From Actinomycetota bacterium (lineage in GTDB: Bacteria > Actinomycetota > Coriobacteriia > Anaerosomatales > UBA912), in the NCBI GenBank assembly GCA_023488435.1, contig JAMDCK010000029.1, positions 1 to 53,311 of the forward strand: a stretch of DNA of 53,311 bases, written 5' to 3'. Positions 1 through 53,311 of the stretch are shown one piece after another. The position numbers were made by a program, and so were the translations under genes. The notes beneath the pieces were generated by a model that saw only the letters and a program-made list of their open reading frames with translations, did no database searches and was not told the origin of the DNA. The number at the start of each line of letters is the position of its first letter. Positions within the stretch are counted from its first letter, which is position 1.

Positions 1-17
1 AGTATCCGCATGAAAAC

Positions 18-47
18 TTGACAGAGTGCCCACTTTGTGACTATAGT
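18..47 (+). promoter_or_regulatory. Sigma-70-type promoter of the alcohol dehydrogenase gene
   Basis: TTGACA at 18-23 is a perfect -35 box. TATAGT at 42-47 is a good -10 box, with an 18-base spacer. The predicted start of transcription is near 54, about 40 bases before the ATG at 93. Confidence 0.6.
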
Positions 48-52
48 TACAA
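35..52. promoter_or_regulatory. Rex/CRP-like operator dyad overlapping the -10 box
   Basis: TTGTGA-CTATAG-TTACAA is an 18-base dyad with one mismatch between the arms. It covers the -10 box, a position that suits a repressor. The arms resemble the Rex operator (TTGTGA...TCACAA) and also CRP/FNR-family sites. Two near-identical dyads precede the cytochrome genes at 11194 and 13108. The identity of the regulator is inferred. Confidence 0.45.
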
Positions 53-92
53 TCGGTAGGTGAAACACTATTACTGAATGGGGTGGTAGCCA

Positions 93-1238
93 ATGTACAG
101 CTTCTTTATGCCGACAGTAAATCTGATGGGCGCCGGGTGCGTGAAAGAAGTCGGAAACCGCGCGAGTATCCTTGGTGCCAAAAAAGCTCTAATTGTCACA
201 GACGCCGACTTGAGAAAGCTCGGTCTGCCTGACCAGATCGCTGGCTACCTGGAAAACGTCGGCGTCAGTTCCGTCATTTTCGACGGCGCCATCCCTAACC
301 CCACTGACATCAACGTTCACGACGGCGAAAAAGTTTACAAAGACAACAACTGTGACATGATCGTTTCCGTTGGCGGCGGCAGCTCACATGACTGTGCCAA
401 AGGCGTCGGCCTTGTCGTTGGCAACGGCGGCCATATTCGCGACTATGCCGGTATCGACCAATCCACTAAGCCCATGCCTCCGATGATTGCCGTTAACACC
501 ACCTCCGGTACCGCTTCCGAAATGACCCGTTTCTGCATTATCACCAACACAGATACCAAAGTTAAAATGGCGATCGTGGACTGGCGGGTTACTCCCCAGG
601 TGTCCATCAACGACCCTGAAATCATGGCAAAGATGCCACGTGGCCTCACAGCTGCAACCGGTATGGATGCGTTGACACACGCGGTTGAAGCCTATGTTTC
701 AACCATCGCCACCCCAATCACAGATGCCTGCGCCCTAAAAGCGATAGAGCTGATCTCAAAGCACCTTCGCACTGCTGTTGCGTACGGCGATGACATGGCT
801 GCTCGCGACGCCATGACATATGCTCAGTTTCTGGCTGGAATGGCGTTCAACAACGCCTCCCTGGGATATGTGCATGCCATGGCTCATCAGCTCGGCGGAT
901 TCTATGATTTGCCCCATGGCGTTTGCAATGCCATTTTGCTGCCCCACGTCCAGCGCTTCAACCTGATCGCCAACCCACAACGCTTCGTTGATATTGCAGT
1001 AGCCATGGGCGAGGTTGTGGATGGGCTGTCCGTTCGCGAAGCTGCCGAGAAGGCACTCACGGCCATCCAGACTTTGTCCCAGGACATCAACATTCCTGAC
1101 GGCCTTTCCCAGCTGAATGTGCAGGAAGCAGATTTCGAAATCATGGCCAAGAACGCCATGGTCGATGCTTGCAGCTTCACTAATCCTGCAACCGCGAAAC
1201 TTGAGGACGTTGTCGGCATCTTCCGGAACGCGATGTAA
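93..1238 (+). CDS. Iron-containing alcohol dehydrogenase (group III)
   Basis: This 381-residue protein is a full-length member of the iron-dependent alcohol dehydrogenase family, which interconverts primary alcohols and aldehydes with NAD(H) in the cytoplasm. The nucleotide-binding motif GGGSSHDCAKG lies near residue 95. The metal-binding region includes TGMDALTHAVEAY, HAMAHQLGG and LPHGVCNA, which supply the expected Asp and His ligands. It begins MYSFFMPTVNLMGAG, typical of the methanol/1,3-propanediol/ethanol dehydrogenase subgroup, but the substrate cannot be read from sequence. It has its own promoter and an operator-like dyad, so it is probably controlled by redox state. Its codon use is visibly less G+C-rich than that of the genes that follow (many AAA, GTT and ACC/ACA codons), which may reflect transfer or high expression. 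Confidence 0.9.
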   Translation: MYSFFMPTVNLMGAGCVKEVGNRASILGAKKALIVTDADLRKLGLPDQIAGYLENVGVSSVIFDGAIPNPTDINVHDGEKVYKDNNCDMIVSVGGGSSHDCAKGVGLVVGNGGHIRDYAGIDQSTKPMPPMIAVNTTSGTASEMTRFCIITNTDTKVKMAIVDWRVTPQVSINDPEIMAKMPRGLTAATGMDALTHAVEAYVSTIATPITDACALKAIELISKHLRTAVAYGDDMAARDAMTYAQFLAGMAFNNASLGYVHAMAHQLGGFYDLPHGVCNAILLPHVQRFNLIANPQRFVDIAVAMGEVVDGLSVREAAEKALTAIQTLSQDINIPDGLSQLNVQEADFEIMAKNAMVDACSFTNPATAKLEDVVGIFRNAM

Positions 1239-1441
1239 ACACCGTCCTCGGCCCCTAAACAAGCCTTTCCCCTAAGCCCTTGTGGATCACGCCCCTGCTA
1301 ATGGGTCGACGATCTCATGTGACGACCTCGGAGTGATAAATCGGTTACAATACTTGAGGAGCCGCTAAATCGTAGCCACTTTGCAGCCGATAACATACCA
1401 GTAAGCTACCAGATGAACAGATCACACCAGGGATACTCCGG

Positions 1442-2944
1442 ATGACTCCATCACGCGACCCACTCCTTTTCGGCGGATGGCGTGATGCCTCGCATCGCGG
1501 GGGAAGGCTTGCAGCCACTCTCATCGCGCTTGTCCTACTCGTTGCCGTCGTGGTGATCTCCGGACCTGCCGAGGCGTACGCTGTTACTCGCGATGGCATC
1601 ATCACACGGGCCCAGCGGTGGGTCGACCTGCGGGTGCCGTACAGCCAGCGCGCCCTCTTTGAGGGTCATCGCACAGACTGCTCGGGCTTCGTGTCGATGG
1701 CGTGGGGGCTACCCGGTCCTGGTAGGACGACGCGCGATCTTGCGGCGGTCTCAACGACGATCACCCGCGATCAGCTACAGCCCGGCGATATCATGCTCAA
1801 ACCGGGCACCCACGTGGCGATCTTCGCGGGATGGCACAACGCTGAGCGCACCATCTGGCGCTCACTCGAGCAGAGCAACTCACAAGATGGCGCCGTCTCG
1901 CGACTGATCCCGTATCCGTTCTGGGGGGAGACAGGCTACGTACCCCGGCGTTTCAACGGGCTCGGCGATGACTTCCTCGACGTACTGGAACCTGTGTATG
2001 GACGGTGCAGGTACGAGACCGCGGTCAGGGCCTCCTGGACCGCATTCCCCGTACCGACCCAGTCGCGCGATGTCGTGCTGGCGACCGGCGAGCAATGGCC
2101 AGATGCGCTTGGCGGTGCCTCGCTGGCAGGTGTCCTGAGGGCCCCGGTACTGTTGACACGCCAGAATGCGTTGCCGACCTCGGTGCGGGATGAGATAGTC
2201 CGCCTCCGAGCGACTCGAGTCATCATCCTAGGCGGGCCCGGCGCGGTGGCAACCGATGTCGCACAAGCCGTGGATGCCATCGCCGGAGTCCAGCAGGTGG
2301 AGCGCATCGGTGGGGTCGACCGCTTCGAGACAGCTGCTGCGATCGCAACGAGAACGGCTGGCGAGCGACGACGATCGGGACTCACGACACCGACCCCGGT
2401 GTACCTGGCGACCGGCGCAGACTTCCCGGATGCGCTCGCTGTCTCGCCGATAGCCTATGCGAGAGCCCGGCCAGTGTTGCTCACGGGACTTTCGGCGGTG
2501 CCGACACAGACGATTGAAGCACTACGCACCCTGGCAGTCACCGATGTCACCATCCTCGGTGGCACCGGGGTCGTTGATGACAGCGTGATGGTGCAACTCG
2601 CAATCGAGGTCCCCGGCGTGCGCATGACGAGGATACATGGGGCCGACCGCTATGCGACCGCGCTCGCTGTCGCAGCGCACGGCAGCTCGCTGGGTCTGCG
2701 GTGGCGGGGACTCGGATTGGCCGCCGGCACCTCGTTCGCTGATGCGCTGGCAGGCGGAGTCGCGCAAGGCCGCCTCGGCTCGCTTCTGTTGCTCACGCCG
2801 CCGCGGAGCGTGAATGAGGCTGTCGAGTCGGCGGTCCGCACGCGGCGCACGGACATCGTGCGCGCTCGCGTCTACGGCGGCTTCGGCGCCGTCGGCGAAC
2901 TGCCACGCTCCCGCAAGGGGCACGCACTCAGGAACACCCGCTGA
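1442..2944 (+). CDS. Secreted NlpC/P60-type wall protein with three cell-wall-binding (CWB2) repeats
   Basis: The 500-residue product has a long n-region and a hydrophobic signal segment at about residues 20-45, ending near PAEAYA. An NlpC/P60-like domain follows at about 50-165. It contains the catalytic-Cys motif TDCSGF, then LQPGDIM and the TGTHVAIF-like His stretch (KPGTHVAIFAGW). Residues 190-490 hold three CWB2-type repeats, each with a YETA or RFETA/RYATA start, a PDALGG/PDALAV/ADALAG core and a VIILGG/VTILGG/VYGGFG end. CWB2 repeats bind secondary wall polysaccharides of Gram-positive cells, so the protein is expected at the cell surface, where it may cleave peptidoglycan stem peptides. 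A possible -10 (TACAAT at 1346-1351) lies upstream. It appears to be a single-gene unit. Confidence 0.85.
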   Translation: MTPSRDPLLFGGWRDASHRGGRLAATLIALVLLVAVVVISGPAEAYAVTRDGIITRAQRWVDLRVPYSQRALFEGHRTDCSGFVSMAWGLPGPGRTTRDLAAVSTTITRDQLQPGDIMLKPGTHVAIFAGWHNAERTIWRSLEQSNSQDGAVSRLIPYPFWGETGYVPRRFNGLGDDFLDVLEPVYGRCRYETAVRASWTAFPVPTQSRDVVLATGEQWPDALGGASLAGVLRAPVLLTRQNALPTSVRDEIVRLRATRVIILGGPGAVATDVAQAVDAIAGVQQVERIGGVDRFETAAAIATRTAGERRRSGLTTPTPVYLATGADFPDALAVSPIAYARARPVLLTGLSAVPTQTIEALRTLAVTDVTILGGTGVVDDSVMVQLAIEVPGVRMTRIHGADRYATALAVAAHGSSLGLRWRGLGLAAGTSFADALAGGVAQGRLGSLLLLTPPRSVNEAVESAVRTRRTDIVRARVYGGFGAVGELPRSRKGHALRNTR

Positions 2945-3035
2945 CTGCGTAGCGAGCGCATACGCGTGACCACAGGTCGCCCGCTGCATAGCGACTTCTC
3001 GCCGCTTCGGCCTTCGATGTGATAGTTTCACACGC

Positions 3036-5261
3036 ATGACGATACACACTTATTTCGCTCCTGCGCCGCTGGGCCTCGAAGAGCTCGCTGCCGAGGAGAT
3101 CAGGGCTCTCGGTGCCAGGAAGGTCCACGCCTCGCGCGCGGGGGTCTCGTTTTCCGGGCCGCTTGCCGTAGGCTACAGAGTCTGCCTTTGGAGCCGAACA
3201 GCGTCGCGTGTGCTGATGCGCCTCGCCGAAGTGCCCGCGGACTCTCCCGAGGAGCTCTACGAGCACGTCATCGCGCTTCCCTGGGAAGATCACATGGCCG
3301 CCGACGCTTCGCTTGCGGTCGACTTCACGGGCAGCCGCTCGCCGATCACGCACACTCACTACGGCGCGCTAAAGGTCAAGGACGCCATCGTCGACAGGTT
3401 CCGATCTCGCACAGGTGTGCGTCCCGACGTCGACGTCGTGGCCCCGGCCCTGCTCGTCAACGTTGCGGCGCGTTCGCGCTCGGCGGTCATAAGCATCGAT
3501 CTCTCCGGTGATGCGCTGCACCGCAGGGGATATCGAACCCCGGGCAAGCAGACGGTCGCGCCACTCAAGGAGACGCTCGCGGCATCGGTTCTGCTCTTCG
3601 CCGAGTGGCCGGGTATCGCTGCAGGGGGCGGATCGCTCGTCGATCCCGCGTGCGGTTCGGGAACGCTGCTCATCGAGGGGGCATGCATCGCTGGCGACCG
3701 CGCTCCAGGACTCCTGCGATCGAGATGGGGCTTCGACCGATGGCTCGGGCACGACTCCGCGGCGTGGGATGATCTGCTCGACGAGGCGGATACGAGGGCC
3801 GAGGAGGGGGCCTCGGCGATTCCGCCGATCGTCGGACTCGATATCGACCCTGCGGCAGTGGAGCTTGCGACTGCCTGCGTGACCAGGGCGGGGCTTGCAA
3901 GCGCAATCCGCATCGAGCGAGGCGACTTCGCGGGCAGCCTGCCGCAGCAAAGCGCCATCACGCAGGTGGCTATGGGCGCACCCGGCCTGCTGGCGGTCAA
4001 CCCGCCGTACGGGCATCGCCTGGGTGAGGCCGATGACCTCGGCGTGCTCTACGAATCGCTCGCCAACTTCACGCGGCAGACATTCCCCGGTTGGCGTCTG
4101 GCCACGATCACCGCCGACGAGGCGCTCGTGGACCGCATCAGCCTGCCATTTCGCAAGTCGCACCCTGTCTACAACGGGCGCATCCCGTCGCGCGTGAGCC
4201 TGTTCGACTCGCCGAGGAAGCCGGTGTTCTCGGCGGCGGCGGTCGGTGCGGGCGGGGGCGGGGCCGCAGGTGAGGGTGTAGCCGAAAGAGACCCGGCATT
4301 CGCGAACCGCCTGCGCAAGAACATCAAGCGTCTGCGCGGCTGGGCGAAGGCCGAGGGCGTGACGTGCTACCGGCTCTACGACGCCGACATGCCCGAGTAT
4401 TCCGTGAGCGTCGACAGGTACGAGGGCGCTGGCCCCGACGCGGGCCGGACCTGGGCGTATGTGTGTGAGTACGCGCCGCCGCGCGACATCGATCCGCTGG
4501 CCGCGCAGCGCCGACTGGCCGAGGCGGTCGCAGCGATCCCCGAGGTGATGGGGGTTTCCGCCGACGATGTGCACGTGAAGGTGCGGCAGCGCCAGAGGGG
4601 CGCCTCGCAGTATGAGAAGCTCGCGGCGCGCGGCGAGTTCCACACGGTCGCCGAGGGCGGGCTGCTCTTCGAGGTCAACCTGACCGACTACCTCGATACC
4701 GGGCTCTTCCTCGACCATCGCCTGACGCGGGCGATGCTGCGGGACTCAGCCGCCGGCAAGCGCTTCCTGAATCTGTTCGCGTACACGGGATCCGCGACGG
4801 TCTACGCGGCCGCAGGCGGGGCGGCGAGCACCTGCAACGTCGACATGTCCCAGACCTACATCGATTGGGCGGGGCGCAACATGGCGCGCAACGGGTTTAC
4901 CGGCCCCGAGCACACGAGCGTGCGTGCCGACATACTCGCGTGGGTTGGCACAAGTGATGCCGAGAAGGCGGGGCCGTTCGATCTCATCTTCTGCGATCCG
5001 CCGGCGTTCTCGACCTCCAAGCGCATGGAGTCCACCTTCGACGTGCAGCGCGACCACGGCGCGCTCCTGGCCGCGGTGTCGCGCCTGCTCGCGCCGGGGG
5101 GAGTCATCGTGTTCTCCAACAACCTCCGCCGCTTCAAGCTCGACGCCGCGGCGCTGACGTCCGCCGGCCTGACCGCCCACGAGATCACGGCCGACACCAT
5201 GCCGGCGGACTTCGGGCGGAACCGGCGCATCCACAACACCTGGCGGATCACGCATGGCTGA
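3036..5261 (+). CDS. rlmL: Bifunctional 23S rRNA methyltransferase RlmKL
   Basis: This 741-residue protein has the full two-enzyme layout of RlmKL. An N-terminal THUMP domain (about 1-155) is followed by an RlmL-type N2-guanine methyltransferase with DPACGSGTLLIEGA near 210 and the catalytic NPPYGHRLG near 325. The C-terminal half is an RlmK-type methyltransferase with LNLFAYTGSATVYAA near 580 and FCDPPAFSTSKR near 650. The family modifies G2445 and G2069 (E. coli numbering) of 23S rRNA during large-subunit assembly. The start is a clear ATG. An imperfectly spaced dyad TGTGA-N5-TCACA sits at 3018-3032, just before it. A Gly/Ala-rich linker (about residues 400-420) joins the two enzymes. The gene overlaps the next by 8 bases. 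Confidence 0.93.
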   Translation: MTIHTYFAPAPLGLEELAAEEIRALGARKVHASRAGVSFSGPLAVGYRVCLWSRTASRVLMRLAEVPADSPEELYEHVIALPWEDHMAADASLAVDFTGSRSPITHTHYGALKVKDAIVDRFRSRTGVRPDVDVVAPALLVNVAARSRSAVISIDLSGDALHRRGYRTPGKQTVAPLKETLAASVLLFAEWPGIAAGGGSLVDPACGSGTLLIEGACIAGDRAPGLLRSRWGFDRWLGHDSAAWDDLLDEADTRAEEGASAIPPIVGLDIDPAAVELATACVTRAGLASAIRIERGDFAGSLPQQSAITQVAMGAPGLLAVNPPYGHRLGEADDLGVLYESLANFTRQTFPGWRLATITADEALVDRISLPFRKSHPVYNGRIPSRVSLFDSPRKPVFSAAAVGAGGGGAAGEGVAERDPAFANRLRKNIKRLRGWAKAEGVTCYRLYDADMPEYSVSVDRYEGAGPDAGRTWAYVCEYAPPRDIDPLAAQRRLAEAVAAIPEVMGVSADDVHVKVRQRQRGASQYEKLAARGEFHTVAEGGLLFEVNLTDYLDTGLFLDHRLTRAMLRDSAAGKRFLNLFAYTGSATVYAAAGGAASTCNVDMSQTYIDWAGRNMARNGFTGPEHTSVRADILAWVGTSDAEKAGPFDLIFCDPPAFSTSKRMESTFDVQRDHGALLAAVSRLLAPGGVIVFSNNLRRFKLDAAALTSAGLTAHEITADTMPADFGRNRRIHNTWRITHG

Positions 5262-6006
5262 AGCCGCGGGGCTGCCTGAGTACACGTTGCGCCGGTCCGC
5301 CCGCGCGAGGCGCATACGCCTCGCAGTCAGCGCCTCCGCAGGGCTCGTGATCACGCTGCCCCCCGGCGCGACCTCGGCTGACGCCGAGCGCGCGCTTGTA
5401 AGTCGCGCGCACTGGGCGCGCCTCCACCTCGCGGCCGTCGCTGAGCGCCGTGCGGCTCTGCGGGCGCACCCCCGCGACCTCATCCCGCAGGCGGTTGAAC
5501 TCCCTGCGACCGGCGAGTCACGGGCGGTCGTGTTGCGCCCGGAGCCGCTTGCGCGCGTACGCGCGCGCCCGCAGGGCGGCGCTCACCTCGAGCTCGCGGG
5601 GCCCGTCGGCGACGCGCGTGCGTGCCTTGAGGCACTGCGTCGCTGGCGCGACGCAGTTGCCCGCGCCCGGCTGCCCGCCATGCTCGAGGAGCTCTCGGGC
5701 GAGGTCGGCATCGGTTATGCGAGGGTCTCGGTGCGCGGGCAACGCACGCGCTGGGGGAGCTACTCGGCTTCTGGCACGATCTCGCTCAACCGCAACCTGA
5801 TCTTCTTGCCGCCCGAGCTTGTGCGCTACGTGATGCTACACGAGCTGGCGCACGTACGCGTGCCGGCGCACTCGCCGCGGTTCTGGGCGCTGCTTGTAAG
5901 CTTGTGTCCCGATGCGCCCGAGCTACGCAGGCGGATGCGCACGGCGGGTGACTTCGTACCGCCATGGGCGGACAACCACCAGGAGCCTGCTGACTCAAGC
6001 AGCTGA
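5254..6006 (+). CDS. YgjP-like (WLM/M48-type) metallopeptidase-domain protein
   Basis: The 250-residue product is a full-length member of the YgjP/DUF45 family. The conserved C-terminal region carries QRTRWGSYSASGTISLNRNLIFLPPELVRYV-type sequence (about 165-195) and the zinc motif HELAH (about 197-201). HSPRFW follows, supplying the third ligand region. Family members are thought to be metal-dependent hydrolases linked to restriction systems or protein quality control, but the substrate is unknown. It overlaps rlmL by 8 bases, so it is probably translated with it. The N-terminal 100 residues are very rich in Ala and Arg and are poorly conserved. Confidence 0.85.
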   Translation: MAEAAGLPEYTLRRSARARRIRLAVSASAGLVITLPPGATSADAERALVSRAHWARLHLAAVAERRAALRAHPRDLIPQAVELPATGESRAVVLRPEPLARVRARPQGGAHLELAGPVGDARACLEALRRWRDAVARARLPAMLEELSGEVGIGYARVSVRGQRTRWGSYSASGTISLNRNLIFLPPELVRYVMLHELAHVRVPAHSPRFWALLVSLCPDAPELRRRMRTAGDFVPPWADNHQEPADSSS

Positions 6007-6040
6007 GTCCTCCTCGGCAGCTTTGGGTGTTCGCTGGCTC

Positions 6041-7216
6041 CTAACCCCGCAGCAGCGGTGAGGCACCCCGCACGCGCTCCACGACAGAAGCCGTCTCGGC
6101 GCCGGTCTGCTCGGCGATGCCCGGCAGGCGCGTGAACGAGTCCTCCAGCAGCCCGGCAGGCGCGACCTTCTCGGTGATGCCAGACACCCGCTCGCGCCAG
6201 GCTTCGGGCAGCGCCGGCGGCGGGTCGACCCCCAGCAGGGCCGCGAGTAGCAGCGTCCACGCCCTCGGCGTGCCGACGTAGGCGTCGTAGCCCCCGCCGC
6301 CCGTGGCGCAGATGCGCCCCGAGCAGACCTTATCGGCGACTTCGACCAGCCCCCGCACGAGATGGGCGTAACCGGGAAGCGTGAGCGCGAGGTGGGTGAG
6401 CGGGTCGGTGTGCAGCGTGTCCGAGCCGCACTGCGCGACGATCACGTCGGGAGCGAATGCTTCGAGCGCGGGCGCGATGACCTCGCGAAGGACCAGTCGG
6501 TAACAGGCGTCGTCTGCGAGCGGGGGCAGCGGCACGTTGATCGCGAAGCCTTTCCCGGCGCCGATGCCGGTGTCGAGCACGGCTCCTGTCCCCGGGAAGA
6601 GGTACCGGCCGCTCTCATGCACCGATATCGTGAGTACGTCGGGGTTAGTTGCGAAGACCGCTTCGACGCCGTCGCCGTGGTGCGCATCGATGTCGACGTA
6701 CGCTACCCGCAGACCCGGATGGTCGCGTAACATCACCGCTATCGCGACCGCGGGGTCGTTGTAGACGCAAAAGCCGGCCGCCCGTTCGGGCATCGCATGG
6801 TGCAGGCCGCCCGCAACACTCATCGACCTGCGCACATCGCCTTCGACGACGCTTCTGAGTGCGGCGATCGTGCCTCCGCAGATCAGCGCCGAGACCTCGT
6901 GCATCCGATGGAACGCCGGGGTGTCACCAGCACCGATGCCTCGCCTGGGAAAGAAGCCACCACCACCTTCGGAAGCTGCAACCACGACCTCGATATACGC
7001 CTGGCTGTGTACAGTGAGCAGATCCTCGGCAGATGCGGGTTCGGGCGAGACGACGCGCGCTGCAGGGCCGTTTGCGGGTGGCGCATCCTCGGCGTGTAGG
7101 AGTCCGTACGCTTGCATGAGATCGACTGCCAGCGTGAAGCGCTCCGGCCGCATCGGATGAGAAGGTCCGAAGTCGTATCCGGCCATCTGTGTGCTGTACG
7201 GGAAGAGCACTCGCAT
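6041..7216 (-). CDS. acuC: AcuC-family deacetylase (class II histone-deacetylase fold)
   Basis: The 391-residue cytoplasmic protein belongs to the histone-deacetylase/AcuC family of zinc-dependent amide hydrolases. Visible motifs are GGLHHAMPERAAGFCVYND (active-site His pair), YVDIDAHHGDGVE (zinc Asp/His) and a Gly-rich GTG/GKGFAINVPLPP stretch, followed by QCGSDTLHTDPL and GGGGYD. In bacilli AcuC deacetylates acetyl-CoA synthetase; whether that is the substrate here is not shown. A longer open frame reaches 7276. I chose the ATG at 7216 because GGAAGG lies at proper spacing before it and MRVLFPYST matches the family start. It is convergent with the upstream ygjP-like gene and divergent from leuC. 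A TATAAT on the minus strand at 7314-7319 could be its -10. Confidence 0.88.
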   Translation of the reverse strand: MRVLFPYSTQMAGYDFGPSHPMRPERFTLAVDLMQAYGLLHAEDAPPANGPAARVVSPEPASAEDLLTVHSQAYIEVVVAASEGGGGFFPRRGIGAGDTPAFHRMHEVSALICGGTIAALRSVVEGDVRRSMSVAGGLHHAMPERAAGFCVYNDPAVAIAVMLRDHPGLRVAYVDIDAHHGDGVEAVFATNPDVLTISVHESGRYLFPGTGAVLDTGIGAGKGFAINVPLPPLADDACYRLVLREVIAPALEAFAPDVIVAQCGSDTLHTDPLTHLALTLPGYAHLVRGLVEVADKVCSGRICATGGGGYDAYVGTPRAWTLLLAALLGVDPPPALPEAWRERVSGITEKVAPAGLLEDSFTRLPGIAEQTGAETASVVERVRGASPLLRG

Positions 7217-7394
7217 GGGACACCTTCCATTAGCTGCGTCCGCCGAGTCCACTGCATTTCGAGCATCAGCCGACACCGCAGATGGGTATAACTAGAACGG
7301 TGTGTTTTGGGTTATTATATGACGCTACGCTCTGATCCGGCCAACGGGCTCGATCGGACGTGCGATTCCTTGATTTGAAACCGCCAGCAACCGC

Positions 7395-8678
7395 ATGTCG
7401 AGACTTGAAAGGGTGATAACGATTCCAGGGAAGACGATCTCCGAGAAGATCCTTTCAGCGCACTCGGGCAAAGATGCCCGCGCCGGTGACATCGTCATCG
7501 CAGATGTGGATTTCGTGATGGGCCAAGACGGCACCTCGCCGCTGGCTATCAGGGCGCTGCAGGAGATGGGCGTCGATGCTGTTTTCGACCCGACCCGCGT
7601 GGCGCTCGTGATGGATCACTCCAGCCCCAGCCCGATCGAGGGCGTGAGCGCGCTGCACACGATCATGCGCGACTTCGGCAAGAAGACAGGCTGTAAGATC
7701 TACGACGTCGGCGAAGGGGTCTGTCATCAGCTGATCCCCGAGAACGGGCACGTGGTTCCCGGCGATCTCATGGTCGGATGTGACAGCCATACCTGCACCT
7801 ACGGCGCGCTCAATGTGTTCTCGACCGGAGTCGGCAGCACCGACGGAGCGGCCGCAATGGCGTCGGGCAAGCTCTGGTTCAAGGTTCCCGTCACCATGAA
7901 GGTCACCTACACCGGCGAGTTGCAGCCCGGTGTCTACAGCAAGGACCTCATCCTCGATCTTGCGGGCAGGATCGGCGTCGATGGCGCCACCTACGAGGCG
8001 ATCGAGTTCCATGGGCCGGTCATCGACGCGATGTCGATCGACGCACGTATGACGATCTCGAACATGGCCATCGAGGTCGGAGCGAAGGCCGGGCTCATGA
8101 AGGCCGACGCCAAGACGCTCGCCTGGTTCGAAGGCAGGGGCGATCGCACTCCCGCTCCCGTCGACCCCGATGACGACGCAGTCTACGTGAGGGAGCTCGT
8201 CATTGACGCTTCACAGATCACGCCGCAGATCGCCAAGCCGCATGCGGTCGATAACGTCTCGCCCATACAGGACGTTGTTGGCACACCGATCGCGCAAGGT
8301 GTTCTCGGCACTTGTACGAATGGACGCCTGGAGGATTTCCGGATCGCCACAGAGATCCTGCGCGGCAAGAAGGTCCACCCGGACGTGCGCTTCATCGTGG
8401 CTCCCGCCAGCAAGCGCGTCTTCCTCGACGCGATCGCCGCGGGTTACGTCAGCGATCTCATCGAGGCGGGTGCGGTGTTCGTCACTCCCGGTTGCGGCCC
8501 TTGCGTCGGCACGCACAACGGTGTGCCCTCCGACGGCGAGAACGTGATCTCCACCGCGAACAGGAACTTCAAGGGCAGGATGGGCAATAGCAACGCATTC
8601 ATCTACCTGGGATCACCCGCCACAGTCGCAGCTTCTGTGATCGCCGGGAAGATCACAGACCCCCGGGAGGTGGTGTGA
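7395..8678 (+). CDS. leuC: 3-isopropylmalate dehydratase-type large subunit (first copy)
   Basis: The 427-residue protein is an aconitase-superfamily large subunit of the bacterial/archaeal LeuC-HacA type. The three cluster-ligand cysteines are seen in [11 protein letters not shown] and in TPGCGPCVGTHNG; the DSHTCTYGA motif is near residue 127. Together with the next gene it should form a heterodimeric [4Fe-4S] hydro-lyase. The start is uncertain: the ATG at 7395 has no clear ribosome site, and a GTG at 7413 would shorten the protein by six residues. A second leuC lies in the operon at 26368, so this copy may serve another substrate such as citramalate/methylmalate or homocitrate (see leuD here). 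It is divergent from acuC. Confidence 0.88.
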   Translation: MSRLERVITIPGKTISEKILSAHSGKDARAGDIVIADVDFVMGQDGTSPLAIRALQEMGVDAVFDPTRVALVMDHSSPSPIEGVSALHTIMRDFGKKTGCKIYDVGEGVCHQLIPENGHVVPGDLMVGCDSHTCTYGALNVFSTGVGSTDGAAAMASGKLWFKVPVTMKVTYTGELQPGVYSKDLILDLAGRIGVDGATYEAIEFHGPVIDAMSIDARMTISNMAIEVGAKAGLMKADAKTLAWFEGRGDRTPAPVDPDDDAVYVRELVIDASQITPQIAKPHAVDNVSPIQDVVGTPIAQGVLGTCTNGRLEDFRIATEILRGKKVHPDVRFIVAPASKRVFLDAIAAGYVSDLIEAGAVFVTPGCGPCVGTHNGVPSDGENVISTANRNFKGRMGNSNAFIYLGSPATVAASVIAGKITDPREVV

Positions 8679-8679
8679 G

Positions 8680-9180
8680 ATGAAACTCACCTCGAAAGCG
8701 TTCAAGTACGGCGACGACATCAACACCGACTACATCATCTCGGGCAAGTACAAGTTCAAGTCCACCGACATGAAGGCCATGGCGGTGCACGCGATGGAGG
8801 ACCTGGACCCGGATTACCACGCCAAAGTCAGCCCCGAAGGCGGATTCCTCGTCGCGGGCAAGAACTTCGGCATGGGATCGAGTCGCGAGCAGGCGCCATT
8901 GGTTCTCATCCACTCGAACACCAAGGCCGTCATCGCCAAGGGTTTCGCACGGATATTCTTCCGCAACGCGATCAACACCGGCCTGCCCGTGGTCGAGTGT
9001 GACACGGATCTCATCGACGATGGTGACGAGCTCACTGTCGACCTTGAGGCCGGGGTCATCGTGAACCACACGAAGTCGATCGAGATACCCTTTCCGCCGC
9101 TTCCGCCGGTCATGGCGCAGCTACTCGCCGACGGCGGTCTGGTAGAGCACTTCAAGAAGCACGGCGGATTCGCCCTGTAG
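8680..9180 (+). CDS. leuD: 3-isopropylmalate dehydratase-type small subunit (first copy)
   Basis: The 166-residue small subunit starts one base after the leuC stop, so the two are surely co-translated. It has the swivelling-domain motifs GDDINTDYIISGKY (about 11-24) and GSSREQAPL (about 67-75). The substrate-recognition loop after IIS-GK reads YKFKST. The second LeuD in this window (48365) has the classical isopropylmalate loop YLNTS. In this family that loop discriminates between substrates, so the first pair may be a related hydro-lyase rather than a redundant LeuCD. That inference needs a tree or enzyme assay. Confidence 0.85.
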   Translation: MKLTSKAFKYGDDINTDYIISGKYKFKSTDMKAMAVHAMEDLDPDYHAKVSPEGGFLVAGKNFGMGSSREQAPLVLIHSNTKAVIAKGFARIFFRNAINTGLPVVECDTDLIDDGDELTVDLEAGVIVNHTKSIEIPFPPLPPVMAQLLADGGLVEHFKKHGGFAL

Positions 9181-9203
9181 GAGCAAGGATCAGGATCGGA
9201 GCG

Positions 9204-9905
9204 GTGGCCTCTATGGGCGCCAGTGAAAGCATCACAAAGCCAGACGTGAGTTACAAGGACGGGATCCTTACCGGAACCGCCGAGGAGATCGCCGCTTGCG
9301 CGATGACGCGCAAGCGCCTGCGTGCAGATGTCATCAAGGTCCTTGCGGGTGAGGGTCGATCGCAAAGAGCGCTGGCTGCGCATGTCGTGCAACTCATCTC
9401 GGAGCAGAAGCCCGAACTCGTGGTTGAGTTCGCGCCTCAGCTCACAGACGCGCTTTTCCGCCCCGAGGCTCAGACCAGATGGAGGGCCTTGTCGGCGCTT
9501 GAAGCGATTACCAAGGTGAACGCGAAGGCTGTCGACAAGACGATCCCGCACGCGGTGACCTCGCTGCACGATGTCGACTCCGGGATCGTCAGGCTCTCGG
9601 CGTTCAGATTGCTCTGCGAATACGGCGGCACCACCAACCGTCGTTCCGAGACCGTCTGGCCCTACATCGATGAGGCGCTGCGTGTCTATCACGGCGACCC
9701 GGAGTTCCCGCACATGCTCACCGCAGTGCATCGCCTGGTGTCGTGCTCGGCATCGGATGAGGTCAAGATTGCGGTGGTCTCGCGCCTCAAGTTCGATGCC
9801 GACAATGCCTCCGGGATCGTCGGCCACAGAGCCAAGCTCATCCTGAGTTGTGCATCCCCACCGCCGAAGACTCGCAAGAAGAAGGCGCCGGTAGCCACAG
9901 ACTGA
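9204..9905 (+). CDS. Helical-repeat (HEAT-like) protein of unknown function
   Basis: I do not recognise a named family. The 233-residue product starts at GTG 9204, 23 bases after leuD, with GGATCGGAG upstream. It is mostly alpha-helical, with repeating helix pairs (for example QRALAAHVVQLISEQKPELV, then QTRWRALSALEAITKV, then GIVRLSAFRLLCEYGG), which is the look of HEAT/armadillo repeats. The C-terminus is a basic tail (KTRKKK). No signal peptide or membrane segment is seen, so it is probably a cytoplasmic scaffold. It may be cotranscribed with leuCD, but nothing links it functionally to that pathway. Confidence 0.65.
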   Translation: MASMGASESITKPDVSYKDGILTGTAEEIAACAMTRKRLRADVIKVLAGEGRSQRALAAHVVQLISEQKPELVVEFAPQLTDALFRPEAQTRWRALSALEAITKVNAKAVDKTIPHAVTSLHDVDSGIVRLSAFRLLCEYGGTTNRRSETVWPYIDEALRVYHGDPEFPHMLTAVHRLVSCSASDEVKIAVVSRLKFDADNASGIVGHRAKLILSCASPPPKTRKKKAPVATD

Positions 9906-9936
9906 CATCAGCCGAAGCGACAGGGGTGGAGTTTCA

Positions 9937-11151
9937 GTGGGAGTGTGTCGCCGCGGACACCGAAGCGATGAGCCGAGCAGGGCTCCGACTCGCACCTTGG
10001 TCTGCGCCCTGGCACTTCTGGCCGTGGCGGCAGTGCTGCTGGTTGTCGCAGCGATCTCCCTGAGACCTGATCCCGCCGCCGACGGCGTCAGGCTTACACC
10101 CGATGCCGACCTTCTCGCAGAAGAGACGCCGACAGCACTGCCGACGTCTCCGACGCCGACTCCAAGCCCGAGTGCGACGCACACCCTGACTTCGAAAACG
10201 CTACCCACGACGTCGACTTCGGGCGCCAACGTCGGCGGGATCGCCTCTCCCGATGCTGTAGTGCCCCCCACCCGAGCCCCGCTCATGGCTTTCTTTCGCG
10301 GGGAGGCGCTGTGGGTAGCCCGTGAGGATGGATCCACACAGCGTCAAGTCGCACGCATCGCCGATGGAGTGTTCGCACTCTCTCCTGACGGCAGGGTCAT
10401 CGCGCTGGTCCGCTCGGGGGCGCTCAGTATGATTGACGTCGCCACGGGCAGGGTTTCCTCGGCAGGCCGTGCGCACGGGTCGCGTCCTGTCTGGACGCAC
10501 GACTCCTCCAGCGTGTTCTACGTGCGCGAACTCGCGACCGGAGCTGGCGATCTCGAGGTCTGGCGGGTCTCGGCATCGGGAGTCGGCGCACGCAGGGTGC
10601 ACGCCGGATTCTCGCCCGCAGTCGCGCCCGACGGAACGATAGCCTGCCTGTCCGCCGAAGGTGGCGTCTGGATCCTTCGGCAGGGGAGAGCACCGGCGCA
10701 GTTTCCGGTTCAGGGATTCGTAACGGCCGTCGAAGTCTCATCCTCCCAGGTCGTCTATGCCACCGACGTTGTGACCAGCGGGTCCCGAGCTACCGAGCTA
10801 TGGACCGTCAGGACCGATGGCTCCGGAGCTCGCAGGATCCTTAGCGAGACGCCGGGAGACAGGCCGTTCTCGATCCGGGAACTATCGTTGTGTCCCAGAC
10901 AGACACACCTGCTGGTCACGGTCACCGGAGACGACGGATTCTCTAGGACGCGGGTCGTGGAGATGGCCACGGGCCGGGCGACGCCGTTAGCGATCCGACG
11001 CGACACCTACCCGATTGGCTGGAGCGCGGATGGCATCGGCATCAGACTCGCCGAAGGAAACGTGTTCCAGGGCGAGACGAGCTCAATTATCGCCGTACGC
11101 CGAGACGGCACCGGCAGGACCTTACTCGCCGAAGATGCGAGGATATATTAG
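9937..11151 (+). CDS. Membrane-anchored TolB/PD40-like beta-propeller protein
   Basis: The 404-residue product begins at GTG with a basic n-region, then a single hydrophobic segment (about 20-42, LVCALALLAVAAVLLVVAAI). A Thr/Pro/Ser-rich linker follows (about 60-105), and then repeated beta-sheet blades with SPDGR, APDGT and WTHDSS motifs typical of WD40-like/PD40 propellers (about 115-400). No cleavage motif follows the hydrophobic segment, so it is probably anchored outside the membrane by an N-terminal helix. It lies just before the first cytochrome gene but is separated from it by an operator-containing spacer. A role in surface binding or scaffolding is possible, but the function is not known. 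Confidence 0.7.
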   Translation: MGVCRRGHRSDEPSRAPTRTLVCALALLAVAAVLLVVAAISLRPDPAADGVRLTPDADLLAEETPTALPTSPTPTPSPSATHTLTSKTLPTTSTSGANVGGIASPDAVVPPTRAPLMAFFRGEALWVAREDGSTQRQVARIADGVFALSPDGRVIALVRSGALSMIDVATGRVSSAGRAHGSRPVWTHDSSSVFYVRELATGAGDLEVWRVSASGVGARRVHAGFSPAVAPDGTIACLSAEGGVWILRQGRAPAQFPVQGFVTAVEVSSSQVVYATDVVTSGSRATELWTVRTDGSGARRILSETPGDRPFSIRELSLCPRQTHLLVTVTGDDGFSRTRVVEMATGRATPLAIRRDTYPIGWSADGIGIRLAEGNVFQGETSSIIAVRRDGTGRTLLAEDARIY

Positions 11152-11193
11152 CCGTGTGATGTTACACGCTATACCTTTCCGGGTATTGCCAAC

Positions 11194-11211
11194 TTGTGAT
11201 GCAAATCACAT
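11194..11211. promoter_or_regulatory. Rex/CRP-like operator upstream of 13-haem cytochrome
   Basis: TTGTGA-TGCAAA-TCACAT contains a perfect TGTGA-N6-TCACA dyad at 11195-11210. It is centred about 110 bases before the GTG start at 11312. Flanks are shared with the site at 13108 (GGTATTG.CAACT before it, AAT after it). Possible -10 boxes (TATTCT at 11243-11248) lie downstream. The rest of the spacer 11152-11311 holds a short CGTGT/ACACG hairpin just after the preceding stop. Confidence 0.6.
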
Positions 11212-11311
11212 AATGTGCATCAAGCTCCGCAAGCGAGTGTTCTATTCTATCATCAGGAACACAGCTCTGCTATGATGTCGGTGTCACCAAACATGGGGAG
11301 TAATTGAAGTA

Positions 11312-13042
11312 GTGATAAGCAGATGGAAAGCGATCCTCATAGTTGCAGTGTTCGCTTCTCTGGTCGGAGCCTCGGGTGCATTCGCCCAACAACCCACTGC
11401 GCCTTTTGACACTAATGCGGAGTGTTTGGTGTGTCACAGCTACACAGCAGCGATACCGATTCAGACCCCCCTCGACTTCACGGCACCGGCAGTTGACTAT
11501 AACCGATGCCTGACATGTCATTTCAATCTGCCGGACCAGGGGGTTTTTGCGGGTCGGCCAGTCCTAGGGCATCTACACAGCTCGTTGCAGAATTGCGCAG
11601 GCTGCCACGATGGTTACGAAGCCTTTGCCTTTACTTACCCTCGGCCAGCGGTTGACATGCTCACCCTGACGCAGTTCGGTTGGTTCCAAAGCGCGGCCTC
11701 CTTGAGTGCTACTCCCGGTCTCTTGCACGAAGTTCACATCAGCGAGGGTTGGGTCGAGACCACCTTTGGGCTGGAGGGCTCCTTGGCTCACACAGTGCGA
11801 CCCGAGAATACCTGCTCCCGCTGTCATGCGTCTGCCGCATGTTCGGCGTGTCATGTCAACGTGCCATTGTCGCACGAGAATCACGCTATACCGGCTTATC
11901 CTGCGGTCACCACCACTACCACGGATGGAATGGTAGTAGCTAGCAGGGCTTCCACTTGCATCAACCCGGCATGTCACTCCGTTGCTGTTGCTGCATCGAC
12001 CGCATTCGTCCCCGGCTGCACCGCGGTCTGCCATCCGGGCTTCGAACGTGACCACGCCCGCCCGGCCACGTGGAACTGGAGGAACGACTACTACGCATGG
12101 ACCATGGGCGGCCAAGATGGGAGAGGGACCATCCTCGCATCCATCGGTGCCAATCCTTACAACCCGGGCGTGCACGGTAATTACCTAGCCAATACCGCCA
12201 AGTGTGGCGTGTGTCACTCGGTGCACCGAGCCCGTGGTGACGGAGTCATGTTGCTGAACACAGGTGATCCGACCTGTGCAGGTTGCCATTTGATTGGCTC
12301 CACTGTGACCGACGTGGTTGTCAACTGGGGCGTTGGGCCCCATGGCGCTGGCGATCCTGCCTCGTGCCAGGCACGAGCATGTCACCTTGATAACCCACAT
12401 GGAGCGAACGGTTCGCAGTACGCGATCGTCTCTCAAAAGTTGCTCAATCCTGCAACCGATGCCCTGCTCGTCACCGCAGTGGCTGAGGCGGGGTCATCGG
12501 GCATCTCTACCACTGAACTCAACGCCCAACCTGGCTCTCTGTGGCCAGAGTCCACACGGTCGCTAGTCCGCACTGGCTACAACTGCAACATCTGCCACTC
12601 TTCGACACAGCTTGCAGTGGTCAACCGCGGGTGGGCCGAGCCCAGGCACGCCAACATAGATGCTACAGCACAGCCGTTGGTTCTAAAGCAAGGTCATATT
12701 GGAGTGGCCGGAGTCAGTGTTGATACATCGGAGACTTGGCGTCCTGGCGTGTGGCATGATGAGACCACCCAGACAGCATTCGCACCGGTCTCCGACTGCG
12801 AGAGCTGCCACGATCAGACCGATGATCGCACCCGAACAGGATTCACCTTCCCCCATGGCCAGACGCCAGTAGGGGCCAGCAACTTGGGAGCAGGCAGGGC
12901 GCTTCTATGGATGGGTTGGTCTGGTGGGGCTGGAGCCACACTCACTCCTATCACCACCGAAGATATGAAGGCCTACGACGGCAACTGCCTCAAATGCCAC
13001 CGTACCAGTGCGGGCGATGCCGGCGTGGGAGTCAGCTACTAG
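11312..13042 (+). CDS. Secreted 13-haem c-type cytochrome (modules A + B)
   Basis: The 576-residue product has a signal peptide ending near GAFA|QQP (about residue 25). I count ten CXXCH motifs (CLVCH, CLTCH, CAGCH, CSRCH, CSACH, CGVCH, CAGCH, CNICH, CESCH, CLKCH), one CX3CH (CTAVCH) and two CX4CH (CINPACH, CQARACH). Residues about 30-245 form a heptahaem module A that recurs at the start of the next gene's product. Residues about 250-576, from ATWNWRNDYY onward, form a hexahaem module B that is the same as the free-standing cytochrome at 30047. No membrane anchor, LPXTG or CWB2 repeat is seen, so it should be extracellular. It probably bridges the two other cytochromes. The GTG start has GGGGAG upstream. 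Confidence 0.9.
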   Translation: MISRWKAILIVAVFASLVGASGAFAQQPTAPFDTNAECLVCHSYTAAIPIQTPLDFTAPAVDYNRCLTCHFNLPDQGVFAGRPVLGHLHSSLQNCAGCHDGYEAFAFTYPRPAVDMLTLTQFGWFQSAASLSATPGLLHEVHISEGWVETTFGLEGSLAHTVRPENTCSRCHASAACSACHVNVPLSHENHAIPAYPAVTTTTTDGMVVASRASTCINPACHSVAVAASTAFVPGCTAVCHPGFERDHARPATWNWRNDYYAWTMGGQDGRGTILASIGANPYNPGVHGNYLANTAKCGVCHSVHRARGDGVMLLNTGDPTCAGCHLIGSTVTDVVVNWGVGPHGAGDPASCQARACHLDNPHGANGSQYAIVSQKLLNPATDALLVTAVAEAGSSGISTTELNAQPGSLWPESTRSLVRTGYNCNICHSSTQLAVVNRGWAEPRHANIDATAQPLVLKQGHIGVAGVSVDTSETWRPGVWHDETTQTAFAPVSDCESCHDQTDDRTRTGFTFPHGQTPVGASNLGAGRALLWMGWSGGAGATLTPITTEDMKAYDGNCLKCHRTSAGDAGVGVSY

Positions 13043-13107
13043 CTACCGCTCGTCGCTAGCATAATCAGACTTTTCATGCTCTTTATACCCACCACGGTAT
13101 TGTCAAC

Positions 13108-13125
13108 TTGTGATGGAAGTCACAT
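13108..13125. promoter_or_regulatory. Rex/CRP-like operator upstream of the giant cytochrome
   Basis: TTGTGA-TGGAAG-TCACAT contains a perfect TGTGA-N6-TCACA dyad at 13109-13124. It is centred about 100 bases before the chosen ATG at 13216, nearly the same distance as the 11194 site from its gene. The conserved flanks make coincidence unlikely. A possible -10 (TATGTA at 13135-13140) follows. Confidence 0.6.
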
Positions 13126-13215
13126 AATCCACAATATGTACACATTTGAGTAGTTCAGATGTCTGCGGAACGTTGAATTATGGGGCTAGCAAACGACACG
13201 AGGTGGGGAACTACC

Positions 13216-16200
13216 ATGTATGGTTATCAGCGATGTATGGTTTTGCTGGTGCTGGGGATTGTTTTGTTCGGGGGCGTCGGTGTAGCGAACGCACAACAAC
13301 CCCAAACGCCGTTCCAGCTACCTGAACCGCCGTTCGAAACCAACGCCGAGTGTATTGCTTGTCACGACATTGCGGCGCAGGCTCCGGTGTTCAGTCGGAC
13401 CGACTTCTCCGCGCCGAGGGTGGACTACGCTAGGTGCCGAACATGCCACTTCAATCTTCCCGATCAAGGCGTCTTCGGTAGTCAGCCAACTCTCGGACAC
13501 CTGCATAGCGAGCTGCGATTCTGCGCCGGCTGCCACGATGACTACGAAGCCTTTGCCTTTACTTACCCACGGCCCGCAGTCAACAATCTGACATTGACAC
13601 CGTTCGGGTGGTTTCAGAGCGCAGCCTCATTGAACGCAACCCCTGGCCTCCTTCATGAAGTACACATCAACGAGGGTTGGGTTGAGACGACTTTCGGCCT
13701 GGGTGGCACGTTGGCACACACGGTCCCTGCCGCCGACACGTGTTCCCGCTGTCATGCTTCTGCTGCATGTTCAGCGTGTCACGTGGGGGTCCCATTGTCT
13801 CATGAGGACCACGCCTTACCGGCCTATCCGGCAGTTACCACAACAACTACTGACGGGATGATCGTTGCCAGCAGGATCTCCACTTGTATAAACCCGGCAT
13901 GCCACTCCGTTGCGGTGGCCGCATCTGCAGAGTTCGTCCCCGGCTGCACAGCAGTCTGTCACCCTGGCTATGACGCATATCATGGGTACGACAGCATCGA
14001 TCATGTCGCCGATGACGGCTTGATCAACGGAATCAGCTGCTCTGCATGCCACTCACTGGATCTCGCGACCGAGCACGAAAGGCCGGACTCGAGTACCGTT
14101 GGACAGCAGTGCATCGCGTGCCACCCCGCACCTAGGGACACGTACACGGTCTGGAACCAGGGTTGCATCCAAGCCGGATGTCACGGACCCACTTCGGCGG
14201 ATCCCTTCCACTCTCAGATAACAACGGGTCATGCGATCTTGGCGAACAACCGGGTGTGTCTGGACTGTCATGCCGGTGATGATCTGGCCCAGGTGCATAC
14301 CCGGGCTGTCGATCCGATCGATCCCACAAGGACCTCGTGTCTTGTCTGCCATGAGCCGATTCCATCGCAGTTCGCAACGGCACACCCAGCTACACCACCT
14401 GTAAGGGACTGTACGGTTTGCCACTTCACCTTTGAGGAACATTACGATGAAGCTGCGCACCTCAGCACCTGGAGCATGGTTGGCTGTGGTGGTGCTGGGT
14501 GCCATACCACGCCCGATCTGATGCTGGCACACACCGAGATCGTTCCGACCTTCACCTGCATGGATTGTCATGCATCTCCGGATCCCATCGTAGTTGCGGC
14601 AATTGAGCAGAGACTGACAGCGTGTGATGCCTGTCATGTCGGCATCGAACAGGATGTTGCGCACAGGTCAGCCCACTGGGCCAACCCCCTTCTGATTGGC
14701 CCACAGGGTCCGAACTACGCATACTGGACCGGCTCGGTCTCTGGACCGTTCACACGCGATTGCGCCTTGTGTCATACAAGCAACCTAGTCGACGAGCACC
14801 AGGGCGTCAGTGAGATGGTTACCGGCACGGCCGTGATCACGAGGCCGACCCGCTACGATGCGCAGGGCAGAGCGCTCACTTGCGCAAGCTGCCATGTGTC
14901 AAGGGACGCAAAGACGGTGAGTGCCATCGCTACCCGGGATACCGCCTGCGATGCCTGCCATGTGGTCCATGGACCCGTAGGAGAGATCCACCAGTCGCGC
15001 TTCGCAGACGTTCAAGAGGTTTCTTGCATCGATTGCCATTCACCGGATTTGACCATAGAGCATGGTGGGGGAATGGTAGCCACAACCTCGGTGACGGGCC
15101 GCCAGCTTACTGGCTGCGATATCTGCCATTCGTACTTCGAGGGAGAGATGGGCCAGCGCTCTGAGCTGGCGATCGAAGCACGTGATACCCGCTGTACTGC
15201 GTGTCACGTAACCTATCACGATGATCTCAGTGTCCACTTGGCGACCAGTGCTGATTCTCTCCGATGTGGCGCTTGTCACGGTCAGGTCGTCGGAGGTGCG
15301 ATAGACGTCGCACCTGTTCATGCTGGAGCCCCGCTGGGCTGTAATGTCTGCCACCGCAACCCCTCCAGGATCCCGAACCTTTCGGCCAGAACAGCCGAGT
15401 GCGCAAGTTGCCATGCGACAACAGGGGTGGACTACCATCGCAATATGCAGGCCGACCACACCTTCGGTGAGATGGATCCCTCGTGTGCCACGGCGGGCTG
15501 TCATGGGACGAACACACTGCCGGAGGTCCACGAACCTTACATGGATAGCTATCCTCAGTACGCCGACACATGCGCACTGTGCCACCGCAACAGTGATCCA
15601 GCGCGCATCGATTGGAACACTGCCACCGCTGATTGCGCCACCTGCCATCAGGTCCACGGTGATATCGATCAGATTCATCAGGCACCCGATAGCCAGGAGT
15701 GCGTGGCGTGTCATGGGACGACTGATATCATCCAACTGCACCCCGCATGCTCTACCTGTCATAGGGTCGGCGTGGATACTACCGTCGGTGCACGGTGCGT
15801 AGCGTGCCATGACTACTCCCCAGCAGAGACGCGGCACCCAATACGTCCGGCTGCGCACGATGCGACCCTGCAGCGGGACTGCCTTGCTTGTCACGTGGTC
15901 GATCTGGTTGCAGAGCATCGCAGGCCAGGGGTAACACCCGTCGGCTGTGTTGCGTGTCACACGTACACCAGGTTCCCGGCCACCTGGGATCGTGGATGCA
16001 GTCAATGTCATCCTGTCGTGCATGACCGGATGGCTCAGGCACATGTTTCCACCGATGTAGCCTGTGGTGGGGCAGAGTGTCACGCTATACAAGATGTAGC
16101 CGTGATTCACGCGAACGCCGCCCCCGGTGGAGGTTGCTCCGTGTGTCATGTCAGTCCCAGCGTACCCGCGACCACCACTGCATGCGCTGCGTGTCACGGA

Positions 16201-17787
16201 CAGGTGGGTGCGGACCGCCACCGGGCTGTTCACGATGGTAGGCGTGCCAACGACATCGGCTGTGAGGGTTGTCACTTCCGCTTCGTCGACCAAGAGCATG
16301 AGGTTCTTGGGTTCAACTGCTCCACTTGCCACCGGTCCACTGACCCTGTGGTTCAAGGCGCTATCCAGGCGAACGATCTCAACTGCCTGACTTGCCATCC
16401 CAACTCGCCTCACAACCGCAGGCAGGCCATGGAGTTCGATCCACGGAATGCTTCGATGCACAGGGTAAGAGCGGACCTACCCGGAATGCGCGATCGCTTC
16501 GTCGTCAACGGAGTGACATACACATGGGCTATCCCACCCGCATCGTCGTTCCTCCTGCCCGGCTGGAGGATCGACTCGATCACGAGGTGTAGCGATTGCC
16601 ACACCTATACCGGTGCTGAGGGTCCCCATGGGGCAGCGATGAGGATCAACATAGATCCCAGGTTCCCCAACCCCTATCGTGTCATTACGGGCAACGAGAA
16701 CTTCACAGCTCAGCTCAGTGCCAACTCACCTACCGGCATGAGTATGACGAAGAACGGTTCGCGTCCAGCCGGGATAATCTGCGAGAAGTGTCATGACCTT
16801 CGCTCTCCGAGCGGTGTCTGGAGTACGAATGCCCACCAAGAGCATGACGATCGGGGTTACGAAGGTGCTTTCTGCAACCAGTGCCATGTGGCTATCCCGC
16901 ATGGCTGGGGTCGCCCCCGACTGTTGGGAACAGTATATGATCCACCAGCCTACAGGGTCTGGCCGGGCACTCCTGGACGCAACGACGCAGGTACCTCGCG
17001 TATCAGTATCAGGAGCTACACCCCGCAGGGCTGGCAGGAGCAGGATTGCGGTGCCGCTTGTGACGTCTCGGAGCACCCACTTCAGGGCACCTCCTGGCCC
17101 AACATCATGCCCGGTGGAATACCTGGTACTGGTGGAGTCACCGGACGTGTGACCGACGCTTCGACGACGGCTGCCGTCGCTGGTGCCACAGTGACACTGA
17201 ACACCGGAGTCTCTGCAACCACCGGAACCGATGGGCGCTACTCGCTAAGCGGCGTTGCGCCGGGTGCACGCACCATGACCATCACAAGATCCGGGTACAA
17301 CAATTGGTCCGGACCAGTCACTATAGCCTCTGATGCAACGGCCACGGTGAATGTAGCCCTTTCGCCTATGGCCGTTCCTCAGCCTGTCAACCTCGCACTG
17401 AACAGAACGTTCACTGCGTCCAGGTCGGACAGCAACCATCCTCCCGCCCGTGCGGGAGACGGCAATCTGCAGACCTTCTGGTGGTCGAACAGGACTGGAG
17501 GGGCCACGACAACAGAGCGTTTGTCGGTTGACCTAGGATCCTCACGTAGCATCAGGACAGTCGAAGTCGCCTGGAGCGGAAACCTATGGGCCAGATCCTT
17601 CAGGATTCAGACCTCGACCGATGGCACCAACTGGACCACGGTGTTCAGCACCACCACTGGAACGTCTGCGATGCAGCGGATTACGTTCAGTGCCCGGAAT
17701 GCACGGCACGTCAGGATTGAGTGTCAGGCAACCGGTACTGGTGCGGCCAATGGTTATGGGATCGCCGAGTTCAGGGTATTCCAGTAG
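13216..17787 (+). CDS. Giant secreted multiheme cytochrome (about 43 haem motifs) with C-terminal discoidin domain
   Basis: The 1523-residue product starts at an ATG preceded by GAGGTGGGG; an upstream in-frame ATG at 13180 has no ribosome site. A signal peptide ends near VANA|QQP (about residue 27). By eye there are 37 CXXCH, one CX3CH and five CX4CH motifs, spread over residues about 35-1270. The first seven repeat module A of the preceding protein. A carboxypeptidase-regulatory-like beta-sandwich (about 1305-1385, GRVTDASTTAAVAGATV, DGRYSLSGVAPG) and an F5/8 type C (discoidin) domain (about 1389-1523, from NLALNRTFTAS to GIAEFRVFQ) close the protein. Discoidin domains bind sugars, so the protein may sit on wall or capsule polysaccharide. 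The likely role is long-range extracellular electron conduction. It appears monocistronic, with its own operator and a hairpin after the stop. Confidence 0.9.
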   Translation: MYGYQRCMVLLVLGIVLFGGVGVANAQQPQTPFQLPEPPFETNAECIACHDIAAQAPVFSRTDFSAPRVDYARCRTCHFNLPDQGVFGSQPTLGHLHSELRFCAGCHDDYEAFAFTYPRPAVNNLTLTPFGWFQSAASLNATPGLLHEVHINEGWVETTFGLGGTLAHTVPAADTCSRCHASAACSACHVGVPLSHEDHALPAYPAVTTTTTDGMIVASRISTCINPACHSVAVAASAEFVPGCTAVCHPGYDAYHGYDSIDHVADDGLINGISCSACHSLDLATEHERPDSSTVGQQCIACHPAPRDTYTVWNQGCIQAGCHGPTSADPFHSQITTGHAILANNRVCLDCHAGDDLAQVHTRAVDPIDPTRTSCLVCHEPIPSQFATAHPATPPVRDCTVCHFTFEEHYDEAAHLSTWSMVGCGGAGCHTTPDLMLAHTEIVPTFTCMDCHASPDPIVVAAIEQRLTACDACHVGIEQDVAHRSAHWANPLLIGPQGPNYAYWTGSVSGPFTRDCALCHTSNLVDEHQGVSEMVTGTAVITRPTRYDAQGRALTCASCHVSRDAKTVSAIATRDTACDACHVVHGPVGEIHQSRFADVQEVSCIDCHSPDLTIEHGGGMVATTSVTGRQLTGCDICHSYFEGEMGQRSELAIEARDTRCTACHVTYHDDLSVHLATSADSLRCGACHGQVVGGAIDVAPVHAGAPLGCNVCHRNPSRIPNLSARTAECASCHATTGVDYHRNMQADHTFGEMDPSCATAGCHGTNTLPEVHEPYMDSYPQYADTCALCHRNSDPARIDWNTATADCATCHQVHGDIDQIHQAPDSQECVACHGTTDIIQLHPACSTCHRVGVDTTVGARCVACHDYSPAETRHPIRPAAHDATLQRDCLACHVVDLVAEHRRPGVTPVGCVACHTYTRFPATWDRGCSQCHPVVHDRMAQAHVSTDVACGGAECHAIQDVAVIHANAAPGGGCSVCHVSPSVPATTTACAACHGQVGADRHRAVHDGRRANDIGCEGCHFRFVDQEHEVLGFNCSTCHRSTDPVVQGAIQANDLNCLTCHPNSPHNRRQAMEFDPRNASMHRVRADLPGMRDRFVVNGVTYTWAIPPASSFLLPGWRIDSITRCSDCHTYTGAEGPHGAAMRINIDPRFPNPYRVITGNENFTAQLSANSPTGMSMTKNGSRPAGIICEKCHDLRSPSGVWSTNAHQEHDDRGYEGAFCNQCHVAIPHGWGRPRLLGTVYDPPAYRVWPGTPGRNDAGTSRISIRSYTPQGWQEQDCGAACDVSEHPLQGTSWPNIMPGGIPGTGGVTGRVTDASTTAAVAGATVTLNTGVSATTGTDGRYSLSGVAPGARTMTITRSGYNNWSGPVTIASDATATVNVALSPMAVPQPVNLALNRTFTASRSDSNHPPARAGDGNLQTFWWSNRTGGATTTERLSVDLGSSRSIRTVEVAWSGNLWARSFRIQTSTDGTNWTTVFSTTTGTSAMQRITFSARNARHVRIECQATGTGAANGYGIAEFRVFQ

Positions 17788-17805
17788 AGTTGAGTAGGCT
17801 TGTAG

Positions 17806-17835
17806 CGGAGCGAGTCCGATTCCGGACTCGCTCCG
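17806..17835. terminator. Strong hairpin after the giant cytochrome gene
   Basis: CGGAGCGAGTCCG (17806-17818), loop ATTC, and CGGACTCGCTCCG (17823-17835) form a perfect 13-bp stem 18 bases after the stop. There is no strong T-run after it, so it may end transcription with help or protect the mRNA 3' end. Confidence 0.6.
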
Positions 17836-17842
17836 TGGTCTG

Positions 17843-17880
17843 TCTCACACGTTGTGAGATTTCCCGAAACGTCTTATACT
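17843..17880 (+). promoter_or_regulatory. Promoter of the ilv-leu operon with overlapping dyad
   Basis: TTGTGA at 17852-17857, a 17-base spacer and TATACT at 17875-17880 make a good sigma-70-type promoter for the T-box leader that follows. A perfect dyad TCTCACA-CGT-TGTGAGA at 17843-17859 covers the -35 box and could be an operator. Confidence 0.6.
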
Positions 17881-17886
17881 CCGGTC

Positions 17887-18291
17887 TTACACTTGAATAT
17901 CGAAATATGGCTTTGACGGAGAACAGTAGAGGCCAACCCTGACCACAGCGAGCCGGGCAATTCGTGGAAGCCGGCGCAGGGCGACTCGAAACCACTCCTG
18001 AGCCGCTCGACCCAACGCGTTGCGTGATGCCGGATGATCTTCGGCGATTGCGGACGACGAGTAAGTCGAGTCGGTGACATCCGTTATCTGTCGCGTGATT
18101 CAACATCGCCAGAGTCTTTAGCGAGACCCCCCGATGCTGAGCTGTTCTTTTTGCGGAGAACGCCCCTGACTACGCGGCACAACGGATGTCCACCTGATCT
18201 GAAAGCGATGGTGCGATATGGTGCGAAGCGTTAGGCAGGGATTGTTTTATTTGAAGGCTGCGTTCAGCCCCGATTCAGGGGTAGGCCGATC
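17887..18291 (+). ncRNA. T-box leader of the ilv-leu operon, leucine (CUC) specifier
   Basis: This 405-base leader has the landmarks of T-box stem I in order: AGTA at 17925-17928, ACAGCGAGCCGGG near 17945-17957, GTGGAAGCCGG near 17964-17974, and GAAACCACTCCTGAGC at 17988-18003. The triplet in the specifier position just before GAA is CTC (17985-17987), a leucine codon, which fits the operon. The stem II landmark CCGTTA is at about 18080-18085, after AGTAAGTCGAGTCGG. T-box RNAs sense uncharged tRNA. The usual antiterminator sequence AGGGTGGNACCGCG is not visible; only a direct repeat ATGGTGCGA (18208-18216, 18218-18226) is there. Near the gene, GGCTG/CAGCC (18256-18269) and CCCC/GGGG (18268-18281) are mutually exclusive hairpins, and the second hides the AGGGG ribosome site. 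Control of translation is therefore likely. Confidence 0.75.
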
Positions 18292-20046
18292 ATGAGTGGG
18301 AGGATCACAGGCGCCCAAGCTCTGGTCAAGTGCCTACAGGCGGAAGGTGTCGAGACGATCTTCGGCTATCCGGGTGGGGTGGCTCTGCCGATCTTCGATG
18401 CGCTCTATGACTGCGAGGGGATACAGACGATTCTTCCTCGGCATGAACAGGGTGCTGTACACATGGCCGACGGATACGCACGCGCAACGGGTAAGTGCGG
18501 AGTCGCACTGACCACCAGCGGCCCTGGGGCGACCAATACCATCACCGGGATCGCCAACGCATACATGGACTCGATCCCGATGGTTGTGATCACGGCACAG
18601 GTCGCGACGTCGGTAATCGGTACCGATGCATTCCAGGAGTCGGATATCACGGGCATTACTCTGCCGATCACCAAGCATAACTACCTGCTCAGTTGCGCGT
18701 CGATGGTGCCTGAGGTCGTACACGAGGCATTCCACATCGCCACTACGGGCAGGCCCGGGCCTGTCCTCATCGACATCCCGGTGGATGTGAGCAAGGGTGA
18801 GCTGGACTTCGTCTTGCCCGACTCGATTCACCTTCCCGGCTACAAGCCCACTGTGCGGGGGCATGCAAAGCAGATCAAGCAGGCGGCGAACCTGATTTCC
18901 AAGGCGGAAAAGCCTTTGCTGTACGTCGGTGGTGGCGTGATAGCCAGCGGAGCATCCAAGGAGCTCAAGGAGCTCGCTGAGTTGATGCAGATCCCGGTGA
19001 CCACGACCATGATGGGCAAGGGATCCTTCCCTGAGGACCATCATCTTTGGATTGGCATGCCTGGGATGCATGGGGCGAAATACACCAACTACACGATGAC
19101 CGACACGGACCTCCTGATCGCAGTCGGCGTGCGTTTCGACGACCGCGTGACCGGCAAACTTTCGGCGTTCGCCACCAAAGCACAGGTCATCCACATCGAC
19201 ATCGACCCGGCTGAGATAGGTAAGAACAAGGCGGTCGACGTGCCGGTGGTGGGAGAGGCTAAGTCCATCCTCGCCGGCATCGTCGCAGAGTTGCGTAAAT
19301 CGGGTGCCGAGCCGGTGAGTACCGCGTGGATGAAGGTCATCGATGATTGGCGGCGGCGCTTCCCGCTGCACTTCGCTTCACAGGAAGGCGTCCTGCATCC
19401 TCAGCATGTCGTCACTCGGGTCAGCGATCTGACCGCAGATCGCGACACGATCATCTGCACCGAAGTCGGGCAGAACCAGATGTGGGCGTGCCAGTATTAC
19501 ACCCTGCGCAGGCCCAGGTCGTGGATATCCTCTGGCGGTCTGGGGACCATGGGCTTCGGACTTCCAGCGGCCATCGGGGCTCAAGCTGGACGCCCTGACG
19601 CACTTGTCATCGACATCGCTGGCGATGGGTCGATCCAGATGAACAGTCAGGAGATGGCAACCGCAGCAATCAATCAGCTCCCAGTCAAGGTTGTCATTTT
19701 GAACAACGGATTCCTCGGCATGGTGAGGCAGTGGCAGGAGCTGTTCTACGATCGCAGGTACTCGTCATCGGTGCTGTCGCAGGACATCCCTGATTTCCTG
19801 AAGCTAGCCGATGCATATGGATGGCTCGGCGTGCGGGTGACGAGCCCGGACGAACTCGACGCTGCGCTGATGCAGGCGTTCGATCATCCCGGTCCGGCGC
19901 TTGTTGATTGCCGCGTTGCTCCTGAAGAGTGCGTATTCCCCATGGTCGCGCCGGGGGCCAGCATCGATGAGATGCTCGGCGGCGTTCCCGGATGCCCCGT
20001 GTCAGAGATGTTGGACGACGATATCCTCGAGGAGGTGTGGGAGTAA
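18292..20046 (+). CDS. ilvB: Acetolactate synthase large subunit
   Basis: The 584-residue protein is a full-length thiamine-diphosphate enzyme making acetolactate and acetohydroxybutyrate for valine, leucine and isoleucine. EGVETIFGYPGG begins the Pyr domain. The catalytic Glu lies in RHEQGAVHMADGYARATGK near residue 47. The PP-domain cofactor motif GDGSIQMNSQEMATAAINQLPVKVVILNN-type region is near 443-470. It is the first gene of the T-box-controlled operon and starts at ATG with AGGGG ten bases upstream. ilvN follows after one base. Confidence 0.95.
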   Translation: MSGRITGAQALVKCLQAEGVETIFGYPGGVALPIFDALYDCEGIQTILPRHEQGAVHMADGYARATGKCGVALTTSGPGATNTITGIANAYMDSIPMVVITAQVATSVIGTDAFQESDITGITLPITKHNYLLSCASMVPEVVHEAFHIATTGRPGPVLIDIPVDVSKGELDFVLPDSIHLPGYKPTVRGHAKQIKQAANLISKAEKPLLYVGGGVIASGASKELKELAELMQIPVTTTMMGKGSFPEDHHLWIGMPGMHGAKYTNYTMTDTDLLIAVGVRFDDRVTGKLSAFATKAQVIHIDIDPAEIGKNKAVDVPVVGEAKSILAGIVAELRKSGAEPVSTAWMKVIDDWRRRFPLHFASQEGVLHPQHVVTRVSDLTADRDTIICTEVGQNQMWACQYYTLRRPRSWISSGGLGTMGFGLPAAIGAQAGRPDALVIDIAGDGSIQMNSQEMATAAINQLPVKVVILNNGFLGMVRQWQELFYDRRYSSSVLSQDIPDFLKLADAYGWLGVRVTSPDELDAALMQAFDHPGPALVDCRVAPEECVFPMVAPGASIDEMLGGVPGCPVSEMLDDDILEEVWE

Positions 20047-20047
20047 G

Positions 20048-20542
20048 ATGACGCATACTCTCTCGGTTCTGGTTGAGAACAAGCCCGGCGTGCTGACCCG
20101 CGTAGCATCGCTCTTTGCGCGCAGGGGATTCAACATCGATTCGCTCGCGGTAGGTCCCACAGAGGATCCGACCCTGTCGCGCATCACCATAGTGGTCAGT
20201 GCTGCCGACATTCCTTTGGAGCAGATCACCAAGCAGCTACACAAGCTGGTCAACGTCATCAAGATCCAAGATCTCGATCCCGAGGATATGATCGCTCGGG
20301 AGCTCGTGCTGTTCAAAGTCAACGCATCCCCGGAACGCAGACACGAGATCATAGAGATCGCCAACGTATTCCGTGCAAAGATCGTCGATGTGGGCAAGAA
20401 CTCATTGACGATCGAAGCCACCGGCTCGGCAAGTAAGATCGAAGCGCTAGAGGACTTGTTCCGCGCCTATGGCATCAAGGAACTCGCACGCACAGGGCGA
20501 ATTGCCCTGGGGCGCGGGCAAAGGGATAGCACGAAGAGCTGA
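20048..20542 (+). CDS. ilvN: Acetolactate synthase small (regulatory) subunit
   Basis: The 164-residue subunit starts at ATG 20048, one base after the ilvB stop, with GAGGTG upstream inside ilvB. An N-terminal ACT domain begins [26 protein letters not shown] and is followed by the family's C-terminal domain ([15 protein letters not shown]). It activates the large subunit and gives feedback inhibition by valine or other branched-chain amino acids. Length and motifs are normal for the IlvH/IlvN family. Confidence 0.95.
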
Positions 20543-20609
20543 ACGAGCAAGACGACCTGATTACGACACGTACCACAACGCAACGTGCCAAAGAGAGAGG
20601 AACCCCAGA

Positions 20610-21605
20610 ATGGCCCAGATATTCTACGAGAAGGATTGCGACCTTGGACTGATCAAGGGTCGTAAGATCGCGGTGATCGGGTACGGCTCACAAGGCCACG
20701 CCCACGCACTCAACCTGCACGACTCGGGATGCGATGTGCGCGTAGGGCTGCGCGCGGACTCCAAGTCATGGGACAAGGTCAAGACCGACGGACTGAAGGT
20801 CATGACCCCGCGTGAAGCTGCTGCAGAGGCCGAGATCATCATGATCCTCGCCCCCGACGAACTCCAGGGCCACATCTACTATTCGGAGATCCACGAGCAC
20901 ATGACGGCGGGCAAGGTGCTTGCTTTCGCGCACGGCTTCAACATCCACTACGGTCAGATCGAGGCTCCCGCCGACGTCGATGTCGTCATGATTGCGCCGA
21001 AGGGTCCCGGCCACATGGTGCGCCGCGTCTTCACCGAGGGCTCGGGCGTCCCGTGCCTCGTGGCCGTCCACCAGGATGCCAGTGGCAGCGCCCTTGAGAT
21101 CGCACTCGCGTGGGCTGCCGGGGTCGGCGGTTCGCGGGCCGGGATCATCGAGACAAGCTTCGCCGAGGAGACCGAGACCGACCTTTTCGGCGAGCAGGCA
21201 GTTTTGTGCGGAGGCGCCACGGCTCTTGTCATGGCTGGATTCGAGACGCTCGTCGAGGCTGGCTACCAGCCGGAGATCGCATACTTCGAGTGCCTTCATG
21301 AGCTCAAGTTGATCGTCGACTTGATGTATGAGGGCGGCATGGCCAAGATGTTCGACTCGATCAGCAACACAGCCGAGTACGGCGCCTACGTCACCGGGCC
21401 GCGGATCGTCACCGACGAGACCCGCGAGAACATGGCCCAGGTTCTGTGGGAGATCCAGAACGGTGAGTTCGCTCGCAACTGGATGCTCGAGAACAAGGTG
21501 GCTCAGCCCCACTTCAAGGCGATGCGGCGCATCAACGCCGAACACCTGGTCGAAGAGGTCGGAAGCGACCTTCGCACCATGTTCACCTGGCTCGAGAGGG
21601 GCTGA
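20610..21605 (+). CDS. ilvC: Ketol-acid reductoisomerase
   Basis: The 331-residue class I enzyme converts acetolactate to dihydroxyisovalerate with NAD(P)H and magnesium. The Rossmann motif is [17 protein letters not shown] (about 24-40). The cofactor-selecting loop reads [11 protein letters not shown]. Metal ligands lie in the [12 protein letters not shown] and [16 protein letters not shown] stretches. I chose ATG 20610 because of the upstream GAGAGAGG and the conserved [11 protein letters not shown] start. The intact gene uses the first copy of a 376-bp duplication at its 3' end; a truncated second copy follows at 21733. Confidence 0.95.
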
Positions 21606-21611
21606 GAATCG

Positions 21612-21732
21612 ATGAAGAAGCAGTACCTGATGACGCCTGGGCCGACTCCGGTACCTGCCGAGGTGCTGTTGACCCAGGCAGCGCCTATCATCCATCACAG
21701 GACGCCGGAGTTCTCAAAGGCATTCGCTGATG
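21612..21732 (+). pseudogene. 5' fragment of the aminotransferase gene (duplication by-product)
   Basis: It holds the ATG and the first 40 codons (MKKQYLMTPGPTPVPAE...) of the gene at 21988, identical to it. It is then cut at the joint of the 376-bp duplication and runs out of frame into copied ilvC sequence. It should not be counted as a separate gene. Confidence 0.85.
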
Positions 21733-21981
21733 TCGATCAGCAACACAGCCGAGTACGGCGCCTACGTCACCGGGCCGCGGATCGTCACCGACGAGACCCG
21801 CGAGAACATGGCCCAGGTTCTGTGGGAGATCCAGAACGGTGAGTTCGCTCGCAACTGGATGCTCGAGAACAAGGTGGCTCAGCCCCACTTCAAGGCGATG
21901 CGGCGCATCAACGCCGAACACCTGGTCGAAGAGGTCGGAAGCGACCTTCGCACCATGTTCACCTGGCTCGAGAGGGGCTGA
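21733..21981 (+). pseudogene. 3' fragment of ilvC (duplication by-product)
   Basis: It repeats the last 82 codons and stop of ilvC ([14 protein letters not shown]... to FTWLERG). It lacks the Rossmann domain and most of the active site. It is present only because of the 376-bp duplication. Confidence 0.85.
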
Positions 21982-21987
21982 GAATCG

Positions 21988-23136
21988 ATGAAGAAGCAGT
22001 ACCTGATGACGCCTGGGCCGACTCCGGTACCTGCCGAGGTGCTGTTGACCCAGGCAGCGCCTATCATCCATCACAGGACGCCGGAGTTCTCAAAGGCATT
22101 CGCTGATGCCATCGAGGGGCTCAAGTATGTCTTCCAGACGCAAGGCGATGTCCTGCTCTTCGCGAGCTCGGGCACCGGTGTCATGGAGGCGGCGATAGCC
22201 AACTGCTTCTGCGCTGGCGACAAGGTCATCGTAGCCCGCAACGGCAAGTTCGGCGACCGCCAGAAAGCGATCTGCGAGGTCTACGGCCTCGATGTGATCG
22301 ATCTGCGCTATGAGTGGACCGAGGTCGTGCGTCCCGATGACATCGCTGCTGCGCTTTCGGCGAATCCGGATGCACGGGGCGTCATCGTCACGCAGTCCGA
22401 GACCTCCAGCGGCGTGCTCAACGATGTGCAAGCCATCGGCGCGATCGTGCGCGACTACCCTGAGTGCGTGCTGATCGTCGACAGCATCACCGGTATCGGC
22501 GCTGTGGAGTGCCGCACCGATGACTGGGGACTCGATGTCGTCATGACCGGCTCGCAGAAGGGCCTCATGCTGCCACCCGGCCTCGCCGCATGCACCGTGA
22601 GCGACAAGGCCTGGCGCGCGTACGAGAGATCGACTTTACCTGCGTTCTACTTCGACTGGATGAAGTACAAGAAGAACATCGAGAAGGACACGACGCCGTT
22701 CACGCCTGCTGTCTCGCTCGTGCTCGGCCTCAATGTCGCGCTCGCCATGATCGCCGAGGAGGGCCTGGGCAACACGATTGCCCGCCACTCCCGCCTGGCA
22801 GAGGCGACCCGCAAGGGCTGTGAGGCACTCGGACTAGCCCTCTTCGCCCCGCCGGAAGGCCGCGGAAGCGCAGTCACGCCGGTGTGGGTGCCCGAAGGTG
22901 TGGACGGCAAGGCGATCGTCAAGATCATGAAGAGCGCACACGGCGTGACCATCGCCGGCGGACAGGACGAGTACACTGGACGCATCATCAGGATCGGGCA
23001 CCTGGGTTACTTCGGCGAGCTCGATATCATCGTCACGCTCTCAGCGCTGGAGATGACTCTTGCGTCACTAGGTTATGGTTTCGAGCGCGGTGCCGGGGTA
23101 AAGGCCGCCCAGTCCGTCTTCGTAGAAGCGCAGTGA
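21988..23136 (+). CDS. Class V aminotransferase (serine/alanine-glyoxylate type; possible phosphoserine aminotransferase role)
   Basis: The 382-residue PLP enzyme belongs to the alanine-glyoxylate/serine-pyruvate group of class V aminotransferases. MTPGPTPVP opens the protein. ASSGTGVMEAAIAN forms the phosphate-binding region, VDSITGIGAVE gives the PLP-ring Asp, and TGSQKGLMLPPG holds the Schiff-base Lys (about 192). It lies directly before serA, 13 bases apart, and such pairs act in several anaerobes and archaea as the phosphohydroxypyruvate transaminase of serine synthesis; that role is inferred from position. Its ribosome site GAGAGGGGCTGAGAATCG lies in the end of the duplicated ilvC fragment. 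Confidence 0.9.
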   Translation: MKKQYLMTPGPTPVPAEVLLTQAAPIIHHRTPEFSKAFADAIEGLKYVFQTQGDVLLFASSGTGVMEAAIANCFCAGDKVIVARNGKFGDRQKAICEVYGLDVIDLRYEWTEVVRPDDIAAALSANPDARGVIVTQSETSSGVLNDVQAIGAIVRDYPECVLIVDSITGIGAVECRTDDWGLDVVMTGSQKGLMLPPGLAACTVSDKAWRAYERSTLPAFYFDWMKYKKNIEKDTTPFTPAVSLVLGLNVALAMIAEEGLGNTIARHSRLAEATRKGCEALGLALFAPPEGRGSAVTPVWVPEGVDGKAIVKIMKSAHGVTIAGGQDEYTGRIIRIGHLGYFGELDIIVTLSALEMTLASLGYGFERGAGVKAAQSVFVEAQ

Positions 23137-23149
23137 AGGGGAGACATAT

Positions 23150-24730
23150 ATGAAGGTATTAGTAGCCGAGAAGATCGCGAATAGCGGCATCGAGAAGCTG
23201 CGCGAGCAGTTCGACGTGACGGTCTCCACCGAGCTGACTCCCGACCAGCTTGTCGCCGAGATACCCGCTTATGACGCGCTCATTGTGCGTTCGGCCACGC
23301 GTGCCTCGCGCGAGGTCATCGAGGCCGGCGTGAACCTGAAGATCATCGGACGCGCAGGCGTCGGGGTCGACAACGTCGACGTCCAGGCCGCCACCGAGCG
23401 TGGGATCATAGTATGCAACGCACCGACCTCCAACATCGTTTCGGCTGCGGAGCACACGATGGCGCTGCTGCTCTCGCAGTCGCGCAACATCGCGCAGGCG
23501 AATGCGAGCATGAAACAGTGCAAGTGGGAACGCTCGAAGTACACAGGTGCCGAGCTCTACGAGAAGACACTCGCGATCTTCGGCTTGGGGCGGATCGGTT
23601 CGCTCGTGGCCGAGCGTGCGCGCGGATTCGGCATGCGCATCATCGGATTCGACCCTTACACGACCGCAGAGCGGGCGACTGCGATGGGCGTGGAACTCGT
23701 CGATGACGTGGACGCGATCCTTGCGCAGGCGGATTACATCACCGTCCACCTGCCCAAGACCAAAGAGACGATCGGTATGTTCGGTGCAGAGCAGTTCGCC
23801 AAGATGAAGGACGGCGTTCGGCTGATCAACACGGCGCGCGGCGGCATCTTCCAGGAGCAGGCGCTCATCGATGCAGTGAAGAGCGGCAAGGTCGCAAGCG
23901 CCGCGATCGACGTCTTCGAGGTCGAGCCGTGCACCGACTCGCCACTCGTCGAGCTGGAGAACGTCATACTCACACCTCACCTGGGAGCGAGCACCGCCGA
24001 GGCACAGGACCGCGCAGGCGAGCAGATCGCCGAGTTCGTGGCAGCGGGTCTCAGAGGCGAGATGGTCCCCACGGCCGTCAACATCGCACCGGTCTCGCCG
24101 GAGGTCTACGAGAAGGTCGGCCCATACCTCAAGGTATCCGAGGACCTCGGCAAAATGGTCGCGCAGATGGCGCGCCAGGGACTCGAATCCCTCGACATCC
24201 GGTTCATCGGCGCATTGGCCGAGACCGACACCCGCATCCTTCGCACCGCAGTGCTCAAGGGAATGCTTACAGTAGTCAGCGCAGAGTCGGTGAACTTCGT
24301 CAACGCCGATTACTACGCCGAGCAGCGCGGTCTTCGCATCACCGAGACCAAGCAGCCCGAGACTGCGGACTACGTGTCATCGATCTCGGTGACGGGCACC
24401 GGCGCCAGCGGACCCGTTGAGGTCTCGGCATCGCTAATTGGCAAGAAGAATGAGCCGCGCATCGTGTCGCTCTTCGAATACGACCTGGACATGGCTCCCG
24501 CACAGTACATGGCGTTCTTCCTCTACGCCGATAGGCCCGGCATGATCGGCAAGGTCGGGACGGTCCTGGGCGCTCAAGCGATCAACATCGGCTCGATGCA
24601 GGTTGCACGCAAGGAAGCGGGCGGACAGGCTCTCATGGGGCTTACCATCGACAGTCAGATGACCGCAGAACTGCTCGGCCAGATCATCGAGGCTGCCGGA
24701 ATGGACGAGGCCTGGAGCGTCGAGCTGTGA
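23150..24730 (+). CDS. serA: D-3-phosphoglycerate dehydrogenase
   Basis: The 526-residue protein is a long-form SerA, as in mycobacteria and many Gram-positives, catalysing the first step of serine synthesis. It has the NAD motif [17 protein letters not shown] near 145, the catalytic Arg in NTARGG, Glu in FEVEPC and His in TPHLGAST. An intervening (ASB) domain spans about 320-450. A C-terminal ACT domain (about 455-526, [21 protein letters not shown]) probably gives serine feedback. The start ATG has GAAGGGGAG upstream. Its place between branched-chain genes suggests serine and branched-chain synthesis are raised together when leucyl-tRNA is uncharged. Confidence 0.95.
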
Positions 24731-24749
24731 AGGTGAGGACGGATCGCTA

Positions 24750-26348
24750 GTGAGTGAGTCGACGATACCTGCGGCAGCCGCAGACAAGGTCTACATCTTC
24801 GACACGACCTTGCGCGATGGGGAGCAGTCCCCGGGCGCCAGCATGAACACCGAGGAGAAGCTCGAGATCGCAAGGCAGCTCGTCCGCCTCGGCGTAGACG
24901 TGATCGAGGCTGGCTTTCCCGCATCGAGTCCCGGTGACTTCGAGAGCGTGCGGCGTATCGCTGCCGAGGTAGGCGACGCCTGCGTGGTCTGCGCCCTGTC
25001 GCGCGCGGTACCCAGCGACATCGAGAGCGCGGCTGCTGCCCTGGCTGGCGCAGCGCGCCCACGCATTCACACGGGCATCGGCGTCTCGGAAAGCCACCTG
25101 ACGCACAAGCTGCGCATCGATCGGGCGACAGCCCTCGAGCGGGCTGTGGCAGCGGTGAAGTTGGCGCGCTCACTCGTCGGCGAGGTGGAGTTCTACGCCG
25201 AGGACGCTGGGCGTGCCGATCCGGCCTTTCTCTACGAGATGGTCGAGACTGTCATCGCGGCCGGAGCCACCGTCGTCAACATCCCCGACACCACGGGCTA
25301 TACCTACCCCGGCGAGTTCGGAGCGTTGATCGGCGGCCTCTTTGAGCACGTCAAAGGCATCGAGGACGTGATCGTCGCGGTCCACTGCCACAACGACCTC
25401 GGGATGGCCACCGCCAATGCGCTCGCTGGCGTGAAGGCCGGCGCGCGCCAGGTGGAGTGCACCATCAACGGCATCGGCGAACGCGCAGGCAACACCGCGA
25501 TGGAAGAGGTCGTCATGGCCCTTCGCGCCCGGCGGGAGTACTTCGGCGCCGACACCACGATCAACACGCGGGAAATCATGCGCACCTCGCGCCTAGTGAG
25601 CAACATCACCGGCATCTTGGTGCAGCCCAACAAGTCGATCGTCGGCGCCAATGCGTTCGCTCACTCCAGTGGCATCCACCAGGACGGCGTACTCAAGGAG
25701 CGCACCACCTACGAGATCATCGACCCTGTCGAGGTCGGCGTTGGCGGCAGCTCGATCGTGCTCACGGCACGAAGCGGGCGCCATGCCCTGCGCCACCGCC
25801 TCGAACTGCTCGGATACGAGCTCGCCGAGGAGGAGTTCGAGCGCGTCCACCACGACTTCCTGGAGCTCGCGGACAAGAAGAAAGAAGTCTACGACGAGGA
25901 CATCGAGGCGCTGGTCTCAGAGTCCGAGCGTACCTCGGCAGGAGAGGTGTACCACCTGCGCTCTCTGCACGTCATGAGCGGGGAGCCCGGGATACCGACC
26001 GCAACCGTCGAACTGGTGGAGGTCGCCACAGGTTCGGTGCTCATCGACTCGAGCCACGGGACCGGCCCGGTCGATGCACTGTACCGCGCCATCAATCGCG
26101 TCATCGAGGTCGAGAACGACCTGATCGAATTCAGCGTACAGAGCGTGACCCGGGGCATCGACGCCCTGGGAGAAGTCACCATCCGCATCCGCAGCGCCGA
26201 CGGGCGCGTTTTCACCGGCCGAGGAGCCCACAGCGACATAATCACCGCGTCGGCACGTGCTTATGTGAACTCGCTCAACCGATTGCTGTTGGCGCACCGG
26301 CAGGAGCTATCCGCCGAAGCCGATTCACCATCAACCGACCGCCCCTGA
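24750..26348 (+). CDS. leuA: 2-isopropylmalate synthase
   Basis: The 532-residue enzyme condenses acetyl-CoA with 2-oxoisovalerate, the committed step to leucine. [16 protein letters not shown] (about 18-33), the metal motif [15 protein letters not shown] (about 210-224) and [14 protein letters not shown] are all present. A C-terminal LeuA allosteric domain covers about 390-515. The start is GTG, with GTGAGGACGG upstream. [10 protein letters not shown] replaces the usual FSPEDATRSD, a modest variation near the active site. Citramalate synthase is an alternative for this family, but length and position next to leuC favour LeuA. Confidence 0.92.
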
Positions 26349-26367
26349 CACAGGAGGAACCAGACCG

Positions 26368-27633
26368 ATGCCCCGCCCCATGACCATCACCGAGAAGATT
26401 CTAGCTGCGCACGCCGGCCTCGACGAAGTCGAACCCGGACAGCTCATCACATGCAAGCTCGATATCGTGCTTGCCAACGACGTGACCGCGCCGATCGCGA
26501 TCCGTGAGTTCCGTCGCACGGGTGCAACTAAGGTGTGGGACAAGGACCGTGTCGTCCTCGTGCCCGACCACTACGCACCCAACAAGGACATCAAATCCGC
26601 CGAGCAGGCCAAAGTCATGCGCGATTTCGCTCGCGAGCAGTCGATATCCCACTACTACGAGATCGGTTGCATGGGCGTCGAGCACGCGTTGTTGCCAGAG
26701 CAGGGAGTGGTCGTTCCTGGCGATGTCATCATCGGAGCGGACTCCCACACCTGCACCTACGGTGCGCTCGGGGCGTTTTCCACCGGCGTCGGCAGCACTG
26801 ATGCGGCGGCCGGAATGGCCATAGGCGAGGCGTGGTTCAAAGTGCCCGCATCGATCAAGTTCGTCGTAGATGGCGAGTTCGGGCCCTGGGTATGCGGAAA
26901 AGACCTTATCCTGCACATCATTGGGCTGATCGGTGTCGACGGTGCGCTCTACCAGGCCATGGAGTTCACCGGTTCGACCTTCGATGCGATGGGCATGGAC
27001 GACCGAATGACCGTCTGCAACATGGCGATCGAAGCCGGTGCCAAATCCGGAATCATCGCGGTCGATGACGTCACGCGCACCTACCTCACGGGTCGCGCCG
27101 AGCGCCCCTGGGTCGAGTACCACTCGGATCCCGACGCCCACTACCCGCGCGTCATCGAGATAGACGCAGCGGCCCTCAAGCCGACGGTGTCCTTCCCGCA
27201 CCTGCCATCGAACACGCGCCTCGCCGAGGACTCTCGCGACGTCACAATCGATCAGGTCGTGATCGGGTCTTGCACAAACGGCCGCCTGGAAGACCTCCGT
27301 ATAGCCGCCGAGGTCCTCAAGGGCCGCAAGGTCGACGACCGCGTGAGGCTGATCATCATCCCAGCCACCCAGGAGATATATCGCGCTGCCATGACCGAAG
27401 GACTTTTCGATATCTTCCTGGACGCCAATGCTGCGATCTCGACCCCGACATGCGGGCCTTGCCTTGGCGGTCACATGGGTATCCTTGCCGCGGGAGAGCG
27501 CGCAGTCGCGACCACGAATCGCAACTTCGTGGGCAGGATGGGCGACCCCACCAGCGAGGTGTATCTGAGCTCACCCGCTGTGGCCGCAGCCAGTGCCGTG
27601 GCTGGGCATATCGCGCTACCAGATGATCTGTAG
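26368..27633 (+). CDS. leuC: 3-isopropylmalate dehydratase large subunit (operon copy)
   Basis: The 421-residue protein has all cluster cysteines ([24 protein letters not shown]) and the [11 protein letters not shown] motif. The ATG follows AGGAGG by a good spacing and lies 19 bases after leuA. It is clearly related to, but distinct from, the LeuC at 7395. The expected partner leuD is not next; the matching small subunit is 20.7 kb away at 48365. Confidence 0.93.
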
Positions 27634-27758
27634 CCGAGCCGCCTTTCAGGCACTCGATTTGCTAGCGAATGGAAATAAAATCATGTCCTCACGCTCATGT
27701 GAGAAGATTCACGCTTCTGGTATGTCCACTCTGGGGCGTGTGATGTAAACTGGCACGC

Positions 27759-27780
27759 ACTGTCCGCACACTGGGACAGT
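27759..27780 (+). promoter_or_regulatory. Hairpin/dyad in the leader of the TPR gene
   Basis: ACTGTCC (27759-27765) and GGACAGT (27774-27780) form a 7-bp dyad 54 bases before the ATG. A possible -10 (TAAACT, 27746-27751) lies in a larger GCGTG/CACGC dyad. The rest of the 200-base spacer after leuC also holds CTCAC-GCTCAT-GTGAG near 27690. No clear terminator with a T-run was seen. Confidence 0.35.
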
Positions 27781-27833
27781 CCATAAGAACCTGACCCAGC
27801 AATCTGCCGCTTAGTCGACGACGGAGGAAATAG

Positions 27834-28637
27834 ATGCAGCAAGATCGCCCAGACGATCGCGAAGGTTTCCAGTTCGATGAAACCACAAAGCCCGCTCCTC
27901 GCAAGCAGGTTCGGCGTAAGAGCTCGATCTTCGACGATCCCGTGGTTCGCAAGATGTCATTCGCCGCAGTCGGTATTCTGATCCTATTCCTTGTAACAGT
28001 CGTGAGCGCCCTTGTTACAGGAGTTATACAGCCCGGTGGGCCGCGGACAGCCCTAGAGCGTGACATATCGGTGACGGGCGCTGCGGTACGTGCCGGCACA
28101 ACGGATACGAGCGTGTGGGCTCGTCATATCTCGGCTCTCATACTCGACGGCCAATTGGGTCGGGCCGAGAACATCCTGAGCACTGCCAAAGCTAGCTTGG
28201 ATGATTCTTCGACAGCTGACATCGTTCTGAGTGAGGCGCGCCTGTTGAGGGCACAAGGACAGTATGAGGAGGCCCTTGAAGTCGCCGATGCCGCCCGGAC
28301 CCAGATTCGCGAGCATCACGAGGCGCAGCTTGCTGAGGGCGGAGTCATCGCCAACGCGGCGCGTCTAGCCGGATACCACGATAACTATCACATCGCCCTC
28401 ATCGTCAAGGCCGACATCTATCGCGATATGGAGGACTGGGACAGAGTGCTGGAGCAGTACAACGCCTTCATTGAATCCAACCCTGGAGCCGCCGACATCC
28501 TGACTGATCGCGGGAACGTCAAGTTCGAAATGGGCGACAGGACCGGTGCAGAAGCTGATTACCGCGAAGCGCTTAGATTCTACCCTGACTACGAAGAGGC
28601 CCTTGCGGGGCTAGAGAGGATCGGATCGTCTCAATGA
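27834..28637 (+). CDS. Membrane-anchored TPR protein
   Basis: The 267-residue product has a basic cytoplasmic N-terminus and one membrane helix (about 42-64, FAAVGILILFLVTVVSALV). An extracellular region of TPR repeats follows (ADIVLSEARLLRAQGQYEEALEVADAA; HIALIVKADIYRDMEDWDRVLEQYNAFIESNPG; ADILTDRGNVKFEMGDRTGAEADYREALRFYPDYEEALAGL). The ATG has GGAGGAA upstream. It overlaps the next gene by 4 bases. TPR scaffolds of this kind help assemble surface or cytochrome complexes; that role here is inferred from the neighbours. Confidence 0.8.
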   Translation: MQQDRPDDREGFQFDETTKPAPRKQVRRKSSIFDDPVVRKMSFAAVGILILFLVTVVSALVTGVIQPGGPRTALERDISVTGAAVRAGTTDTSVWARHISALILDGQLGRAENILSTAKASLDDSSTADIVLSEARLLRAQGQYEEALEVADAARTQIREHHEAQLAEGGVIANAARLAGYHDNYHIALIVKADIYRDMEDWDRVLEQYNAFIESNPGAADILTDRGNVKFEMGDRTGAEADYREALRFYPDYEEALAGLERIGSSQ

Positions 28638-29890
28638 CCGATACAGTTGCAGAAAACCCCCCAGCTGCTCAAAGCCCGGAAGTGGTCTCTAGGCGCGGAC
28701 GAAGGATTCTGGGATTGGTTCTCGCCGCCCTGCTCCTTCTCCTTGGTCTTGCTACATTCCTTCTGCTCCGCTTGCTGGATCCCCCTGGCGATATTCCTGC
28801 TACCGAGGAATTGCTCGGCATCGAGTGGGTACGCTCGATCTACGGGATGAGTGTAGCGCCGGAGGACCAGTTCCAGCGTACCGCTGCAGCTGCTCCGGGC
28901 CCAGATGGGTCTATACATATCACTGATGCACAGCATGGTGCGATCATGAGGTTCACTCCTGATGGTCGCTATATTGAGACCTTTCGTGGCCCTGAGGCTG
29001 ATCCGCTGGTCGTACCGGGTCGCCTTACTGTCGGACCGGATGGCTTGATTTATGTCGTGGAAACCCAGAACGACCGGGTCCGCGTCTTGAATCCAGACGG
29101 ATCTTATATTGGTACGTTCAGCGTTCCCAGACCAGTCTCGATCGCGGTGAGTGAAGACAAGATCGTTGTAGGCTCGGTCAACGGGTTTGCGATATTGGAC
29201 CCCACCGACGGCAGTCCAGTCCGTGTGATAGGATCCCGCGGCCAAGCTGATTATCAGTTCGATTACGTACACGGGGTGGCCATCGGTGAGGATGGCCGGA
29301 TATTCGTTGCGGATTCGTTCAACAACAGGATCAGCGCATATGATGCTGAGGGCAATCGCCTGTGGATTGTAAGAACCGGAAAGCCGTCTAACCGCGCAGA
29401 GATGATCGATGGACGTCTCACGGTGCGAGAGCTCGAGGACCAAGCGCTCACGGGTGAAGAAGCCCTGCAGTTGCCCCTAGGAATGACTCTCGATGGTGCT
29501 GGAAGAATCGTAGTCGCAGACATGTTCGAGTGTGCGCTGGCGGTTTTCGATCCGGAAGACGGATCCCTGATAGGGAAGTACGGCACGCCAGGGCCAGAGG
29601 ACGGGAAGTTCTTCTATCCGACGAATGTCAGTTATGACCCTCAGCGCGACTGGTTCACCGTCTCGGATACGCAGAACAACAGGGTCCAAATCGTGAGACT
29701 TCCGGACTCTGCCGGTGGCGGTGATGCTGCAGCTGCGGCGAGACGGGTGCTCGATGGACCGATACGAGCATGTGCGATCCCGCTGGCTCTGGTGATTATT
29801 GCTGTCGGAGTCGCTCTGTTCTTGCGCAGGAAGAGAAATCAGGCTACAAGCACGACACCGAGTCCAGAAATTCTCGACCGTTCCACATAA
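28634..29890 (+). CDS. NHL-repeat beta-propeller protein with two membrane helices
   Basis: The 418-residue product has membrane helices near both ends (about 26-47 and 378-399). Between them lies an NHL-type six-bladed propeller with repeated NDRVRVLNPDG, NNRISAYDAEG and NNRVQIV motifs. The loop carrying the propeller should lie outside the membrane, with both ends in the cytoplasm. It overlaps the TPR gene by 4 bases. NHL proteins are found near extracellular cytochrome genes in several electron-transferring bacteria (from memory), so a role in cytochrome export, folding or docking is plausible but unproven. Confidence 0.8.
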   Translation: MTDTVAENPPAAQSPEVVSRRGRRILGLVLAALLLLLGLATFLLLRLLDPPGDIPATEELLGIEWVRSIYGMSVAPEDQFQRTAAAAPGPDGSIHITDAQHGAIMRFTPDGRYIETFRGPEADPLVVPGRLTVGPDGLIYVVETQNDRVRVLNPDGSYIGTFSVPRPVSIAVSEDKIVVGSVNGFAILDPTDGSPVRVIGSRGQADYQFDYVHGVAIGEDGRIFVADSFNNRISAYDAEGNRLWIVRTGKPSNRAEMIDGRLTVRELEDQALTGEEALQLPLGMTLDGAGRIVVADMFECALAVFDPEDGSLIGKYGTPGPEDGKFFYPTNVSYDPQRDWFTVSDTQNNRVQIVRLPDSAGGGDAAAAARRVLDGPIRACAIPLALVIIAVGVALFLRRKRNQATSTTPSPEILDRST

Positions 29891-29937
29891 ATCATGGACA
29901 TTTATGTGTGCGTTTTGTGATAGACTCCGTATGTACA

Positions 29938-29954
29938 GTTTCGTTAATCGAAAC
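29938..29954. promoter_or_regulatory. Small perfect dyad in the hexahaem leader
   Basis: GTTTCG-TTAAT-CGAAAC is a perfect 6-bp dyad upstream of the structured leader. It lies just after TATGTA and a single TTGTGA half-site (29914-29919). It could be an operator or a short hairpin. Confidence 0.35.
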
Positions 29955-29969
29955 CGCACGTAGATTGCG

Positions 29970-30018
29970 TGTGAACTGTTCAAGCTTGATGCAGTCGATG
30001 ACTGCAGAGCGGTTCACA
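29970..30018 (+). promoter_or_regulatory. Structured 5' leader RNA before the hexahaem cytochrome
   Basis: A 9-bp outer stem TGTGAACTG (29970-29978) with CGGTTCACA (30010-30018) encloses a perfect palindrome TCAAGCTTGA (29980-29989) and a 7-bp hairpin TGCAGTC-GAT-GACTGCA (29990-30006). A competing hairpin AGCGG/CCGCT (about 30008-30025) would break the outer stem. The ribosome site AAAGGAGGTG follows at 30031-30040. I do not recognise a known riboswitch class; GEMM (c-di-GMP) landmarks are absent. Confidence 0.55.
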
Positions 30019-30046
30019 AATCCGCTTGGGAAAGGAGGTGCAGTAC

Positions 30047-31195
30047 ATGAAACAAGCAACGACCCATATGTCTCTTACTAAAGGAGATTATTCGGTGAAA
30101 AGAAGAAGTGTTCTTGTTATTGCGATCGCGGTCGCTCTCGTCTTTTTGTTCGCAGCCTCCGCATACGCATCGTTCCTAGCCCCGACACGGGCCAGGACCT
30201 GGAACTGGATGGCGGATTACTACACTTGGGGATCACCCATCGGATCAGGAGTTGCTGGTGGAACCCTGTTGAGTGCCACTGGCGCCAACCCCACGAACCC
30301 CGGCGTTCATGCCAACTACCTGGCCAACACAGCCAAGTGCGGCATCTGCCACTCGGTTCACCGTGCAGCTGGTGACGGCGTCATGCTGCTGGGGACAAAC
30401 AACCCTACATGCGCAGGGTGTCACGTTATCGGCTCGACAGTGACCGATTTGGTGGTCAACTGGGGTGGAGGCCCTCACAGCGGTGGTAACCCACTGGCTT
30501 GTCAGGCTCGCGCCTGCCATCTGAACAACCCGCATGGTGCTAACGGCTCGCAGTACGCCATCGTCGCTGCAGCGTTGCTCAACCCGGCCACCGACGCACT
30601 GCTCGTGACCCCGACAGCCAACCCTGTTGCATCCGGGATCTCGGTTGCAGAGCTAGATGCCGTTGCAGGCTCGGTTTGGCCGGACAGCACGCGTTCGCTG
30701 GTCCGCACAGGCTACAACTGCAACATCTGCCACTCATCCACGACGCTGGCAGTGGTCAATCGCGGTTGGGCTGATTTGCGCCACGCCAACATCAACGCGA
30801 CCCAGGCACCTTTGGTGCCCAAGCAGGGTCACATCGGTGTCGCTGGAGTGACAGTCGATGCAGCCGAGCAGTGGGTGTCGAATGGCGTTACCACGACCAT
30901 CGTCGAAACCACTCAGACAGCGTTCGCTGGCGTTAGTGACTGCGAGAGCTGCCACGATCAGACCGATCCGCAGACCAGCTCAGGGTTCACGTTCCCCCAT
31001 GGTCAGACCACAGCCGCTGGTGCTGGGTCCAACATGCCTGATGGCACCAGAGCTTTCCTCTGGATGGGTTGGTCCGGTGGCGCTGGTACTACGCTTACGC
31101 CTATCACCACCAACGATATGAAGGCGTATGACGGTAACTGCTTGAAGTGCCATCGCAACAACGCTGGCACCGCAGGTGTTGGACTCACCTACTAG
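30047..31195 (+). CDS. Secreted hexahaem c-type cytochrome (module B alone)
   Basis: The 382-residue product has a signal peptide (KRRSVLVIAIAVALVFLFAASAYA, cleavage near residue 41). It has six haem motifs: CGICH, CAGCH, CQARACH (a CX4CH), CNICH, CESCH and CLKCH. The mature part aligns along its whole length with module B of the 13-haem protein at 11312. There is no membrane anchor or wall-binding domain. Two in-frame starts each have a strong ribosome site: ATG 30047 after AAAGGAGGTG, and GTG 30095 after AAGGAG. The second gives a more usual signal peptide. The strong site, structured leader and downstream hairpin suggest high expression. Size and haem number resemble hexahaem nanowire cytochromes such as OmcS; filament formation is only a hypothesis. 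Confidence 0.9.
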   Translation: MKQATTHMSLTKGDYSVKRRSVLVIAIAVALVFLFAASAYASFLAPTRARTWNWMADYYTWGSPIGSGVAGGTLLSATGANPTNPGVHANYLANTAKCGICHSVHRAAGDGVMLLGTNNPTCAGCHVIGSTVTDLVVNWGGGPHSGGNPLACQARACHLNNPHGANGSQYAIVAAALLNPATDALLVTPTANPVASGISVAELDAVAGSVWPDSTRSLVRTGYNCNICHSSTTLAVVNRGWADLRHANINATQAPLVPKQGHIGVAGVTVDAAEQWVSNGVTTTIVETTQTAFAGVSDCESCHDQTDPQTSSGFTFPHGQTTAAGAGSNMPDGTRAFLWMGWSGGAGTTLTPITTNDMKAYDGNCLKCHRNNAGTAGVGLTY

Positions 31196-31254
31196 GATTA
31201 TCCTAGCTGGTAAATGATCTGTTTCATCAGAACTGCTGTTGAACAGACGGTTGA

Positions 31255-31283
31255 GGGGTCGGCCCCGATATGGGGTCGGCCCC
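31255..31283 (+). terminator. GC-rich hairpin between hexahaem and membrane cytochrome genes
   Basis: Two direct copies of GGGGTCGGCCCC (31255-31266 and 31272-31283), separated by GATAT, can pair in RNA as a 12-bp stem with two G-U pairs. There is no T-run. It could act as a partial terminator or 3' stabiliser, making the upstream cytochrome more abundant than the downstream ones. Confidence 0.5.
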
Positions 31284-31329
31284 GATTCATGCACATCGTT
31301 ACTTGCTCATACTCCGGGTGTCCGCAGCA

Positions 31330-32295
31330 ATGTCCTTAGCGATTTGGGGTAATGCCTTGCGCCTGATCCGAAAATCACTACTCTGGCTCATCGTCGCAGT
31401 GCCGCTTGCCCTACTCATCCCGATAAGCGGCTATTTCTATATGGGGTTTGCGCCCTGTGCATCGTGTCACCAGGAGGAGTCTTTCTTCGATGCAACCCAG
31501 ATGAGTGCTCATGCCGCCATCCGGTGCGTTGACTGTCATGCCTCAGGTGGGGTTGTAGGAAGAGTGGACTTCGGATTTCGCCACCTGGCCAACGTCCTGC
31601 CTATTGGTGCGGATGGGTCGAGGGATCTGGCCGCCGTCGACGACCGGAGTTGTCTGCAGTGTCATCAGACCGTGATGAATCGCGCGATCGATACCGGTGC
31701 CATCAATATCAACCACGCATATTGCTCGGCGACTACCCCATGTACCGACTGTCACTCCACCGTCGCGCATGGGAAGGAGATTTCCTGGGTCCGCACGTAT
31801 GACATGGAGACGTGTCTCTCCTGTCACGTGGAGGCAGGCTCCGTAGATTGTGCTCTGTGTCATGTAGGCCGGTTGCCCAAGGATCGAATCACCACCGGCA
31901 CCTTTGCTATCACCCATGGTCCCCAGTGGGAACAGACCCACGGTATGGGAGACTCCTCGACCTGCGCTGCCTGTCACACCGCTGCTGCTTGTCAAACATG
32001 TCATGGCGCAGGGGTACCGCACGAGCCGGATTTCGTAAGGGTCCATTCTGAGTACGCTGTGGACCCCGAACAACTCTGTGTCGACTGTCATGATCAAAGA
32101 TTCTGCGACGACTGCCACGGCCTGGCTATGCCTCATCCGAATAGATTTGTACGGGCGCACGCACAATACGCCGAAGAGGATGAGGAGCTCTGCCGTCGTT
32201 GTCATTTGGAGCCCGACTGCACTGTATGTCATGAGACTCACATCCATCCCGGTGGCGCCCTTGATACCTTGCCACAAGGCGGTGAGACCCGCTAA
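31330..32295 (+). CDS. Membrane-anchored 12-haem cytochrome (one N-terminal helix)
   Basis: The 321-residue product starts with a single membrane helix (about 16-36, LLWLIVAVPLALLIPISGYFYMG) directly followed by FAPCASCH. I count twelve CXXCH motifs (CASCH, CVDCH, CLQCH, CTDCH, CLSCH, CALCH, CAACH, CQTCH, CVDCH, CDDCH, CRRCH, CTVCH). The anchor followed by a haem domain is like NapC/NirT quinol-oxidising cytochromes, but with many more haems. A longer frame reaches 31270, inside the hairpin, so I take the ATG at 31330; no strong ribosome site is seen. It overlaps the next gene by one base (TAATG), so the two are translationally coupled. It probably moves electrons from the membrane quinone pool outward. 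Confidence 0.85.
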   Translation: MSLAIWGNALRLIRKSLLWLIVAVPLALLIPISGYFYMGFAPCASCHQEESFFDATQMSAHAAIRCVDCHASGGVVGRVDFGFRHLANVLPIGADGSRDLAAVDDRSCLQCHQTVMNRAIDTGAININHAYCSATTPCTDCHSTVAHGKEISWVRTYDMETCLSCHVEAGSVDCALCHVGRLPKDRITTGTFAITHGPQWEQTHGMGDSSTCAACHTAAACQTCHGAGVPHEPDFVRVHSEYAVDPEQLCVDCHDQRFCDDCHGLAMPHPNRFVRAHAQYAEEDEELCRRCHLEPDCTVCHETHIHPGGALDTLPQGGETR

Positions 32296-33506
32296 TGGAA
32301 GAGATTTTGACATCACTCTCTGGTTTGTGGACTCGGCTCCTGACCCTTCTGCTTGATCCTGCCACGGATATTGGTGCGGCCCTGGCACTCTACGCGATTC
32401 TGGGCACTCTGTTAGCGATAATTCTGGTCATCGCCATCATGTTCGTTGTTGGATCCCCCGAAGATGAGGCGATCGATTCCGAGCATATGGGCATAGACCA
32501 CCCCCCGCTCGAGAAGCTATCAGAACCACCTGACTCGGATGTGCCTCCTCCGCTTCCTCCCCGTACACCCAAGGAGCGGTTGGCTGCTCTGGGCATCACT
32601 GTTGCCGTCGCATCTCTTGTCTGGGTGATTGCCGGGTACTCGACAAGCACGACATGGGTTTGCGCCTCTTGCCATACCGAGACCGTCCACACTGTCTCGG
32701 ATACTGCGGCTGATCCACACTCTGGAGTTTCGTGTGTGGCCTGTCACGAACCGGGCGGATTGCTCGCAAGGGTTTCGATAGGCTTGCCCGACAGGAGTAT
32801 GCACTTTCTGTCCCAACTTGCCGGAATCCCCGAACAGTACCCATATGGACGGCCCACTCAGGCCGCGTGTTTGAATTGTCATTCCCCAGACGTCGCTGGT
32901 GTTGCTCTTGACGACTATCGAGGGATACGGGTCTCGCACCAAGAGCCGCTTGAGGCAGGAGCTACATGTTTGGACTGCCATCGTCTAGCGGATGGAAGTG
33001 TGGCCGCTCATAACGCGGGCATGAGTCCATGTTTGCGCTGTCATAACGCGACGATAGCCAGCGCTGCTTGTGATACTTGCCATGTGGGCGATCCCGCAGC
33101 CGCAAGCGCTCCTAGCACCGCCAACGCTACTGTTCAGATTGAGAACCTCTCCTGCGGTGGCTGTCACGATGAAGAGCGTTCCTGCGATCCATGTCATGGT
33201 GGCTTCAGGCTTCCGCACTCTCGTGAGTTCATCATGGTGTCCCATGCAAGGGTGGCATTCGTAGACTTCGTTGAGAACGACGGGCGGCGTTGTGCGCAGT
33301 GCCATACCGAGACTCGGAACCCCTGCTCGCAGTGTCACACTCCTATGCTAGGCTCCGCTCATGGCCCCGGTTTGATGCAGGACCACCAAGGGGCAACCGC
33401 GGCTGGCTGCGATACTTGTCATCAGCAGTGGGCGTTCAGTCAGGAGCGCGATTTTTGTGCCGATGTCTGCCATACTGACGCCGCCATCAGGTATAGCCCC
33501 CGCTAG
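32295..33506 (+). CDS. Membrane-anchored 12-haem cytochrome (two helices)
   Basis: The 403-residue product has two membrane helices (about 26-52 and 99-118). A Pro-rich cytoplasmic loop (about 55-95, PPPLPPRTPKER) joins them, and the haem domain after the second helix begins TTWVCASCH. Twelve haem motifs are seen: eleven CXXCH (CASCH, CVACH, CLNCH, CLDCH, CLRCH, CDTCH, CGGCH, CDPCH, CAQCH, CSQCH, CDTCH) and a final CADVCH (CX3CH). It is coupled to the preceding gene and probably forms a membrane complex with it. The last third of the gene belongs to the first copy of a 638-bp duplication. Confidence 0.87.
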   Translation: MEEILTSLSGLWTRLLTLLLDPATDIGAALALYAILGTLLAIILVIAIMFVVGSPEDEAIDSEHMGIDHPPLEKLSEPPDSDVPPPLPPRTPKERLAALGITVAVASLVWVIAGYSTSTTWVCASCHTETVHTVSDTAADPHSGVSCVACHEPGGLLARVSIGLPDRSMHFLSQLAGIPEQYPYGRPTQAACLNCHSPDVAGVALDDYRGIRVSHQEPLEAGATCLDCHRLADGSVAAHNAGMSPCLRCHNATIASAACDTCHVGDPAAASAPSTANATVQIENLSCGGCHDEERSCDPCHGGFRLPHSREFIMVSHARVAFVDFVENDGRRCAQCHTETRNPCSQCHTPMLGSAHGPGLMQDHQGATAAGCDTCHQQWAFSQERDFCADVCHTDAAIRYSPR

Positions 33507-33515
33507 GCGGCGCAG

Positions 33516-33820
33516 ATGCCCGATCACACCACGACAGTCCCTGGATACCAGAAGTATGTGCTGCCGGCTCTCTTGCTAGGTGTGCTTCTGTCGCCCGGTG
33601 CCTGGTTGATTGTCAATCTCCCCCCGGTTCCTGTATCTCAAGCCTTCCATCTTGCGACAGCTGGAGCAGCTTTGCTTGCGTCGGCAACAGGGACCCTCAT
33701 GCTTGCCAGCCTCGATCGTCGGCTGCTGGCTGGCCTCGCGGGCATCTTGGGTGTTGTGGTGACATCCTGGGTAGCTGCGGGAGATATGTTCGCAGCCGTT
33801 TTTTATGATCTGTATGCGAG
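33516..33820 (+). pseudogene. 5' fragment of the polymerase/ligase gene (duplication by-product)
   Basis: It carries the ATG and the first ~101 codons of the gene at 34154, identical to it. After the joint the frame reads into copied cytochrome DNA in the wrong frame and stops at 33902. It would give at best a few membrane helices. Confidence 0.85.
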
Positions 33821-34144
33821 TGCGATCCATGTCATGGTGGCTTCAGGCTTCCGCACTCTCGTGAGTTCATCATGGTGTCCCATGCAAGGGTGGCATTCGT
33901 AGACTTCGTTGAGAACGACGGGCGGCGTTGTGCGCAGTGCCATACCGAGACTCGGAACCCCTGCTCGCAGTGTCACACTCCTATGCTAGGCTCCGCTCAT
34001 GGCCCCGGTTTGATGCAGGACCACCAAGGGGCAACCGCGGCTGGCTGCGATACTTGTCATCAGCAGTGGGCGTTCAGTCAGGAGCGCGATTTTTGTGCCG
34101 ATGTCTGCCATACTGACGCCGCCATCAGGTATAGCCCCCGCTAG
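33821..34144 (+). pseudogene. 3' fragment of the 12-haem cytochrome gene (duplication by-product)
   Basis: It repeats the last 107 codons with five haem motifs (CDPCH, CAQCH, CSQCH, CDTCH, CADVCH) and the stop. It has no signal or membrane helix, so it could not be matured as a cytochrome. Confidence 0.85.
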
Positions 34145-34153
34145 GCGGCGCAG

Positions 34154-36001
34154 ATGCCCGATCACACCACGACAGTCCCTGGATACCAGAAGTATGTGCT
34201 GCCGGCTCTCTTGCTAGGTGTGCTTCTGTCGCCCGGTGCCTGGTTGATTGTCAATCTCCCCCCGGTTCCTGTATCTCAAGCCTTCCATCTTGCGACAGCT
34301 GGAGCAGCTTTGCTTGCGTCGGCAACAGGGACCCTCATGCTTGCCAGCCTCGATCGTCGGCTGCTGGCTGGCCTCGCGGGCATCTTGGGTGTTGTGGTGA
34401 CATCCTGGGTAGCTGCGGGAGATATGTTCGCAGCCGTTTTTTATGATCTGTATGCGAGCATGCCCCTTGTGCAGTGGATGGCCTTTCCCTTGGTGTTCAT
34501 TCTGGCTGCAAAAGTCGCCTTCACGCGTAGGAGCATCGAAGACGCCCTTGTCGTGGTCGTAGGTTTCGGCGTGGTGCTGTCACTCGTGCTCGTCTTTCAG
34601 CAGGTCACCACTGCAACGATACGGGTGTTCGGCTCTACTGGGTACAGTACCGCTGCGCTGATGCCGCTGGTCCCGATTGCCGCGATCATCGCTGCATCGC
34701 GCAAGGACTGGAGTAGACCCGCGTTGTACGCAGCAGCAGTGACCATCTGCCTCGCCCTAGGTGTATTCTCTGGCTCGGTGATGGCGTCTCTGGCAGCGGT
34801 TTTCGCAGTAGCCGTGACGGTCGCGGTCCACCCTGCACTCGGATCGTTCAAGGGTATGCTGGCTCGCATCGTGAAATCCGCCGCGTTGTTTGTGGGCGCA
34901 GCGATGTTCTTGGGGCTAATGGTGATTCAGGTGCCCGCTGTTTCTTCGGCGGTTGTGGATATGGAGTCGATCGTTGGGACTGATGGCAATATGCTGTCGC
35001 GCGTGCAGATGTGGGGTGGGGCCCAGGGCATGCTTGAGGACCGCCCGCTGTTGGGTTTCGGGCCGTCGGGATACAGGATGTACGCGGCCGAGTACCTACC
35101 CCCTGAGATGTTCCAGCACACTCCCGATCGGGTAGGTAGCATCGACCCTGAGGTCTACAGTCCGCAATCCCCGCATTCTTGGCTATGGGAGATTGCGACT
35201 CGACTGGGGCTAGTCGGCGTACTGGCGTTCGCCTTCATGCTGGGATGTTGGGCCTGGACACTACGGGATAGGGTGGCGGCTACAAACGACGAGGCCCACT
35301 TGCGCCTGGCTTTGGCCGGAGGTTTTGCCATCGCCATGTTCGCGCTGCTAGTTAACCCCGTGATCTTTGCGATCGGGTTGTTCGCTCCGCTCATGGCCGG
35401 GCTGGCGGTGGCACCGTGGACTTCCGTGGATGTGGGTCGCTCGGCGGGTTGGTTCCGGCCTCTCGCTGCTGCCGGCGGGGTTGCAATCATCGTCGTGGCC
35501 CTTTGGCTCGGTGTCGGCGGATTCCGGCTGTTCTCGGTCTCGTCAGACGATGCGAATCTAGCCGCGCACCAGCTTGAGCGAGTGCGCGGGATCATGCCGG
35601 GACATCCGGTGGTCGAGCGCAGGTCTTTGGAGGTCGCCCTTCTGCTGGCTCCCGACGAGGCTCAGGTGAGGGCTGTGCAGGATCGAGTGGATCGGGCGCC
35701 TCGGCACATACATGAGTTCGCACCCAATCTAGTCAGCCTTGCCACCTACTCCTTGGCCCAAGCGAGTCGAACCGGACGCACTGATCTGGTGTGGGAGCAG
35801 AAGATGCTGGATACAGCAGCCGAAAGGCTTCCTCCGACACCAGCGCTTGTGGCAGAGCAACTGCACCTAGCGGTGCTGTCCGGTGATCCCGAGCGGGTCT
35901 GGGCTGCGCTTCCGGAGGCGCAGCGTTGGGGGAGCTACTATCCGTTCATCGGCGATTATCTTGCGCGCGCCGAGGCGGTAGTCGGTCAGCCGCTGCGCTA
36001 G
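34154..36001 (+). CDS. O-antigen ligase/polymerase (Wzy-like) membrane protein
   Basis: The 615-residue product has about ten or more membrane helices over residues 15-455. Between helices lies the large outer loop typical of the Wzy_C/O-antigen ligase family, with LGFGPSGYRMYAAEY and SPQSPHSWLWEIATRLGLVG (about 300-355). A C-terminal extramembrane region (about 465-615) is helical and may be TPR-like. Such proteins polymerise or transfer undecaprenyl-linked glycans outside the membrane. It starts 9 bases after the copied cytochrome stop; in the unduplicated arrangement it lies 9 bases after the real one. The EPS genes may therefore be cotranscribed with the cytochromes. Confidence 0.82.
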   Translation: MPDHTTTVPGYQKYVLPALLLGVLLSPGAWLIVNLPPVPVSQAFHLATAGAALLASATGTLMLASLDRRLLAGLAGILGVVVTSWVAAGDMFAAVFYDLYASMPLVQWMAFPLVFILAAKVAFTRRSIEDALVVVVGFGVVLSLVLVFQQVTTATIRVFGSTGYSTAALMPLVPIAAIIAASRKDWSRPALYAAAVTICLALGVFSGSVMASLAAVFAVAVTVAVHPALGSFKGMLARIVKSAALFVGAAMFLGLMVIQVPAVSSAVVDMESIVGTDGNMLSRVQMWGGAQGMLEDRPLLGFGPSGYRMYAAEYLPPEMFQHTPDRVGSIDPEVYSPQSPHSWLWEIATRLGLVGVLAFAFMLGCWAWTLRDRVAATNDEAHLRLALAGGFAIAMFALLVNPVIFAIGLFAPLMAGLAVAPWTSVDVGRSAGWFRPLAAAGGVAIIVVALWLGVGGFRLFSVSSDDANLAAHQLERVRGIMPGHPVVERRSLEVALLLAPDEAQVRAVQDRVDRAPRHIHEFAPNLVSLATYSLAQASRTGRTDLVWEQKMLDTAAERLPPTPALVAEQLHLAVLSGDPERVWAALPEAQRWGSYYPFIGDYLARAEAVVGQPLR

Positions 36002-36042
36002 GTTATGATGCAATCATAGGCTCGAAGAGAAGGAGTCCTTAC

Positions 36043-37503
36043 TTGAGTACGGAAGATTCCGTTTACGCGGTTATCCTTGCGGGAGGCAGCGGCACGAGGT
36101 TTTGGCCACTCTCGCGGGAACTCTCGCCAAAGCAGATGCTCACTGTTTTCGGGCATGAGTCGCTCATCGCACAGGCTATCCGTCGGGTCGATGATTATGT
36201 TGCCCCCGGCGATGTGGTCGTCGTGACGAACGAGCGACTCTTCGACGAGCTTCGCAATCACCTGTCATCACAGGCTGACTCGCGAATGAGGCAGGCGCGC
36301 TACCTGGTCGAGCCGCTTCCGCGCAACACCGCACCAGCGATCGCTTATGCTGCGGCCACGTTGGTGCTCGATGACCCCGAGGCAGTGATGATAGTGCTAC
36401 CTTCTGACCACCTGCTCGAGCGCGATGGTGTCTGGGACGCTTGCGTGGCTTCGGCGATCGCGGCGGCGCGCGATGGTTTTCTGGTCACCATCGGCATCAC
36501 GCCGACCCGACCCGAGGTCGGCTACGGCTACATCCAGGCGGGCGAGGCGATGCCCGAGTACTCGCGCGCCGAGGCCGTGCCGCAGTCGGCCACCCGCTTC
36601 GTCGAAAAGCCCGACCTTGCTACCGCCGAATCGCTGCTGGCGGCAGGCGGTTACCTGTGGAATGCGGGCATCTTCGTCATGCGTGCGTCGCGGGTGCTCG
36701 AGGAGCTTGATGCCCACGCTGACACCTCTCCAATTGCTGATACGGCGCGTTGGCTCGCCGCCGAACAGGCCGCGGGGCGCTGCGATGCCGATGAGGCGCG
36801 CAGGCGCTTTGGGGAGATCGCGTCGATTTCGGTAGATCATGCGATCATGGAGCGCTCGGGCAGGGTTGCTGTGATTCCTTCGGCGTTGAACTGGAGCGAT
36901 GTCGGGTCGCTACTGGCCCTGGGGGACGTACTGCCTGCCGATGATGATGGTGTGGTGCGCGTGGGCAGGGGAGTCGATCTGGATACCCGAGACACGATCG
37001 TCTACTCGACCGACCGATTGGTGGCGACGTTGGGTTTGACCGACATGCTAGTCATCGACACCGCTGACGCCACCCTCGTGGCCAGCAAGGACCGGGCGCA
37101 AGACGTTCGACTGGTGGTCGAGGCGCTAGCACTGGCTGGGGCGGAAGAGGTCGTGCAGCCCAAGGTGAGCTTGCGGCCATGGGGCTCGTGGACGAGCCTG
37201 CTGAAGGGACCGGGCTTCCAGATCAAGCTACTCGAGATCCACTCGGGCGCCAAGCCTAGTCTCCAGCGGCATCATCACCGCTCCGAGCACTGGATAGTCG
37301 TTGCAGGGACGGCGCTTGTGACCCGTGGCGAGGAACGCTTCGAGGTCCACGTGAATGAGAGTGCTTACATCCCTGTTGGCGCGGAGCACCGCATCGAGAA
37401 CTGCGGCAAAGTGCCGCTCAAGGTCATCGAGGTCCAATTGGGCGAATACCTAGGCGAGGACGATATCGTGCGCCTGGAAGACGACTGGAACAGAAAGGAC
37501 TGA
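36043..37503 (+). CDS. manC: Mannose-1-phosphate guanylyltransferase / mannose-6-phosphate isomerase
   Basis: The 486-residue type II PMI-GMP protein makes GDP-mannose. The nucleotidyltransferase signature [23 protein letters not shown] opens the protein, [16 protein letters not shown] and FVEKPD follow, and the C-terminal cupin isomerase has [24 protein letters not shown] and [12 protein letters not shown]. The start is TTG 36043, with AAGGAG seven bases upstream; a longer open frame to 35926 overlaps the preceding gene and has no homology. It supplies GDP-mannose to the next enzyme. Confidence 0.93.
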
Positions 37504-37508
37504 ACGCT

Positions 37509-38480
<972 letters not shown>

Positions 38481-38487
38481 TCGCCTC

Positions 38488-39858
38488 GTGAGGATCCTGT
38501 CGGTCAGCCCGGCGGTGCGCGGCGGAGGCGCTGAACGAGTGGCGCTTCTGTTGCACGAGGGCTATCGCGCCCGCGGGGCCGAGGCGTGGCTTGCAGTCGC
38601 GACCCCCAACGCCGAGGCAGACGGCGTTATCGCGATCGAGCGTGACCAGAGGCGGAGCGCGTGGGCGCAAAGCCTGCTGCGTGCTGCATGGAGACTTCAG
38701 GCGGCAAGTGTCGCCGAGGGCGATGCGCGTGCACTGCTTTCGCGAGCGATGCGGGTCGCAGCCGAGCCTTCACGCTGGCTGGCGGTCGTGCGTGGGAGCG
38801 AGGACTTCGACTTCCCGTGGACCGAGGGCCTCGCGTCGATTGCACCGCAGGCTCCCGACATCGTGCACCTCCACAACTTGCACGGTGGCTACTTCGACAT
38901 TCGTGCGCTGCCTGGGCTTTCGGCCCGAATCCCGACTGTCATCACCATGCACGATGCATGGCTCCTCACGGGACACTGCGCTCAGCCGCTGGATTGCGAG
39001 CGCTGGCTTGACGGCTGCGGATCGTGCCCCGGCCTATCGCGATACGTGCCGATAAGAGGCGACCGGTCCGCAGCCAACCACGCACGCAAGCACGCGGCGG
39101 TGGCGAGCATCAGCGCGGCGCTGGTGGCTCCTTCGGCGTGGCTGCTCTCGATGGCTGAGCGAAGCGGGCTGCTTGAGGGCGGCCGAGTAGCACGCGTGAT
39201 CCCGAACGCTGTCGACACGCAGGTGTTCGCGCCCGGGAGCCGCGCAGACGCGCGCCGGCGTCTGGGGCTCCCGGAGGACAAACGGATCGCACTCGTGGTC
39301 GCCAAGGATGTGCGCACCAACCCCTACAAGGGCTGGCGGACGCTGCTCGAGGCGCTGGAGCGACTGTCGGGGCCCGTAGTGCGGGAGCTTGTCGTCGTGG
39401 CCGTCGGGGATGCGACGGGGCCCGAGGGGCGTAGCGCCTTCTCGGCGGGCGGATGTCCGGGGATCGGAGTACGCTTCGTCGACAGCGAAGCCACGCTTGC
39501 CGACTACTACCGCGCGGCTGATGTGCTTGTGCACCCGTCGCTTGCGGACAGCTTCCCGCTCGCGCCGATTGAAGCGATGGCGTGCGGGGTTCCGGTGATC
39601 GCGAGCGACGTGGGCGGGCTCCCCGAGATCGTCGTCGATGGCGTGACCGGACTTCTGGTCCAGCCGGGCTCGGCACCTGAGCTTGCGGCCGCGATCGAGC
39701 GATTGCTCGCCTATGATGACCTGCGCTCCCGGATGGGCGATGCCGGGCTCGAGAGGGTCCGCGCGCGATTCGCGCTCGGGGTTCAGGTGGACTCTTACCT
39801 CGCGCTCTTCGCGGAGCTTGCCGAAGGGTTCGCGATCGCAGGGCGGCGATCCCAGTGA
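38488..39858 (+). CDS. Glycosyltransferase family 4
   Basis: The 456-residue GT-B enzyme begins RILSVSPAVRGGGAERVALLLHEG. TMHDAWLLTGHCAQPLDCERWL resembles the WcaL/colanic-acid-type transferases. The C-terminal nucleotide-sugar site is HPSLADSFPLAPIEAMACGVPVIASDVGGLPEIV (about 350-385). The sugar transferred cannot be read from sequence. GTG start with GGGGTGA upstream; 4-base overlap with the next gene. Confidence 0.88.
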   Translation: MRILSVSPAVRGGGAERVALLLHEGYRARGAEAWLAVATPNAEADGVIAIERDQRRSAWAQSLLRAAWRLQAASVAEGDARALLSRAMRVAAEPSRWLAVVRGSEDFDFPWTEGLASIAPQAPDIVHLHNLHGGYFDIRALPGLSARIPTVITMHDAWLLTGHCAQPLDCERWLDGCGSCPGLSRYVPIRGDRSAANHARKHAAVASISAALVAPSAWLLSMAERSGLLEGGRVARVIPNAVDTQVFAPGSRADARRRLGLPEDKRIALVVAKDVRTNPYKGWRTLLEALERLSGPVVRELVVVAVGDATGPEGRSAFSAGGCPGIGVRFVDSEATLADYYRAADVLVHPSLADSFPLAPIEAMACGVPVIASDVGGLPEIVVDGVTGLLVQPGSAPELAAAIERLLAYDDLRSRMGDAGLERVRARFALGVQVDSYLALFAELAEGFAIAGRRSQ

Positions 39859-40724
39859 GCGCGCCGCTGGTGTCGGTCCTGACGCCCTCGTTCAATCAGG
39901 GGCGCTGGCTTGCGGACAACCTGCACTCGGTGGCGTGTCAGACTTACGAGCGCATCGAGCATATCGTCATGGACGGCGGTTCGACCGATGAGAGCCTCGA
40001 GCTGCTCTCGGCGGCAGGGGATTCGGTCACCTGGCGAAGTGAGCCCGATGAGGGCCAGGCGCACGCACTCAACAAAGCTTTCGAACTCGCACAAGGTGAG
40101 ATCATCGGCTGGATCAACTCGGATGACGCATACTTCACGCCGAGGGTCATCGAGCAGGTCGTCGAATACTTTGCGGCGCATCCCGATGTCGACGTCGCGT
40201 GCGGGCACTGTGCTCAGACCACGGCGGACGGTCGCATCATCCAGGTGCTCTGGACGCCAGCTGAGCCCGCCGAGCTGCTGACTGCGGTCAACACCCTGAG
40301 CCAGCCGGCCACCTTCGTGCGGCGCAGGGTCATCGACGACGTGCTGCTCGATCAATCGCTGCACTTTACGATGGATTACGACCTGTGGCTTCGGCTGCAC
40401 TTCGCTGGCGCTCGCTTCGGCCGCTTGAGCCGGATACTCGCGATCGACAGGCACCAGCCTGCGCGGAAATCCTCGACGATCCTCGACGTGCACAAGGCCG
40501 ACCTCGCCACACTGGCCGCCCGCTACGACACGCGGCTCGGGCCGCAGTGGAAGTCGCTTCGCAGCCGCTACTACGTGTGGCAGCGGATCGCTGGAGCGGC
40601 TCAAATACCCCGCATCAGACCGCCATTCGCATTCGCGGCCCCGGACGACCTTACGCGAGGGCTGCTGGCGCGTCAGGTTTTTATCCGGAAGTCGAAGTGG
40701 CCAGCCGAGATGCGCGGCTTGTGA
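39855..40724 (+). CDS. Glycosyltransferase family 2
   Basis: The 289-residue GT-A enzyme starts SVLTPSFNQGRWLADNLHSV. It has the nucleotide motif VMDGGSTDESLELL and the metal motif WINSDDAYF, and MDYDLWLRLHFAGA supplies the catalytic-base region. The gene is intact and ends in the first copy of a roughly 670-bp duplication. Its final 16 codons differ from the second copy (RQVFIRKSKW here, RQLITRKSKW there). It overlaps the upstream glycosyltransferase by 4 bases. Confidence 0.87.
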   Translation: MSAPLVSVLTPSFNQGRWLADNLHSVACQTYERIEHIVMDGGSTDESLELLSAAGDSVTWRSEPDEGQAHALNKAFELAQGEIIGWINSDDAYFTPRVIEQVVEYFAAHPDVDVACGHCAQTTADGRIIQVLWTPAEPAELLTAVNTLSQPATFVRRRVIDDVLLDQSLHFTMDYDLWLRLHFAGARFGRLSRILAIDRHQPARKSSTILDVHKADLATLAARYDTRLGPQWKSLRSRYYVWQRIAGAAQIPRIRPPFAFAAPDDLTRGLLARQVFIRKSKWPAEMRGL

Positions 40725-40808
40725 AAGGCCTCGCCACCTAATAGAGTTAGCGGCAGAGTCGGGCCGTCTTGGACGGCGACCGGTCGGAAGAAGAAGGAGC
40801 TGACTAGA

Positions 40809-40920
40809 GTGCTCGATCTTGCAAACAAGCGCGTGATGGTGACCGGTGGATCCGGGTTCCTCGGCGGGTTCGTGCTCGACGAGCTGGCTGCCAGGGGTTG
40901 CACGCAGGTCTTCTCACCGC
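40809..40920 (+). pseudogene. 5' fragment of GDP-fucose synthase gene (divergent allele)
   Basis: It holds the GTG start and about 37 codons ([20 protein letters not shown]...), with one amino-acid difference (E for K) from the intact gene at 41479, and is then cut at the duplication joint. The ribosome site AAGGAGCTGACTAGA is the same as in the intact copy. Confidence 0.82.
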
Positions 40921-41395
40921 CTGGACGCCAGCTGAGCCCGCCGAGCTGCTGACTGCGGTCAACACCCTGAGCCAGCCGGCCACCTTCGTGCGGCGCAGGG
41001 TCATCGACGACGTGCTGCTCGATCAATCGCTGCACTTTACGATGGATTACGACCTGTGGCTTCGGCTGCACTTCGCTGGCGCTCGCTTCGGCCGCTTGAG
41101 CCGGATACTCGCGATCGACAGGCACCAGCCTGCGCGGAAATCCTCGACGATCCTCGACGTGCACAAGGCCGACCTCGCCACACTGGCCGCCCGCTACGAC
41201 ACGCGGCTCGGGCCGCAGTGGAAGTCGCTTCGCAGCCGCTACTACGTGTGGCAGCGGATCGCTGGAGCGGCTCAAATACCCCGCATCAGACCGCCATTCG
41301 CATTCGCGGCCCCGGACGACCTTACGCGAGGGCTGCTGGCGCGTCAGCTCATCACCCGCAAGTCGAAGTGGCCAGCCGAGATGCGCGGCTTGTGA
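40921..41395 (+). pseudogene. 3' fragment of the family 2 glycosyltransferase (second copy)
   Basis: It repeats the last ~157 codons of the gene at 39855 (WTPAEPAELL... to AEMRGL). It lacks the nucleotide-binding half. An in-frame start at 40898 would only give a fusion with cut fcl sequence, so I treat it as debris. Confidence 0.82.
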
Positions 41396-41478
41396 AAGGC
41401 CACGCCACCTAATAGAGTAATCGGCAGAGTCGGCGGCTTTGTTGGCGGCCGGGCAGAAGCGAAAAGGAGCTGACTAGA

Positions 41479-42885
41479 GTGCTCGATCTTGCAAACAAGC
41501 GCGTGATGGTGACAGGCGGATCCGGGTTCCTCGGCGGGTTCGTGCTCGACAAGCTCGCGGCCAGAGGCTGCACGCAGGTCTTCTCGCCGCGCGCCGAGGA
41601 GTTCGACCTCACGAAGCCCGCAGGCATCGCCGGGGCGCTTTCGGCGTTCGAGCCCGAGGTCGTCATCCACCTCGCGGCCGTGGTCGGCGGCATCGGAGCC
41701 AACATGGATGAGCCGGGCCGGTTCTTCTACGAGAACGCGATCATGGGCATCGAGCTCATCGAGCGCTCGCGCAGAGCCGGCGTCGAGAAGTTCGTGTGCA
41801 TCGGCACCGTGTGCGCATACCCGAAGTTCGCGCAGGTCCCATTCGCCGAGGATGCGCTTTGGGACGGCTATCCCGAGGAGACCAATGCGCCGTACGGCAT
41901 CGCGAAGAAGGCGCTACTCGTGCAGTTGCAGGCGTATCGGCAGCAATACGGCACGAGCGGCATCTTCCTGCTGCCCGTGAATCTCTACGGCCCGCGTGAC
42001 AACTTCGACCTGCACACGAGTCACGTGATTCCGGCGATGATCCGCAAGTTCATCGAGGCGCGCGACGCCGGTGCGGCACACGTGACGCTGTGGGGCACGG
42101 GCTCGCCCAGCCGCGAGTTCCTCTTTGCCGAGGACGCCGCCGAAGGCATCCTGCTTGCCACCGAGCGCTACGACGGCGCCGACCCGGTGAACCTGGGAGC
42201 GGGATTCGAGATCACGATCCGCGACCTCGCCGAGAAGATCGCCGCGCTCACCGGCTTTACGGGCGACGTCGTCTGGGACTCCACCAAGCCCGACGGCCAG
42301 CCCCGGCGCTGCCTCGATACCATGCGCGCCAGGGAACTCTTCGGGTTCTCGGCGGCGGTGGGCTTCGACGATGGGCTCGCCCGCACGATCGAGTGGTTCG
42401 AGGCCAACCGCGCGGGGGAGGGCGTGGGGGAGGCGAACTCGCCCGGAGCTCCGACCGCCAGCGAGTCGCACCTTCCCGCGGTCGAGCAGATCCTCGACGC
42501 CGACGAGATCGTCGCGATCGTACTCCGCGGCTCGCTCAAGGAGCCCGGCGTGAGCTTCTACTCGCCACCGGAATTCTCGCAGCAACTCGGCTTCATCCGC
42601 CATCCAGCGGGACACGTCATCCCGCCGCACTCGCACAATCGCGTCGACCGCGAGGTCAGATACACCGGCGAGACGCTTTTCGTGCGCGAGGGCCGGGTGC
42701 GCGTCGACCTTTACCGCCGCGACCATACGCTGCTCACGTCGCGCATCCTGACCGACGGCGACACCGTGCTGCTCTCAACGGGTGGCCATGGCTTCGAGAT
42801 CCTTGAGCCCACCTCGATGATCGAGGTCAAGCAGGGCCCGTACGCAGGCGACGGGGATAAGTCCCGCTTCGAGGCCGCGCCGTGA
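41479..42885 (+). CDS. fcl: GDP-L-fucose synthase fused to a C-terminal cupin domain
   Basis: The 468-residue product is longer than the usual 310-330 residue family. Residues 1-310 are the epimerase/reductase: [16 protein letters not shown], the catalytic Cys in GTVCAYPK, and Tyr-Lys in PYGIAKKAL. After a linker (about 312-330), residues about 332-465 form a cupin with [20 protein letters not shown] and [16 protein letters not shown]. This cupin type usually occurs as a separate small protein in sugar-synthesis clusters. The fused domain may bind a sugar nucleotide or act as a further isomerase. GTG start with AAGGAG upstream. It overlaps the next gene by 4 bases. Confidence 0.87.
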
Positions 42886-43988
42886 TACCCGTCAACGAGC
42901 CAGCATTCGGCGAGACCGAACTCGAGTACGTCAGCGATTGCGTGAAGAGTGGCTGGGTTTCCTCGGCAGGTGAGTATATCGAGCGCTTTGAAGCCGAGTG
43001 GGCGAAATGGTGCGGCAGGCGCCACGGCGTCGCGGTGGCCAACGGTACCGTTGCGCTCGAGCTCGCGGTCTGGGCGCTCGATCTCGAGCCCGGCGACGAG
43101 ATCATCATGCCGACGTTCACGATCATATCGTGCCCGCTCGCCGCGATCCGCAACGGCTGCACCCCTGTGCTCGTGGACTCCGACCCGCAGACGTGGTGCA
43201 TGGACGTCGAGCAGATCGAGCAGCGGATCACTCCGCGCACCCGGGCGATCATGCCGGTGCACATCTACGGGCATCCGGTCGACATGGACCCGCTGCTTGA
43301 GCTGGCCGCCAGCCACGGGCTCGCGGTCATTGAGGACGCCGCCGAGGCCCACGGTGCGACCTATCGCGATCGGCGGTGCGGCAGCATGGGCGATGTCTCG
43401 TGCTTCTCCTTCTATGCGAACAAGATCATCACCACCGGCGAAGGCGGCATGGTTCTCACCGACGACGACTCGATAGCCGCCAAGGCGCGCTCAGGCCGCA
43501 ACCTGAGCTTCGGCGCGGCGCGGCGGTTCGAGCACGAGTCGGCGGGCTACAACTTCCGCCTGACGAACATGCAGGCCGCGCTCGGACTCGCGCAGGTCCC
43601 CCGCATCGACGAGATCGTGGCACGCAAGCGCCGGATGGGCGCGCGGTACACCGAGCTTCTGGCCGGCCTACCGCTACACCTGCCCGTCGAGCGCGATTGG
43701 GCCACGAACGTCTACTGGATGTACGGGGTCGTCCTCGCCGACGAGCTCCCCTTCGATGCCGAGGAGTTCGCGGCCCGCCACGAGCGGCTCGGCGTGCAGA
43801 CGCGCCCGTTCTTCCTGGGGATGCATGAGCAGCCTGCGCTGCACAGGTGGGGCTTGTTCGCTGGTGAGACGTATCCGGTCGCCGAGAGGCTCTCTCGTCG
43901 CGGCCTCTACCTGCCCTCCGGCCTCGCGCTCACCGACGAGCAGCAGGTCACCGTTGCCGAAGCGGTGCGAGAGGCACTTCGGCCATGA
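42882..43988 (+). CDS. DegT/DnrJ/EryC1-family aminotransferase, GDP-perosamine synthase-like
   Basis: The 368-residue PLP enzyme opens [29 protein letters not shown]. It has [23 protein letters not shown] (cofactor Asp) and [16 protein letters not shown] (Schiff-base Lys, about 183). The order and sequence look like GDP-4-keto-6-deoxymannose 4-aminotransferases (Per/RfbE), and the gene sits in a GDP-mannose/4-keto-6-deoxymannose cluster. UDP-sugar aminotransferases of the same family are alternatives. It is coupled by 4-base overlaps on both sides. Confidence 0.87.
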
Positions 43989-46009
43989 GGATCGGCGTCG
44001 TGCCCAGGCTCGATCGCGCCATCGGCGGTGCGTACCAGTACTCGGTCACGATGCTCGAGGTGCTCGCAGGTCTCGGTACGTCCGACGAGTTCGTGCTCTT
44101 CACCTTCGGCGGCGAGAGTTTGCCGGAAGGGCTGGCGTGGCCGGGTGAGGTCGTGCCCCTTCGGCGCGGAGCGAATCCGTTGGCGGCAGTCGGCGTGCGC
44201 CTTGCCGACGTGCTTCGCGACCACAGCAAGCCCGACCCAGCATGGCAGCGATTCTTCGCGCGGCACGGCATCGACCTGCTGCTCTTCACGACCGAAAGCG
44301 ACCTTGCGCTTGGCGTCGGCGTGCCCTACGTCGTGGCGATCCACGACATCCAGCACCGGCTGCACCCCGAGTTCCCCGAGGTCTCGGCCGACGGCGAGTG
44401 GGAGCGCCGTGAGCGCCTCATCAGCAGACTGATCGCCGAGGCGAGCGTCGTCCTCGTCGACTCCGAGGTCGGGCGCAGCGACGTGCTTGCGCACTACGCC
44501 TCTACCGGCATCGACTCCGCTGCCGTCCGGCCGCTACCGTTCCTGCCCGCGACCGGCGTGGCCGCAGCGTGCCCATCGGACGCCGAGATCGAGGCGGTTC
44601 TCGGCAGGTACGGGCTCGAGGCCGGATATCTCTTCTGCCCGGCGCAGTTCTGGCCGCACAAGAACCACGTGCGCATGGTCGAGGCGATCGCGATGCTCGC
44701 CGCCGAAGGGCATCGAGTCCCGCTGGTGCTCGCAGGCACCCACAGCGGGCCGATCCGCGAGCGCACCTTCGCCGAGGCCATGTCGGCTGCCGAGAAGTCC
44801 GGGGTCGCCGATCTCGTGAGCTACCTGGGATACGTGCCCGACGCCGACATGCCCGCGCTCTACTCGGGTGCACGCGCTCTGCTCTTCCCGACGTTCTTCG
44901 GCCCGACGAACATCCCCGTGCTCGAAGCGTGGGGTTTCTCGTGTCCAGTTATCACATCGGACATCAGCGGGATCCGCGAGCAGGTCGGAGACGCGGCCTT
45001 GCTGGTGGACCCGACGTCGACTGCGAGCATCGCTTCGGCGGTGCGCAGGCTGCTCGCCGAACCCGGCCTCGCGCCGGAGCTCGCCCAGCGCGGCCTCGCG
45101 CGCCTGGCCGCCTACACGCGCGAGGACTTCGAGCGGCTACTCGCCGAGGCACTCGACCACGCTCGGCGGGGGGTGGGCGAGAGGGATCCAACCCGCGAGG
45201 ACACACCCGCGCCCTTCGGCAGCTACGCGACCTTCTACGACGCGCTTTACGCCGACAAGGACTACGAGGCCGAGTGCGCATTCATCGAGTCGCTCTTCGA
45301 GCGCGAGGGCATCTCGCCCGGAGAAGCCGTGCTCGACTTGGGTTGCGGCACCGGCGGCCACGCACTCGCGCTGGCGCGGCGCGGCTACCGGGTCACTGGG
45401 GTGGACCGCTCGGCAGAGATGATCGAGCGGGCGCGGGCGAAGGCCGACAAGGCCGCCGAAGCCATCCCTGGCACCACGCGCTTCGTAGTTTCTGACCTTC
45501 GCACTTTCGCTCTGCAGCAACGCTTCTCAGCCGCGATATCGATGTTCGCGGTCGTCTCATACATGACCGCCGAATCGGACCTTCTCGCGATGCTCCAAGC
45601 CACAAGGACGCACCTGGACCCCGGCGGACTCCTCATCTTCGACTGCTGGCACGGCCCCGGCGTTCTCGCGATCGGACCCGACGTCACCACGAAGCACACC
45701 ACGACCCCCGATGGAGGATCGATCGAGCGCACCGCGCGCCCGACGCTTGATGAAGCCGAACACACGGTCCGCGTCGACTACGAGCTCGCATACCGCCCGC
45801 CCGGCGGCACCTCGCCGCGGGTACTCGAAGAGTCGCATCTCGTGAGATACTGGTTCGCCGAGGAGATCGAGCGACATCTGCGCACCAGCGGGTTCGAACT
45901 GGCCGCGATCGGCCCCTTCGGCGATTTGAGTAGGCAGCCCGATGAGGGCGACTGGAACATCTCGGTGGTCGCGCGTGCGATCGCATCGGAACAGGAGGCC
46001 GGATCGTGA
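43985..46009 (+). CDS. Fusion of a family 4 glycosyltransferase and a SAM methyltransferase
   Basis: The 674-residue protein has a GT-B glycosyltransferase over about 1-390. It includes YLFCPAQFWPHKNHVRMVEAIAML, ALLFPTFFGPTNIPVLEAWGFSCPVITSD and EQVGDAALLVDP. A class I methyltransferase over about 405-674 carries SYATFYDALYADKDYEAE, VLDLGCGTGGHALALARRGYRVTGVDRS and LLIFDCWHG. The join may couple sugar transfer with methylation of the same chain, for instance capping the repeat unit. ATG overlaps the preceding stop (ATGA). Confidence 0.87.
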   Translation: MRIGVVPRLDRAIGGAYQYSVTMLEVLAGLGTSDEFVLFTFGGESLPEGLAWPGEVVPLRRGANPLAAVGVRLADVLRDHSKPDPAWQRFFARHGIDLLLFTTESDLALGVGVPYVVAIHDIQHRLHPEFPEVSADGEWERRERLISRLIAEASVVLVDSEVGRSDVLAHYASTGIDSAAVRPLPFLPATGVAAACPSDAEIEAVLGRYGLEAGYLFCPAQFWPHKNHVRMVEAIAMLAAEGHRVPLVLAGTHSGPIRERTFAEAMSAAEKSGVADLVSYLGYVPDADMPALYSGARALLFPTFFGPTNIPVLEAWGFSCPVITSDISGIREQVGDAALLVDPTSTASIASAVRRLLAEPGLAPELAQRGLARLAAYTREDFERLLAEALDHARRGVGERDPTREDTPAPFGSYATFYDALYADKDYEAECAFIESLFEREGISPGEAVLDLGCGTGGHALALARRGYRVTGVDRSAEMIERARAKADKAAEAIPGTTRFVVSDLRTFALQQRFSAAISMFAVVSYMTAESDLLAMLQATRTHLDPGGLLIFDCWHGPGVLAIGPDVTTKHTTTPDGGSIERTARPTLDEAEHTVRVDYELAYRPPGGTSPRVLEESHLVRYWFAEEIERHLRTSGFELAAIGPFGDLSRQPDEGDWNISVVARAIASEQEAGS

Positions 46010-46851
46010 ACCTTCGCAGGATCGCACTGAAACTGGCCCCGCCGATCGCTGTCGAGGCTTTCCTCAAGTTGACAGGCCGCGCCGCCCCTAAGCCCAGCCG
46101 CTACCAGGCGCTGGGAACGCAGTGGCCGCTTCCGTCCGGTGCGAATCCCGGGTGGGACGACGCCGCGATCGCCAGGTCGCAGGCCGCCCGCTGGCAGGGC
46201 TGGTGTGATGCGTGCGCGAGCCCCGCGGCGCTGGATGTCCCGCACGAGGCCGCCGAACCCGAGCCCCGCAACCTCGCGTTTCACAACATCCACATGAGCT
46301 TCGGGTACGTGCTCGCCCTCTCCGCGCAAGGTCGCGATCGTGTCTCCCTGCTCGATTGGGGCGGGGGGTTGGGCCACTACTCGGTGCTTGCGGCCTCCCT
46401 TATTCCGCAGCTACACATGGACTATCACTGCAAGGATCTGCCTGCATTCTGCGAGCAGGGATCGCGGCTTGTGTCCGAAGGCACCTTCCACACCGACGAC
46501 TCGTGCCTGAATAGCCGCTACGATCTCGTAGTAGCCAGCGGATCGCTGCAGTGCTCCGACGATTGGCGCGCGGTGCTCGCTGCGCTTGCCCGCGCCACGG
46601 GCGGCTACCTCTACATCGCGCGGCTCCCGGTCGTGCTGGGTGGCCCCTCGGTGGTGGTGCGCCAGTACGCCGGTTCGCTCGGCTTCAACGACGAGCTTCT
46701 CGGCTGGTTCTTCAACCGCGACGAACTGGTGGCCGAGGCCCGCTCACACAGCATGGAACTCGTGCGCGAGTTCTTCCTCGACTTCGGGCCTGAGCTTGAA
46801 GGCTCTGCCGAGAAGACGGACATCCGAGCGTTCCTCTTCCGCCCGGCTTAG
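46006..46851 (+). CDS. Putative methyltransferase of the TIGR04325 type
   Basis: The 281-residue product has a SAM-site-like LLDWGGGLGHYSVLAASLIP (about 112-131) and VASGSLQCSDDW (about 174-185). These match my memory of the TIGR04325/LIC12133 putative methyltransferases found in polysaccharide loci. No membrane helix is certain. GTG start overlapping the preceding stop by 4 bases. It ends the plus-strand run and converges by 4 bases with the flippase gene. The substrate is unknown. Confidence 0.75.
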   Translation: MNLRRIALKLAPPIAVEAFLKLTGRAAPKPSRYQALGTQWPLPSGANPGWDDAAIARSQAARWQGWCDACASPAALDVPHEAAEPEPRNLAFHNIHMSFGYVLALSAQGRDRVSLLDWGGGLGHYSVLAASLIPQLHMDYHCKDLPAFCEQGSRLVSEGTFHTDDSCLNSRYDLVVASGSLQCSDDWRAVLAALARATGGYLYIARLPVVLGGPSVVVRQYAGSLGFNDELLGWFFNRDELVAEARSHSMELVREFFLDFGPELEGSAEKTDIRAFLFRPA

Positions 46852-48218
46852 CCCTCGGTCGGCTGCTCGCGGCCCTTTCGACTGATGAGCCCGCGAACCG
46901 CCGAGTAGGCGTATCGCACATCCTCGCCGTTCATCAACAGGAGGCCGGAGAGAGGTATCCCGGTGCGCTGCATGAACACACCGATGATGTAGAAACCGCT
47001 CACCGCGTACGAGATGGCGGTCGCAATCGCCGCACCTAGGATGCCCAGCGGCGGAATCATGGCGATGTTGAGCACCAGATTGAGGATCAGCGTGAAGATG
47101 CTCAGCTTGGGGAAGAGTACGCCGTGGGCGGATAGGTATGCGGCCGGCTGACTTGCAACACCCCAAAGGGTGATCGACGGAATCAAGATCGCGATGACGA
47201 TCGAAGCCGGGGCGAACTGTTCGCCGAAGACGAGTACAACCAGTGGCTCAGCGACAACGACCAGCACGATGGACATCACTGCCAGAATCGCGACGAGCAG
47301 CCGAGTGATGCGGGCGCTGATCTCAGCCCCGGTGGGGGCGTCTTCTTGCAAGGTGCGTGCGGTCAGTGCGGCCGCAATCGCTGCAGGTGCGTAGAAGGCG
47401 AGCTCGGCGAAGGACACGCCGATCGAGTAGATCCCGACGGCTGCGGGCGAGGCCAAAACTCCAAGGAACAGCAGGTCCTGTCGCATCTCAAGGAAGCCGG
47501 CGACTGTTTGGACATGCTGTCGACCCGCATACGACAACTGTTCCCGCATTCGACTCAGCGATGGACACGTAAGCGACATCACGCCGGTGGCCACCAGACT
47601 GATGATCACGCCGGTGACTGCGCTAATGAGGGTTGCGACAGTCAATGAGTGGAGGTCGAACCTGTCGAGGAAGAGCAAGATGAGCGCGTACACGGCAAAC
47701 AGAACAGAGGCCAAGATGATGGCCACCGCTTGACCGGTGATCCGGCCCTGTCCGGTAAGCACGCCCGAAACCAGGCTAGTGACAACGATGAGTGGCAATG
47801 TGGCTGATGCCAGAAGGATTGTCGTCAACTCGACCCCTGCCAAAGCCGGCATGAATTCGCGCATGATCACTGCGATGACGGGGATTCCCACGATCGAGAC
47901 ACCGGCAGTGAGCGCCAGCGAGTCGGCCACCGCATCCCGAGGCGACCGACCGTGTCTGCCCACGAAATACGCGTTGGCGCCCTCGAAGCCGAAGCTCAGG
48001 ATCAGCGCAGCGATCAGAGGGATAGTCTGCAACAGTGTGAGCTGACCTTTTACATCTGGTCCTAGTAGGTGTGCCACCAGAAGAGTGATCAGTAGGCTCG
48101 CAGCCATCGCGATCAGCGTCGCCAGACCCATCGTGAAGGAGCCACGCAAGACGCTCGTGCGGTTCTCGGAGGGCTCCTCGGCGTTGGGCGTGGGCGATTC
48201 TTGTTCGTCTGCGTTCAA
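46848..48218 (-). CDS. Polysaccharide flippase (Wzx/MATE-like)
   Basis: The 456-residue product has about 12 or more membrane helices starting at residue 30 (SFTMGLATLIAMAASLLITLLVAHLLGPDVKGQLTLL), the typical start of oligosaccharide-lipid flippases. A short acidic cytoplasmic N-terminus (MNADEQESPTPNAEEPSEN) precedes it. Together with the Wzy-like protein at 34154 this suggests a Wzx/Wzy-dependent polysaccharide. It is on the minus strand, unlike the rest of the block before it, and diverges from leuD. Confidence 0.87.
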   Translation of the reverse strand: MNADEQESPTPNAEEPSENRTSVLRGSFTMGLATLIAMAASLLITLLVAHLLGPDVKGQLTLLQTIPLIAALILSFGFEGANAYFVGRHGRSPRDAVADSLALTAGVSIVGIPVIAVIMREFMPALAGVELTTILLASATLPLIVVTSLVSGVLTGQGRITGQAVAIILASVLFAVYALILLFLDRFDLHSLTVATLISAVTGVIISLVATGVMSLTCPSLSRMREQLSYAGRQHVQTVAGFLEMRQDLLFLGVLASPAAVGIYSIGVSFAELAFYAPAAIAAALTARTLQEDAPTGAEISARITRLLVAILAVMSIVLVVVAEPLVVLVFGEQFAPASIVIAILIPSITLWGVASQPAAYLSAHGVLFPKLSIFTLILNLVLNIAMIPPLGILGAAIATAISYAVSGFYIIGVFMQRTGIPLSGLLLMNGEDVRYAYSAVRGLISRKGREQPTEG

Positions 48219-48324
48219 GGCGCTTCCTTCATGGCCGAAGCTTGGGATGCTCCCTGCCGTCGTTGTCAGTAGCGGGCCGATGCTGCCGCTAGTGATGTAT
48301 CATATCCGTCTTTGGCGCGTTACA

Positions 48325-48333
48325 TGTTAGAAT
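48325..48333 (+). promoter_or_regulatory. Extended -10 promoter for the detached leuD
   Basis: TGTTAGAAT is an extended -10 element about 32 bases before the leuD ATG, inside the 146-base spacer between the flippase and leuD. No good -35 is seen at the usual distance. It suggests that leuD is transcribed separately from leuA-leuC. Confidence 0.4.
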
Positions 48334-48364
48334 CCCTCACACGAACCGCGGAAAGAGGAGCCCG

Positions 48365-48868
48365 ATGAAATTCCAAGGCGCAGCCCACAAATACGGCCGA
48401 GACATCGACACCGACGTGATCATTCCGGCACGTTACCTGAACACCAGCATCCCCGAGGAGCTGGCCAAGCACTGCATGGAGGATCTCGATCCCGAGTTCG
48501 TCAACAAGGTGCAACCGGGTGACATCCTCGTCGCCGAGGAGAACTTCGGCTGTGGCTCCAGCAGGGAGCATGCGCCGATCTCAATCAAGGCCGCCGGAGT
48601 CAGCGTCGTGATCGCCAAGTCGTACGCCCGCATCTTCTATCGCAACGCCATCAACACCGGCCTTCCCATCATGGAATCTGCCGAGGCGGTCGCAGGCATC
48701 TCCACCGGCGACAGGGTCGAGGTAGATGCCGATACTGGACTGATCATGAACCTCACCACAGGTGCGACCTATCAGGCACAGCCGTTCCCGCCGTTCATCA
48801 AGGAAATCATCGAGAAGGGCGGCTTGATCGAGATGGTGAAGGACAAGCTCGCAGCCCAGTCCTCGTAG
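48365..48868 (+). CDS. leuD: 3-isopropylmalate dehydratase small subunit (classical type)
   Basis: The 167-residue subunit has GRDIDTDVIIPARYLNTS (the classical isopropylmalate loop YLNTS at about 24-28), GCGSSREHAPI and ARIFYRNAINTGLP. ATG with AGAGGAG upstream. It is the expected partner of the LeuC at 26368, yet 20.7 kb of cytochrome and polysaccharide genes lie between them. The minus-strand gene that follows ends 2 bases after its stop. Confidence 0.93.
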   Translation: MKFQGAAHKYGRDIDTDVIIPARYLNTSIPEELAKHCMEDLDPEFVNKVQPGDILVAEENFGCGSSREHAPISIKAAGVSVVIAKSYARIFYRNAINTGLPIMESAEAVAGISTGDRVEVDADTGLIMNLTTGATYQAQPFPPFIKEIIEKGGLIEMVKDKLAAQSS

Positions 48869-48870
48869 CG

Positions 48871-49665
48871 CTATCGGTCTGCGCGGATCGATCCGCGCGC
48901 TGCGATCAGTTGAGGCATAACGCTGGCTGGCACGTTCGCAGCGATGGCGGCCTCCAGGATGCGGCTTGTGACCTCGGCAGGTGCGGAAGGCATCGCGATG
49001 ACGATCTCTTGTACGCCGTGCTCTGGCACCACGGATCCCAGGTCTCGGATGGCGCCGAGTACGGGCACACCGTCTATGGTGCGCCCCAGTAGCGCAGGGT
49101 CGTCGTCGAGGAAGCCGATGACCTTCATCTCGAGGTCGGGATGTGCCTTTATCTCCCTGAGGAGCAGCGGACCTGCGCTCCCGGCACCCACGATGAGCGT
49201 GCGCTGCCTCTCCCCACTTCGGCTTGCATGCAGATGGAGAACGGCCCTCACCGCAAGTCGCGTTCCGGCAGCTCCTATCAGGACCAGTATCGCCTGGATG
49301 AACAGTACGCCCATGGGAACCGGACGCATGTCCTGCTCGATAGGCATAAACATGTTGAGTATCACAAGCAACGCAAAGCCGATTCCGGTAGCGGCGAGCA
49401 GGCGCAACAGCGAATCGATCCCGATGTAGCGAAGGATGACCTTGTAGAGCCCGAAAACTCCAAACATCGTGAGGTAGACGAGCACTCCCGCGATTGCGAG
49501 AATCGGCATCCATTCGGCGAAGAATTCGGGGACGACCCCCTCGAATCTCGCGTAGTAGGCGAGGACGGTCATCAGGACGACCATCGCTGCGTCGAACGAA
49601 AGCAGTATCCAGTTCGACACGCCGGTGGCTTTAGAAACCGTTCTTCCCAGGTCAGACACTCTCAC
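48871..49665 (-). CDS. Membrane half of a FlaA1/PglF-type nucleotide-sugar dehydratase (catalytic domain missing)
   Basis: The 264-residue product has four membrane helices (about 20-115) and a CoA_binding_3/Rossmann-like domain (TLIVGAGSAGPLLLREIKAHP, then GVPVLGAIRDL). This is the N-terminal half of the roughly 600-residue membrane 4,6-dehydratases, or of initiating sugar transferases. The C-terminal SDR catalytic domain is absent. The stop lies two bases from the end of leuD, so the gene may have been cut when this block joined leuD. It overlaps the gene at 49652 by 14 bases. It could still act as a regulatory or scaffold protein. Confidence 0.75.
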   Translation of the reverse strand: MRVSDLGRTVSKATGVSNWILLSFDAAMVVLMTVLAYYARFEGVVPEFFAEWMPILAIAGVLVYLTMFGVFGLYKVILRYIGIDSLLRLLAATGIGFALLVILNMFMPIEQDMRPVPMGVLFIQAILVLIGAAGTRLAVRAVLHLHASRSGERQRTLIVGAGSAGPLLLREIKAHPDLEMKVIGFLDDDPALLGRTIDGVPVLGAIRDLGSVVPEHGVQEIVIAMPSAPAEVTSRILEAAIAANVPASVMPQLIAARGSIRADR

Positions 49666-50800
49666 TCGCAGCCTCCTCGTAGAGCCTTTGGTAAGAGGCT
49701 AGCACATCAGGAAACGCATAGGTCTGCTCGACTCGGGTCCGGGCGGTAATGCCTCGACTTGCTGTAGCCAAGGGATCGCTAGCAGCGCTATCGATCGCCG
49801 AAGCCAGCGCCTGCACATCGTGCTTGTCGACGATCCACCCAGTGTCGCACACGACATCGGTGATACCGCGCGTCCGCGTTCCGATGACCGGCACCTGCAT
49901 CGACATCGCCTCCATCACCGAGCGGGGAAGGCCCTCGCGTGCGGACACGAGCGTGAGGGCGTTGCTCGCTGCGAGAAGCGCCGGGATGTCATCGCGAAAA
50001 CCTGCCCACCGCAATCTGTCGCTCACTCCGAGCTCGTCCGCCTTCCGCCGAAGGTGCGACTCCCGCTCCCCGGATCCGGCAAGAACGACCACCACGTCGG
50101 GGTTGGAGAGTTGCGCCAGCGCCGCAAACAGGTGCTCGTGTCGTTTGACCGCCGAGAACTCCGCTACCATCGCGATCACGAAGGCATCTTCGGCGATGTC
50201 GAGCTGTGTGCGGATGCGTGCGGCTGCCTCGGGGGCGACCCGCTCTCGCGAGTACGCGTCGGTGTCGACTCCGATCCCGGGGATGTGCCTCACTCTTTCG
50301 GTGCGGATACCGGGAAATCCCAAGGCGGCGTCGTGATCCTCGGCGTTTATGGTCACTAGGTAGTCGGTCCAAGGAGCTGCCATCTGTTCCAGTGTGCGGA
50401 AGATGAGGTGCCCGAGCGGCGGCTGGCCCTCGTAGAAGTGGAAGCCGTGAGCGGTGTAGATGACCTTCGGGCGATCAGCTTGCCCCATCGACCGCAGGGC
50501 CATCCGGGTCACGAAGGCAGCGATCGGTGTGTGGACGTGCACGATGTCGTAGCCGCCCTCGACCACGACGCGTCGGACCCGCGTCCACGTGTCGAAATGA
50601 TCGGCAATGGCGAAGATCCTCCTGCTCCAGGTGATGTCGTAGAGCGTGTCGAACGAGCCGTGGATTCCGGGATACCGCGTCGCGCCGTTCGTGAGACAAT
50701 CGACCCGCCAGCCGTTCTGGCGAAAGTGGGTGGCGAAGGGGGCCAAGAAGATCTCAAGCGTGATCGGCACTGTCGTCACGAAGAGGGCGGATCGGGTCAT
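49652..50800 (-). CDS. Glycosyltransferase family 4 (EpsD/CapM-like)
   Basis: The 382-residue GT-B enzyme starts TRSALFVTTVPITLEIFLAPF. It has YDIVHVHTPIAAFVTRMALR, VIYTAHGFHFYEG and the acceptor/donor motif REGLPRSVMEAMSMQVPVIGTRTRGITDVV, as in EpsD/CapM transferases that act early in repeat-unit assembly. A longer open frame reaches 50998, but its extra 66 residues overlap the divergent gene and look unrelated, so I use ATG 50800. Confidence 0.87.
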   Translation of the reverse strand: MTRSALFVTTVPITLEIFLAPFATHFRQNGWRVDCLTNGATRYPGIHGSFDTLYDITWSRRIFAIADHFDTWTRVRRVVVEGGYDIVHVHTPIAAFVTRMALRSMGQADRPKVIYTAHGFHFYEGQPPLGHLIFRTLEQMAAPWTDYLVTINAEDHDAALGFPGIRTERVRHIPGIGVDTDAYSRERVAPEAAARIRTQLDIAEDAFVIAMVAEFSAVKRHEHLFAALAQLSNPDVVVVLAGSGERESHLRRKADELGVSDRLRWAGFRDDIPALLAASNALTLVSAREGLPRSVMEAMSMQVPVIGTRTRGITDVVCDTGWIVDKHDVQALASAIDSAASDPLATASRGITARTRVEQTYAFPDVLASYQRLYEEAASESV

Positions 50801-50933
50801 GTAGGCGAGTCCATCTCTGCGGGTGCGGATTCCTTCGAGAATGGTACAGTACGCAGCCCCTTGTGCCATACTCGATTCCGGAAATGACGGCCGACAGGGC
50901 ACCAAGATGCCCGAGCGAACCAGCGGAGGGTCG

Positions 50934-51722
50934 ATGGGCGTGTCGCAGGACCCGGCTTTCTCGGTGATCATCGCTAGCAGGAATGCGGCGCGGCACATCG
51001 GCGAAGCGCTCGATTCGCTGCTCGCTTATGGCGGGGCCCGTTGCGAGGTCATCGTGGCCGACGGGAACTCCAGCGATTCCACGACCGATGTGCTCGCCCA
51101 GTATGAGCCGCAGTTCGGCGGTCGGCTGCGGTGGATTTCCGAGCCCGACTGCGGCATCTACGACGCCATGAACAAGGGACTTGCGATGGCATCTGCCGAG
51201 TGGGTCGTCTTCCTCGGCGCTGACGATCGGCTCGCCGAGGGCGCATTTGCGGCTGTCGAGAAGCGTGCAGCGGACGCCGGAGGGGCCGACATCGTGTGCG
51301 GGGCGACGCACGTGTTTGGCCAGGGAGCCGACTTCGTCGAGTTGCCGCGGTCGTTCCGTGCCGCCTCCATCCCGAAGCGCGCCCCTGCGCGACACCAGTC
51401 GATCTACGTCCGCAGGCAGGCGCTGCTCGCGATCGGCGGGTTCGACACGCGGTGGCCGATAGCAGCTGACTACGACGCTTACCTGCGCCTTTGCGAGGTG
51501 GGCGCCGAAGAGGCGCTCTCCGTTGCGGTCCTCTCGGAGTTCCGTCTGGGCGGCGTTAGCTCCACGCTCAAGGTCCGAACCGCTGCCGAGTATCGCGACA
51601 TCCGCATCGCCCACGGCGCCACGCCGACAGTCGAGCACCTGGTGATGCTCAAGTCGCTGGCGGCGGTGTGGGTTTTCGCTGCCCTGAGGCGCGCCGGCCT
51701 CGCCCGAGGAGCGCGGCGATGA
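50934..51722 (+). CDS. Glycosyltransferase family 2 (WcaE-like)
   Basis: The 262-residue GT-A enzyme opens FSVIIASRNAARHIGEALDSLL. It has VADGNSSDSTTDVL, YDAMNKGLAMASAEWVVFLGADDRL (metal site) and RHQSIYVRRQALLAIGGFD, close to colanic-acid WcaE-type transferases. I chose ATG 50934 because GGAGGG lies at good spacing; an open frame extends up to 50823. It overlaps the next gene by 4 bases (ATGA). Confidence 0.87.
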   Translation: MGVSQDPAFSVIIASRNAARHIGEALDSLLAYGGARCEVIVADGNSSDSTTDVLAQYEPQFGGRLRWISEPDCGIYDAMNKGLAMASAEWVVFLGADDRLAEGAFAAVEKRAADAGGADIVCGATHVFGQGADFVELPRSFRAASIPKRAPARHQSIYVRRQALLAIGGFDTRWPIAADYDAYLRLCEVGAEEALSVAVLSEFRLGGVSSTLKVRTAAEYRDIRIAHGATPTVEHLVMLKSLAAVWVFAALRRAGLARGARR

Positions 51723-52858
51723 GCGGCCCGCATGCCCGCTCCCAGGACCGCCCGCCGCGCGTGCTCGTCGTCAACCTCGGCCGTTTCGGCGGAGTCACCG
51801 AGTACGGCTGGTCGATGGCCCGCGCACTTTCGCGCCGCTGCGACATCGCGGTCATGTACTCCTCGGCGGCGGAGAACCGCCACAAGTGGAGCGAGCTCGA
51901 TGTACCCCGGCTCGAAGTCGAGACGTTCTCCAGCGTGCCAGGGATGCTCGCGGCGATGCTCTCGCCCGCGCGCTTCACGCGGCTGCGCCGGTTCGCTCGT
52001 GCCTTCGACCCGGATGTCATCTACTATCCGGGAGGGCACGCCTTCAAGCCCGTGCTCGATGTCGTTCTGCCGCGCCGAGCCAAGATCGTACTCACCGTCC
52101 ACGATCCGCAGCTCCACCACGGCGAGGATTCCCTTTCCGACCGGCTGCTCACCGAAGTGAACCGCTTGCGGGTCGACGGGTATGTCCTGCTCAACGAGAT
52201 CCAGCGCGCCGAGTACATCGCTCGGCACGACCTCGATCCAGCGAGGGTCCTCACCATCCCGCTCGGCATCTTCGAGGACCTTGCGCTGCCCGGTCCGGCC
52301 CCTGAGCCTACCGCGCGCCAGGGGCTGCTGTTCGTGGGCCGAATCCGCCCGTACAAGGGCCTCGGGGTGCTGCTGGACGCCTATCGCACGGCCGCGATCG
52401 ACCCCGTCACCCCGCTCCTGATCGCTGGCCAGGGTCAGCTATCCGCCGAGGAGACCGCATCGCTCGAGCGCCTCCAGGCCGAAGGGCGACCCGTAAGCGT
52501 CATCAACCGCTGGCTCCAGCCCGACGAGATTCCTCCGCTCGTGGCGACCTCGCGCTTCGTGGTGCTGCCGTACACCTCGGCCACGCAATCCGGGGTCGTC
52601 CCGCTTGCCTCGGCGCTTGGTGTACCCGCGATCGCGGCAGCGGCGGGCGGCATCACCGAGCAGGTGATCGACGGCACCACCGGGCTGCTGTTTGCGCCGG
52701 GCGACTCCGAGGCACTCGCTTTGGTCCTCGGCCGCGCGCTCGCACTCGACGCCGAGGCGTACGCGGCGATGGCGGCGGCTTGCGAGCGTCACGCCAGGGA
52801 GCACTGGGATTGGGACCTGCTCTCGGGCAAGTTGCTGGAGTTCATTGAGGGTCTGTGA
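51719..52858 (+). CDS. Glycosyltransferase family 4
   Basis: The 379-residue GT-B enzyme has RVLVVNLGRFGGVTEYGWSMARAL at the start, and LTVHDPQLHHGED and LFVGRIRPYKGLGVLLDAYR in the middle. The C-terminal site is YTSATQSGVVPLASALGVPAIAAAAGGITEQV. ATG 51719 overlaps the previous stop. The two genes 50934-52858 form a small operon just before leuB. Confidence 0.88.
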   Translation: MSGPHARSQDRPPRVLVVNLGRFGGVTEYGWSMARALSRRCDIAVMYSSAAENRHKWSELDVPRLEVETFSSVPGMLAAMLSPARFTRLRRFARAFDPDVIYYPGGHAFKPVLDVVLPRRAKIVLTVHDPQLHHGEDSLSDRLLTEVNRLRVDGYVLLNEIQRAEYIARHDLDPARVLTIPLGIFEDLALPGPAPEPTARQGLLFVGRIRPYKGLGVLLDAYRTAAIDPVTPLLIAGQGQLSAEETASLERLQAEGRPVSVINRWLQPDEIPPLVATSRFVVLPYTSATQSGVVPLASALGVPAIAAAAGGITEQVIDGTTGLLFAPGDSEALALVLGRALALDAEAYAAMAAACERHAREHWDWDLLSGKLLEFIEGL

Positions 52859-52914
52859 TTCCCTCGCCCGTGCGGTAAACTATCGACTACACCAACAACG
52901 AGGAGGAGCCACCA

Positions 52915-53311
52915 GTGACCACGCACCGCATCTGTCTGCTGCCCGGCGACGGGATCGGCCCTGAGATAACCGCCGAGGCAGTCAAAGTCCTTGACGCTAT
53001 CGGCCGGGCCGAAGGAGTCACCTTCGAGTTCACCGAGGCACTGCTTGGCGGTATCGCCATCGACGAGGCCGGCACCCCGCTTCCCGAGGAGACCCTCAAG
53101 GCGGCCTCAGATGCCGACGCGGTCCTGCTCGCAGCTATCGGCGGGCCGAAGTGGGACACCACCGACCCGGCCAAGCCCAGGCCCGAGCAGGGGCTTCTCG
53201 GCATACGCAAGGCGCTGGGGCTCTATGCGAACCTGCGGCCAGTCAAGCTCTTCCCAGCGCTCGTGGGTGCGTCCGCACTCAAGCCTGAGGTGCTCGACGG
53301 CGTCGACATGC
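52915..53311 (+). CDS. leuB: 3-isopropylmalate dehydrogenase, N-terminal part (cut by window end)
   Basis: The first 132 codons are present with no stop. [52 protein letters not shown] and [14 protein letters not shown] are diagnostic of LeuB. The GTG start follows AGGAGGAG. TAAACT (52876-52881) could be its -10. It completes the leucine pathway but is separated from leuD by 4 kb of glycosyltransferase genes. Confidence 0.92.

Follow-up and report, generated by a model that had tools for sequence, protein, structure and literature searches.

Some genomes of the order Anaerosomatales (Actinomycetota, Coriobacteriia) encode a giant cytochrome in which a chain of 43 haem motifs, in the form described here, runs into a C-terminal discoidin domain of two exchangeable subtypes; comparison of the sequences suggests that this tail has been swapped repeatedly between the subtypes on the haem chain. 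The window, i.e. the whole 53,311-nucleotide stretch that was analysed, derives from a subsurface bacterium of this order with a draft genome of 1.7 Mb. We consider it somewhat better than an even bet that the protein is an exported single-chain electron conduit on the surface of a single-membrane cell, held to glycan by its tail. The broader proposal, that in the monoderms of a single order a conserved giant haem wire is kept outside the cell by a glycan-binding module interchangeable among species in a receptor-tip-like manner, is more tentative and in our estimate falls a little short of even. The gene and the parts of its product are as follows:

13216..17787, + strand: gene for the giant multihaem cytochrome of 1523 aa, with 43 haem motifs and a tail of CpD and discoidin domains
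13216..13293, + strand: predicted signal peptide, residues 1-26 (...GVANA/QQ), from sequence inspection
13348..16887, + strand: haem chain, residues 45-1224, with 37 CX2CH, 5 CX4CH and 1 CX3CH motifs, from motif count and orthologue conservation
16411..17103, + strand: C-terminal cytochrome module, residues 1066-1296, with 3 haems, ending CX3C-X4-H...SWP
17137..17364, + strand: CarboxypepD_reg (CpD, Ig-like) spacer, residues 1308-1383, from Pfam and AlphaFold (pLDDT ~95)
17389..17784, + strand: F5/8 type C/discoidin (CBM32-type) domain, subtype I, residues 1392-1523

A recount of the motifs gave exactly the figures of the initial annotation, namely 37 CXXCH, five CX4CH and one CX3CH in 1523 residues, or 43 CH motifs in all; in 1000 residue shuffles of the protein the CX2CH pattern occurred on average 0.31 times (maximum 3) and the CX2-4CH pattern 0.92 times (maximum 5). 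Inspection of the open reading frame revealed an alternative in-frame ATG at 13180, but the start at 13216 is preferred because it results in a proper signal peptide and agrees with the starts of the orthologues. In a hydropathy scan the top 19-mer lies at residue 7, nothing past residue 40 exceeds 1.23, and hydrophobic helices are absent apart from the signal peptide. With its many conserved CXnCH motifs and its export signal (inspection and hydropathy) the protein falls among the giant extracellular cytochromes, and it is predicted to be exported and to carry about 43 haems. The module of residues 1066-1296 is common to other cytochromes of the order, which end at that point. Its terminal CX2-4C-X2-5-H ... 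WP signature (17047-17103 in the giant) also closes many cytochromes of the group (L033, L050, L052-L055, L059 and L065) and could be an unusual additional haem site or a disulphide.

Downstream of the haem chain, the initial annotation had placed a carboxypeptidase-regulatory-like domain followed by an F5/8 type C domain and had proposed an HMM search of the C-terminus. This search bore out both assignments at scores above the Pfam curated cut-offs: CarboxypepD_reg (PF13620) matches residues 1308-1383 with E=2.2e-14 and F5_F8_type_C (PF00754) residues 1399-1509 with E=2.3e-19 (70 bits against a cut-off of 28.2). The haem chain with its tail was found in about 22 of the 69 genomes of the order, counted from a genome search and spanning nine families, and the complete tailed forms mostly have 37-60 haems. 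About two thirds of the 69 genomes, including G001 of the same genus, are without a tailed giant, which is thus not essential to the group. One orthologue, in G007 (L033), is a giant without the tail that ends at the very ...SWP preceding it elsewhere, and in L030 and L041 the discoidin domain is present and the CpD spacer missing. A contig-end ORF of another genome (L064, G067:C92) has the order discoidin-CpD-discoidin with both discoidins of subtype I, possibly a two-headed tail. Among 149 genomes of the class there is no tailed giant outside the order, and among 396 genomes of the phylum out-of-order matches are confined to the discoidin domain alone; candidate independent fusions in G257, G331 and G249 (Actinomycetota outside the order) were rejected, as the ORFs there carry zero haem motifs.

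A 20-row alignment of the orthologues showed that each of the 43 motifs is conserved wherever its segment exists, and that the 37-haem forms lack exactly haems 7-12, which constitute one six-haem block. Of the 50 histidines outside the motifs, 35 reach 80% conservation or more in the same alignment, a number sufficient for what would be mostly bis-His haem ligation. Between the window and L024 (71-72% identical) pN is 0.21 in the discoidin domain and 0.18 in the haem chain, with synonymous sites saturated; thus, both parts are under constraint.

The discoidin domains of the orthologues split into two subtypes, of which subtype I is marked by ...WWS... and ...ECRRTGTGRNNGYGIAELRVF and subtype II by ...YWRS... 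and ...VYCTxANSxxYRINEFEVWG. Their distribution conflicts with that of the adjacent haem module. The window shares 66-67% identity with L030/L031 in residues 1066-1296 but only 42-45% in the discoidin domain, whereas with L027-L029 it shares 46-47% in the former and yet 57-59% in the latter. On the adjacent haem module alone, a tree constrained to unite subtype II loses 170 log-likelihood units (p-AU 8e-37), the well-supported branches require five subtype changes or more, and the subtype labels cluster on this tree no more than shuffled labels. The longer haem region likewise conflicts with the subtype grouping; tested on the discoidin sequences, the opposite grouping is rejected in turn. Given that sorting of paralogues would move tail and chain jointly, recombinational exchange of the tail is the simplest reading. 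Such swapping is no harder to reconcile with a variable glycan, for example on a foreign surface or in an exopolysaccharide, than with a conserved polymer of the wall.

The genomic company of the giant includes further cytochromes, NHL and TPR proteins and polysaccharide genes, along with two palindromes of the CRP type:

11195..11210: CRP-type palindrome TGTGATGCAAATCACA, upstream of the chimeric cytochrome gene
11312..13042, + strand: 13-haem chimeric cytochrome
13109..13124: CRP-type palindrome TGTGATGGAAGTCACA, upstream of the giant gene
27834..28637, + strand: TPR protein of a second cytochrome cluster
28634..29890, + strand: NHL-repeat beta-propeller protein
30026..31195, + strand: six-haem cytochrome
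31270..32295, + strand: 12-haem cytochrome
32295..33506, + strand: 12-haem cytochrome with weak NrfH-like similarity
34154..46851, + strand: polysaccharide synthesis cluster (Wzy_C, ManC, GDP-mannose dehydratase, glycosyltransferases, DegT, methyltransferases), which might supply the glycan

The cluster coding for the TPR, NHL, six-haem and two 12-haem proteins lies 10 kb downstream of the giant in the window, and contig C14 of the same genome groups a 15-haem gene with NHL, Rex and Wzy genes. Neighbours of the giant, before or after it, in many relatives are a 15-haem protein whose N-terminus bears a hydrophobic segment, a 12-haem protein similar to NapC/NrfH, proteins of the NHL and TPR types, Rex, and genes for the assembly of cytochrome c (ResB, CcsA-type). 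Chimeric construction is evident in the 13-haem cytochrome: its residues 1-248 copy the N-terminus of the giant (70%) and residues 250-576 are a 72.5% copy of the six-haem gene at 30026-31195; the promoter palindrome is duplicated too. The palindrome TGTGAYNNNNRTCACA has two sites in the whole genome, one before the giant and one before the chimera, and the two promoters are probably copies of each other. A similar palindrome precedes the giant in L024, L025, L026 and L032, and in L042 it lies 118 bases ahead of the ORF start; its presence before the giant in several species indicates that it is conserved. The six-haem protein is kept beside NHL and TPR genes in L034, L035, L038, L041, L050 and L065. 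Its profile matches are weak, with E=2.5e-6 for 9yuq (16 chains) and 0.0022 for OmcE (7tfs), and single domains are not significant; that it might be a filament subunit is a possible but weak lead.

The initial annotation had supposed a single-membrane cell, and what is recorded of the host agrees: it belongs to the Anaerosomatales, in which the wall of the cultured members is Gram-positive and an obligate Fe(III) reducer is known (PMC9686372), and its own genome has no Omp85. A point against the conduit proposed below is that the same source reports no respiratory quinones detected in these cultured organisms. The genome encodes 309 CXXCH-coding sites against 81 for a reversed control pattern, 46 CWB2 repeats and one sortase, and the F5/8C domain of the giant is its sole copy; SLH domains were not found in it. 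On the giant itself a motif check detected no LPXTG and a Pfam scan no CWB2, SLH or S-layer domain, upholding the earlier remark that the usual wall anchors are missing. Thus, the standard wall module is available in this organism, as illustrated by a neighbour in the window, yet remains unused on the cytochrome:

1442..2944, + strand: CWB2 triple-repeat protein, carrying the organism's usual wall-binding module, which the cytochrome lacks

A 1339-aa ORF on contig C14 (L044, 14554-18573), alongside the 15-haem gene, combines an NHL-like match with a CWB2 triplet and is predicted to be a wall-anchored propeller.

In light of the above, we propose that electrons would start in the quinol pool and pass to the NapC/NrfH-like 12-haem and the membrane-tethered 15-haem cytochromes, and from these to the 43-haem chain, which would run outward through the wall and deliver them to an external acceptor, for example an Fe(III) mineral. 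Forty-three haems in single file could reach roughly 30-40 nm, about the scale of a Gram-positive wall. At the far end the C-terminal discoidin domain, borne on the Ig-like spacer, would grip glycan non-covalently and serve as an exchangeable module of the conduit. In Geobacter, cytochromes are reportedly anchored by a network of extracellular polysaccharide (Rollefson 2011, by its title as cited in PMC5585712). If correct, the broader proposal would amount to a sugar-based, non-covalent means of fixing electron-transfer proteins outside the wall, unlike porin conduits, filaments or S-layer fusions. It would bear on the way in which cytochromes are held within the wall of single-membrane bacteria or outside it. 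Repeated domain exchange on a conserved haem chain would further show that attachment and conduction evolve separately. The cytochrome gene itself encodes the candidate glycan contact, a compact 130-residue domain that can be expressed, so that it is directly testable.

Among known systems, OcwA, OmhA and related cytochromes have far fewer haems than the giant. They are likewise cell-surface cytochromes of monoderm Fe(III) reducers, and the portions of their descriptions consulted mention no sugar-binding tail (PMC7829351, PMC10376724); the second of these also records NHL and TPR proteins in the cytochrome clusters of Dethiobacter. The ANME giants MHC-A/B and MHC-C are likewise very large single-chain cytochromes (20-80+ haems) with envelope- or carbohydrate-related fusions in single-membrane cells and a proposed electron route through the outer layer. 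They differ in being archaeal, with S-layer domains and C-terminal transmembrane helices in MHC-A/B and a pectin-lyase-like part in MHC-C, and the sections of the source used here describe no discoidin/CpD tail (PMC9012536). The PSCyt cytochromes of Verrucomicrobia likewise join cytochrome c domains to F5/8C or CBM domains, but have planctomycete-specific domains and no giant chain, are predicted to be periplasmic or cytoplasmic and relate to sugar metabolism (PMC5615132). Within the same order, the excerpted account of the Anaerosoma/Parvivirga clusters gives their cytochromes as MtrA/OmcH homologues together with a quinol-oxidising multihaem protein and makes no mention there of a discoidin tail; it reports that the Fe(III) reducer Parvivirga has a multihaem cluster with cytochrome c biogenesis and Rex genes, and that these are absent from the non-reducer Anaerosoma tenue (PMC9686372). 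The locus of a 37-haem orthologue (L027, G025) matches the make-up of the Parvivirga cluster and was taken as Parvivirga, and G042, taken to be A. tenue, has no giant. The giant does not conform to an MtrCAB porin-cytochrome conduit, the host being an actinomycetote in which a search for Omp85 found none, and a PDB search of the giant matched discoidin proteins only, with no OmcS, OmcE or OmcZ filament subunit among the matches. Within the collection of papers searched, no publication combines multiheme with discoidin. Giant cytochromes with envelope domains (ANME; PMC9012536) and PSCyt-F5/8C proteins (PMC5615132) were already known, and an adhesin fusion had been proposed (PMC6085454); what is new here is the existence of two tail subtypes and the disagreement of their distribution with the neighbouring haem module.

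This adhesin fusion was inferred for CFE_2239 of Carboxydocella. CFE_2239 is likewise a multihaem cytochrome, secreted by a Gram-positive Fe(III) reducer, and its non-haem part resembles an adhesin, but it has 17 haems, belongs to the Bacillota, and its non-haem part has no reliably predicted known domain (PMC6085454). By analogy, the tail of the giant might be an outward adhesin that docks the wire onto an acceptor or partner, by binding plant or humic matter, glycans on other cells or the polysaccharide coating a mineral, instead of an anchor to the cell's own envelope. The repeated exchange between two subtypes and the absence of the tail in one genome would fit selection by a changing external ligand, and the discoidin-CpD-discoidin ORF at the contig end of G067 points the same way; however, subsurface hydrogen/Fe(III) lithotrophs can do without a biotic partner, and the organism's own genome encodes a polysaccharide cluster nearby. 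We give this possibility roughly one chance in four.

The solved proteins nearest to the tail by sequence are chitosan-binding CBM32 modules of Paenibacillus chitosanase (E ~1e-18). An AlphaFold model of residues 1295-1523 has a mean pLDDT of 78.9, with ~95 in the spacer and values below 50 in the apical loops of the discoidin domain; for residues 821-1305, modelled from two sequences, pLDDT was 27 in the haem part. Foldseek searches with the tail model recovered the discoidin jelly-roll, with 4zy9, 4zxe and 4zz5 as best matches (target TM 0.78-0.80), again Paenibacillus chitosan-binding modules. Sequence and modelled fold together identify the tail as a discoidin domain of the CBM32 type with putative carbohydrate binding. 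Its nearest solved relatives on both counts, DD1/DD2 of Paenibacillus sp. IK-5 chitosanase (4zxe, 4zz5), are accessory modules of an enzyme, unlike the cytochrome-borne tail, which keeps the core residues but differs at positions 14, 31, 36 and 61, the chitosan contacts of DD1/DD2. Chitosan was therefore dropped as a candidate and we propose no ligand.

A ligand pocket unlike that of CBM32 modules of known specificity would also suit a discoidin domain that acts in protein-protein contact or self-association without binding sugar, for instance with giants joined head-to-tail or docked to the NHL beta-propellers; the giant would then store or conduct electrons while other cytochromes hold it in place. 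Discoidin domains can indeed dimerise and bind partner proteins (PMC2789033), and CpD is a common spacer; on the other hand, the closest relatives of the tail in sequence and fold are nearly all carbohydrate-binding modules. We regard this explanation as improbable, more so than an outward adhesin.

The window contains two perfect tandem duplications of two copies each, at 33183-34458 (638 bp) and 21357-22108 (376 bp), which are probably assembly faults or very recent. Their resemblance to assembly faults might evoke an artificial fusion of the cytochrome to an unrelated downstream discoidin gene, a notion to which we attach next to no probability as the orthologues refute it, the identical fusion recurring in about 22 genomes of nine families with the frame open throughout. 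The 638-bp duplication also creates a four-haem ORF at 33872-34144, which is likely false.

Follow-up and report, generated by a model that had tools for sequence, protein, structure and literature searches.

Gene content of the locus

The window analyzed here is a stretch of 53,311 nt (contig JAMDCK010000029.1, positions 1–53,311, forward strand; assembly GCA_023488435.1) from an Actinomycetota bacterium placed by GTDB in Coriobacteriia; Anaerosomatales; UBA912. Its open reading frames and haem motifs define a block of five genes on the forward strand at 27834–33506, in the order TPR, NHL, HEX, 12A and 12B. A first-pass annotation had described these as genes for a TPR protein, an NHL protein, a hexahaem cytochrome and two membrane 12-haem cytochromes, and the reading frames, haem motifs, domains and hydropathy all agree with that description. 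The soluble domains of the block are all predicted to lie outside the single membrane.

The TPR protein (27834–28637; 267 aa) was assigned based on its repeats (TPR_2, E 4.5e-11; 42.4 bits vs. a Pfam cut-off of 27), a family alignment and hydropathy, which indicated a single N-terminal membrane helix (residues 43–61) with the repeats predicted outside the membrane. Its gene overlaps by 4 bases that of the NHL propeller (28634–29890; 418 aa), whose repeats also pass the Pfam cut-off (E 2.1e-13; 50 vs. 20 bits), whose family profile matches NHL propellers (9.1e-49) and which has two membrane helices by hydropathy, one per end (residues 25–43 and 379–397).

HEX (30047–31195) is a secreted hexahaem cytochrome with five CXXCH motifs and one CX4CH. 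Its start codon is the ATG at 30047, for which a TTG at 30026 was rejected, and hydropathy indicated a hydrophobic, signal-like N-terminal segment. The CX4CH column reads CXXCH in other members of the family alignment, so we consider it to be a real sixth haem site; the same alignment contains six conserved extra histidines that are candidate distal ligands, one per haem. Motifs, profiles and hydropathy identified the remaining two genes as those for 12A (31270–32295), a one-helix cytochrome with 12 CXXCH motifs, and its paralog 12B (32295–33506), a two-helix cytochrome with 11 CXXCH motifs and one CX3CH. These genes have base 32295 in common, the one-base overlap given in the first-pass annotation, and are predicted to be translationally coupled. 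A promoter scan, which was uninformative, found no promoter-like sites vs. 3.0 expected by chance; terminator-like sites numbered 12 vs. 3.8 in shuffles, with some falling within genes.

At the junction of 12B and a ligase gene there is an exact 638-base tandem duplication (33183–34458; copies 33183–33820 and 33821–34458), missing from the first-pass annotation and absent from a close relative. It takes in the 3′ end of 12B and adds a 90-aa fragment (33872–34144) and a truncated ligase copy (33516–33902); the 12B and ligase genes stay intact. Two additional secreted cytochromes are encoded on the forward strand outside the cassette. The product of 11312–13042, with up to 13 haems, is related to HEX, its C-terminal module (11987–13039) having 72% identity to HEX; HEX modules are present also within larger surface-type cytochromes. 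The giant product of 13180–17787 (1535 aa) has 37 CXXCH and up to six longer motifs, along with MtrC/MtrF-like and F5/8 type C domains, and is a candidate terminal surface partner of the cassette.

Conservation of the cassette and affinities of its cytochromes

The first-pass annotation had treated the five genes as a unit and proposed that synteny be sought in relatives, with a lack of it in every relative counting against the proposal. The strict order was found again in 24 cassettes retrieved from further genomes within the class, and the five genes remain neighbors in numerous anaerobic, deep-branching actinobacteria. Across 40 class loci, TPR-NHL-HEX lies directly upstream of 23 of 41 12A-12B pairs, at least 3.6 kb of upstream sequence being present for 32 of the 41. 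A 12A match was present in 61 genomes, and the 40 stretches come from 38 of these; as they were picked for strong 12A or HEX matches, this rate of synteny holds for that sample. The genes also co-diverge: for each of the four gene pairs tested, the observed value was reached by none of 500 permutations. Haem motif numbers are similarly stable in the 25 strict cassettes (window included), with 12 in all 25 copies of 12A, six in 24 copies of HEX (five in the other), and 12 or 11 in 15 and eight copies of 12B, respectively, the remaining two copies reaching the end of the available sequence. This recurrence is far beyond chance.

Ca. Aquicultor carries related sets, as do other classes of actinobacteria. 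Among 22 pairs from beyond the class, taken from 20 stretches plus two further loci (one record counted twice), about four distinct 12A-12B pairs have NHL-HEX directly upstream; the remainder are in looser or opposite-strand arrangements, some without part of the set. The genome searches covered Actinomycetota, and one genome-contig scan matched only actinobacterial or unnamed/candidate-group loci.

In 12A the first four haems are NrfH-like and are followed by an MtrA/DmsE-like array. Hydropathy and profiles place a membrane helix before a NapC/NirT-type tetrahaem domain in both 12A and 12B, whose best solved match is NrfH (Desulfovibrio 2j7a; 3.1e-12 and 2.5e-12, respectively) and whose profiles also match MtrA (6r2q_A; 8.9e-9 and 7.2e-9). 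These affinities are distant: 22 of 25 12A members match the NrfH model TIGR03153 and 18 of 25 the DmsE model, all below cut-off, and the window 12A and 12B score 31.1 and 23.7 bits against TIGR03153, far under its cut-off of 134.2 bits. A CXXCHXM motif at haem 1 is a mark of the NrfH/NapC/CymA quinol dehydrogenases, and in 2j7a it reads CTSCHIM. The CHXM is missing from both window proteins (CASCHQE in 12A, CASCHTE in 12B), and methionine occupies this position in only nine of 42 copies of 12A and three of 41 of 12B.

The best solved matches of the HEX profile are OcwA (6i5b; 1.5e-12) and MtrA (4.4e-11), and 24 of 39 HEX members match the pentahaem MtrC/MtrF II/IV domain. HEX is probably not a member of the OmcS family, as no OmcS entry was among the solved-structure matches listed (60 of 68 at E ≤ 10). 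The profile matched the nanowire subunit 7tfs_A, which we take to be OmcE, at an E of only 0.012, and 9yuq_N, a multihaem protein of 16 chains, at 1.1e-6. AlphaFold models of the window HEX (25 rows) and a compact homolog (39 rows), having mean pLDDT values of 47.6 and 46.9, were too poor for fold comparison.

Comparison with described systems

The closest monoderm parallel is the Thermincola chain ImdcA-PdcA-CwcA-OcwA, in which a membrane multihaem protein is the proposed quinol oxidizer, CwcA is a hexahaem wall protein and a reductase lies at the surface (PMC7911101). Both combine a membrane multihaem cytochrome with a hexahaem one, and the best solved match of HEX belongs to that chain; by description, HEX is also like CwcA in being secreted with six haem motifs, to which its six conserved extra histidines can be added. 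In contrast, ImdcA has 10 haems rather than the 12 of each paired protein here, CwcA was modeled on OmcS, which the HEX matches listed do not include, and the part of that paper covered here mentions no NHL or TPR partners (PMC7911101). From CymA, NrfH and NapC, which they resemble in their N-terminal anchor and first four haems, 12A and 12B differ in their eight additional haems as well as in their scores and haem-1 motif, and no NrfA-type gene was seen within the block. The MtrCAB complex (6r2q) shares with the block the MtrA matches of 12A, 12B and HEX and the MtrC/MtrF domain of HEX members; unlike MtrCAB, the haem array here is fused to a membrane anchor.

The first-pass annotation did not recognize the set as a described system, and this appears to stand for the five-part unit, parts of which are already in print. 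In Dethiobacter alkaliphilus, CymA-like and MtrA-like multihaem proteins adjoin NHL/TPR genes, proposed to act in assembly, secretion or orientation; by description, these extracellular electron-transfer (EET) clusters differ between strains and have no fixed five-gene order in the text considered (PMC10376724). Two Anaerosomatales isolates (Anaerosoma and Parvivirga) have in common three consecutive loci for two putative quinol-oxidizing multihaem proteins and an MtrA homolog, which are probably HEX-12A-12B of this cassette; the main text of that paper does not contain the terms NHL or TPR, and in the part covered here no cassette is named (PMC9686372). NHL proteins also lie beside extracellular multihaem cytochromes in Desulfovibrio ferrophilus and Geoalkalibacter; unlike the block, these are from diderms and, in the text considered, are described without a TPR protein plus 12-haem pair (PMC9769857, PMC12016550). 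The fixed five-part set appears to be undescribed as a unit, though its component kinds are known.

Proposed function and alternatives

Judged from sequence, the block probably encodes a monoderm, porin-free, wall-crossing EET cassette together with its assembly scaffold; the electron donor, direction, position of HEX, role of the scaffold and acceptor are elements that we infer. The membrane-anchored 12A and 12B, made together, would accept electrons at the membrane face via their NrfH/CymA-like four-haem head, the donor in the source organism presumably being menaquinol, and pass them outward through the fused MtrA/DmsE-like eight-haem array. One polypeptide would in this way do the work of Shewanella CymA and MtrA, so that no porin would be needed. 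Secreted HEX may bring the electrons into the wall, or through it, and hand them to larger surface cytochromes (for example, the products of 11312–17787), with Fe(III) or another outside acceptor as the end point, while the TPR protein and the double-anchored NHL protein on the outer membrane face would hold or assemble the cytochromes. A porin conduit was rejected, and the first-pass view of a porin-free route upheld, as no match to the MtrB/PioB porin (PF11854) was found in the genome, a modest test whose control gave a weak match in one of 14. A cultured relative with a Gram-positive wall is an obligate Fe(III) reducer that respires Fe(III) with H2 or formate; the counter-case is an isolate of the same order that has 18 multihaem cytochromes and does not use Fe(III) (PMC9686372).

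The first-pass annotation had read the block as a complete quinone-to-outside route. That it is complete is not supported, given the larger surface-type cytochromes on the same contig. The quinone part is favored by the quinol-dehydrogenase-type N-termini of 12A and 12B and by futalosine-pathway genes in the source genome, MqnC and MqnA (PF02621), with an MqnC-like paralog alongside; UbiA and ResB are also encoded. In addition, MqnC strongly tracks 12A, exceeding its cut-off in 31 of 61 12A carriers vs. one of 58 non-carriers, although this association is confounded by phylogeny. These genes argue against quinone-independent EET, in which 12A and 12B would be fed directly by a membrane hydrogenase, a formate dehydrogenase or another cytochrome b partner. 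That alternative, possible though doubtful, draws on the 30 of 61 carriers (one of them 99% complete) with neither MqnC nor MenB over cut-off, on the unconserved haem-1 motif, and on the report that quinones were detected in neither cultured isolate (PMC9686372); however, a missing HMM match does not equate to a missing quinone, as pathways may be unknown or quinones taken up.

Direction is fixed by nothing in the sequence. The same conduit could run inward or both ways, taking electrons from Fe(II), a cathode or direct interspecies transfer, since MtrA-type arrays serve in both directions and MtoA-type homologs feature in the Dethiobacter literature (PMC10376724). We consider this unlikely in view of the Fe(III) respiration of the cultured relative (PMC9686372), and no evidence of Fe(II) oxidation was seen for the group. 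The NrfH affinity and the match of HEX to OcwA, whose fold is akin to nitrogen- and sulfur-cycle cytochromes, would also suit a soluble terminal reduction on the outer side of the membrane, with nitrogen or sulfur compounds in place of a solid acceptor and HEX catalytic as NrfA is to NrfH. NrfH-like heads usually partner a periplasmic enzyme. However, the conserved candidate distal histidine at every HEX haem leaves no obvious open catalytic haem, and the presence of HEX modules in surface-type cytochromes likewise makes this reading improbable. That the five genes are unrelated neighbors by chance is refuted by the synteny in many genomes and retains virtually no probability.

An extension of the outward, porin-free reading, which we hold only tentatively, is of a quinone-optional EET machine specific to deep-branching Actinomycetota. 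CymA-MtrA fusion pairs would be fed by several membrane enzymes, HEX would stack as a wall-crossing wire, a membrane-tethered propeller/TPR hub would act as builder, and whole cassettes would be duplicated for different acceptors.

For the passage of electrons through the thick wall of single-membrane bacteria, the outline available comes mostly from a small number of Firmicutes. Only guesses are in print for the role of NHL and TPR proteins beside cytochromes, and here these proteins are linked to a specific cytochrome set. The cassette has a fixed set of five genes, has been duplicated repeatedly and belongs to a lineage that is widespread in the subsurface; it may serve as a metagenome marker for wall-crossing electron transfer, and it would offer a defined set for heterologous expression with which to test whether EET runs without quinones.

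Organization and conservation of the cassette

The cassette in the window comprises five ORFs: TPR (27834-28637; one helix), NHL (28634-29890; a helix at both the N- and C-terminal ends), the secreted hexahaem cytochrome HEX (ATG at 30047, end at 31195; five CXXCH motifs, one CX4CH and a signal-like segment), and the 12-haem membrane cytochromes 12A (31270-32295; 12 CXXCH, one helix) and 12B (32295-33506; 11 CXXCH, one CX3CH and two helices), with helices and signal judged from hydropathy. TPR and NHL overlap by 4 bases and 12A and 12B by one, and gaps of 156 and 74 bases separate NHL from HEX and HEX from 12A, respectively. The CX4CH of HEX and the CX3CH of 12B were counted as haem sites because relatives carry ordinary CXXCH columns there in the alignments. 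The ORF positions in the first-pass annotation, including the one-base overlap, its haem counts (6, 12, 12) and its one- and two-helix forms of 12A and 12B were all borne out.

The window is an entire contig of a 1.70 Mb genome (62 contigs, 96% complete), and homologous loci occur in Coriobacteriia and other actinobacterial MAGs, UBA912, Candidatus Aquicultor and Candidatus Geothermocultor; the UBA912 12A is 77% identical to that of the window. Within the class Coriobacteriia, 12A was matched in 61 of 119 genomes (E<=1e-10) and HEX in 30, and in a phylum sample of 396 genomes (own and class members included) 12A was matched in 46 at E<=1e-25. We searched 40 stretches from 38 of the 61 class genomes with family profiles. 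These held 41 12A-12B pairs (at least 3.6 kb of upstream sequence for 32), and TPR-NHL-HEX lay immediately 5' on the same strand in 23. Together with L077, whose 12B is cut by the contig end, the strict order therefore recurs in 24 cassettes besides the window, contrary to the refuting case named in the first pass, that the genes be syntenic in no relative. Elsewhere TPR-NHL-HEX faces the pair from the opposite strand (L090, L091), HEX is absent between NHL and 12A (L093, both pairs of L099) or located elsewhere (L100, L101), or all three genes are missing (L089); L080, L081, and L083 each carry more than one set. Candidatus Aquicultor-type loci have the same order with a seven-motif HEX and wider gaps.

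Across 25 cassettes, the distances measured for the five proteins are correlated with one another (Spearman 0.60-0.85), and the observed value was reached in 0 of 500 permutations for each of four gene pairs tested. This shows joint inheritance rather than interaction, since shared ancestry alone would produce such a signal too.

The genes leuA-leuC lie directly 5' of the cassette (24750-33506 in all), with leuD about 15 kb downstream (48365-48868), and leuC also adjoins TPR in L066, L072, L079, L080, L092, and L103; the cassette seems to have entered the leucine gene cluster early. The window also contains three direct duplications: perfect tandems at 21357-22108 and 33183-34458 (unit equal to offset, 376 and 638 bases) and an exact or near-exact copy at 40250-41347. 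No such repeat occurs in the close relative L111. The three are likely an assembly artefact, in which overlapping contigs were joined without trimming, although they may possibly be real.

Relation to described systems

The first pass did not recognize the set, and the fixed five-gene order was indeed not found in the open-access library that was searched; its parts and partial clusters, however, are in print. Passages of the respective papers describe MHC+NHL+TPR clusters in Dethiobacter (PMC10376724), NHL adjoining cytochromes in Geoalkalibacter and Desulfovibrio ferrophilus (PMC12016550, PMC9769857), the ImdcA-CwcA-OcwA model of Thermincola (PMC7911101), and a three-cytochrome locus in Anaerosomatales (PMC9686372) that is probably HEX-12A-12B.

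The paralogues 12A and 12B have Desulfovibrio NrfH as their best profile match (3.1e-12 and 2.5e-12), spanning the helix and first four haems, with 6r2q_A among the next (8.9e-9 and 7.2e-9); this entry is given as MtrA and 6i5b as OcwA in PMC12203936. In the 25-row family alignment of 12A, the invariant positions comprise all 12 haem motifs, ten additional histidines and one methionine; a further histidine is nearly invariant. Such a pattern would suit a low-spin wire. A caveat on that reading is that the NrfH haem-1 motif, CHXM, is absent from 12A and 12B of the window, and just 9 of 42 12A copies and 3 of 41 12B copies have it.

HEX has six invariant or near-invariant histidines in addition to its six haem motifs. 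Against solved structures, its profile scores best with OcwA (1.5e-12) and MtrA (4.4e-11); OmcS is absent from the best 60 of 68 hits, and 24 of 39 HEX members match the MtrC/MtrF II/IV domain. The C-terminal part of a larger cytochrome at 11312-13042 is 72% identical to HEX, and the HEX module has therefore been shuffled between stand-alone and larger cytochromes. A second larger cytochrome (13180-17787; 1535 aa) carries 37 CXXCH motifs and as many as six longer ones, together with carboxypeptidase-regulatory-like and F5/8 type C domains; for a relative in L091 (10371-15239), a loosely defined pattern counts about 52 motifs. Profile search identifies NHL as a true NHL propeller. Elsewhere in this genome (contig C14, 5911-7005), near the ResB gene, lies a further NHL-family relative with two internal TGA codons; it may be a pseudogene, or the codons may have another cause.

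Predicted electron route and donor

On the most likely reading, 12A and 12B would take up electrons at their NrfH-like heads and carry them outward along their eight-haem arrays, passing them to HEX in the wall and then, putatively, to larger surface cytochromes, two of which are encoded on the contig. NHL and TPR may hold or assemble the set, a role proposed for the Dethiobacter clusters in the part of PMC10376724 that treats them. Both cultured relatives in Anaerosomatales, probably Anaerosoma tenue and Parvivirga hydrogeniphila, are described in PMC9686372 as having Gram-positive walls.

The quinone start of the route suggested in the first pass is likely for this genome, where an MqnC gene scoring over cut-off stands on contig C56 beside genes for an MqnC-like paralogue and for MqnA (PF02621); a UbiA prenyltransferase and ResB, for cytochrome c maturation (C14, 3189-3986), are also encoded. 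UbiA-family genes, being present in most genomes, do not decide the question. In the class sample, MqnC was over cut-off in 31 of 61 12A carriers versus 1 of 58 others, but neither MqnC nor MenB was in the remaining 30, and the relevant part of PMC9686372 reports quinones as undetected in both isolates. Quinol is thus the likely donor here and unproven for the family as a whole. For carriers that are 97-100% complete yet in which no MqnC or MenB hit exceeds the cut-off (G016, G047, G055, G077, G093, and others), quinone-free extracellular respiration is possible.
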